From the IMG/VR virus record IMGVR_UViG_3300044699_000156, positions 1 through 36,753 of that record: a stretch of DNA of 36,753 nt; one strand, 5' to 3'. Source of the stretch: a virus. Of the stretch, positions 1 through 36,753 are shown piece by piece. The position numbers and the translations under genes are program-made. Below the pieces are notes generated by a model that searched no databases, had not been told where the DNA came from, and was given only the letters and a program-made list of their open reading frames with translations. Position 1 is the first letter of the stretch, and every line of letters starts with the position of its first letter.

Positions 1-12
1 ACAAGGGGGAAG

Positions 13-446
13 TTATTTATGATCGCCAGGTTTGTTGAGTTTTTTAGCTTGAGCCCAAAGGTCTTGTCGAATGGCCAACGTTTCATCGGAAACATGCCAT
101 CCGGTTTTTCCTACGGTTTCTCTAAACTTAAAAGCAATATCAACAATTGGCTTCTTAATGATGAGATATGGATAAGCAGCAGTAAGAATATCGAACAGCT
201 TTGTTCCAAAGACAACGTATTTGTAACATTGCTTATGCCCTTCAATTTTTTTGTTAATAGTAAGATTGCCCTTGAAATGATGAATAAGCCAATCAATTAC
301 TTGAAGTTTGTATTAACGACTACAAGCCGCAATGTGTAATAATCTTTCAAACGATTAGTACCATTGGCTTTTTGTTTTTCAATACTAAGATGACCCTCTC
401 CATCAAACAAGCCGGCAAAATATGCAAGCGTTTCGACATTCCACAT
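13..446 (-). CDS. LAGLIDADG homing endonuclease, antisense in intron A (one frameshift)
   Basis: Read on the minus strand from ATG 446 (preceded by an AAGGA ribosome site) the product begins MWNVETLAYFAGLFDGEGHL, a textbook single LAGLIDADG motif (LAYFAGLFDGEG, residues 7-18). After about 50 codons the frame must shift by one base near 295 to continue through DWLIHHFKGN and WHVSDETLAIRQDLWAQAKK to a stop at 13-15. Restoring one missing base gives 144 residues, the size of a single-motif, homodimeric enzyme. Such enzymes cut intronless alleles and drive intron homing. The gene lies in the P6 loop of a group I intron but opposite to the intron and capsid gene, so it cannot be translated from the late capsid transcript. 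The frameshift is probably a sequencing error, given many like it in the window; true decay is possible. Confidence 0.85.
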
Positions 447-481
447 GTTTATCCTTTATCATTAACTAGTTTATGGTCACC

Positions 482-490
482 AGTATACCA
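482..490 (-). promoter_or_regulatory. Extended -10 promoter for the antisense endonuclease
   Basis: On the minus strand the sequence TGGTATACT (TG-n plus -10 TATACT) lies about 36 bases upstream of the ATG at 446. No good -35 is visible. It sits inside a perfect 8-bp hairpin (TTTATGGT with ACCATAAA, plus-strand 471-495) that in the intron RNA would be part of the P6 extension. Position and motif fit; activity is inferred. Confidence 0.4.
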
Positions 491-647
491 TAAATTGATT
501 ATAAATAATACCCTGAACGACTTAAGCGGATGGATACCCTCTTGGGTAAAGCGAAAGTCTTATCTCCAGAGGAAACCTGGAGAGGAAAGATCGAAGTGTC
601 TTTCCCGCCAAGTAGTAAATAACTTGGTCATAAAAAGTAAAAGAATG

Positions 648-1758
648 TTATATGTGGCAATAAACCAACAAGTAACTTTGCAAAATCAGGACCCTAGAAT
701 GTATGGGGTCTTTAAACCTTCTCTGATTGACTTGGAAGCCTAAGGCATATGCTATGGCGACAGGGGGCAAGGCGCAAGCCAGCCTGAGAGACTGAGTGAG
801 AGGGACTCGAAAGAGTATGCGACAGTCCGAACGAGAGCAACGAAAGGCTCTGAGATAAGCAGAAATGACTTATCCCCTTTTTAGGGTAACAAAATGGTAC
901 TGAACGAAACTGCAGAATTGCTTGGATTATCACTGAGGATAGAACGATTGTCCTCATTAAATCTTTCCTGATTGACTTGGAAGCCTAAGGTAAAAACTAT
1001 GGCGACAGGGCGGAACTCGCAAGAGACCGTGAGAGACTGAGTGGAAAGACCCTATTTAGGGATGCGACAGTACCGAACTCCAGAGGAAACCTGGAGAGGT
1101 GACAGAAATGATCACCCGCTCCGCCATAGCTCTTTGAGCGACGGCGAGTTAACAAGTAACAGAATGGACCGAAGACCAAATAACCAAGGACATGTTGGCA
1201 GCCACAGCTACCCAATATGACTGCACAGGGGGTGCCAATGGAGACTTGCCAAGTAACGTTACCTTGTCTGACTTTGATACAGTAACCTCTGCGTTACTTA
1301 CAAACGATGCTTGGATGATTTTGGACAGTATCGGAGCTGAGGATAAATTTGGGACCGGTCCAACTAGAGATGCGTATCTCGCTTTGGGTCATACCAATTT
1401 GTCACGTAACCTCAATAACCTTAATGGGTTTATCTCCAAGTGGAACTACCCAAATCAAAACGCAACACTCAGATCTGAGTGGGGTGCTGTAAACAATATC
1501 CGTGTGATGTTGTCATCGGTTGGACAAGTTCAGCCATTGGCATCAGCACTTGGTAATGATGTGTACAGCTTCTTTGTACAGGGTATGGAAGCATTGGCAT
1601 GTGTTGAGCAAGATAACTACTCAGCACGTTTCTTGTACAGACCACCAGTGTATTCAGATCCTCTTTTCCAAAATGTAACTCTTGGCTACGTTTTTGCTGA
1701 AGTGCCTCGAATTTTGAATGATCTTTGGATCACTAACATGCGTTGCACAATATTTTAA
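648..1758 (+). CDS. Major capsid protein, N4-gp56-like, 3' exons split by two introns
   Basis: Head shell protein. Exons are 648-695, 897-940 and 1167-1758; joined they total 684 nt, exactly 228 codons including the stop, and open throughout. The joined reading gives LYVAINQQVTLQNQDP, then VLNETAELLGLSLR, then a methionine formed across the splice site, then TEDQITKDMLAATATQYDC and so on to LWITNMRCTIF. This is the middle and end of the N4-gp56-type capsid family: the stretch DPVLNETAELLGLSLR..TEDQ..DMLA followed by a CTGGANGD loop is typical as I remember it. The ATG at 1192 is internal, not the start. The N-terminal part lies upstream of the window behind intron A. The next gene follows after 10 nt with a GGAG ribosome site, as in a late operon. 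Confidence 0.85.
696..896 (+). ncRNA. Group I intron B (201 nt) in the major capsid gene
   Basis: Minimal group I intron without an open reading frame. P1: exon GACCCU (690-695) pairs with GGGGUC (705-710), leaving the conserved U-G wobble at the 5' splice site. P3: CCUUCUC 717-723 with GAGAGGG 798-804. P7: GACUG 790-794 with CAGUC 823-827. P8: ACUC 805-808, loop GAAA, GAGU 813-816. P5 holds the classical 11-nt tetraloop receptor (CCUAAG 740-745 and UAUGG 753-757), and the P9 hairpin at about 833-852 ends in GAAA, so the L9-P5 docking contact is present. The 3' end at G896 is set by the reading frame of the exons and by the AAUG/G junction shared with intron C. A 23-nt core block (723-745) is identical to intron C (968-990). 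Confidence 0.9.
941..1166 (+). ncRNA. Group I intron C (226 nt) in the major capsid gene
   Basis: Minimal group I intron without an open reading frame. P1: exon UGAGGAU (934-940) pairs perfectly with GUCCUCA (950-956), with U-G at the splice site. P3: UCUUUCC 962-968 with GGAAAGA 1043-1049, 7 bp. P7: ACUG 1036-1039 with CAGU 1068-1071. P8: CCCUAUUUAGGG 1050-1061. The 11-nt receptor (CCUAAG/UAUGG) is near 985-1002, and P9 (1078-1096) is capped by GAAA. Another P9-type hairpin, GGUGA with UCACC, covers about 1098-1116. Starting with AGAA and ending in AAUG before an exon G, it has the same borders as intron B. It splits a codon after its second base. Confidence 0.9.
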
Positions 1759-1768
1759 GGAGTAGCAC

Positions 1769-2810
1769 ATGAGCGTAGTATTTTCAGGTAATTACTCAGG
1801 AACAGTTCGTATCCACAGGTGCAGATGTCTTTATTCCTCTGCCTTCTGGTGTCGATTTTATAAGAGTACAAAACAGAACAGTTTCATATGCTGCTGGTGG
1901 TGCCGGTGGCGCAGGTGCAGAATTCTTCTGGACCCGTGACATGACCGCAGGCCGTGGTACGATTTATACCAAGCTTGCAACCGGTATGCTTCCAGCAGAA
2001 ATCGCAGCAGGTCAAGGGTTCTTCTACGTTGATACGTCCAACATCGCTGTTGGTCCATCCGTAGGGATTGTATCCATTGATAACAGCACTCCACCTGTTG
2101 TTGAAACAGCAAGTTCAGCAGGCCTTATTGCCAACTCAAGCATCGTTCGTATTTATAATACAGCTGGTGCTTTACAGTTTGGTGGTATGGAGTTTACTGT
2201 TGGCGCTATTGCTGATGCTACTCACTTTGAGTTGGCATTTGCACCAACCATCATTGCAGCTGCTGGTCCAGGTACATACCGTATCGTAGCAGCAACTCCA
2301 TTTACATATTGGTACCCATCTTTACGTTACATCAGTGGTATTACTCGTTCTACGGGTTCTGGTGATGCTAATGCACAGATTGGTTTAACCGTTGTAACGA
2401 TGTCGGTAACACATCCGTACACCGTTGGACAAAAAGTACGTCTTAAAATACCAACTGTAACCGCTGTTGCATTTGGTACAACAGAACTGAACAATGTTGA
2501 AGCAACCATCGTAGCTATTGGTGATGCAGATCTTAACGGATTTACCAACACCATTACGCTTGATGTTGATTCATCTGCTATGACAGCGTTTGCATATCCA
2601 TTAACGGCAGACCCAGCGTTTACACCAGCGCAGGTCATTCCTATTGGTGAGCAAACCTCAGTAGCATTAAACCTTGGTCAGAACATTCTGGGCGATTCAA
2701 CAGAAAACAGAGCAAAGATCGGTCTCTTGCTTAAGGGCGGAGCAACTGGTCCTGCTGGTGTTGATGCAGACGTTGTTGATTGGCAAGCATATAAGTCATT
2801 CAATAGATAA
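1769..2810 (+). CDS. Structural protein downstream of the capsid gene (one frameshift)
   Basis: Starts at ATG 1769 (GGAG ribosome site just after the capsid stop) as MSVVFSGNYSG. One extra base near 1800 breaks the frame, after which QFVSTGADVFIPLPSGVDF leads into an open frame to 2810, about 346 residues in all. Not a family I can name. The C-terminal third (from about residue 205) has a beta-rich module with the pattern VTHPYTVGQKVRLKIP .. VDSSAMTAFAYP .. AQVIPIGE, which reappears in the protein at 3417-3797; it resembles the FCCH-type beta-barrel modules common in phage tail proteins. Position after the capsid gene suggests a virion protein, perhaps decoration or neck. The frameshift is most likely a sequencing error. 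Confidence 0.7.
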
Positions 2811-2825
2811 TATCATTATCATGCT

Positions 2826-2852
2826 CTTGGGGGGCGTAAAAACCCCCTCAAG
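2826..2852 (+). other. Intergenic GC-rich hairpin before the gene at 2871
   Basis: CTTGG and GGGGG pair with CCCCC, T and CAAG around the loop CGTAAAAA, a stem of about 10 bp. No U-run follows, so it is more likely an RNA processing or stability element between late genes than a terminator. It ends 19 nt before the ATG at 2871. Confidence 0.5.
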
Positions 2853-2870
2853 TTAGAGGGAGAAAAACAC

Positions 2871-3407
2871 ATGAGCAAAGTTGAAAATACACCAGTAGAA
2901 GCACCTAAAGTGGTTGCACCAGCTATCCACGAAAAAGCACATCTCATGAGAGATCTACGCATTGAAGAGATCAAAGCGCTCACTAAAGAAGATCAAAAAG
3001 AGTACATACGCCTTAATACTCCCCGTTGGAGAGAAAAGGCGATGACTGAAGTATCGGGTGTTTTTAAGAACCTGGAGAACCGAGGTGGCTCAGTAACCTT
3101 TAACTTTCCTGTCTTTCCTGGAGAAGATTTCAAGACATGGGAATTCCGGGATGGCCAGCATTATCGTATACCTTACAGCGTTGCTGTTCACCTTAATGAT
3201 GACTGCTATTATAAAGAATACCAAGAAGTTAAGGGTGAGTTTGGTCAAGAGAAAGTCCACAACGCACTCCATAATGGACGCCCTAAATCGGCTAATATGC
3301 AGATGATGAACAAAGTCTATCGCTATGCATTCCACTCACTTGAGTTCAGTCGTGATGATTTGAGTATTACACGTAGTAGTATTGCTATTCCCGTAGTATC
3401 ACCATAA
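2871..3407 (+). CDS. Hypothetical virion-operon protein, 178 aa
   Basis: Unrecognised. It starts after an AGAGGGAGAAA ribosome site. The first half is charged and probably helical (EKAHLMRDLRIEEIKALTKE), with a mixed second half containing FRDGQHYRIPYSVAVHLNDD and HNGRPKSANMQMMNKVYRYA. No membrane segment or signal peptide. It lies between two genes for proteins sharing a beta-module and just before the adaptor gene, so a head or neck role is likely by position only. Confidence 0.75.
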   Translation: MSKVENTPVEAPKVVAPAIHEKAHLMRDLRIEEIKALTKEDQKEYIRLNTPRWREKAMTEVSGVFKNLENRGGSVTFNFPVFPGEDFKTWEFRDGQHYRIPYSVAVHLNDDCYYKEYQEVKGEFGQEKVHNALHNGRPKSANMQMMNKVYRYAFHSLEFSRDDLSITRSSIAIPVVSP

Positions 3408-3416
3408 AGGTATATC

Positions 3417-3797
3417 ATGTCAGAACAGGCCATACTTAACCCCTCTTTTCAGCCCGCTATGCGTACCATAACATCAATAACCAATGATACAGCCGCAACC
3501 ATTACTACATCGTTCCGCCATCAGTACATATCGGGTATGATAGTACGCGTCATAGTACCCTTTGGTTTTGGTATGACTCAGATCAATCAGCAGCAAGGAG
3601 AGATTACCGTTGGACCCGATCCTAGTAGTTTCACTATTGATATTGATTCGACAAATTATGATGCGTTTGTGGTGCCACCGGATGTCGAGCTACCAGATGG
3701 AACGTTTACTCAAACGCAATATGCCCAGGTAGTTCCCGTTGGAGAAATCAATGCTATATTGACGGCAGCCACACGCAACGTTTTGCCAATAGTTTAG
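3417..3797 (+). CDS. Small beta-rich structural protein, FCCH-like module, 126 aa
   Basis: Nearly the whole protein is one beta-module: an N-terminal strand region, then HQYISGMIVRVIVPFGFG, FTIDIDSTNYDAFVVP, and YAQVVPVGEINAIL. The same order of motifs occurs in the C-terminal third of the protein at 1769-2810 (HPYTVGQKVRLKIP, LDVDSSAMTAFAYP, AQVIPIGE). Family knowledge: such modules are seen in phage neck and tail proteins. Starts 9 nt after the previous stop with an AAGG ribosome site. A virion role is inferred. Confidence 0.75.
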   Translation: MSEQAILNPSFQPAMRTITSITNDTAATITTSFRHQYISGMIVRVIVPFGFGMTQINQQQGEITVGPDPSSFTIDIDSTNYDAFVVPPDVELPDGTFTQTQYAQVVPVGEINAILTAATRNVLPIV

Positions 3798-3824
3798 CGC
3801 TCTAAAAAGGAGCCGGGAGATAGT

Positions 3825-4841
3825 ATGGCCGATTCGACCTTAGCAGCTATTCAGAAAAAAGTGAGACGTATCACACGAACGCCATCACCGTCTCAACTTT
3901 CTGATGCTGAACTCAATGAATACATTAATACGTTTATACTTTATGATCTTCCTGAGAATGTACGTCTATTCTCATTACGATCAACGTTTACCTTCTATAC
4001 ACAGCCCAATGTAGACGTATATGCATCATCAACTAATCCACTTGATGCACTCTATAACTTCCAAAACAAATATATCGCTGTCCATCAGCCGTTCTATATT
4101 GCTGGAGTACCTGCATTTTTTACACAATACCGTGATCTGTTCTTTGGTTCGTGGCCCATGACTGCTACCATCGCTGATACAGCGCTGAGAGGCGATGGCG
4201 TAACAACGACCTTTACAGGAACGATAACAGCCCATCCCATGTTACAAAACAATGTTATCTTTACTGCCGTTAATGGTAATGGTGTATCCATGGTTATAAT
4301 CGACTATCCAACACCCACTGACAATATTATAGGTGCTCTTGGTCAACCTAATGTCCCACAAACTGTTCCATCACCATTTGGGCAGATAAACTATATCACC
4401 GGAGTCTTTACGGTTACGTTCCCCAACCCACCAGCCATAGGCGCTATCATAACCAGCGAAGTAGTAGCCTATCAGCCGGGTAAACCCATCGCCGTACTGT
4501 ACTATGACAATAAGTTCACGATCAGACCTGTTCCCGATAAATCATATGCAGTGCAATGTGAAGTAGACATAAGACCAACCGAACTGTTAAATACAGCCGA
4601 AGGTCCCGTCATTGAACAATACTGGCAATATATAGCGATGGGCGCGAGCAAGAAGATCTTTGAAGATCGTATGGATCTGGATAGTGTTGCTCAACTGATG
4701 CCTATGTACAAAGAGCAAGAGAACCTGGTTCTGCGCGTAACGCTTACACAATACGCTAATGAACGTACGCAAACTATCTACACGACAGGAAAAGGGTTTT
4801 ATGGTTTTGGTGGCGGATGGGGCTCTGGTTGGCCTTATTGA
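3825..4841 (+). CDS. Head-tail adaptor (tail tubular protein A-like)
   Basis: 338 residues. The N-terminal part (KVRRITRTPSPSQLSDAELN, then FILYDLPENVRLF) and the helical C-terminal part (YWQYIAMGASKKIFEDRMDL) fit the dodecameric adaptor that joins the portal to the tail nozzle in short-tailed phages (T7 gp11 and P22 gp4 type). A beta-rich insertion of about 120 residues (100-240) separates them. It ends in a glycine- and aromatic-rich tail (GFYGFGGGWGSGWPY). Position ahead of the nozzle gene agrees. The fold is inferred from motif pattern and order, not from a search. Confidence 0.7.
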   Translation: MADSTLAAIQKKVRRITRTPSPSQLSDAELNEYINTFILYDLPENVRLFSLRSTFTFYTQPNVDVYASSTNPLDALYNFQNKYIAVHQPFYIAGVPAFFTQYRDLFFGSWPMTATIADTALRGDGVTTTFTGTITAHPMLQNNVIFTAVNGNGVSMVIIDYPTPTDNIIGALGQPNVPQTVPSPFGQINYITGVFTVTFPNPPAIGAIITSEVVAYQPGKPIAVLYYDNKFTIRPVPDKSYAVQCEVDIRPTELLNTAEGPVIEQYWQYIAMGASKKIFEDRMDLDSVAQLMPMYKEQENLVLRVTLTQYANERTQTIYTTGKGFYGFGGGWGSGWPY

Positions 4842-4880
4842 TCGGTAATTTGATGTTTTAATTCAATTAGGAGATAAAAA

Positions 4881-5495
4881 ATGGCTCTTACACAAGTTCC
4901 ACAAGCTAATCAAACGCTTAACCAAACCCAAGCACCGATATTGAATAACTTTGCGGTGATTGATGCTGGTTTTTCCAAGAACCATGTTGAGTTTAACAAT
5001 GGTGGTGCAACTGAAGGTATGCATAATGCAGTAAACTATGTAAATCAGAATCCCGGAGCTGTTTCACTCGCTACTGGTGCATTACAGTCAATGATATATG
5101 CAGGTTCTGGCGTACTATCTGGTGAATCATCTGCCTTGTTCATTAAAGGAGCAAACTCATTAGCTGCAACCGTAGGTGTAGAGTTTACTGCTGGATCACC
5201 TGCAAATCCTGGCTTTGCTATTATTCCACTCATATCAGCAACAACACCTAATGGGCTTGTTATAAAATGGTTTTCGTCAACGCTCGTAACAAACGTAAAT
5301 ACACCGGTTAATCTGAATAGCATAGGCCCGAATTATACAACATTGTTGAATGTTCAAGTGAGTGTAACAGGGGCAGCAGGTGATACTAACGGGATTTATA
5401 TTGTTTCAGCAGCACCTGCATCAGTTGTCTTATATCGTGCTAACAATGCCGCTGGTCCTGATAGAACGTTTTACCTGCTAACGATTGGGATTTAA
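4881..5495 (+). CDS. Fibre-like virion protein, 204 aa
   Basis: Starts after a strong AGGAGATAAAAA ribosome site. The N-terminus (VPQANQTLNQTQAPILNNF, then IDAGFSKNHVEFN) is a pattern I know from small phage tail or fibre proteins that begin by setting out sampling of a beta-structured domain. The rest is beta-rich, without cysteines, and ends in YRANNAAGPDRTFYLLTIGI, typical of a compact trimeric tip. No catalytic motif. It sits between adaptor and nozzle genes. Exact role unknown; attachment or tail-tip component is most likely. Confidence 0.65.
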   Translation: MALTQVPQANQTLNQTQAPILNNFAVIDAGFSKNHVEFNNGGATEGMHNAVNYVNQNPGAVSLATGALQSMIYAGSGVLSGESSALFIKGANSLAATVGVEFTAGSPANPGFAIIPLISATTPNGLVIKWFSSTLVTNVNTPVNLNSIGPNYTTLLNVQVSVTGAAGDTNGIYIVSAAPASVVLYRANNAAGPDRTFYLLTIGI

Positions 5496-5496
5496 C

Positions 5497-5583
5497 ATGG
5501 CAGATCGTTTTCTTATTGCACCATACGATAAAGATAATTACGCAGATCCTGGTATAATTATTAATTTAACCAAGGGGAGCGTA
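5497..5583 (+). other. Duplicated 5' end of the nozzle gene, left by HNH insertion
   Basis: ATG 5497 opens with MADRFLIAPYDKDNYADPG. The nozzle gene at 6123 opens with MASDRFFIGPYDKDSG. The two starts are homologous but diverged. The upstream copy lies directly before the HNH endonuclease and reads in frame into it, so it looks like the original nozzle start, displaced when the HNH gene together with a second, related nozzle start was inserted. It may be translated as an N-terminal extension of the HNH protein. Confidence 0.7.
5550..5558 (+). promoter_or_regulatory. Extended -10 promoter before the HNH gene
   Basis: TGGTATAAT at 5550-5558 is a perfect extended -10 element (TG-n-TATAAT), 26 nt before the HNH ATG. 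There is no clear -35. It would allow the endonuclease to be expressed independently of the late operon. Inferred from motif only. Confidence 0.45.
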
Positions 5584-6147
5584 ATGGCTAAGGTATACAA
5601 AGATAGAGTAGATACTATAGATATGATAGGAAAGCGATCTGGTAAATTATTGGTTATTAGTTTGCATAGAGATCATAACCAGAGAGGAGCTCAATGGTTA
5701 TGTAAATGCGATTGTGGAAATGAAACAATAGCTACTGGTCATTCATTGCGAAGAACTGGTTCAAAAGCTAGAAAATCATGTGGATGCTTAGCAGAAAAAA
5801 ATATAGAAGATACGGGAATTAATCGATTAATTAGTTATTACATGACGAAATGTAATAGTAAAAAAAGAGAATTTGGTTTAACGAGAAAGCAATTTATAAC
5901 CTTGATTAAAGGCAATTGCTTCTATTGTAATATTCCCCCATCTCAAGTTTTAAAAAGATTAAAAACCGACAAGATCCAAGTAGTTTATAATGGGATTGAT
6001 AGGCTTGATTCATCAATTGGGTATGTAAATGAGAATTGTGTTTCGGCTTGTAGGTATTGCAATCAGGCTAAATCGACATTGAGTATAGACCAATTTAAGG
6101 ATCATATTAAAAGGATATACCAATGGCTTCAGATAGATTCTTTATAG
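5584..6147 (+). CDS. HNH homing endonuclease, zinc-binding type
   Basis: 187 residues from ATG 5584 (AGGGGAG ribosome site). The N-terminal part holds a zinc-binding module of the kind common in phage HNH proteins (WLCKCDCGNETIATGHSLRR, then KSCGCL). The HNH part has CFYCNIPP, then NGIDRLDSSIGYVNENCVSA, then CRYCNQAKSTLS, giving two CxxC zinc pairs around the D/N-rich catalytic loop; the first HNH histidine is not obvious. Function: free-standing nicking or cutting enzyme that spreads its own gene between related phages. Its 3' end overlaps the start of the nozzle gene by 25 nt and supplies the AAGGATATACC ribosome site for it. An in-frame start at 5497 is an alternative. Confidence 0.85.
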   Translation: MAKVYKDRVDTIDMIGKRSGKLLVISLHRDHNQRGAQWLCKCDCGNETIATGHSLRRTGSKARKSCGCLAEKNIEDTGINRLISYYMTKCNSKKREFGLTRKQFITLIKGNCFYCNIPPSQVLKRLKTDKIQVVYNGIDRLDSSIGYVNENCVSACRYCNQAKSTLSIDQFKDHIKRIYQWLQIDSL

Positions 6148-8353
6148 GACCATATGATAAAGATAGTGGACTAACGAACAATGTTGTCCCATGGGCCATC
6201 CCGGATTCCGCGTTCAGTCAACTCTTTAACGCATATGTCTTTAGAGGAAGGGTAAGAAAACGATTTGGATCACGATGGATGGGACCAACACAGCTTAATA
6301 CACGGTTACGTATAGCATTGAGAACAGCAGGTGTTCTTGTTGTCACTGATGCTTTTGGTGATGCATCAGGAACAGTACCAGGAACCGTCTTTGAGCCAGG
6401 GCAGATGTTCTCAATCGGCACTACTCTTTATACGGTTGTTACTGTTGGTGTTGCCCAACCTATGCTGAAAACAGATGCAACCGTAACAGCAACTTTTAGC
6501 ACAACCAACGGAGCATATAACTTTGTTGGAGCCCCGGCATTAAGTCAGATCTATTTCTATCCAGCTCAGCCAGTTATGGGCTTATTGTCATACCAAGCTA
6601 ACACCGTAAACGATGAACCGGTTATTGCATTCGATACCCAGTTTGCCTATGAGTTTACCGCTGGTGCATGGCAACGCTTATATCTTGAGGTAGCTCCAGG
6701 AGATTCAGTATGGACTGGGAACGATCTTAACTTTTTCTGGTCAACAACATGGTTTGGTGCCAACGGTGCAACCAAAGTATTCTTTGTAACCAACAACAAC
6801 CCCAATGAACCAAATTTTATGAGAGCATTTGGGGCGGTTGCAAATACATGGCAATCATTCAGACCTCTTGTTGATGCCATCAACTATCTTAATGGTGCCC
6901 TTATCGTTCTATCGTTTAAGAACAGATTGATCTTTCTGAACACATGGGAAGGCGCAGCACAGCCGGGGGTAAACTATCAGAACAGATGCCGTTACTCACA
7001 AGTCGGATCACCATTTGATGCAGATGCATTCAGAGCAGATATCCCCGGTAAAGGTAACGCCATCGACGCATCAACCGCAGAAGCGATTGTCTCAGCAGAG
7101 TTTGTTAAAGACCGTCTCATCGTATTCTTTGAGTCATCTACATGGGAGCTGGTATACACCGGTAACCAAGCATATCCGTTTACATGGCAGCAGATCAATA
7201 CAGAGCTTGGCTGTGAATCAACGTTCTCCGTGGTACCGTTTGATAAGTTCTGCATCGGTGTGGGCAATGTGGGCATTCATAGCTGTAACGGGGCCAACGT
7301 GGACCGTATAGACCAAAAAATACCCATGGAAGTGTTTAATATACATAACACATCAGATGGTCCCATTACGGGTGTATGGCTGTACGCGACTATGAAGTTG
7401 AACAGATTTATTGGACATTCCCCGATGATACACGAACAGCCGATGTACCATATCCCAACCAAGTACTCGTCTTTGATTACACCAAAGGTAACTGGGCAAT
7501 CAACAATGATACAATAACCGTTTTTGGATACTTCTATCCACCAACAGGAGTATTATGGAGCTCAACCACGGTATCATGGTCAGATGACGACGTATGGGGT
7601 AGTGGCACATTGGGTCCACAAAACAGAACCGTCATAGCAGGTAACCAACAAGGATATGTATTTTTAATACAACCCGATGAAACAACCAACGCTTCAGTGT
7701 TACAGATCTCTAACATGACCATAAGCCCAGGATTTGTGCAGATCTTTTGTATCAACCATAATCTTGACGCAGGTGAGTACATTTATATCACCGGCATAGT
7801 AGATGATGGGGAGATCTGGAACGTTGCTTAATGGAACGGTACAGAAGGTATCGCTTATCGCGACGGTTAACTTGTTTTACATCAGCTATGATACCTCAGC
7901 GATGCCTGGTCAGTATCAAGGTGGTGGTACGATGGCACGAGTCAGCAACATCGATATCATGACCAAAGAGTATAACTTCTATGTTGACCAAGGCCGTAAT
8001 GCCTATGTATCAAAAGTTGATTTCCAGATAGATAGAACAGCAGCAGGTCAGATACAAGTAGATTTCCTGGTATCAACCAACTTGGAGAGTATGAACGATG
8101 AGAGTGGACCTCTGGGTACACAGTCTCTTTTGGGAACGGGAACATTAGATACCTTTGCGTATCCAACGTTCCCTTTGAAGCATCAGCTACACGCTTATGG
8201 CATCCTGTATATCTTCAAGCAGATGGAGAGTTTATACAGCTCCACATATTCTTGAACGATACACAGATGCGTTCGATACCCATTATGAACGCTGATTTTA
8301 CCATTCACTCGCTAATCGTGTACGCAACCCCTAGCTCATCCCGCATGCAATAA
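6123..8353 (+). CDS. Tail nozzle / tail tubular protein B-like (three frameshifts)
   Basis: About 743 residues once three single-base errors are bridged: near 7375 (to AVRDYEVEQIYWTFPDDT), near 7830 (to LNGTVQKVSLIATVNLFYI) and near 8180 (to FEASATRLWHPVYLQADGEF), stop at 8351-8353. The start MASDRFFIGPYDKD and FRGRVRKRFGSRW, then SFKNRLIFLNTWEG and KDRLIVFFESSTWELVYTG, fit the beta-propeller nozzle that forms the end of the short tail (T7 gp12 and P22 gp10 type). Its place after the adaptor and the length agree. The reading is continuous at protein level on both sides of each break, so the gene is most likely intact in the phage. Confidence 0.75.
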
Positions 8354-8362
8354 GGAGATACA

Positions 8363-8884
8363 ATGGCTTTCATTATCGATCAGCAGAACCAAGGAAGCTT
8401 CATACCAACGACTGGTATATTCGAAGTCGGAAGACTCTTCGAAGTAGATGTCGACAGTCCTGAGTTTAAAGAGTTACTGGCGCGTCTGTACCAGGCGGTT
8501 AACAACATCGCTAACGTACTGAACATAAAAGATACAGGGTATTACCTGGAGTCCGAGTTTACGACCGGCGCTCTCTATTTCAACCCAGCATCAGATGATC
8601 CCAACAAGCTCAGACCAGTGTTCAGAAAAGTCATAGACATGGGTGCATTAGCAGCTGGTGTGACCACCGTAGCACATGGTCTTACTATTGGTACTACATG
8701 GAAATTTGTTCACATTTACGGTGCAGCTTCTGGAACCCCGAACTACTACCCATTGCCATTCGTATCAGCAGGTGGTGCAACCAATATAGAGGTTCGCGTT
8801 GACTTAACCAATGTTATAGTAACTAATAACAGTGGTGTCGTATTTACATCAAGTACCGTAGTCTTAGAATATGTAAAGGAATAG
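8363..8884 (+). CDS. Small virion protein, probable tail component, 173 aa
   Basis: Starts after an AAGGAGATACA ribosome site 9 nt past the nozzle stop. The N-terminal third is helical (KELLARLYQAVNNIANVLNI) and probably multimerises; the C-terminal two thirds are beta-rich (RPVFRKVIDMG, VTTVAHGLTIGTTWKFVHIY, VRVDLTNVIV, TVVLEYVKE). This arrangement is familiar from short proteins beside nozzle genes in metagenomic podoviruses, but I cannot name a function. Tail hub, fibre anchor or tip is the most likely role. Confidence 0.65.
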   Translation: MAFIIDQQNQGSFIPTTGIFEVGRLFEVDVDSPEFKELLARLYQAVNNIANVLNIKDTGYYLESEFTTGALYFNPASDDPNKLRPVFRKVIDMGALAAGVTTVAHGLTIGTTWKFVHIYGAASGTPNYYPLPFVSAGGATNIEVRVDLTNVIVTNNSGVVFTSSTVVLEYVKE

Positions 8885-8893
8885 GAGTAAACA

Positions 8894-9475
8894 ATGGATC
8901 CATGGGTAACACCAGCACTGATGGCTGGAGGAGCAATAGCAAGTGGTCTCTCAGGAGTGCTTGGACATCGAGGTAAATGGGGTCAACAAGCAACTAAAAG
9001 CCCAGAACAGTTAGCAGGTAATAGATTTGCTCGTACACAGGGTATGGCACAGATACAGAACCCCTACCAGGGCTTCCAACCAATAGCTAATAATGCAATC
9101 GGTCAGTTCAATCGTCAGGTTGTGCCCTCTCTTGCTGAACGATTCAGCTCTTTAGGGAATAACTCACTCAGTTCACCAGCATTTGGCTCCCAGATGCAAG
9201 GTGCAAGCGATGACCTACAAGAACGCTTAGCAGCTATGCAGGCTCAGTACGGATTACAACAACAAGATCTTGGTCAAAGGCTTTTTGGCATGGGACAGTC
9301 ACCAGAGTTTGAGAATGTCTATACGGCTGGAGGAGACAACTGGTTATCAAGCATTCTTGGTAATTTGGGTCAAGGAATGGGATCAGTTGGAATGATGGGT
9401 GCTAAACAACAATATGGTGGTGGTCAACAAAATGATCAACTCATTAGACAGTTGATTCAAGCATTAAGGGGGTAA
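8894..9475 (+). CDS. Internal virion / DNA ejection-related protein, 193 aa
   Basis: The N-terminus has a short hydrophobic glycine/alanine stretch (TPALMAGGAIASGLSGVLGH). The middle is glutamine-rich and helical (LQERLAAMQAQYGLQQQDLG) and the C-terminal half has many glycines and methionines. Composition and position just before the very large gene at 9480 resemble the small ejection proteins of podoviruses that leave the capsid with the DNA. No family match that I can state. Confidence 0.6.
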   Translation: MDPWVTPALMAGGAIASGLSGVLGHRGKWGQQATKSPEQLAGNRFARTQGMAQIQNPYQGFQPIANNAIGQFNRQVVPSLAERFSSLGNNSLSSPAFGSQMQGASDDLQERLAAMQAQYGLQQQDLGQRLFGMGQSPEFENVYTAGGDNWLSSILGNLGQGMGSVGMMGAKQQYGGGQQNDQLIRQLIQALRG

Positions 9476-9479
9476 TGTA

Positions 9480-12215
9480 ATGGCAATAATCATTAATGAT
9501 CCATATGCACGTGGCGGTGGTGGAGTAGCAGGTCAGAAATTTGGAGAAGTTTTGAGTTCGGGTTTGCAGCAGCTAGCTGACACAAAGCTAAAAAATATGG
9601 AACGCAGACGATCAGCAGCAGAGCTTATGCCACTTGTTGGTAACGATGCTAAGCTGGCGTATGCACTTTCGGGCAACAAAGATCTTGCCAATCATTATTT
9701 CAAGAACAAATATGCTCAACCACGTGCTGGGGCTGCTTCAAAGCCTATGGCAACCGCTGAACAGATTCTTCCCCTTGTTGAAGGAAATCGTGAACTAGCA
9801 CAAATCTTGGGAGCCAATCCAGCGCTACAGAAATCTTATTTTGAAAAGAAGTGGGGGATTGGTGGTGGACGCGGTGGTGCAGGTCAAGAACCTAACCAAG
9901 AATTGAATGCTGGATTAAATGCCATGTTAGGCCTTGGGGGACAAGAACAACCTCAGCCGGGTCAACAACCGATTCAGACAATGGAACAGGCACCTCAAGG
10001 ACTTCAACAGCCAATGCCAGGTGCGCAACAAATGGTTACTCAACCAACAAGCACTATTGGTCGTATGCTTCCTAAAATACCAGCTAATGCAACGCCAGCA
10101 GAAGCCTTTAAGTATGCTTCAATGATACAGAGACAAGCAGAACGTGAGGCTGATCTTGCAAACAAAAGACAAGATATTGAAGATAGAAGACGATTAGCTG
10201 AAGAAAAGAATTTAACAGCAGAGCAAAGAACTAAGCAACGATCAATCAATGAGAGCAATAAGCCCTGGAAGAAAGAACATGAGAAAGAGATGTTTATTGC
10301 TGCTGAACTTAGAAAAGAATACACACGTATACGCGAGTTAATAGCTCGAGGTGATATTGAATGGGGTTTGATTGCTTCCAAGAAGCCTACAGCGTTGCTT
10401 AATGAAGATTCTAAAGCATTTAATAAATCAACCCAGAACATTGCACTATTGCGTATGGGTATGTATAAAGGTCGTGCAACTGATGCTGCATTGAGAGCAA
10501 TAGAAGCATCCAAGCCTAATCTTGCATTAGCACCGGAAACTAATCTTGATTTAGTTGACTCAGGAGAACAGCAACTTGATAGCAGAGAGCGACAGGATCA
10601 GTTCAAATCATATCTTATTGATCAAAATGGTGGACTAGAACCAGCAGATCTTGGATCAAAGGTTATGAGACTTGAATCACAATATGAAAAAGACCCACAA
10701 TCAGTGGCTCATATTCTTGGTGGACAGCCATCAGCAAAGGAAATGGGTTCTGAAAAGCCCGTAGAACAAACACAGCAACAGCCCCAACCTATTATTCCAG
10801 AACAACAACAAACACAACCACCATCTCCACCACAACCAAAAGAAGAAGGTCCACAGTTCAAGCCTCTATCTGTAGAGCAACAACTACGAGAAGGTTCACT
10901 TAGAAAGGCTTTAAGCCCAGAAACTAAATTAGGAAAAGTTTTGCAGGCTGGAGTTCAAGGGCTAGCACGCGGAACTGAAGCAATAGTTGGTCAATTTGGA
11001 AATGCTGACACGATTTTGAGAGGTATTGGTAACTACATCTCCGGTGGGTATATTCAAAGCCATGGAGAAAAAAGAAAAATTGGTGAGGCTCCTCCTTCTT
11101 CATCAGATGTACGAGAAATGTTACGAGATTTTACGGGTGGCTATACAGAACCAAAAGGTCAATTGGCTGAAGCTTTCAATGATTTTATAAGCGATCTATC
11201 ACACATATTTCTTCCGGGTAAAGCAGTAGGTATAGCGGCATCTGCGGGACATAAAATTGGTATGTTAACGAAAGTATTATTACCATTTTCTGGACAGACA
11301 TCTCTGCAAACGGCAGCAACACTTGCTGGAATTGGGACTGCTGGATCGGAGACAGCTAAATCATTTGGTGCTGGACCCGTAGGACAGGCCATGGCGAAAA
11401 TAGCCTTTATGACAGGATATGGCATTAAAGGCACCAATAAAGCTATAGACGAAGTTAAAAAAGCAAACTATAAAGGTGCTCAAAAAGATTGGCAAGATCT
11501 TGAAGTAGATGCAGCACCTATTGCTGAAGCATGGAAAACTTTTAAAAATAAAATAGATAAAAGTGCATCTCCCTATGCTGATAAACTTGCAGTTATTGGA
11601 TCTAAGTTTGGTAAATCGTTAGATGAGACACTTCTTAAGCATACCAAAAGCGCTTCACATACACGTGAAAAGGTTCTTTTGCCAGCTAAAGAAGTTGTTG
11701 ATCGAATTAGAGATGGAAACCAATGGATGTCATTGGCATCCCGTCCAACAATAGCAGAACCTAGTCGATACTTACCAAAGGAAATCAAGGAATATCTCCA
11801 TGACTTCCAGGAATCTATGAGCTCTTCTCTGGTTAAGTCAGCAAAGGAATCAGATTCTCAACAAATACTTGATGGTCTATCGAAGTTTTCAATAGCTCAA
11901 GATATACATCGTGGTCAAAATGCTCTTGGAGATGTTGGTCATTTTCTTAAGCACCACGTAAATCTTAAAGAGGCATTTGAAAGTGGGATCGTTAAAGCTG
12001 CGTTTGCTCCTGTAGGATATCCTGTTTTGAAGTTAACTCGCGAGGGAGTTCTTTTACAAAACATGTTACGCCATAGTGAAGAAGCACGTAGTATGTATGC
12101 CAATGCATTCAAGGCAGCCTCAGAAGAAAAGCTTCGTGCCTTTATGCATCATGCAACCAAGCTGGATAAAAAAGCTCTTGCCTATGAAGAGCGCATGAAA
12201 CAAAGAAAGAAATAG
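9480..12215 (+). CDS. Large internal virion (ejection) protein, 911 aa
   Basis: Largest intact gene in the window. Residues 1-220 contain two copies of a short helical motif (AAELMPLVGNDAKLAYALSG and TAEQILPLVEGNRELAQILG). Residues about 220-260 are a charged coiled coil (RQAEREADLANKRQDIEDRR). A disordered proline/glutamine linker covers about 420-460. The C-terminal half has glycine- and alanine-rich, weakly hydrophobic helices (LQTAATLAGIGTAGSETAKS) followed by a basic helical tail. Size, low complexity and position at the end of the structural block fit proteins ejected into the host envelope during DNA delivery. No lysozyme motif seen. Confidence 0.65.
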   Translation: MAIIINDPYARGGGGVAGQKFGEVLSSGLQQLADTKLKNMERRRSAAELMPLVGNDAKLAYALSGNKDLANHYFKNKYAQPRAGAASKPMATAEQILPLVEGNRELAQILGANPALQKSYFEKKWGIGGGRGGAGQEPNQELNAGLNAMLGLGGQEQPQPGQQPIQTMEQAPQGLQQPMPGAQQMVTQPTSTIGRMLPKIPANATPAEAFKYASMIQRQAEREADLANKRQDIEDRRRLAEEKNLTAEQRTKQRSINESNKPWKKEHEKEMFIAAELRKEYTRIRELIARGDIEWGLIASKKPTALLNEDSKAFNKSTQNIALLRMGMYKGRATDAALRAIEASKPNLALAPETNLDLVDSGEQQLDSRERQDQFKSYLIDQNGGLEPADLGSKVMRLESQYEKDPQSVAHILGGQPSAKEMGSEKPVEQTQQQPQPIIPEQQQTQPPSPPQPKEEGPQFKPLSVEQQLREGSLRKALSPETKLGKVLQAGVQGLARGTEAIVGQFGNADTILRGIGNYISGGYIQSHGEKRKIGEAPPSSSDVREMLRDFTGGYTEPKGQLAEAFNDFISDLSHIFLPGKAVGIAASAGHKIGMLTKVLLPFSGQTSLQTAATLAGIGTAGSETAKSFGAGPVGQAMAKIAFMTGYGIKGTNKAIDEVKKANYKGAQKDWQDLEVDAAPIAEAWKTFKNKIDKSASPYADKLAVIGSKFGKSLDETLLKHTKSASHTREKVLLPAKEVVDRIRDGNQWMSLASRPTIAEPSRYLPKEIKEYLHDFQESMSSSLVKSAKESDSQQILDGLSKFSIAQDIHRGQNALGDVGHFLKHHVNLKEAFESGIVKAAFAPVGYPVLKLTREGVLLQNMLRHSEEARSMYANAFKAASEEKLRAFMHHATKLDKKALAYEERMKQRKK

Positions 12216-12231
12216 GGGCATAGGCCCCTAT
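12212..12231 (+). terminator. Hairpin at the end of the late structural operon
   Basis: ATAGGGGC and GCCCCTAT form a perfect 8-bp stem with the 4-base loop ATAG, starting inside the stop codon of the 911-aa gene. No long U-run follows (AATTTCC), so termination would be partial. It lies between convergent genes and could serve both strands. Confidence 0.5.
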
Positions 12232-12302
12232 AATTTCCAAAGTCCCTCAACAGCCAGGATCAAGAAGGTTAAAACAAACCAACAAGCCAGTATTTCAATC
12301 AT
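12228..12302 (-). CDS. Possible 24-aa membrane peptide
   Basis: ATG 12302 overlaps the stop of the preceding small gene and opens MIEILACWFVLTFLILAVEG, a single hydrophobic helix of about 18 residues, stop at 12228. Translational coupling is plausible. It is too short to judge by composition alone, and no ribosome site is evident. Confidence 0.3.
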   Translation of the reverse strand: MIEILACWFVLTFLILAVEGLWKL

Positions 12303-12426
12303 CGCAACACGTCTCGCACTTATAAAATCCTTCATCTTCAACGCTGATATAGTTATCAGTCAGTTCACCACAACGCTCACAGCATTCAGTTTCAATTACT
12401 TCTGGTTCAATTTCAAATGCTTTCAT
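12295..12426 (-). CDS. Small zinc-ribbon-like protein, 43 aa
   Basis: ATG 12426 has an AGGAG ribosome site 6 nt upstream inside the end of the previous gene. The protein has two cysteine pairs, CCERCGEL and CETCC, separated by about 18 residues, the layout of a small zinc ribbon, with an acidic N-terminus. A longer reading from 12498 lacks a ribosome site and overlaps the upstream gene, so the short start is preferred. Function unknown. Confidence 0.55.
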   Translation of the reverse strand: MKAFEIEPEVIETECCERCGELTDNYISVEDEGFYKCETCCDD

Positions 12427-12727
12427 GCTCATCTCCTGCAACAGATCCAACATACGACAACTTCCACATGACACTGGCTGGTTTACGGTACATATCAAGA
12501 TTAACGCCCTTGAGCTGTGGTATCGCCTTATAGTCTACGGTACCAGCTCGTGTTGAGCACTCATATTTAAAACCCCCCCCAAAGGAGTTTAAATCCCCAC
12601 TCAGCTCTTTAAGCTCTAAGATCGCTTGATCTTCCATAGCTTCAAGCGCTTTTCTCTTCTGTTGCAGATCAAAGGCTTCCTGTGCCTTCTTGACCCACTG
12701 TTCGTTTTGTTTAATGAAATTAAGCAT
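12413..12727 (-). CDS. Hypothetical protein with coiled-coil N-terminus, 104 aa
   Basis: Starts after a GAGGGGGCGAAC ribosome site. Residues 1-45 form a helical, charged segment (WVKKAQEAFDLQQKRKALEA); the second half reads YKAIPQLKGVNLDMYRKPAS then VMWKLSYVG. That ending, with an acid- or aromatic-flanked DYKAIPxLKGVxLxxYRK motif, is one I have seen in small phage proteins near recombination genes, but I cannot assign a function. It is the second gene of the minus-strand cassette behind the GIY-YIG gene. Confidence 0.6.
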   Translation of the reverse strand: MLNFIKQNEQWVKKAQEAFDLQQKRKALEAMEDQAILELKELSGDLNSFGGGFKYECSTRAGTVDYKAIPQLKGVNLDMYRKPASVMWKLSYVGSVAGDEHESI

Positions 12728-12749
12728 GTTCGCCCCCTCAGATAGTGTG

Positions 12750-13250
12750 TTATTTAGACTGTTTTTTATCTACCAAATCAATTAACTCAATAGCTTTATT
12801 TTCTGCATAAACGTAGGCTTCCAAAATCCTGTTTATATAAGTCTTCAATGATATATTCCTTTTAGCAGACCAGACTTTTAAATTTCTATGAAGATCTGAA
12901 TTAATTATCACATTAAGAACTTGCTTAGGAATTACATCTTCAATACGTGAGTCTTTATTTTCATAAGTATTGTATTTAGGCTTATGCTTTTCTATGAGAC
13001 TTCTTTCAAGGTCCTTGGCTTGCCCTATCGTTTTTGTAACTATGGACTCAACTATTGAGCTTGCGTTTATAATAGCCGATGCTTTTAACATAGATGTTCT
13101 ACTAGAAAGATGACTCATACATCTTTGTCGTAGATTTTTGGCTGACCCAATGTATATAAAATTACCTTCAGCATTTTTAAAGATATAAACCCCACAATCT
13201 TCTGTAAGATTGGTTATCTGAAGCGATAATTGCTTAAGTGATTCTTCCAT
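12750..13250 (-). CDS. GIY-YIG endonuclease with C-terminal ribbon-helix-helix domain
   Basis: 166 residues from ATG 13250, chosen because AAGGAGATAGTT precedes it; an in-frame ATG 21 nt upstream has no ribosome site. GIY-YIG nuclease domain at residues 19-100: GVYIF (20-24), FIYIGSAKNLRQRC (31-44) and LERSLIEKHKPKYN. Residues about 111-147 read as an RHH DNA-binding fold: a strand (VLNVIINSDLHRNLKVW) followed by two helices (SLKTYINRILEAYV). Family knowledge: GIY-YIG homing enzymes usually bear other DNA-binding tails, and RHH proteins bind short tandem operators. The gene leads a minus-strand cassette inside the plus-strand late region and has its own promoter with a repeat array. Function: homing endonuclease, possibly self-repressing. 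Confidence 0.85.
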   Translation of the reverse strand: MEESLKQLSLQITNLTEDCGVYIFKNAEGNFIYIGSAKNLRQRCMSHLSSRTSMLKASAIINASSIVESIVTKTIGQAKDLERSLIEKHKPKYNTYENKDSRIEDVIPKQVLNVIINSDLHRNLKVWSAKRNISLKTYINRILEAYVYAENKAIELIDLVDKKQSK

Positions 13251-13268
13251 AACTATCTCCTTGGATTT

Positions 13269-13316
13269 CAAAGAACTATTAAAATAACTATATAATTAAC
13301 TATATCTAAAACTATA
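13269..13316 (-). promoter_or_regulatory. Four 12-bp tandem repeats, likely operator
   Basis: On the minus strand four consecutive 12-bp units start TATAGTT, TATAGTT, TATAGTT and AATAGTT (plus-strand blocks 13305-13316, 13293-13304, 13281-13292, 13269-13280). The spacing is exact. The second unit contains the -10 box of the promoter for the GIY-YIG gene and the others cover the spacer and transcription start. The layout fits cooperative binding of an RHH protein, and the gene downstream encodes one. Confidence 0.6.
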
Positions 13317-13326
13317 CAAATGTCAA
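13299..13326 (-). promoter_or_regulatory. Sigma70-type promoter for the GIY-YIG gene
   Basis: TTGACA (plus-strand 13321-13326 as TGTCAA), 16-bp spacer, TATAGT (13299-13304). A perfect -35 and a near-perfect -10. The start would be near 13292, giving a leader of about 40 nt to the ATG at 13250. Confidence 0.75.
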
Positions 13327-13391
13327 TCTTTTCTTTCAATCTCGAATGTTCCATGTTTTGCTAATGAGGTAATGAAAACTTTAATGCCAAA

Positions 13392-13421
13392 CCCAGGCGT
13401 CGCCTAAGGGCTATGCCGGGC
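13392..13421 (+). repeat. 30-nt leader element, copy 1 (before fibre gene 1)
   Basis: Identical over 30 nt to 16091-16120. It ends 14 nt before the ATG at 13436 and is followed by a GAGGGAG ribosome site. It can fold with outer pairing CCC(A)GGC with GCCGGG and a small inner stem GCC/GGC. It begins CCCAGGCGTCGCC and ends GCTATGCCGGGC. Likely a 5'-UTR control or stability element shared by two late transcripts. Confidence 0.75.
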
Positions 13422-13435
13422 AAGAGGGAGAAAAC

Positions 13436-15109
13436 ATGGCAATCGCACGTACACGACAGAATACCATTTACGGGTTTCCTAATCCGTTAGCAAATCAGTT
13501 CCCAGAACCCATTGTAATGAACCGTAACCCAACAACGTTTGACCAAGGTGAAATTGGACAGACATGGGTCAGACCAGACAACAACACGGCCTTCATCTTG
13601 ACCTCATCGGTTGCTGGTGTTAATACCTGGTCTACATCCCCTGTTGTCCCGGTTAACCCACTAAACCTTGATGTTATTAATAACCTTACCGTCGGTGGAA
13701 CAGCAGTCGTAACCGGCAATATAACAACAGCCGGTACACTTCTTGGGGATGCTCTTAATATCACCAACAATGCGGTAATCGGTGGAACCTTGGGGGTCAC
13801 TGGAGTAACAACATTTACTGGTGATGTTGTTGTAAATGGTGATTTTGATATCAACAGTGGAGATACCGTAACCATCCAGTCCAGTGCAAACAGTCCAGCA
13901 GCAGTACGTCTGTTTGCATCCAACGCAGCTGGTGGTATCACCATGGATGCTGGTACCCAAGGGTATACCATAAGCACAGCAACCAATGGCCCATTCAACG
14001 TACAAAATGGAACCGGAACCATCACGCTTAATGGTACCGGTGCCCAAGCAATCAACATCGGTACGCAAGCAGCTGTTGTTAAAACGATAGCGATCGGCGG
14101 TACGGGCGCAAACGTCATTACCATCGGCAATACCCAAACAGCTGGATCATTCAGTCTTGGTGCAGCAATGACCACGGGCACCATCAATATTGGTGGAACC
14201 GGTCTTCAAACTGGTACGGTAAACCTTGCAGTCGGAACGGGACTTCAGACCATTAATCTTGGTACAGGTGGAACAGGAGCCAAGACCATTAACATAGGTA
14301 CTGGCGCAGCTGTTGCTAATCAGATCAACCTTGGTGGCACAGGCGCTAATGCCATATTTATTGGTGATACGCAAACTGCTGGAAGCATCTCCCTTGGTGA
14401 TGCTATGACTACAGGTACAATCAACATTGGTGGTACTGGACTTCAAACTGGAGATATGGATATTGCAGTTGGTTCTGGTGATCAGAATATAAGCATCGGT
14501 AATAATGCCTTAGGTGTTAAAACCATCGAAATTGGTAATGATGTAGCAGGCTCAACTGTTGTGCTTCGAGGAGGCGCTGGAATTGGAAGTGCAATTGTTA
14601 TTGATGATGGTTCTTTTGTTATTAGTACCGGGACTGGAGCACTCCAGGTATCTAATGATGCTGCGGATACAGTGGTCGATATATCAACCGGCGCTGGCGT
14701 TAAAACCACAAGTCTTGGATCAACCACTACAACTTCAACAACAACCATTAATGGTGGAACAGCTGGTGGAATAGTATTAAATGGTGGTGGTAATGTAACC
14801 ATGGTACCAGAAACCGATACACAAGCATCACCTACAGCAACTTCAGTCATTGATGCTAATGTTGGAGTAGCTACTTTTACGGGCTTTACCACAGCATCAG
14901 CAGCTTCACAGGTGTTTACTATCACCAATGCCGAGATCGCTGTGACATCGGGTATCTTTGTAACTGCTCATAACGAAGGCGCTAACGATGCACAGATGAC
15001 GGTTATGCGTGTTAAAGCAGCCGCTGGATCCATGGAAGTAACGCTTAAAAATAATGGTGCAGCAGCGCTTAATGGTAACGTTGTGATATCTTTCTGGGTG
15101 ATAAGCTGA
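13436..15109 (+). CDS. Tail fibre protein 1, 557 aa, repeat-rich
   Basis: The N-terminus (RQNTIYGFPNPLANQFPEPI, then IGQTWVRPDNNTAFIL) is a probable anchor to the tail. Residues about 75-480 are a beta-helix-like array of short repeats (TINIGGTGLQTG, KTIAIGGTGANVI, QTAGSFSLGAAMTTG). The C-terminal 70 residues (QVFTITNAEIAVTSGIFVTA .. VVISFWVIS) look like a compact receptor-binding or trimerisation tip. Composition is rich in glycine, threonine and asparagine with almost no cysteine, as usual for trimeric fibres. An identical 30-nt leader is shared with the gene at 16137. An HNH gene follows directly. Confidence 0.8.
   Translation: MAIARTRQNTIYGFPNPLANQFPEPIVMNRNPTTFDQGEIGQTWVRPDNNTAFILTSSVAGVNTWSTSPVVPVNPLNLDVINNLTVGGTAVVTGNITTAGTLLGDALNITNNAVIGGTLGVTGVTTFTGDVVVNGDFDINSGDTVTIQSSANSPAAVRLFASNAAGGITMDAGTQGYTISTATNGPFNVQNGTGTITLNGTGAQAINIGTQAAVVKTIAIGGTGANVITIGNTQTAGSFSLGAAMTTGTINIGGTGLQTGTVNLAVGTGLQTINLGTGGTGAKTINIGTGAAVANQINLGGTGANAIFIGDTQTAGSISLGDAMTTGTINIGGTGLQTGDMDIAVGSGDQNISIGNNALGVKTIEIGNDVAGSTVVLRGGAGIGSAIVIDDGSFVISTGTGALQVSNDAADTVVDISTGAGVKTTSLGSTTTTSTTTINGGTAGGIVLNGGGNVTMVPETDTQASPTATSVIDANVGVATFTGFTTASAASQVFTITNAEIAVTSGIFVTAHNEGANDAQMTVMRVKAAAGSMEVTLKNNGAAALNGNVVISFWVIS
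14107..14463 (+). repeat. About 237-nt coding repeat within fibre gene 1
   Basis: The reading GANVITIGNTQTAGSFSLGA from about 14107 recurs as GANAIFIGDTQTAGSISLGD from about 14344, both followed by AMTTGTINIGGTGLQTG. The second unit is only about half as long before it diverges. The nucleotide copies have drifted mainly at third positions, so this is an old internal duplication kept for structure. Confidence 0.6.
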
Positions 15110-15112
15110 CGA

Positions 15113-15141
15113 TTGATATAATTAATCCAAACCCATATAAT
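15113..15141 (+). promoter_or_regulatory. Sigma70-type promoter inside the HNH hairpin
   Basis: TTGATA 15113-15118, 17-bp spacer, TATAAT 15136-15141. The -10 lies in the 5' arm of the hairpin at 15133-15190, and the start would fall near 15148, removing that arm from the transcript. Confidence 0.65.
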
Positions 15142-15190
15142 ATCCTATCATTACAAATCTATTCAATTTAATCGATAGGATATTATATGG
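15133..15190 (+). promoter_or_regulatory. RBS- and start-codon-sequestering hairpin of the HNH gene
   Basis: CCATATAATATCCTATC (15133-15149) is a perfect 17-bp inverted repeat of 15174-15190, with a 24-nt loop. The 3' arm contains the GATAGGA ribosome site and the ATG at 15187. Read-through transcripts from the late operon should hide the start; transcripts from the internal promoter lack the 5' arm. Established parallel: T4 homing endonucleases such as I-TevI use an RBS hairpin with a promoter inside it. Confidence 0.85.
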
Positions 15191-15816
15191 TTGGAACTTC
15201 AAAGTGTCCTGTATGTGGCATAGTTTTCAAATGGCGAAAGTCAAAAGATGAAAAACCAGCAACATATTGTAAGAAAAAATGTATGAATAGAATGGTTCAT
15301 ACGTGGAATCTTAAGGGCAGATTTAAATGGGATACCGCACCCGAAGACGAAAAGATTAAGAAACTAAAGGAACGTTTTGAAAAATATGTTGTTAGGCAAG
15401 ATGGATGTTGGGACTGGAAAGGCTGTCTTCATAAAAGTGGATATGCTCCGATGAACTTCTATAACAATAAGCAAAAAAATGCTCATATAGTTTCATGGAT
15501 CTTGCATAATGGTGATATTCCAGATTCATTACTGGTATTACATAAATGTGATAATCATAAATGTACTAATCCAGAACATTTATTTTTGGGTACTCATAAA
15601 TCCAATACTCAAGATATGTTAAACAAAAAAAGGAATCATCCTGCTTTTGGGGAAACTCATACACGTGCAAAGCTAACTACACAACAAGTTAGAGAAATAA
15701 AAAACAAACTTGCTATGGGAGTAACTATGAAACGATTATGTGATGATTATAATATGAGTAAGGGCGCTATGTATGCTTTAAAACATGGCATAACATGGAA
15801 GCATGTAATTATATAA
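15187..15816 (+). CDS. HNH homing endonuclease with zinc and HTH modules, 209 aa
   Basis: The N-terminus has a zinc-knuckle-like module (CPVCG, then YCKKKC). The central HNH domain has GCWDWKGCLHKSGYA, AHIVSWILHNGDIPDSLLVL, and HKCDNHKCTNPEHLFLGTHK, matching the HNH_3 pattern in which the HxCxxxxCxNPxHL segment binds metal. The C-terminal 45 residues (LTTQQVREIKNKLAMGVTMK, then LCDDYNMSKGAMYALKHG) form a probable helix-turn-helix for site recognition. It lies between fibre gene 1 and the small gene at 15841. Expression is apparently controlled by the start-codon hairpin. Confidence 0.9.
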   Translation: MVGTSKCPVCGIVFKWRKSKDEKPATYCKKKCMNRMVHTWNLKGRFKWDTAPEDEKIKKLKERFEKYVVRQDGCWDWKGCLHKSGYAPMNFYNNKQKNAHIVSWILHNGDIPDSLLVLHKCDNHKCTNPEHLFLGTHKSNTQDMLNKKRNHPAFGETHTRAKLTTQQVREIKNKLAMGVTMKRLCDDYNMSKGAMYALKHGITWKHVII

Positions 15817-15840
15817 ATAACTTTTCATAAAGGAACACTC

Positions 15841-16074
15841 ATGGAAGCACATGAAGTACGTTACATCCAGCTCATTGATAAACACGGTGAAAATGGCGAG
15901 TTTGCTTATGTTCTTAAGGTGCCATTAAATGCACCATGGGAAACAGCTCATGCAGCAGCAGCCAACTTTGGTGCTGCACTTAAAGAGCTGGAAGAAAAGA
16001 ACAAGAAGGCCATTGAAGAGGCCCAAGCAGCTCAAGCAGAGCCTGAACCAGTAGCTGCAGAGGTAGTTGCTTAA
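15841..16074 (+). CDS. Small acidic protein, 77 aa
   Basis: Clean reading frame after an AAAGGAACACTC ribosome site. It opens EAHEVRYIQLIDKHGENGEF and contains VLKVPLNAPWETAHAAAANF, then ends in an alanine/glutamate-rich helical tail. Small proteins of this type often sit between fibre genes. Possible fibre assembly partner; function unknown. Confidence 0.6.
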   Translation: MEAHEVRYIQLIDKHGENGEFAYVLKVPLNAPWETAHAAAANFGAALKELEEKNKKAIEEAQAAQAEPEPVAAEVVA

Positions 16075-16090
16075 CCAATAAAAAGATTAC

Positions 16091-16120
16091 CCCAGGCGTC
16101 GCCTAAGGGCTATGCCGGGC
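16091..16120 (+). repeat. 30-nt leader element, copy 2 (before gene at 16137)
   Basis: Identical over 30 nt to 13392-13421. It ends 16 nt before ATG 16137 and is followed by a GAAGGGAG ribosome site. Flanking bases differ between the two copies, so the conserved unit is bounded. Confidence 0.75.
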
Positions 16121-16136
16121 TGAAGGGAGAGTAGTA

Positions 16137-16512
16137 ATGAACTCATCTGATAACGCAATTAAACTGGCTTTTGAGCCGCTTAGAGAACTAGCAGCTGTAG
16201 ACTTTGGGGTTGGATTTACTGCAATTGGTGATCCACTTCTCTATCCAGCTCGCATGAATATCTTCACTAATAATACTGAAACATCGATATACATCTCGCT
16301 TAATGGTGTTGATAACCACTTTGAAATAGCAGCAGGAACAGCATTTGTAGCTGACTGGAGCTCCAATAAATCCAACCAAGGGTGGTGTTGCGCTGATCCC
16401 AGCTGGTACCCAGTTCTGGGCAGATACCGGAGCAGCAGCAACAGGTAGCGTCAGTGTAGCCACCGTATACGCATCAACGTTTAAGGAGAATTCATTACAT
16501 TTCGAATGTTAG
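16137..16512 (+). CDS. Small fibre-region protein, about 125 aa (one frameshift)
   Basis: Opens MNSSDNAIKLAFEPLRELAA and includes TNNTETSIYISLNGVDNHFE. A single-base error near 16378 must be bridged to reach VALIPAGTQFWADTGAAATG, then VSVATVYAS, with a stop at 16510-16512. Beta-rich; the pattern (bounded beta-sandwich with FEIAAGTAFVADW) is familiar from small head or fibre accessory proteins. Shares its leader with fibre gene 1, which suggests coordinated expression with the fibres. Confidence 0.6.
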
Positions 16513-16521
16513 GGGGGTACT

Positions 16522-17042
16522 ATGTCACAGATAACATCTTTTGGGGGGCGGTGGTGGAGGCGGTGGTACTGATATACGTACCATAACCGGTAATGACCTT
16601 GTCGCGGTTGGTCCCAATCTACTCCATAATATTAATCTGGTTGGTCTCAATGGATTACTCGTTCAAGCTTCAGCAACCCCGAATACACTGGAAATATCAT
16701 CAGGAACTATCGACGTTGTTCAAACCGTTGATGATACAGAAACAGCATTACTTACTATCCCTATTGCAGCATCACGAGCCATGACGGTTACCGCAACCAT
16801 CGTTGGAAGACGAGCAGGGTTTGGGGCATCACTATGGGGATTTGTCACTTATGGTGCTCGAAGAGCAGGAGCAGGAGCCATTGCTGTTCCAGGAGCTGCG
16901 ACTCTTACAAGTAATGATGGAGCTGGAACGGTGGGCGTTAGTGGTCGCAGTTGTTGGTAACAACATAGAGATCACCGTACGTGGTGAAGTTGCTACCATA
17001 TGGGACTGGACTGGTACCTATAATACACTAACCCAAACATAG
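16522..17042 (+). CDS. Beta-rich fibre-region protein, about 173 aa (frameshifts)
   Basis: ATG 16522 opens MSQITSF followed by a glycine run. One extra G in the run at 16541-16546 breaks the frame, and a second error near 16940 must be bridged to reach VVGNNIEITVRGEVATIWDW and the stop at 17042. The centre (IDVVQTVDDTETALLTIPIA, VTATIVGRRAGFG) is a beta-sandwich pattern seen in phage fibre-associated proteins. Glycine-run N-termini are common there. It is followed after 8 nt by the next fibre gene. Confidence 0.55.
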
Positions 17043-17050
17043 GAGTCATC

Positions 17051-19761
17051 ATGGCCGCAAATCAAGGTTTTATATTTAATGGTGGAGAGCCATATGTTTA
17101 TCAAGAGAATAACTCTGGATTCTCTGGTGCTTTGGGGATAGACGTTACCGGGGTATATTCAGTATCGGTTTCAGGAACCGCTGGAACACGACCTAACCCA
17201 ACATCCCAGTTAGTTATAGACCCATTAGGCAATACAACCGTACGATCATCAACTAAAGTTGTCGCAGATGGGATATTTAATATATACATCGCTTTTGGCA
17301 GCAGGGGCACTCATTAACAGCGCGACAGGGATGTATCAACAGTAACTGGTGCCGCAGGAGAAGTATTGACCTCTAATGGAGCAGCAGCCCAAGTTTTCAA
17401 GCACTTCCAGCCGGAGGTGTAACATCCATTACAGGACTGCTAACCAGATAACCGCATCAGCAGCCAACAGGAGCCGTAACATTATCTATACCATGCTACT
17501 TTTATTGCTCCTGGTTCTATAGCAAGCACAACAACACTAGACCGCAGGTAATGGGTTTACCGTCACCACGGGCAACGACAACGATAACTCCATTAAGCAC
17601 ATCAGGTATCGTTATCAACAATGCATCGGGTATCATAACAACAACAGCAACCACCAACCATGCCGTGCAAGTTGGTAACGCCAGTGGTCAACTTACATCG
17701 CTTACTGTCGGTACCACAGGTCAAGTACTGATTGGTGCTACAGAGCCGATCCTGCTTTCGGGGCAGCTTCAGGCATAGCAGTCACGTCAGTGAACGGCAC
17801 TGCAAACCAGATAACGAGCTCTCATCAGCGGCGTTGGTTCAACAACCTTCGACACCAGCCACGTTCATAGCTCCTGGAACCATTGCATCTACAACAACCC
17901 TTGCAGCAGGTAACTTAACAACCGCTGGTGTCGTACAGAACTCGGTAACGACTGGTATATTAACGTCATATGCAGCAACAAACCATGGCGTACAAATTGG
18001 TAACTCAAGCTCACACTTGCTTCGCTTGCAGTCGGCACCACGGTCAGGTTTTGATTGGTGCAACGGCTCAGATCCAGCATTCGGAGCAGCTTCTGGGGTT
18101 TCGGTTGTTTCAGTAAGTGGAACAGCAAACCAGATAACATCAAGTAACTCAGGCGTTGGTTCAACAACATTAAGTACTCAAGCACATTCATTGCTCCGGG
18201 ACATAGCAAGTACTACAACCAATGCAGCAGGAACAAACTTCTTGTTGCCAACACATCATCTACACCGCAATTATTGTACGTTGGTAACCGTATTTTTCAT
18301 GCGTTCGGAACAAACAACCTGTGGATCGGTGTTAACTGCGGGAAACTACACGTTGACGCAAACAGAAAACGTGGCAGTTGGTCCATCTGCACCACTTAAT
18401 GCGATAACTTCGGGTAGTGGTAACACTGCACTTGGATCAGCAGCAGGACAGATACTTACCTCAGAGCAACCAATCTACGCCTTGGGTTCCAAGCGGGCTT
18501 AACCTAATGGTGCACAGTCCAATAACTATCTATCTTAATACAACCGTAACGTTGCTGATGGTAACACCTAAGAATTGGCCAAGGAACGGGTACCGGTACA
18601 AACAGCTTAACAGCGCATTTATATCATGGACGTATAATACGCAGTAGGAGCAACAGCTGGCGTGATTATGCAGATCATCAGATCAGACTTGGTGGACTTG
18701 CTGGAGCTTCAGGTACCGTTCTTGTTGGTGGAACAAAGCCAGCATTTACTGCTTTAAATACGTTAGCCGTCACCTCAATTGCAGGCACGGCAAATCAGAT
18801 CACCGCATCTGCCTCTGTTGGCGCTGTAACACTCTCAACACCAAGTACATTCATTGCACCCGGAAGCATAAGCGCAACCACAGTACATACAACAACAACG
18901 GCTACTACATCAACAGCAGGTCAGTACCAGATCAATGGATCAGCCGTTCTGCATACTTTTGGAACGGGACTTGGTAACGTATTTGTTGGTAAGAGTTCAG
19001 GTAACTTTACGCTGACTGATTCAGAACATAATACCTGTGTTGGTGAACTTTCAGGATCATCGCTGACAACAGCAACCGGTCATAACACCTATATTGGGTA
19101 TCAAGCTGGCAAGGTAGATGATGGTGCTGGAGGTTCTAATACAGCAGTCGGTCATAACGCATTTTTAGCGTTTACTGGGGCTACCCTTGCACGTAATACG
19201 GCAGTGGGGGCAGATGCACTATTGAGTGTTGTTACAGGTCGTAGAAACGTCGCAGTGGGGTATTCAGCGGGCTCAGCTCTGACCACAAGTGACTCGGATA
19301 ACATACTGATTGGTCCGAACGTAGTAGGAACTGCGGGTAACAACAACCGTACCCAGATAGGCCTTTCCACAGGGACAGGAACATCACAGATCAACTCTTG
19401 TTTCATAGCAGGTATTCAGGGCATAACCGTAACAGGAACAGCAGTACTTGTGTCAGCTTCAGATCAGCTTGGTATAGCAGTATCATCAAGACGCTATAAA
19501 GACAATATCAAAGATATGGATGATTACAGCTCAAGATTGATGAAGCTCAGACCCGTAACATTCAACTACAAGGTCGGTGAAGATCATTCACTACAATCTG
19601 GTCTTATTGCTGAAGAAGTTTTTGATGTCATGCCATCACTGGTGGTAATGGACAAAGAAGGCCTACCACAAACGGTTAAATACCATGACCTGCCAGCGCT
19701 CTTGCTGAATGAGATCCAGAAACTCCATAAACGCATAGCAGCTCTTGAAGCGAGGGGATAA
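17051..19761 (+). CDS. Tail fibre 2 with C-terminal S74 chaperone domain (many frameshifts)
   Basis: About 900 codons. Starts MAANQGFIFNGGEPYVYQEN. The shaft contains at least three or four copies of a unit of about 110 residues, with landmarks such as FIAPGTIASTTTLAAGN, GTTGQVLIGA and SVSGTANQITSS, read in different frames because of scattered single-base errors between 17300 and 19160. From 19200 the frame is clean: YadA-like repeats (RRNVAVGYSAGSALTTSDSD) then the intramolecular chaperone of endosialidase (peptidase S74) domain, SSRRYKDNIKDMDDYSSRLM .. LRPVTFNYK .. GLIAEEVFDVMPSLV .. LHKRIAALEARG. Family knowledge: S74 domains trimerise the fibre and cleave themselves off just before the serine, with a nearby lysine. 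Confidence 0.75.
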
Positions 19762-19763
19762 TC

Positions 19764-21599
19764 ATGTCTAATGTGTTATTAACTGGTACCCTCCCGTATG
19801 TGGGTACCAAGGCAGATAGTCCACCAAATCTATGGTATCGTAACAGAAGACCACAAGATGGTGGTATCGATATCGATTATTCAGTTGGTGATTTATGGCT
19901 GTATACAGACCCCTCCCCGGGGTCTAATGTCCAGGAGTTGTACTTTTTGGCATCCCTTAAAGGGAACAGTGCATCACTGGGTAGACCACTAGCCAAATGG
20001 AATCTGGTATCATCTGGTTCTGTCGGTGATATTAGTTCTATTTTAACAGACACGGGTGTCGTGGTGCCAGATATCAGCGGACAAGTAAGTTTGCTTGCTG
20101 GTGAGAATACCAATACACAAGTTGGGGGTACGCCATCAACAGTGCTGGTCAACCTGAATAGAACCATCCATTGGCCATCAACCAATGCAGCTGGAGATGA
20201 AGGTGTTATCTATCTTGATGCCTTTGCAGGTGTTGGTGGAGATCGGTTTCTTCATAACTATGGCGATGGTGGGGGTTCTGATAATAATACCTTCTTGGGA
20301 ATCGATGCAGGTAACTTCACTATGGGAGTTGATGCACGAAATAATATTGGAATAGGTACCAGGTCACTTGCGCAAAATGTATCAGGAGCAAGTAATACCG
20401 CTGTTGGTGTAAATACATTATTTGAGCTTACCTCTGGTGAAGATAATATTGCTATAGGCAGAGATGCATTGTCAGAGTTGACATCAGGTTCCAACAACAT
20501 AGCCATCGGATCAGAAGCAATAAAAACTGCTACCATATCCAGTGACAACATAGGTATAGGATTTGGGGCTCTTGATGTTGACACACTGGGAGCAGGTAAC
20601 ATTGCCATCGGTACTAATGCCCTTGGATCTAATACGGGAGGTAGCAACAACATAGCTATTGGACAGAACGCATTAGTAAGTTCAGCTGGTGGTGCTAACT
20701 CTATAGCTATTGGTATTAATGCACTTACCGATGAAACCTCAGGACTCCAAAACACAGGTATTGGCGGAGAAGCACTCTTTGCAATCACCACAGGCACCAA
20801 CAACACAGCAGTTGGATTTCAAGCAGGTAACGCTTTAACCACAAGCGACAGCAACAACGTCTGTATCGGGAACATTGGAATTCCTGGTTCTAATGATACT
20901 AACTGGATAGGCGAAGAAGGTCTCAACCCAGGAAAGACCTATATAACCCAGATTTATAACATTCAACTTAATGATGTAGCGCACCCAGCTCATCATGGCT
21001 TTGTGTTGGCAGCTAATGATGAAAACCAGATCGGTGAAGTAGCACTCGAATCATCAGATGGATCAGTAAATATCGATACGATTTCTAATCCTGGCATTAT
21101 AGACTTTACGGTTTCTGGTGGTGGAGGTGGTAGTACTAATCCGATATCGTTCTCAGCTATCCAGGTTACGGATACGGGTAATCAAGTTGATGGCTCTGAA
21201 TATGCCATGGGTTCGGGAGTTATACTTACCGAGATCTTTGATGTTACCAATAACTTCTATCCCGGAGATGGAACCGGCGGAGCGGCGACGTTCACTGCAC
21301 CGGTTACTGGTAAGTACTACATGGAGTTTTATGTATTTACTACAACAACAGCCGCTCTTTCAGTAATTTCCATTGTTGTATCTGGTGATGTATCTACAGC
21401 AAGAACCTATAAACTTGATGGTTCTCTTGCTGGTTCTGGAGCTGGTACATTTCATATTTACTCCACCGTTGCAGCTATGACCATAGGAGATGTAGCAACA
21501 TTTACTATTACAGGAACCAGTGGTGGAACCAATGACTGGAAGGTGCTTGGTGATGGTGGAGACAACCTAACTCAACACGTATATCAGGCTTCCTCTTAA
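19764..21599 (+). CDS. Tail fibre 3 with YadA-like repeats and C1q-like tip, 611 aa
   Basis: Clean frame that starts 2 nt after the previous stop. The N-terminus (YVGTKADSPPNLWYRNRRPQ, then DIDYSVGDLWLYT) is probably the attachment part. Residues about 190-385 are YadA-head-type 14-residue repeats such as GASNTAVGVNTLFEL, GSNNIAIGSEAI and GGSNNIAIGQNALVS. The last 150 residues (NPISFSAIQVTDTGNQVDGS .. FYPGDGTGGAATFTAPVTGK .. YYMEFYV) fit a C1q/TNF-like jelly roll, a common receptor-binding tip. No S74 domain here, in contrast to the gene before it. Confidence 0.8.
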   Translation: MSNVLLTGTLPYVGTKADSPPNLWYRNRRPQDGGIDIDYSVGDLWLYTDPSPGSNVQELYFLASLKGNSASLGRPLAKWNLVSSGSVGDISSILTDTGVVVPDISGQVSLLAGENTNTQVGGTPSTVLVNLNRTIHWPSTNAAGDEGVIYLDAFAGVGGDRFLHNYGDGGGSDNNTFLGIDAGNFTMGVDARNNIGIGTRSLAQNVSGASNTAVGVNTLFELTSGEDNIAIGRDALSELTSGSNNIAIGSEAIKTATISSDNIGIGFGALDVDTLGAGNIAIGTNALGSNTGGSNNIAIGQNALVSSAGGANSIAIGINALTDETSGLQNTGIGGEALFAITTGTNNTAVGFQAGNALTTSDSNNVCIGNIGIPGSNDTNWIGEEGLNPGKTYITQIYNIQLNDVAHPAHHGFVLAANDENQIGEVALESSDGSVNIDTISNPGIIDFTVSGGGGGSTNPISFSAIQVTDTGNQVDGSEYAMGSGVILTEIFDVTNNFYPGDGTGGAATFTAPVTGKYYMEFYVFTTTTAALSVISIVVSGDVSTARTYKLDGSLAGSGAGTFHIYSTVAAMTIGDVATFTITGTSGGTNDWKVLGDGGDNLTQHVYQASS

Positions 21600-21600
21600 C

Positions 21601-22450
21601 CGGTTCCAATGATCCCATCCAGATCATTGGCGCAGATGCAGGTTCAGCAACGGGACAACCGTCAATATCGTCGGTGGTAATAACATCAACACCATAGCAG
21701 CAGCAGATACATTAACAATCGATGTTTCTGGAACAACACAACATGCCGTACAGATTGGTGATGCAGCTGGTGCATTAAATTCATTGCCTTTGGGTACCGC
21801 TGGGCAGGTATTACCATACCAAAAACAAAAAAATGGTTGCTGGGGTTGATCCAAGTTGCGAAGCTAATAGTATCTTTTGCTAGCAACCCATTTTTGTGCG
21901 TATCTTCCACCGTTGTGAATGTAGCATACAGGCATCAACGGCGTTAATGCATTCCGGTTCAACGCTAGCACTTACGGAAGACTTTTTTTGACCCAGGTAT
22001 TGACTCTGACACAGGCAATGGTGCGGATAGGGTGTTTTTTTCCTGCGCCAGCCGGACGGAAATTTATTGAGTTTACACTCAGTGCGTTTGTAACAGTGCA
22101 TTCCCCAATAATTTCCCCATTTTCTTATTACCAGGCCTGGAGAGTCTTCTTTCAAGGATCCGTGCAGTCACATTTGTTACTAATCAGTTTAAGCAATCCA
22201 AACAGAGCTATCGTTAAATGAGGTAGGTAACCGTCTCGATTTGAACATGTTAGGATTACCTTTTAGTCTCTTTCTGACATAGCCCGGCAATGGTGACGGT
22301 TCAGTGTATATTCAACGTTTGTATCTGGAATGAGAATCGCCTTACCTGACACTTTGGTCACAGATTGAATATACTATGGACTTGCCTTCAAGGAGTGGTA
22401 CACACAAATATGCCAACCCGGGCGGTTGTAGCCCTGGGGATAAACTGACA
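21601..22450 (+). pseudogene. Fourth fibre-like module, no start codon, broken
   Basis: Directly after the stop of fibre 3, the reading PIQIIGADAGSATGTTVNIV then INTIAAADTLTIDVSGTTQH and AVQIGDAAGALNSLPLGTAG is plain fibre shaft sequence, related to the repeats of fibre 2, but has no ATG and is broken after about 21835. Farther on only short pieces look fibre-like (for example GNGDGSVYIQRLYL near 22290). It could be a real fibre gene damaged by sequencing error or an assembly join of misplaced repeat reads. Confidence 0.45.
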
Positions 22451-22454
22451 GTTG

Positions 22455-22600
22455 CTAGATGCCCCCGATGTAGGGCTTTTTGATTTTTCTTAAAGTTGCT
22501 ATACGTTTTTTTATCGCATGTGAAGCTGCATCAAGATCCGAACCAAATATGCCTTGTTCACTAATATGATCTTCATAGTCTACTGCTTACATCATTCATT
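22455..22600 (-). CDS. C-terminal end of an unidentified minus-strand gene
   Basis: On the minus strand VDYEDHISEQGIFGSDLDAA continues SHAIKKRIATLRKIKKPYIGG to a stop at 22455-22457. The stretch is charged and clearly coding. Upstream the frame is lost in errors. It converges with the fibre region and marks the downstream end of the leftward early operon. Not recognised. Confidence 0.45.
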
Positions 22601-24490
22601 TTTTGTACTCAAGCACAATCATAGTTTAAGTTTTTTTTTCATCATGTTCTCATCTCATCAAATATGATAATGATATCATCTCTTTAGAGAGATCATCTAA
22701 CAATACAGCAAAGATAAATCACCATTGGGCTATTCTTATAGATCAATGTATCAGACGTCAGGGCATGGCACCAGTGCATCTGTTTACCACCAATTGAAAC
22801 AGGGTTCTTGGAAGTTATAATTCTCGATCTCCTTTTAAGTTATGGATATTTGGCATGGCTTCAATAATTATGTACTCTATGTGAACAAGGATCAACTGGA
22901 TTTCGCTGAGTCTTCATTATCATGTTCCCTAGTTCCACAATTATGGTTGTTCCTTGCAGACATAAGAGTCAGGATGCAAATGATATATTCTGAATGATAT
23001 CTAAAAACTAAACAACTCTTATGGTAATGATCGTAGTTTTTATCACTCATCGTGTCCTCTGTGTCGTAAACGTCATTATGTTAACGGTTTAAGACTTGCC
23101 TTTAACTTAGAGCAACTGTTCTAACGAATTGATATTTTCTATCGCAAGCTCGGCATAAGTCGTAACATTAACGCACATTAGATATAGGTTTTTCTATTCT
23201 TACATAAGCTCAAACGATAATCTTCATCCCAAGTCACATGTACCGTAATGGAGTTTATGCTGCTCTTCAACACGCTCGAACCTTTTAAGAATCATCAAGT
23301 CTGATTAAGACAGAAATCAACGGTTTATTTCTTTAAGCTTCACAATCCCTTCAGGTGTTTCATGTTCTAGGTCTAGGTCATTACATGATTGTGTCATTAA
23401 TCGTAATATCTTTAAGTATTTATAGTTTCCTCTTTGGTTCATTTGCTTCTACTCAACTGTGGAATTTTGTACACCTTAATCAAATAAATATGCATACGCC
23501 AGCATACAACGAAGTACAAGAACAGAAAGAACATATCAAGCTTGGATCATTCTGGTGGTTCCTTTTTAAGCCATCATAAATAACGTGACATGTAGATCTA
23601 AAAGAACTCTTCTTTGATTGCCTTTATTAGAACGTAGAAGTCCGATGGCAATAAAAGAAAGGACCATCCTCAAGATTCTGATAACCATATTTGAATATCG
23701 ATAAGAATCATGACGGTTTGCGATCAAATTTAAATTTAATCATTCTGGTTGACACTTGGTGTGATCTGTCACAGTGAAATCACATCGCCAAAATAGTTTC
23801 TTTGCATGTTGGCTGGCATTTACCACGGGCAATCGGGGATGGGATCTTCTTAATGAAAGGACTGCATCATAGAGGGATCTTGTGAGCACAGCTTGCCATA
23901 AGGATTCTGCGAATCATTCGAGGTACACAAGATTTATTTTGTTCCTAGAGGATATTGGTACCTAGTAATTCTTTTAAGATTTATTTTTTTCACGAATCCT
24001 TTAATCTTGAGTAATGCTCGCATTTTATCAGCGATAGTCTTCTTAAGGCTTCTATAATTTTTTTCTTATGGTACACCACAAGATTTTAAATCCATTTCCA
24101 TTTATCCAACCATACCAGTCTTCCCAATATCCAACGAAACCCACTCGTCTCTCAGATGCATACGTAGAAGTACAGTGTATCATACAGATGATCCCAACGC
24201 TCTTGCACAGCGTGGCTGTAGCTTCGAGGGCGCCTGGATTTTGAATAAAGTGGCTATGCTTTCCGATAGCTTTACAGGCACGCAATACGCATCTCTACAT
24301 CGGATTTGGCCCTCCGCCTACCACGTCAGGCGTAGAATTGTTTGGTATGGATGTTTGAGCAACTTGGCTTATTTCAGTTGGTTGTGCTTTGGCATCGGTA
24401 GCCCGTTACGAGTATATCCTATAAACATGTATTACTAACAAAACCGTCTATTCATTTCTTTCCCGTATATACTCGGCTGACAATCGTGCC
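22601..24490 (-). other. Damaged leftward coding region, no gene assignable
   Basis: No clean frame is convincing on either strand. Short minus-strand pieces look coding: IGGKQMHWCHALTSDTLIL (about 22790-22735), AELAIENINSLEQLL (about 23160-23115), ILKRFERVEEQHKL (about 23290-23245), and a linker-like TDAKAQPTEISQVAQTSIPN (about 24395-24340). They suggest several early genes running leftward, broken by frequent single-base errors. The plus-strand frame at 23355-23579 has a hydrophobic start but no ribosome site or neighbours in its direction. Confidence 0.4.
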
Positions 24491-24679
24491 CTAAAAAATA
24501 ACCAACGGTTTTAGCCTTGGGGCTAGAAATTCAATGTGCTCATCTGCATCACACCCACTACAATACGCTTCCAGTGAGTTCTTGTATGGGTATATCTTCT
24601 CAGTACCCGGGGTGATGGCTATCTCCACATCACCCACTGCATTAATACTCATACCATTAAGATTTACGTTTGTTACCAT
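24491..24679 (-). CDS. Hypothetical early protein, 62 aa
   Basis: Starts after an AGGAATAGG ribosome region as MVTNVNLNGMSINAVGDVEI. A short beta-type segment is followed by a CSGCDADEH stretch. Unrecognised. Last clean gene of the leftward operon. Confidence 0.5.
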   Translation of the reverse strand: MVTNVNLNGMSINAVGDVEIAITPGTEKIYPYKNSLEAYCSGCDADEHIEFLAPRLKPLVIF

Positions 24680-24687
24680 GCGTTATC

Positions 24688-24960
24688 CTATTCCTCTAGT
24701 ATTCCCCACGATTCCGGGATGTATTTCCAAGCAGTAACACCCCCTATGATTTGATTCCCGCTGCTCTTGTATAACCATACTGGACCGATTAACCTTTTAA
24801 CTTTATACAGACTCGCCAGGGTTTCTAGCCCACCAGCATATTTCACAAGGACCGTATCACCTTCTTCTGGGAAGAAGCTTTTGTTTTCAGCCCTGGGTTG
24901 AGATGTTACACAAATCCACTCAAAGTTTCTTGCTCTAATAAGGTCTTGATTAGCTTCCAT
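24688..24960 (-). CDS. Hypothetical early protein, 90 aa
   Basis: ATG 24960 is chosen for its AAGAGG ribosome site; a longer reading begins at 24999. It overlaps the end of the preceding gene by 11 nt. Contains RARNFEWICVTSQPRAENKS, FFPEEGDTVLVKYAGG and TAWKYIPESWGILEE. The middle looks like a small SH3-like beta-barrel. Unrecognised. Confidence 0.55.
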   Translation of the reverse strand: MEANQDLIRARNFEWICVTSQPRAENKSFFPEEGDTVLVKYAGGLETLASLYKVKRLIGPVWLYKSSGNQIIGGVTAWKYIPESWGILEE

Positions 24961-25189
24961 GATACCTCTTAAGACAATCATCAATAAACTTCTCATCACT
25001 CAGCTTGTGGGAGAACGCTTTAAGCAGAAAATCACCAACAAGCTCCCAATACGGATGCTCTTCATCTTCGCTTAATTGGATGTAATATTCTTCACCAGCG
25101 CCCTCTTCATCTTTGACACGTACTATTTGTCTATAGGGGGCTTTATCGTATCGTGTTGGGGGAAATACTCTGTCCATTGAAGCGTTCAT
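24950..25189 (-). CDS. Hypothetical early protein, 79 aa
   Basis: Starts after a strong GGAGGTAAATTC ribosome site. Acidic, with GAGEEYYIQLSEDEEHPYWE in the middle and a helical C-terminus. No known motif. Start overlaps the stop of the next gene upstream, in line with one tightly packed operon. Confidence 0.55.
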   Translation of the reverse strand: MNASMDRVFPPTRYDKAPYRQIVRVKDEEGAGEEYYIQLSEDEEHPYWELVGDFLLKAFSHKLSDEKFIDDCLKRYHGS

Positions 25190-25482
25190 GAATTTACCTC
25201 CGGGTTATCAGCTGCTTTTTGTATATCTTTTATGAACTGATCATACCCATTAGCTAAGTTAACAGCATGAGTATGATGCATACCAATAAAGTACAAGAGG
25301 GGATGGAGCTGAGCGAACGTATCTTGGATGGCAGTAACCACCCGTATCACCTCAGGCATATTAGTGTCATTGAGCTGTTTACCCCGGTGTTTATCCAGCT
25401 CCATATGCAGATCAAAATACTCTTTAGTCAGCTCTTGCTTGAGGGTATCGATCTCTTTGACCAGTGTTTCCATGCGGTTCAT
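25186..25482 (-). CDS. Hypothetical helical protein, 98 aa
   Basis: ATG 25482 (GGAG ribosome site) overlaps the stop of the previous gene in a TAATG junction; a longer reading from 25545 has no ribosome site and overlaps that gene. Mostly helical: METLVKEIDTLKQELTKEYF and VIRVVTAIQDTFAQLHPLLY. Perhaps a coiled-coil partner protein; not recognised. Confidence 0.55.
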   Translation of the reverse strand: MNRMETLVKEIDTLKQELTKEYFDLHMELDKHRGKQLNDTNMPEVIRVVTAIQDTFAQLHPLLYFIGMHHTHAVNLANGYDQFIKDIQKAADNPEVNS

Positions 25483-25706
25483 TATATCGACTCCACATTG
25501 GCGTCCTCGAACTCCAAAGCGTCCAGACCCTCGGGGATCGAACATTTCTTACATGACTCACAATACGTAACGGTTAAATCCAACGGATGGATGGTTGTTA
25601 GTACTTTACGTTCATGTGTTTTATTCATCGATATGACATGGATACACCAAATACCCATAACCAACGTCATACAAATAAACGCTGCTATCCATTCCTTCAT
25701 TACCAT
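25482..25706 (-). CDS. Small single-pass membrane protein, 74 aa
   Basis: MVMKEWIAAFICMTLVMGIW begins one transmembrane helix (about residues 5-26), followed by a cytoplasmic or periplasmic tail with CESCKKC, a possible metal-binding cysteine group, and an acidic end. TGGAG ribosome site. It lies directly behind the ERF gene. Function unknown. Confidence 0.6.
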   Translation of the reverse strand: MVMKEWIAAFICMTLVMGIWCIHVISMNKTHERKVLTTIHPLDLTVTYCESCKKCSIPEGLDALEFEDANVESI

Positions 25707-25717
25707 GATATCTCCAG

Positions 25718-26323
25718 TTACTCTTTACCCATACCAAGCATAGCCCGGTACATATTCTTCATACAATACGTAATGGCACCACCACGTTTCTTTTGGAACT
25801 CTTTTTCATTGGGCATTGTATCCCATTCCATCAAGAGACAATGCGATGAGAGCCATTCTCCCGATGAGTGTATCAACTTCATCTCTATGGTACCCTCACC
25901 ATGTTCATTGTTACGCACATCAAAAGTAACTGCAAGTTCGTTGGCTTCCAACGCTGGTACTGCTACTTCCATAAGATCCCCCAGATCAGCAGACTTGGAG
26001 TTACCCATACCAACGTTACCGGTGGGAGCAGCTAACTTCATGGAGCCCTGGGCTTTGCTTAACGCCATCGCTATTTTACCAATGGTTGCGCTTTGGGATT
26101 CTTTAACAACGTATGTCTTGGTGATACGTGGTTGTTCAGAGACTGCGGTCATCTGATCTGCTAAAAGATCTAATCGTTCAAGAACACCCTTGAAGGCTTT
26201 AGCCATATTCTCAACACGACCGTCTGAGACAGACAACCGTCCAGCAAGTGCATCAATCTCATGTTTAAGGTCAAGAAAATGAGTAAACATGTTCGGGGCA
26301 ACGTCTAAGTTCTTTTCTTCCAT
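25718..26323 (-). CDS. erf: ERF-family single-strand annealing protein
   Basis: 201 residues. The N-terminal 60 residues are helical and variable. The core (about 78-198) fits the ERF superfamily: SATIGKIAMALSKAQGSMKL, SADLGDLMEVAVPALEANEL, IHSSGEWLSSHCLL and GGAITYCMKNMYRAMLGMG, the last being the family signature (GSAxTYxRRYxLxxxLGI-like). Role: anneals complementary single strands during phage recombination and concatemer formation. It is the second gene of the leftward operon, overlapping the HTH gene by one base. A RusA-type resolvase on the rightward side would complete a small recombination set. Confidence 0.85.
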   Translation of the reverse strand: MEEKNLDVAPNMFTHFLDLKHEIDALAGRLSVSDGRVENMAKAFKGVLERLDLLADQMTAVSEQPRITKTYVVKESQSATIGKIAMALSKAQGSMKLAAPTGNVGMGNSKSADLGDLMEVAVPALEANELAVTFDVRNNEHGEGTIEMKLIHSSGEWLSSHCLLMEWDTMPNEKEFQKKRGGAITYCMKNMYRAMLGMGKE

Positions 26324-26535
26324 TACATTCCCTCTCGTTTTAAGTACTCATCGATAATACGTAACGTCTTTGGTTTGGTGACCGTCTTGTTATTGCGGTC
26401 CATAAAGATCATAAAGGTGTTGTAGTGTATGCCGATCTCTTTGGCAAGCTCACCACCAGAGATTATACGCTTGGTGATAATCTCTTCCAGTTTGAGGCGC
26501 CATGGCTCAGTATCTATGGGGAATCGTGTATTCAT
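26323..26535 (-). CDS. Small HTH protein, putative repressor or Cro-like regulator
   Basis: 70 residues: LKLEEIITKRIISGGELAKE then IGIHYNTFMIFMDRNNKTVT and LRIIDEYLKREGM. The GGELAKEIGIHYNTFMIFM segment reads as a helix-turn-helix of the Cro/XRE kind, with the recognition helix about residues 38-48. First gene of the leftward operon, just downstream of the divergent promoters, which is where an early-region regulator is expected. No ligand or cleavage domain. Confidence 0.6.
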   Translation of the reverse strand: MNTRFPIDTEPWRLKLEEIITKRIISGGELAKEIGIHYNTFMIFMDRNNKTVTKPKTLRIIDEYLKREGM

Positions 26536-26597
26536 GGGTTCTTTCGTGGTTATTGTTTAATATAGGGGCTAGTCCGAGCTACGCTCCTCCTGCAATC

Positions 26598-26625
26598 AGT
26601 ATACCATGTAACAATTATTTAACAA
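26598..26625 (-). promoter_or_regulatory. Leftward sigma70-type promoter
   Basis: On the minus strand TTGTTA (26625-26620), 16-bp spacer, TATACT (26603-26598). The leader carries a short inverted repeat GAGC-TAC-GCTC at 26576-26586. It lies 4 bp from the -35 of the rightward promoter, so RNA polymerases should compete. Confidence 0.6.
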
Positions 26626-26629
26626 GTGC

Positions 26630-26658
26630 TTGACACAATATAAATAATGTTTTATAGT
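26630..26658 (+). promoter_or_regulatory. Rightward sigma70-type promoter
   Basis: TTGACA 26630-26635, 17-bp spacer, TATAGT 26653-26658: consensus -35 and near-consensus -10 at ideal spacing. Start near 26665, giving a leader of about 40 nt before ATG 26704. Confidence 0.85.
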
Positions 26659-26703
26659 TGGGTCATGAAGTTAATGTTTTAACCTTATGACGGAGAACCA
26701 TCA

Positions 26704-26907
26704 ATGATCTCACAACAAATTAAAGCGCTTGAAAAAGAGCTTAAAGATACCAAGTTCAAGAGAGACTTTGCCATTGAGTCAGCATCTCGTCTTGAACAAG
26801 ACATAGCCGATCTTGAACAGCAGATGGAAGACATCATGCATGACCTTAAAAGACTCAAGCCAGAAGAAGACAGAAGATCACATTCATCCCTTAGATGGAG
26901 TAAATAA
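26704..26907 (+). CDS. Small coiled-coil protein, 67 aa
   Basis: Starts after an ACGGAGAACC ribosome site. Nearly all heptad-like helix: ALEKELKDTKFKRDFAIESA then LEQDIADLEQQMEDIMHDLK, followed by a basic tail. First gene of a two-gene unit with a consensus promoter and its own terminator. No known family; partner of the exported coiled-coil protein next to it is a fair guess. Confidence 0.65.
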   Translation: MISQQIKALEKELKDTKFKRDFAIESASRLEQDIADLEQQMEDIMHDLKRLKPEEDRRSHSSLRWSK

Positions 26908-26909
26908 CC

Positions 26910-27326
26910 ATGATTAAACGCATACTATTAACTTTACTCATTAGTGCAGCAGGTGCTGCACAATTAAACGCACAACTCTTTGGTCACTCATCAAAGAAAG
27001 TAAACGCATTACGTACAGCTCTTGAGCAGATCAAGATCAAATACGATAACGCACTCATACAGATAGCAAATCTCGAGCTAGCGCTCGCTGGAGCAATAAA
27101 AGATGTAAACACTCACGAACAACGAATCAACGTGCTATCGTCAGAATTGTTGGTCTCTCGCACAGAGGCAGAGCAACTCAAGTCTATGGATGAAAACCGT
27201 ATGCAAGACTTTGAGAAACACGTCAGCCGACTGCTTGAAGCAACCAAGAGACTGGAAGACTTGGAGAGGGCCATTGATGAAATGTCTGAACTCCCTTCGC
27301 AGATCTTTGGCAACCAAGATAAATAA
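26910..27326 (+). CDS. Exported coiled-coil protein, 138 aa
   Basis: MIKRILLTLLISAAGAAQLN is a clear signal peptide, with likely cleavage after LNA at about residue 21. The rest is one long coiled coil (KVNALRTALEQIKIKYDNAL, LSSELLVSRTEAEQLKSMDE, LLEATKRLEDLERAIDEMSE). No lipobox, so a soluble periplasmic protein is more likely than a spanin. It starts 2 nt after the previous stop. In phages, such self-contained units often alter the host envelope or block superinfection; that is inference. Confidence 0.7.
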   Translation: MIKRILLTLLISAAGAAQLNAQLFGHSSKKVNALRTALEQIKIKYDNALIQIANLELALAGAIKDVNTHEQRINVLSSELLVSRTEAEQLKSMDENRMQDFEKHVSRLLEATKRLEDLERAIDEMSELPSQIFGNQDK

Positions 27327-27358
27327 GATATACTGAAACGTCTCCGTCACAGACAAAC

Positions 27359-27399
27359 GCCCTGCAACATTAAGATGGTATGTTGTGGGGCTGTTTTAT
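27359..27399 (+). terminator. Strong intrinsic terminator
   Basis: GCCCTGCAACA (27359-27369) pairs with TGTTGTGGGGC (27381-27391), 11 bp with two G-U pairs, followed by TGTTTTATT. It ends the two-gene coiled-coil unit. Confidence 0.85.
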
Positions 27400-27422
27400 T
27401 AGCATAGGAGTTAGGGGAATAT

Positions 27423-27731
27423 ATGGCGATCAAGAGAAAGTATCATGGGTGCTGAAATTGGTGGGTTTAAGGTCCTTGAAAAAACACGTTTTTACTCACC
27501 ACAGTTTTTTGATGTGATATGTCTATACGGCAATGAGCACACCAAGGATCAGCTTCAGTTCTGGATGGTTCATGATGGTAAGGAAAAGAGAATGTTTCGT
27601 TAACTTCAGAGATGATACCTTTAAAAAGATCAGTCAGACTGTTTTCTTTCAAGAAATATGGTATCTGGCAGCCCCTAGAACAAATGTTCGCCAATATTGG
27701 TGAGTTACTATTCTTGCTGGAAAGTGGATAG
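27423..27731 (+). CDS. Small hypothetical protein (two frameshifts)
   Basis: ATG 27423 has an AGGAG-containing leader. MAIKRKYHG must shift by one base to join AEIGGFKVLEKTRFYSPQFF and DVICLYGNEHTKDQLQFWMV; a second shift near 27600 leads to MIPLKRSVRLFSFKKYGIWQ and PLEQMFANIGELLFLLESG, stop at 27729-27731. The two halves read well as protein, so errors rather than decay are likely. Not recognised. Confidence 0.45.
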
Positions 27732-29390
27732 TGTTATCGCTCGTTTAGATGTGTTTTGTGATTGTGGTGTGGGGAAGGGTCTTGAGCTCTTCGACCACTG
27801 AGACGTGTTCAATCTCAGGCCAATTATGCAAAAGACGAAATAAAGCAACCCCCGGGCTGTGTCGCATCGCGGGAACTAAGATAATTTGATTTTTAAAAGC
27901 TAGTTTAAAGGGCCTCTTTTTACGGATTGCCCTTACTACACAAGACATACAGCACAAGGGTAAGAGATAGTTAGTGAAGCGAATTTAAATAAGGTCTTGA
28001 CAGTATTCTTCATATATCTACCATCCTCTTTCCCTTATTGTACCTTGAGATTAACACCCATTTACCTTATTTACTGCATTATAGCTTGCCGGCAGATCGA
28101 GTTTATCAGAGGAGCGCAAAAGTGCTTGAAACTTAATCTAAACGTTTCACAGCGGCTTTTTTCAATGAAAACGTATACTAGCGTTCAAACGCCGTATCGT
28201 CCAAGAGAAAATTTCTAAAAGTTCACAGAAAAATACTGGGTTCTAAGATGTATTCAAAGCTACAACATTAAACGACTTTTTCACAAAGTTAGCCCACCTT
28301 TCAGATACGCCCCCCCCCCCCCCCAGAACAATGCACTTAACTACCTTATTTATATGGCGCAAACGAGGTACCATGGCTATTTGTTAGCCAATCGACGATC
28401 GCTCGTTATGTGGGGTGTGTACGAGAGTGGGTCTGTAAAAACACTAGTAACCTATGTTGACGATGTTAGGGCTTTTGGTATTTCTAAGCTGCCAGAAAAT
28501 ATCTGTTATGGCTTCAAGCCAAATTGGTGTACATGAATCAGCCCTAAGTTTTTTAAGCCAGAATCTTTCAGGAGCTGGTTTCCCGTTTTAAGCTCCGGAG
28601 GGACTTAAGAAAAAAAGTTCCACCACTATTCAAGTAATGAGATAGATATTAAAACAATATCAAAGTACCACTAGTAAGATAGATAACCAAAAAGAAGAGA
28701 GGAAAAACAATCGATGTCATGTCTGGTCCATCCCAGACCTACTGAATTTGAGAAAGGTGTTAGGAAATGTCGTCATTCTTCGTCGATTACGACACAACCT
28801 TCGGTTAGTGGAGTTATTAAAGCAAATATAACTAACCAACTGGGGAGAGATCTTTGTATCTGCCTTCCCTCTAGAGGCTTATAACCGTGTGGCAAGACCA
28901 CTTCTTGTCCGTTCCACAATCCACGCCATGACCCGTTTTAAAGAAGTTTGTGAAAGTTATGCGTTGATGGTGTTCCACCAGGGCGTGAGACCCGCATGGC
29001 GGGAGATGTACGCCCAACAACGTCTTCAGGGGCCAACCAACCGATGCAAAAGATGCTATGTTTCGGTTTCCCCAAAAGGCAGCTGAGGCGCTGGGGGGAT
29101 CGCTCGCGCACTTGTCCAACCAAAGTAGAAGCTCTCCCTCGTCTTGAACACGAAAGTTTTATTCTCAGGCACTACAGTACCGCCGTTCTTGATGATGACC
29201 AAGCACTACAAGGACGCAATGCTTCACGGCATATGCGTGTAGCTGTTGCAGCCATCGAGAAAACTTGCTAGACTTATTGGAAATGGGAAATCCCGGGACG
29301 TACTTCAAATAAGTGTTTTACAACTTTGCCGGTCCGAGGAGGTGTTTATTGATGCATTTGACCATGGTGCTTTGAAAGGGGAGCTGCCTT
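27732..29390. other. Error-rich region, no gene assignable
   Basis: Frames are short on both strands. A run of 15 C at 28310-28324 and many small indels suggest unpolished sequence. Pieces such as MAQTRYHGYLLANRRSLVMW (28354, +) and MSCLVHPRPTEFEKGVRKCR (about 28714, +) may be coding but lack support. From position in the genome this should hold early replication genes. I see no RNA gene or promoter that stands out. Confidence 0.4.
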
Positions 29391-29775
29391 ATGAATATCA
29401 ACCACAAACTGTTTATGTCATCGTGGTTGGACCCATACCGCTCGCCAGGCACGACATATACATAATCGAGTATACGATTCACAATAGCACTCAACTGAAT
29501 CAAACGCGTATCACCACTCAGAGGCCAACATGGCGACAAACCTTTACTTTCTGGCCCCGACTTCATCTTGATGTTCAGTTCTATATGCCCATCGCGGCCA
29601 CTTCCCGTAAAAAAGCTTTCTATCATGCGTCTTCAAAAAGCCAAACCGATCTGGATAATTATAATTAATGGATTTGTGATATTGCCAATTACAATATTAT
29701 CTAATGATGATATGTATTGGATCCAAGATAACTGCAACTAAAATGTTCGACAATACACCTCGAACTGGAATTTAG
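29391..29775 (+). CDS. rusA: RusA-family Holliday junction resolvase (broken by indels)
   Basis: By joining frames: VYVIVVGPIPLARH near 29409-29450 (the substrate-binding start of RusA proteins), RVYDSQ at about 29468-29485, LHLDVQFYMPIAATSRKKAF then YHAS, DLDN at 29648-29659 (the conserved metal-binding Asp region), a second Asp pair in SNDDM near 29700, and KITATKMFDNTPRT near 29728-29766. This order matches RusA: VxGxPxPxxRPR, beta-strand, H..KPDxDNxxK, DD, and K.. strand. Role: cuts Holliday junctions in branched replicating phage DNA before packaging. At least four single-base errors; the true gene is probably intact. Confidence 0.7.
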
Positions 29776-31016
29776 CTTTTGGAGGTTTTGGAGTGATTTA
29801 ACAAAGGCTTGAAGCATCCGTTGGAGTGGGATCGTTTCATCATCCTATTAACCACGGTAATGTCTTGGCAGGAGAGTAATGGATTACACTTTTGCAGCCC
29901 ACCAATGGTACATTGTAACAAGGTGAACTTTTGTTATGGCTGTTTGATGATTATCTCGAGTTTTGTAATACCGTGGTCTAGATCCCAGATTTCCCAAAAC
30001 CATTCAAGAAGGTGTCAGATGGCGCGGATTAAGTCACAAAATACCTCTTCCTTCCCTGAAGATATGTCCAATAAAGATAAAATAACAGGACATGACGGGG
30101 TCCCTGAATTGGCTGCTTTAATCTCAAGTTCGAGACCTTCGCCAAGGATCCCTCCCCACTGAAAAGATTAAGTGGCTTGATTCATGACGTGGCTTTAGGG
30201 CCGAAGTAAGAGACTGTGAACAGTTTTGCTGATGTACCATTATACCCAACGACAAAACATTCGAGAGATGGCGTAAGGCTATTCCCTGAGTCGGAAACAG
30301 GCGTTTTAGGATCTGAAGGAATACGGATACATCGTTGCGCCGTCGCATTATGTGGGGTGATCGTACTCTAGTGGAGGAATAATTTCTTGCGGTTTACGCG
30401 GCATCAATACCGGGCTGAGGACGCACTCTTGGTCAAATTTATCCTGCTGACTTGAACGAAAGCCTCCAGCCATTGAGCCGCCTAAAGGCGATACAGTATG
30501 AGGCGGTTCTCCCGTCAAAGAGACTGGTAAGTACACGTACAAGAGGAAAGCAGATGCTGAGCAGACTTTAAAGCCAGGCTTATACTCGGTTCTATGCACG
30601 GGCCTTTGCATTGATGCTAATGGTATCGCTCTCCAATAAGCTTACTGCACAGATCACCCGACTCTCATAGAAATACTTGTCGACCCAAGAGAGTTCATGC
30701 GCTACGTATAACAGGAATTGGTAAACCAGATTGGAGAGGACGAGCATGATGGCAACACTGAGACAAAACCTCGCGCTGTATGGGAACGCTTGAAAGCCGT
30801 AATACCCCACGCCTATTTGAAAGAAATTGACCTCTTGAACACCATGACCTCAAACTTTGCTTGAAGCCAACTCAGTCGGGACTACTTTACTGAAGCTGAT
30901 TGAATTCCTCATGCAGAGGTAGATTACCTTATGTCAACCAATCTTCAGCTTAAAGATAAGCTCTCATCGGACTCAAGGCTACACGTACGCCCGTCTTCGT
31001 ACACTAAGGCCAAGTG
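29776..31016 (+). other. Error-rich region, possible replication and small terminase genes
   Basis: No clean frame. Rightward pieces read as protein in changing frames: EYGYIVAPSHYV near 30320 (similar in pattern to the GxYVVAPPSxH motif of primase-polymerases), DLNESLQPLSRLKAIQYEAV near 30450, and YLKEIDLLNTMTSNFA near 30815-30860, directly before the large terminase and thus a candidate end of a small terminase. These are weak hints only. Confidence 0.35.
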
Positions 31017-32420
31017 ATGGGAGTTGCCTCCATAGACTTTGAGCCAATGAGGCTAGTAAGAAGAGCTGTTTTGAGGCCCATCATCAACCAAGATCGTATC
31101 GTACCCTTACGGCGTAAGTTCTTAGCTGATCTGCCTCGACGTGCTGGCAAAGACAAGTTCGCTGGGCATGTGCAACTATGGCAAGCATTGCAAAAGCCCT
31201 GCTTAGTTGTGTACTGTTCTCCCAACGTTTACTCAATGCACCGAGGTAATATGGGGGACGGTATAAGATCATCCAAGGTAAATCCTTTTTGTCAATGATT
31301 CCTCACGCAATGATTGCCAAGCTCAACCTGCTGAGATGAAAAATATCCTTTACTAATGGCTCTGTACTCCAGCTTGTGGGGCTCGTCGAATTAACGATTC
31401 TGCTCTTGTTGGAACGAACCCTTTCGCGATTATTTTCAGTGAAGCTGCTCTCATGGGGATATCTATCTGTAATTTATTTATTTATGTCCCTCCCATTCTG
31501 GCTGCGCGACCAGGGCTGGATACTCACTGCAGTCCACACCTCGCGGTAAGAACTGCGTTCTTCCAGCTGTATCCTGTGGCTACTGATAGCTGGATGACTG
31601 GAATGGTCGCGAAGATGGGAAGAATTTGACCAGGACCCAACACATTGCTCCCCGATGTCTTGCGGCCCAGAGTCGCGCTTCAAGTTAGTGAAGATCTTCT
31701 CGAACAAGAATATAACGTATCATTTTCCAAAGGTATTGAGGGGTTCAGTGTATGGTAGGTCCTTGATCGTGCTCGTCTTGAGGAAAGAATACATCTGTCC
31801 CAGGAACCCGTCCGAGCTTGTTTATGTAGCCATCGCTATTGGTCTCAAGGGACCTCCGACGATGATCTTCTATCAATTTGCGGCGAAGCACATGACATCA
31901 ATAAAAATAATTGATTGCTATTTCCAACGCGGGGTAGGATTGGACCATATTATCTTTCTATTATACAATCGAAGACTCTTACGATATGGGAGTTCTTCGC
32001 GCCGTTCGACTTGCAGCTGCGAGAATGGGGCGGGGTGTGCTTAGGTGTTACTCGTTTTGAGAAGGCCCGACTACTAGACATAACCTTTACGATGACTTGA
32101 CCAGGTTAAAGTTGAAGAAGGACTTGACTCATGTTCTTACGTGTTTTGGAAACTCTATTTCGATTCATGTTAAATTGCAAGGCGTTACTTGATGCCACTC
32201 GAGGAACTATGTTGGGAATGGATTTGAAGAAAAAAGGCAGATCTACTCAAAAGCCGTCGATACACACATTGGGCTAGCGATTACGCTGCGGCACTTACGT
32301 TATCCTGTGGCCAGTCACTCCCTAAAGCCAAGCCGGGTATGACCGCAACAGACGTGATCGTTGATGCCAAGGCTATTAGCCCTTTATGGAAACCAGGGTG
32401 CAATTGCCTGCGCTTCTTTC
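31017..32420 (+). CDS. terL: Terminase large subunit (broken by indels)
   Basis: Motor that packages DNA through the portal. Joining frames: MGVASIDFEPMRLVRRAVLR to the Walker A region LPRRAGKDKFA (31131-31163), LVVYCSPTYSMHRG-like coupling region, NGSVLQLVG near 31360, Walker B and catalytic acid NPFAIIFSEAAL (31416-31451), then SEDLLEQEYNVSFSKGIEG near 31690, and the nuclease domain: ELVYVAIAIGLKGPPTMIFY (31817-31876), KIIDCYFQRGVGLDHI, VTRFEKARLLD (about 32047-32079), and finally a stretch like KAKPGMTATDV near 32325. Motif order and spacing are those of TerL. A GTG two codons upstream is an alternative start. Many single-base errors; end uncertain. Confidence 0.8.
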
Positions 32421-32529
32421 CAAGGACGAGATGCGTTACAACAGAAAACTCGCTAACTCTTGTATTTCAGACCGTTGCATTCTACGCTGGTAAAACCTTC
32501 TTTAAGGATTAGCTTAACAAGGGACACTC

Positions 32530-34632
32530 CATGTTTGATTAGAACTCCCGATACTATTACGTCGGCTACAATGCCATCAAGCACAAAGTTAGACTCTGAT
32601 GACGCAGCCAACCAGGCGATATGCGAGATCTTTTGAGTTAGAAGGTATGCTTGATGTTCGCCTGGAAACTGGTGTATTCCTCTTTGATGGCAGATGGTCA
32701 CTCATCCCTGGCCTACTAACAACCGTGGTCAATGGTATTTTTAACCGTGTCAGACCTTTATGTAATATGGTTTCGGGTGATACCAACGGACTCCGTAACC
32801 GAAAACCCACCCTCAACAGTCGGCGTACCGCTTGAGAATGCAGACCACAGGACCGCAGATCCACTTACCAAAGTCCTGCTGTTAATGCTACAAGAAGAGA
32901 ACGTTCTACGAATCCATATCTGAAGCATTCACCAAGGCGCTTGTGTTTTACCGGTATGAATCTGTTGCACGTTCTATCCTCGGACTTCGTCTCTGAAATC
33001 CCGTTAATGGTGACGTCAAAGTTAGATAATCTACCGTTCAACTGCCTTCTTTTATTGATCCCTACCTTCGCAAGCTTGATCTGTCCGGACTGTAACTTTG
33101 TCTGGCGTAGATCGTATATGACACATCTCGGCGGCTGCATCCCTCCTACCAGAAACACTATGAAGAGATCATCGAACCTTTTCCGGTCAATCCTACGGGA
33201 ACCGCAAGAGATGGACGCTTTCAGTTACCTGCCTGAATCATACGCCAGGACACAACAAAACCGTCTTGCATACGAATGAATACTACTATAGAGCGTTCCG
33301 TAAACACAAATTACTCGTTGATAAAGAGCTGGTGAAAAAATAGAACGTCTCCTTCAAGGACCAACTCGACATTGAACGATCCTTCTGGAGAATCCCCAAG
33401 TAACCCATGATCGCACTGAACCGCCCATCGGTTCGTCTTTTGTATCTTGGTGCACAGATCGTGTCTTCTAACGACGGACCCCAACCAATCGCTGGCCTTG
33501 ATACTACCCTTTGTGCCGTGGTTGGCTTTTATAGTGCGTGAGCCCGATTTTCTACAACCGAAATACATGAATTCTGTCGTTCTGAGAGATCCCCTGCTTC
33601 TCTACAACCGTAAGAGCATATGGCAGCTGACCTTGAGAGAATCCGTTCTGAACAGTGGTGGATATTTAAAGAGAACGCAAGTCAGAGACGTTAGCATCCT
33701 GTTCCAGACCGGTCCGGGCGCGATTATTAATCCCCTTAAGGCAGAGGCAACAAATGACCCGATATTCAACAAATACAAACCACCGCAAGATACCACCATC
33801 ACCACTTTCAAGCAGATCGACCTGTTTACAAAGAATTCAACAGTGGGTATGCCGTATCAATGAAGAAGCTTATGGGTTCTGCTATTGACGATAAAGCCGG
33901 TATCCTCTCTGTCTCTACGCCAAGGTTCTGGGCTGACAACTTTACAACCGACTCCTGTTGATCGTCTCGATTTCTCCCAAAACCTTCTTGGATGCCTCTG
34001 CCTTCCAGATCGGTCACGGGTAACTACGCCCCCGCGAAGGTGGCGTAAACATGCTTGAAGCCATGAGCCCGCGCCATTCGTCTACGGTCCAGGTCGTTTG
34101 GGGATTACCATTGTATGGTGGAAGCAGGATTTAATAACACTGAATCACAGAAACAATTACAATTTGCACAAGTTAATTACAGCTTCAAGAGCGCCTTGGT
34201 CCTGGGTATTGCCCGCCAAGACGCTTATTGATGCCTGCTACTCTACAAGTATAACAGACAGCTTATTGATGACATTGAAAGCCCAACAACAACACAACAA
34301 CAAGCGCAACAAGCACAACAAACAATCCGAGGCGATTGCCGGAAACAACAAGCACGTATCCAGCTTTTTTTTCACAAGCACGTGCCGTTGCTGACCAGGG
34401 ACTTTGGACTGTGAACGTGTAATCCCGCGTTGAAGAGAACACCAACTGGCTATTGAGCGACAATCTAAAGCCAAGTCTGAAGAGTCACAGGCTTATACTT
34501 GATCGGCAAGGCGATGCTATGGACATTGAGGGTATTGATATAGAGCATATGCATCAAACTGGTCAGTATTCTGCTGATGTGGCTAGGCAACAGACCAGTA
34601 AAAACCTATCGGCATTAAAATCTAGTACGTAG
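32530..34632 (+). CDS. Portal protein (broken by indels)
   Basis: Dodecameric ring at the packaging vertex. Recognisable pieces in order: FLFDGRWSLIPGLLTTVVNG and FNRVRPLCNMVSG (32680-32780), LENADHRTADPLTKVLL then EENV, ISEAFTKALVTGMNLLHV (near 32920-32970), GDVKVDNLPFNCLL, PYLRKLDLSGL-type segment, GPGAIINPLKAEATNDPIFN (33710-33775), KKLMGSAIDDKAGILS (33862-33910), FSQKLLGC-type helix, a glutamine-rich helix near 34280-34330, and IEHMHQTGQYSADVARQQTS to the stop at 34630-34632. EELMGSAxDDKAGILSMLRQG is typical of this portal group. Start uncertain. Confidence 0.75.
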
Positions 34633-34671
34633 TGTGGTTTTCTTATTAACTCTCTTTTCGGAGGGCCGTTT

Positions 34672-34812
34672 ATGGCAAATGAGTGTTTGGTTAACGCGCA
34701 TCTAATTGCCCGGATGTAGGTAGATCCTCTTGATATCCAGACGATCTGTGCGCGTTGTCTTGAGAAGTATGTGCAGAAAGTCCAAGCAAGATACTGGACT
34801 GAAGACTCTTAA
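34672..34812 (+). CDS. Small protein after the portal, about 46 aa (one frameshift)
   Basis: Good GGAGG ribosome site before ATG 34672. MANECLVNAHLIAR shifts by one base near 34715 to VDPLDIQTICARCLEKYVQK then VQARYWTEDS, stop 34810-34812. A CARC pair hints at metal binding. Not recognised. Confidence 0.5.
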
Positions 34813-35620
34813 CGTGTAATACGTTGTGTTCCACAAAGATCCATGCTTAAGCCTCAGAAGCCTAATCACTTCTGGTGATAACCCTCTCGTGCCCACGCAG
34901 CAAACAGAACAAGATCTTTGCGTAACCAACTTGCGTTGGTTAAATAACCAAAACCAAGATTTGTGTAAACATCAAGAGAGCGTATCTTGCGGTTCCAATG
35001 CTGACTTTCAGGCTACACCCTTGGTGCACACTCTCGATTGTAATGCCACCTACGATGACCCCTTCATCTTATGTCTGGTACAAACACTGCGCGCTTTAAT
35101 CGCACCAACCGAGCAGACTTATTGGGCGTTTAAATGTATTTATTAATGCATTTGAACCTTTTTCTGGAGCTGATCTCATAACCGGTATCCCTAGTTGGTC
35201 GTTTGACACGCGCTATGTGTAACAACGTTGCACGTCCAATCATTTGTCTGTACCGTTCTTGTCATTTGCTACGATGTTAAGGCTTTGCATTAACCTGCGA
35301 CCTTTCTTGCTGGCAGTTGGCGATATCGTTACAGCTAAGCTTAGGTGCTGATACAAGTCCTGTTTTCAGGCCTTGTTGCCTATGCAGGGACCATGATGAT
35401 TCGTGGTGGCCCTTTCGCCTCTGTTTGCAGGAGCCTTCAAGCATGTCTATCATCTTGAAAGTCAGGCCTTGCAATTCCTAAGGTGGTGGAGTGGAACAGT
35501 TACTTGCGTTCCAGTTTGCGCTGCAACACGTTTCCCCTTGTGAGGTTGTTGTTGGGCCACGTGGTGAGCCTTGGCCCAGTTGTTTAAAAAATCACTCCTA
35601 ACGATGTAGTTAGAGGTTGT
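34813..35620 (+). other. Error-rich region, no gene assignable
   Basis: The plus-strand frame 34826-35146 is open but does not read like a phage protein (no ribosome site and no conserved pattern), and neither strand offers an alternative. Capsid-proximal small genes or a scaffold gene might be expected. Nothing supportable seen. Confidence 0.35.
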
Positions 35621-35656
35621 CGGGACAGCTTCGCGAGATTGGCTGTCCCGTATTTT
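35621..35656 (+). terminator. Intrinsic terminator between portal and capsid blocks
   Basis: CGGGACAGC (35621-35629) pairs perfectly with GCTGTCCCG (35642-35650) and is followed by TATTTTAT. The 12-base loop is TTCGCGAGATTG. It ends whatever precedes it on the plus strand. Confidence 0.75.
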
Positions 35657-36207
35657 ATAAACCTTGTCCGTCTTACGCTTTGAGCTATGACGTGACAGTT
35701 ACTACGAAAGGCCTAAATTGGCAAAAAGATTTCACGGTACAGATGCAAGAATGCAATGAAAGAAGGCAGCGCATGGATTCACGATGCTAATGTCTAAGCC
35801 CTTGCAACCTTCCAACAGAAGTTATGTGATAAAGTTTGGGGTTCTCAACACCGGCTGACTGGCGGGCCAGCAAAGTTCTGTATGAAGTAGCACAAAACAC
35901 AGATCACAGGTGCTCGCGATGATCGTAATCGTCTTACCAAGCCCGTCATAGTATTAATGCCACAAAAAAAGGGGGGGGCCAGGATCGGAGGGCATAAGAA
36001 GGGCACCAAGATTGCGTATTATGCCCTCTTAAAAACACCCAAGGATCAACAGCATAAGACTCAACTAAGCCTTTCTAAACATCTCTCTGTATGAGTGGTT
36101 TAGGGATAGTTCAACCGTCACAGTAAGGATTAATTATGATTCCCCTACCAAGATGTCTACAAAGACAAGAGAATGAGCCCAAGATTCATAAGTGCAAAGG
36201 TAAAGGA
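35657..36207 (+). other. Error-rich region with a probable small basic gene
   Basis: Pieces such as MKEGSAWIHDANV (about 35755-35795), HRLTGGPAKFCMK (about 35850-35890) and GGHKKGTKIAYYALLKTPKD (about 35990-36050) run on the plus strand in changing frames. They may be one or two small late genes between portal and capsid. A run of A and G near 35965-35980 is a likely source of indels. Confidence 0.35.
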
Positions 36208-36383
36208 ATGCCCAAAATGGCCACTGTAAAGGAACCTGCCAAGCAGACGAAGATCATGAAACAGGCCATGCATGAGGCAAAAAGCTGGGCAAAATGCACA
36301 GTGGGCTAAGAATGCCCTGTGGTATACTGAATAAGAGGCAACAGATAGCAATTGCTTTGGGCAGAATCAGCTTGTCCTCCTAA
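36208..36383 (+). CDS. Small basic protein, DUF6496-like (frameshifted)
   Basis: ATG 36208 after AAAGG. MPKMATVKEPAKQTKIMKQA, MHEAK, then after a one-base shift near 36290 KMHSGLRMPCGILNKRQQIA then IALGRISLSS, stop 36381-36383. The order of a helix, a GKxHSG turn and a KRQQIAIALG end recalls the DUF6496 family of small basic proteins found in many phages (GKLHSG and SRKQAIAIAL). Function unknown. Confidence 0.5.
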
Positions 36384-36443
36384 AAAAAAGACACGTAAAA
36401 AAACGAGCATAACTCTCAGTCTTAGTGTTCCTTTCTACCTTTT

Positions 36444-36480
36444 TCCCCCTGTCACTTACTCTTGTGCGGGGGATTTTCTT
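36444..36480 (+). terminator. Probable intrinsic terminator
   Basis: TCCCCC (36444-36449) pairs with GGGGGA (36468-36473), with inner CAC/GTG pairs, followed by TTTTCTT. It separates the small basic gene from the gene starting at 36509. Confidence 0.6.
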
Positions 36481-36508
36481 GTATATAGTGATGCAGCGGA
36501 GGAAAATC

Positions 36509-36753
36509 ATGAAAAAGACATTCGGAACTCATGTTACTTGAACACACGATCGAAGAATTTAACCTATGGATGATGATGTCAATTGATTATCGGCGTTGCC
36601 TGGAACACGATATCATTGGTTATATCGGTTTAACAATGCAGCATACAGAAAGCCTAAAAATCATACACTTTATGCCAACAAAGACTTTTATGTTGTCTTG
36701 TTGATACTTTAAAGAGAGAATGTGCTGATACACCCAACTTTAAAGTTATTTGC
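36509..36753 (+). CDS. Partial small protein at window end (frameshifted)
   Basis: Strong GGAGG ribosome site. MKKTFGTHV, then after one base LLEHTIEEFNLWMMMSIDYR and RCLEHDIIGYIGLTMQHTES LK in a single frame. It runs to the end of the window with a later stop in that frame near 36706, or beyond if shifted again. It precedes the missing 5' part of the capsid gene if the map is circular. Not recognised. Confidence 0.35.

Follow-up and report, generated by a model that had tools for sequence, protein, structure and literature searches.

How can an endonuclease gene be expressed when its ribosome-binding site and start codon both lie in the 3' arm of a long hairpin, and what is a promoter doing in the 5' arm of that same hairpin? 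The question is raised by an HNH_3 gene in the window, by which we mean the whole stretch of DNA that was analysed, a complete virus record of 36,753 bases whose left half holds virion and tail genes. We consider it likely that 15113-15816 is a free-standing HNH homing endonuclease cassette with insulated expression, silent on late read-through transcripts and active from its own sigma70-type promoter (Table 1). On read-through RNA from the upstream tail operon, the 5' arm would pair with the Shine-Dalgarno (SD) sequence and the AUG, and initiation would be blocked. The sigma70-type promoter, with its -10 box in the 5' arm, would start a short RNA near 15147-15150, and because such an RNA lacks the 5' arm, its ribosome site should be free. 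Strong late transcription would then yield little endonuclease, and host polymerase at the cassette's own promoter a modest amount, probably early after entry. The start site, the translational block, the timing and the homing activity are what we infer, early rather than late timing being suggested by the class of the promoter and by the neighbouring genes.

Table 1. Features of the endonuclease cassette and of the genes on either side of it.
Feature	Position	Strand	Basis or remark
Upstream gene, 557-aa repetitive tail-fibre-like protein	13436..15109	+	ORF; homologues in the same place in related phages
-35-like element TTGATA	15113..15118	+	11/12 jointly with the -10 box, spacer 17
Outer stem extension, 5' half TCCAA, 5 bp	15126..15130	+	pairs with 15191-15195 in the fold
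5' arm of hairpin, CCATATAATATCCTATC	15133..15149	+	inverted-repeat search
-10 element TATAAT, within the 5' arm	15136..15141	+	consensus match
Predicted transcription start	15147..15150	+	about 7 nt past the -10 box
3' arm of hairpin, GATAGGATATTATATGG, containing SD and start codon	15174..15190	+	inverted-repeat search
Shine-Dalgarno AGGA, 6 nt 5' of the ATG	15177..15180	+	sequence; inside the 3' arm
HNH_3 endonuclease gene, 209 aa	15187..15816	+	Pfam PF13392 E 2.7e-12; phrog_1872, phrog_59
Small gene, structural operon resuming after the cassette	15841..16074	+	ORF; the operon of HNH-less relatives goes on here

The HNH protein scores 46.6 bits against HNH_3, for which the curated cut-off is 24.8. 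Its alignment shows an N-terminal CxxC...CxxxC segment, the HNH core and a C-terminal helix-turn-helix-like segment, and H119, N128, H131 and N140 are invariant among four aligned relatives. The match to zf-His_Me_endon is weak, and no solved structure was matched by sequence. With the I-HmuI-like phage HNH homing endonucleases it shares the HNH_3 core, above the cut-off, and the PHROG HNH families; the N-terminal CxxC...CxxxC segment sets it apart from them. The gene upstream is the probable source of read-through transcripts into the HNH gene; its product has no PHROG match of its own, and its neighbours are virion or tail proteins.

The repeat, the promoter match, the opening energies, the recurrence and the covariation were all established by computation. 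That a perfect 17-bp inverted repeat carries the ribosome site and ATG in its 3' arm, as an earlier note had claimed from the sequence, was confirmed by repeat search, folding and shuffling. The arms enclose a 24-nt loop, and the ATG (15187-15189) lies within the 3' arm. The hairpin folds with an MFE of -29.5 kcal/mol (z -5.4), which none of 200 shuffles equalled, and if loops of up to 60 are allowed, perfect repeats reach 17 here, whereas in 12 shuffled versions of the 8 kb around it the longest were 8-12. No other inverted repeat with arms within 150 nt was found around the HNH gene. The proposed TTGATA-17-TATAAT promoter of sigma70 type was likewise borne out: its score is the highest between 12 and 20 kb, tied with that of a GIY-YIG gene, the sigma70 class denoting a consensus match only. 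The start had been placed inside the 5' arm, which holds for the -10 box but less exactly for the predicted start, which falls at the arm's 3' edge and would leave no more than 3 nt of that arm in the short RNA. Opening the SD-AUG region is computed to cost 21-22 kcal/mol in RNAs beginning 80-120 nt upstream, as against 5.7-5.9 kcal/mol for those starting at 15147-15150. Read-through and short RNAs differ in the same sense in four further phage loci: 16-19 versus 4 kcal/mol in L002, 12-15 versus 2.6 in L024, 33 versus 6 in L039, and 27-29 versus 4.4 in L100.

The GIY-YIG endonuclease gene (12750-13326, minus strand) is divergent from the tail gene and has the promoter TTGACA-16-TATAGT; both of the best sigma70-like promoters of the 12-20 kb region thus precede putative homing endonuclease genes. 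When folded, the GIY-YIG gene showed no hairpin over its ribosome-binding site. A gene on the opposite strand, divergent, with a top promoter and hairpin-free is as insulation would predict, although a single case is only suggestive. A second HNH-like gene (5485-6147) starts with MADRFLIAPYDKD..., a beginning that resembles the N-terminus, MASDRFFIGPYDKD..., of the next virion gene (6123-7517), as if it had been inserted near the start of the virion gene, for which a new start was then re-created farther downstream. This gene, folded from its start at 5485/5497, also has no hairpin at the ribosome-binding site. Long open reading frames are almost absent from 27400-36753, and also from 1-1190 and 21600-24490; no near match to 21500-36753 was found among phages or plasmids. 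Such an ORF-poor part is odd for a phage and is possibly a non-viral flank or an assembly chimera. Rfam and tRNA scans of the whole window gave no matches, a nucleotide search of the region gave none among isolated phages, and bacterial genomes searched with the tail protein revealed no host. In 12 related records a search for phage RNA polymerase (PF00940) found no match, the control genomes being equally without one.

The nearest homologue, L002, has an HNH protein 38% identical in amino acids at the same site behind the same tail gene. Its start lies in a 15-bp perfect hairpin (ATAGGTATCCTTATA/TATAAGGATACCTAT) whose 3' arm again contains both AAGGA and ATG; its promoter, TTTACA-16-TATCCT, is weaker than that of the window but in the right position. 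The two hairpin sequences are unrelated; structure has therefore been kept and sequence has not. As expected of a free-standing homing endonuclease, the gene occupies a site that is empty in phages otherwise collinear: the window and L002 have it, and L017, L007, L006, L004 and L003 do not. These five HNH-less relatives have no start hairpin at the site, which implies that the hairpin comes with the gene. What follows the tail gene in them is another conserved intergenic hairpin, which ends within or close to AGCTATGCTTA and has no clear T run, perhaps a terminator or a processing site, and L002 keeps the same one downstream of the endonuclease. As the origin of the window's start hairpin it was rejected, since L002 carries both. 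By its HNH core, the window's gene is a close tree neighbour of L174, L018 (= L002) and L292, all of which bear hairpins. Homologues keeping the gene without the repeat, which the earlier note had named as grounds for giving up the idea, do make up the majority of HNH_3 genes, but these tree neighbours are not among them.

Scans of viral contigs yielded a set of 236 distinct HNH_3 genes, for which 1117 other genes of the same loci served as controls; start codons were picked by rule. If a hairpin is any helix that covers at least part of the SD sequence with its 3' arm, at a shuffle p<=0.005, 20 of the 236 HNH genes have one, as opposed to five of the 1117 controls (Fisher 8e-12), an approximately twenty-fold excess of SD-overlapping helices. 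At p<=0.01 there are 22 hairpins, all among the 112 proteins of at least 180 aa and none among the 124 shorter ones; most HNH_3 genes, including nearly all below 180 aa, are without one. Loop length varies between 3 and about 48 nt, the arms share no sequence relationship, and stems range from several of only 8-12 bp to long, near-perfect ones of 14-19 bp directly behind highly expressed genes. For instance, five genes with 46-73% mutual amino acid identity (L108, L153, L233, L253 and L329) all have hairpins with unrelated arms, and on the HNH-core tree the trait changes at least 19 times for 26 positives. Dozens of phage genes share the arrangement without sharing its sequence. Among isolated phages with HNH_3 genes (13 regions, the upstream sequence scored where a start could be placed), no comparable hairpin was seen. 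Outside the HNH_3 set, the gene at L128:1514 (MKTCGECKQDKPLSEF...) has a hairpin of the same type, 15 bp including G.U, with TATAGT in the 5' arm. To judge by eye, its product is similar to HNH/endonuclease VII-type proteins, a hint that further families of endonucleases share the arrangement.

Promoters were located relative to these arms in two ways. Thirteen of 26 genes with hairpins at p<=0.02 have a sigma70-like site whose start falls past the midpoint of the 5' arm but before the 3' arm (p<0.05 against shuffles), compared with 4.7% of control genes and 12% of hairpin-free HNH genes. In an unconstrained test, which takes the best promoter in the 160 upstream bases and still counts a start as between the arms when it intrudes no more than 2 nt on the 3' arm, 16 of 25 hairpin genes have it there when 4.5 would be expected; the other nine have no good promoter in place. 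Two further scans supplied 76 new genes as a held-out set, in which 11 have a hairpin and two (L468 and L478) are near-identical. For promoter position it is an independent test: in nine of the 11 the best promoter starts between the arms (1.6 expected). This set was fetched by hairpin-bearing queries, and its hairpin frequency is therefore not unbiased. Because of the kinship among these genes, significance is overstated wherever they are counted as independent; the sequences of their arms, however, show no relationship.

Compensatory base changes, which the earlier note had suggested looking for in relatives, were found in two groups. In the L207 family (six sequences, 69-82% amino acid identity) the hairpin aligns with 89.6% of cells paired; three pairs are changed on both sides, and the covariation exceeds that of all 500 shuffles and all slid versions. 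L421 and L426 have about 20 identical bases before the hairpin, and yet their arms change in step. Transition mismatches in the stems, counted so as to favour neither kind, comprise 20 G.U and five A.C (binomial p 0.004). Together, the compensatory changes and the excess of G.U over A.C point to a structure that acts as RNA. The T4-like logic of a silent long RNA and a translatable short one, as originally suggested, gains support from these changes, the folding energies, the architecture of L002 and the recurrence.

The same evidence bears on the unlikely alternative that the repeat acts as DNA, namely as an operator overlapping the promoter and bound by the endonuclease or another repressor. 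The overlap of promoter and repeat suits this idea, and there is a precedent in I-TevI, which occupies an operator that overlies its late promoter and so represses itself (PMC2988022). Nevertheless, the predominance of G.U is not expected of a DNA palindrome, and the varied loops, the unrelated arms and the enrichment of helices over the SD sequence all argue for RNA. Distinctly unlikely is a hairpin that serves as a signal for RNase III or other processing, splitting the endonuclease from the capsid or tail message with a cut that may free the ribosome site. The longest stems, right behind highly expressed genes, are what such a signal might look like, but the idea makes no prediction of a promoter start between the arms, and it sits poorly with the shortest stems. 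Very improbable is constitutive damping of translation by the hairpin alone, in AT-rich DNA that matches a promoter by accident. Promoter-like sites are indeed common (12 sigma70-like sites found in 8 kb, 17 expected), whereas in both gene sets they are placed with respect to the arms in a way that chance would hardly give, and one that controls rarely show. A chance or ornamental repeat without function is scarcely credible, being contradicted by the shuffle tests, the recurrence and the covariation.

An insulated cassette, the reading that we prefer, also fits where these genes lie. Hairpin-bearing genes begin a median of 68 nt (quartiles 61-77) past the preceding stop codon, whereas the distances of the others vary widely. 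The preceding gene encodes the major head protein for 12 of 24 hairpin genes, as against at least four of 56 long HNH genes without a detected hairpin (Fisher 4e-5); for half of the controls this comparison covered the first 25 families out of 27. Two members of the comparison set behind capsid-sized genes, L187 and L129, do have hairpins, which the SD criterion missed. In the held-out set, six of the ten genes with a scanned upstream gene are behind a major head protein gene, and in the window and its nearest group a tail-fibre-like gene precedes the HNH gene. In known phages, transcription of capsid and tail genes is late and heavy, and protection from read-through would matter most behind such genes. 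The silence during late read-through posited by the earlier note agrees with this position, the silence itself being what we infer, and early expression by host polymerase is plausible from the promoter match. Whether HNH genes of many unrelated phages have repeatedly evolved a cassette of RBS hairpin and sigma70 promoter, the -10 box being within or adjacent to the hairpin's 5' arm, directly behind major capsid or tail genes, on early and silent late in a reversal of the T4 programme, seems to us evenly poised. If true, a trick of a few T4-type endonucleases would be a general, repeatedly evolved way to live in heavily transcribed phage operons. It would explain endonuclease genes behind capsid genes without over-production, and the arrangement would serve as a sequence signature for spotting likely homing cassettes.

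In known systems, a hairpin that hides the ribosome-binding site and has an internal promoter is described for I-TevI, I-TevII, I-TevIII and segB of T4 and for mobE of Aeromonas phage Aeh1 (PMC2988022). The likeness is one of architecture, and no sequence relationship is claimed. There, as in the computed fold of the window, a stable hairpin covers the ribosome-binding site and AUG in the long transcript; an internal promoter gives a short RNA without the 5' part, and the window and its relatives show a consensus match there with a predicted hairpin-free transcript; and the gene encodes a homing endonuclease, free-standing in mobE and segB. The internal promoters of T4 are described as of the late or middle phage class, lying inside early or middle units (PMC2988022), which delays the enzyme. 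The window and its relatives differ in matching sigma70 -35 and -10 elements instead of a phage late or middle promoter, and such a promoter within an operon of late structural genes probably means the opposite order to that of T4. The literature, as far as it was covered, held only T4-type precedents, and no description of a sigma70 version behind capsid genes was found. Outside phages, the transposase genes of IS10/Tn10 and IS50/Tn5 have a sigma70-type promoter at the element's edge, and read-through RNA folds over the ribosome-binding site while the element's own RNA does not. These are transposon ends with terminal repeats and a transposase, as opposed to an HNH homing endonuclease in a phage operon, and there is no homology. 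The window's family thus works like the T4 group and like IS10 and IS50, standing outside the former by the class of its promoter and apart from the latter in not being a transposon.
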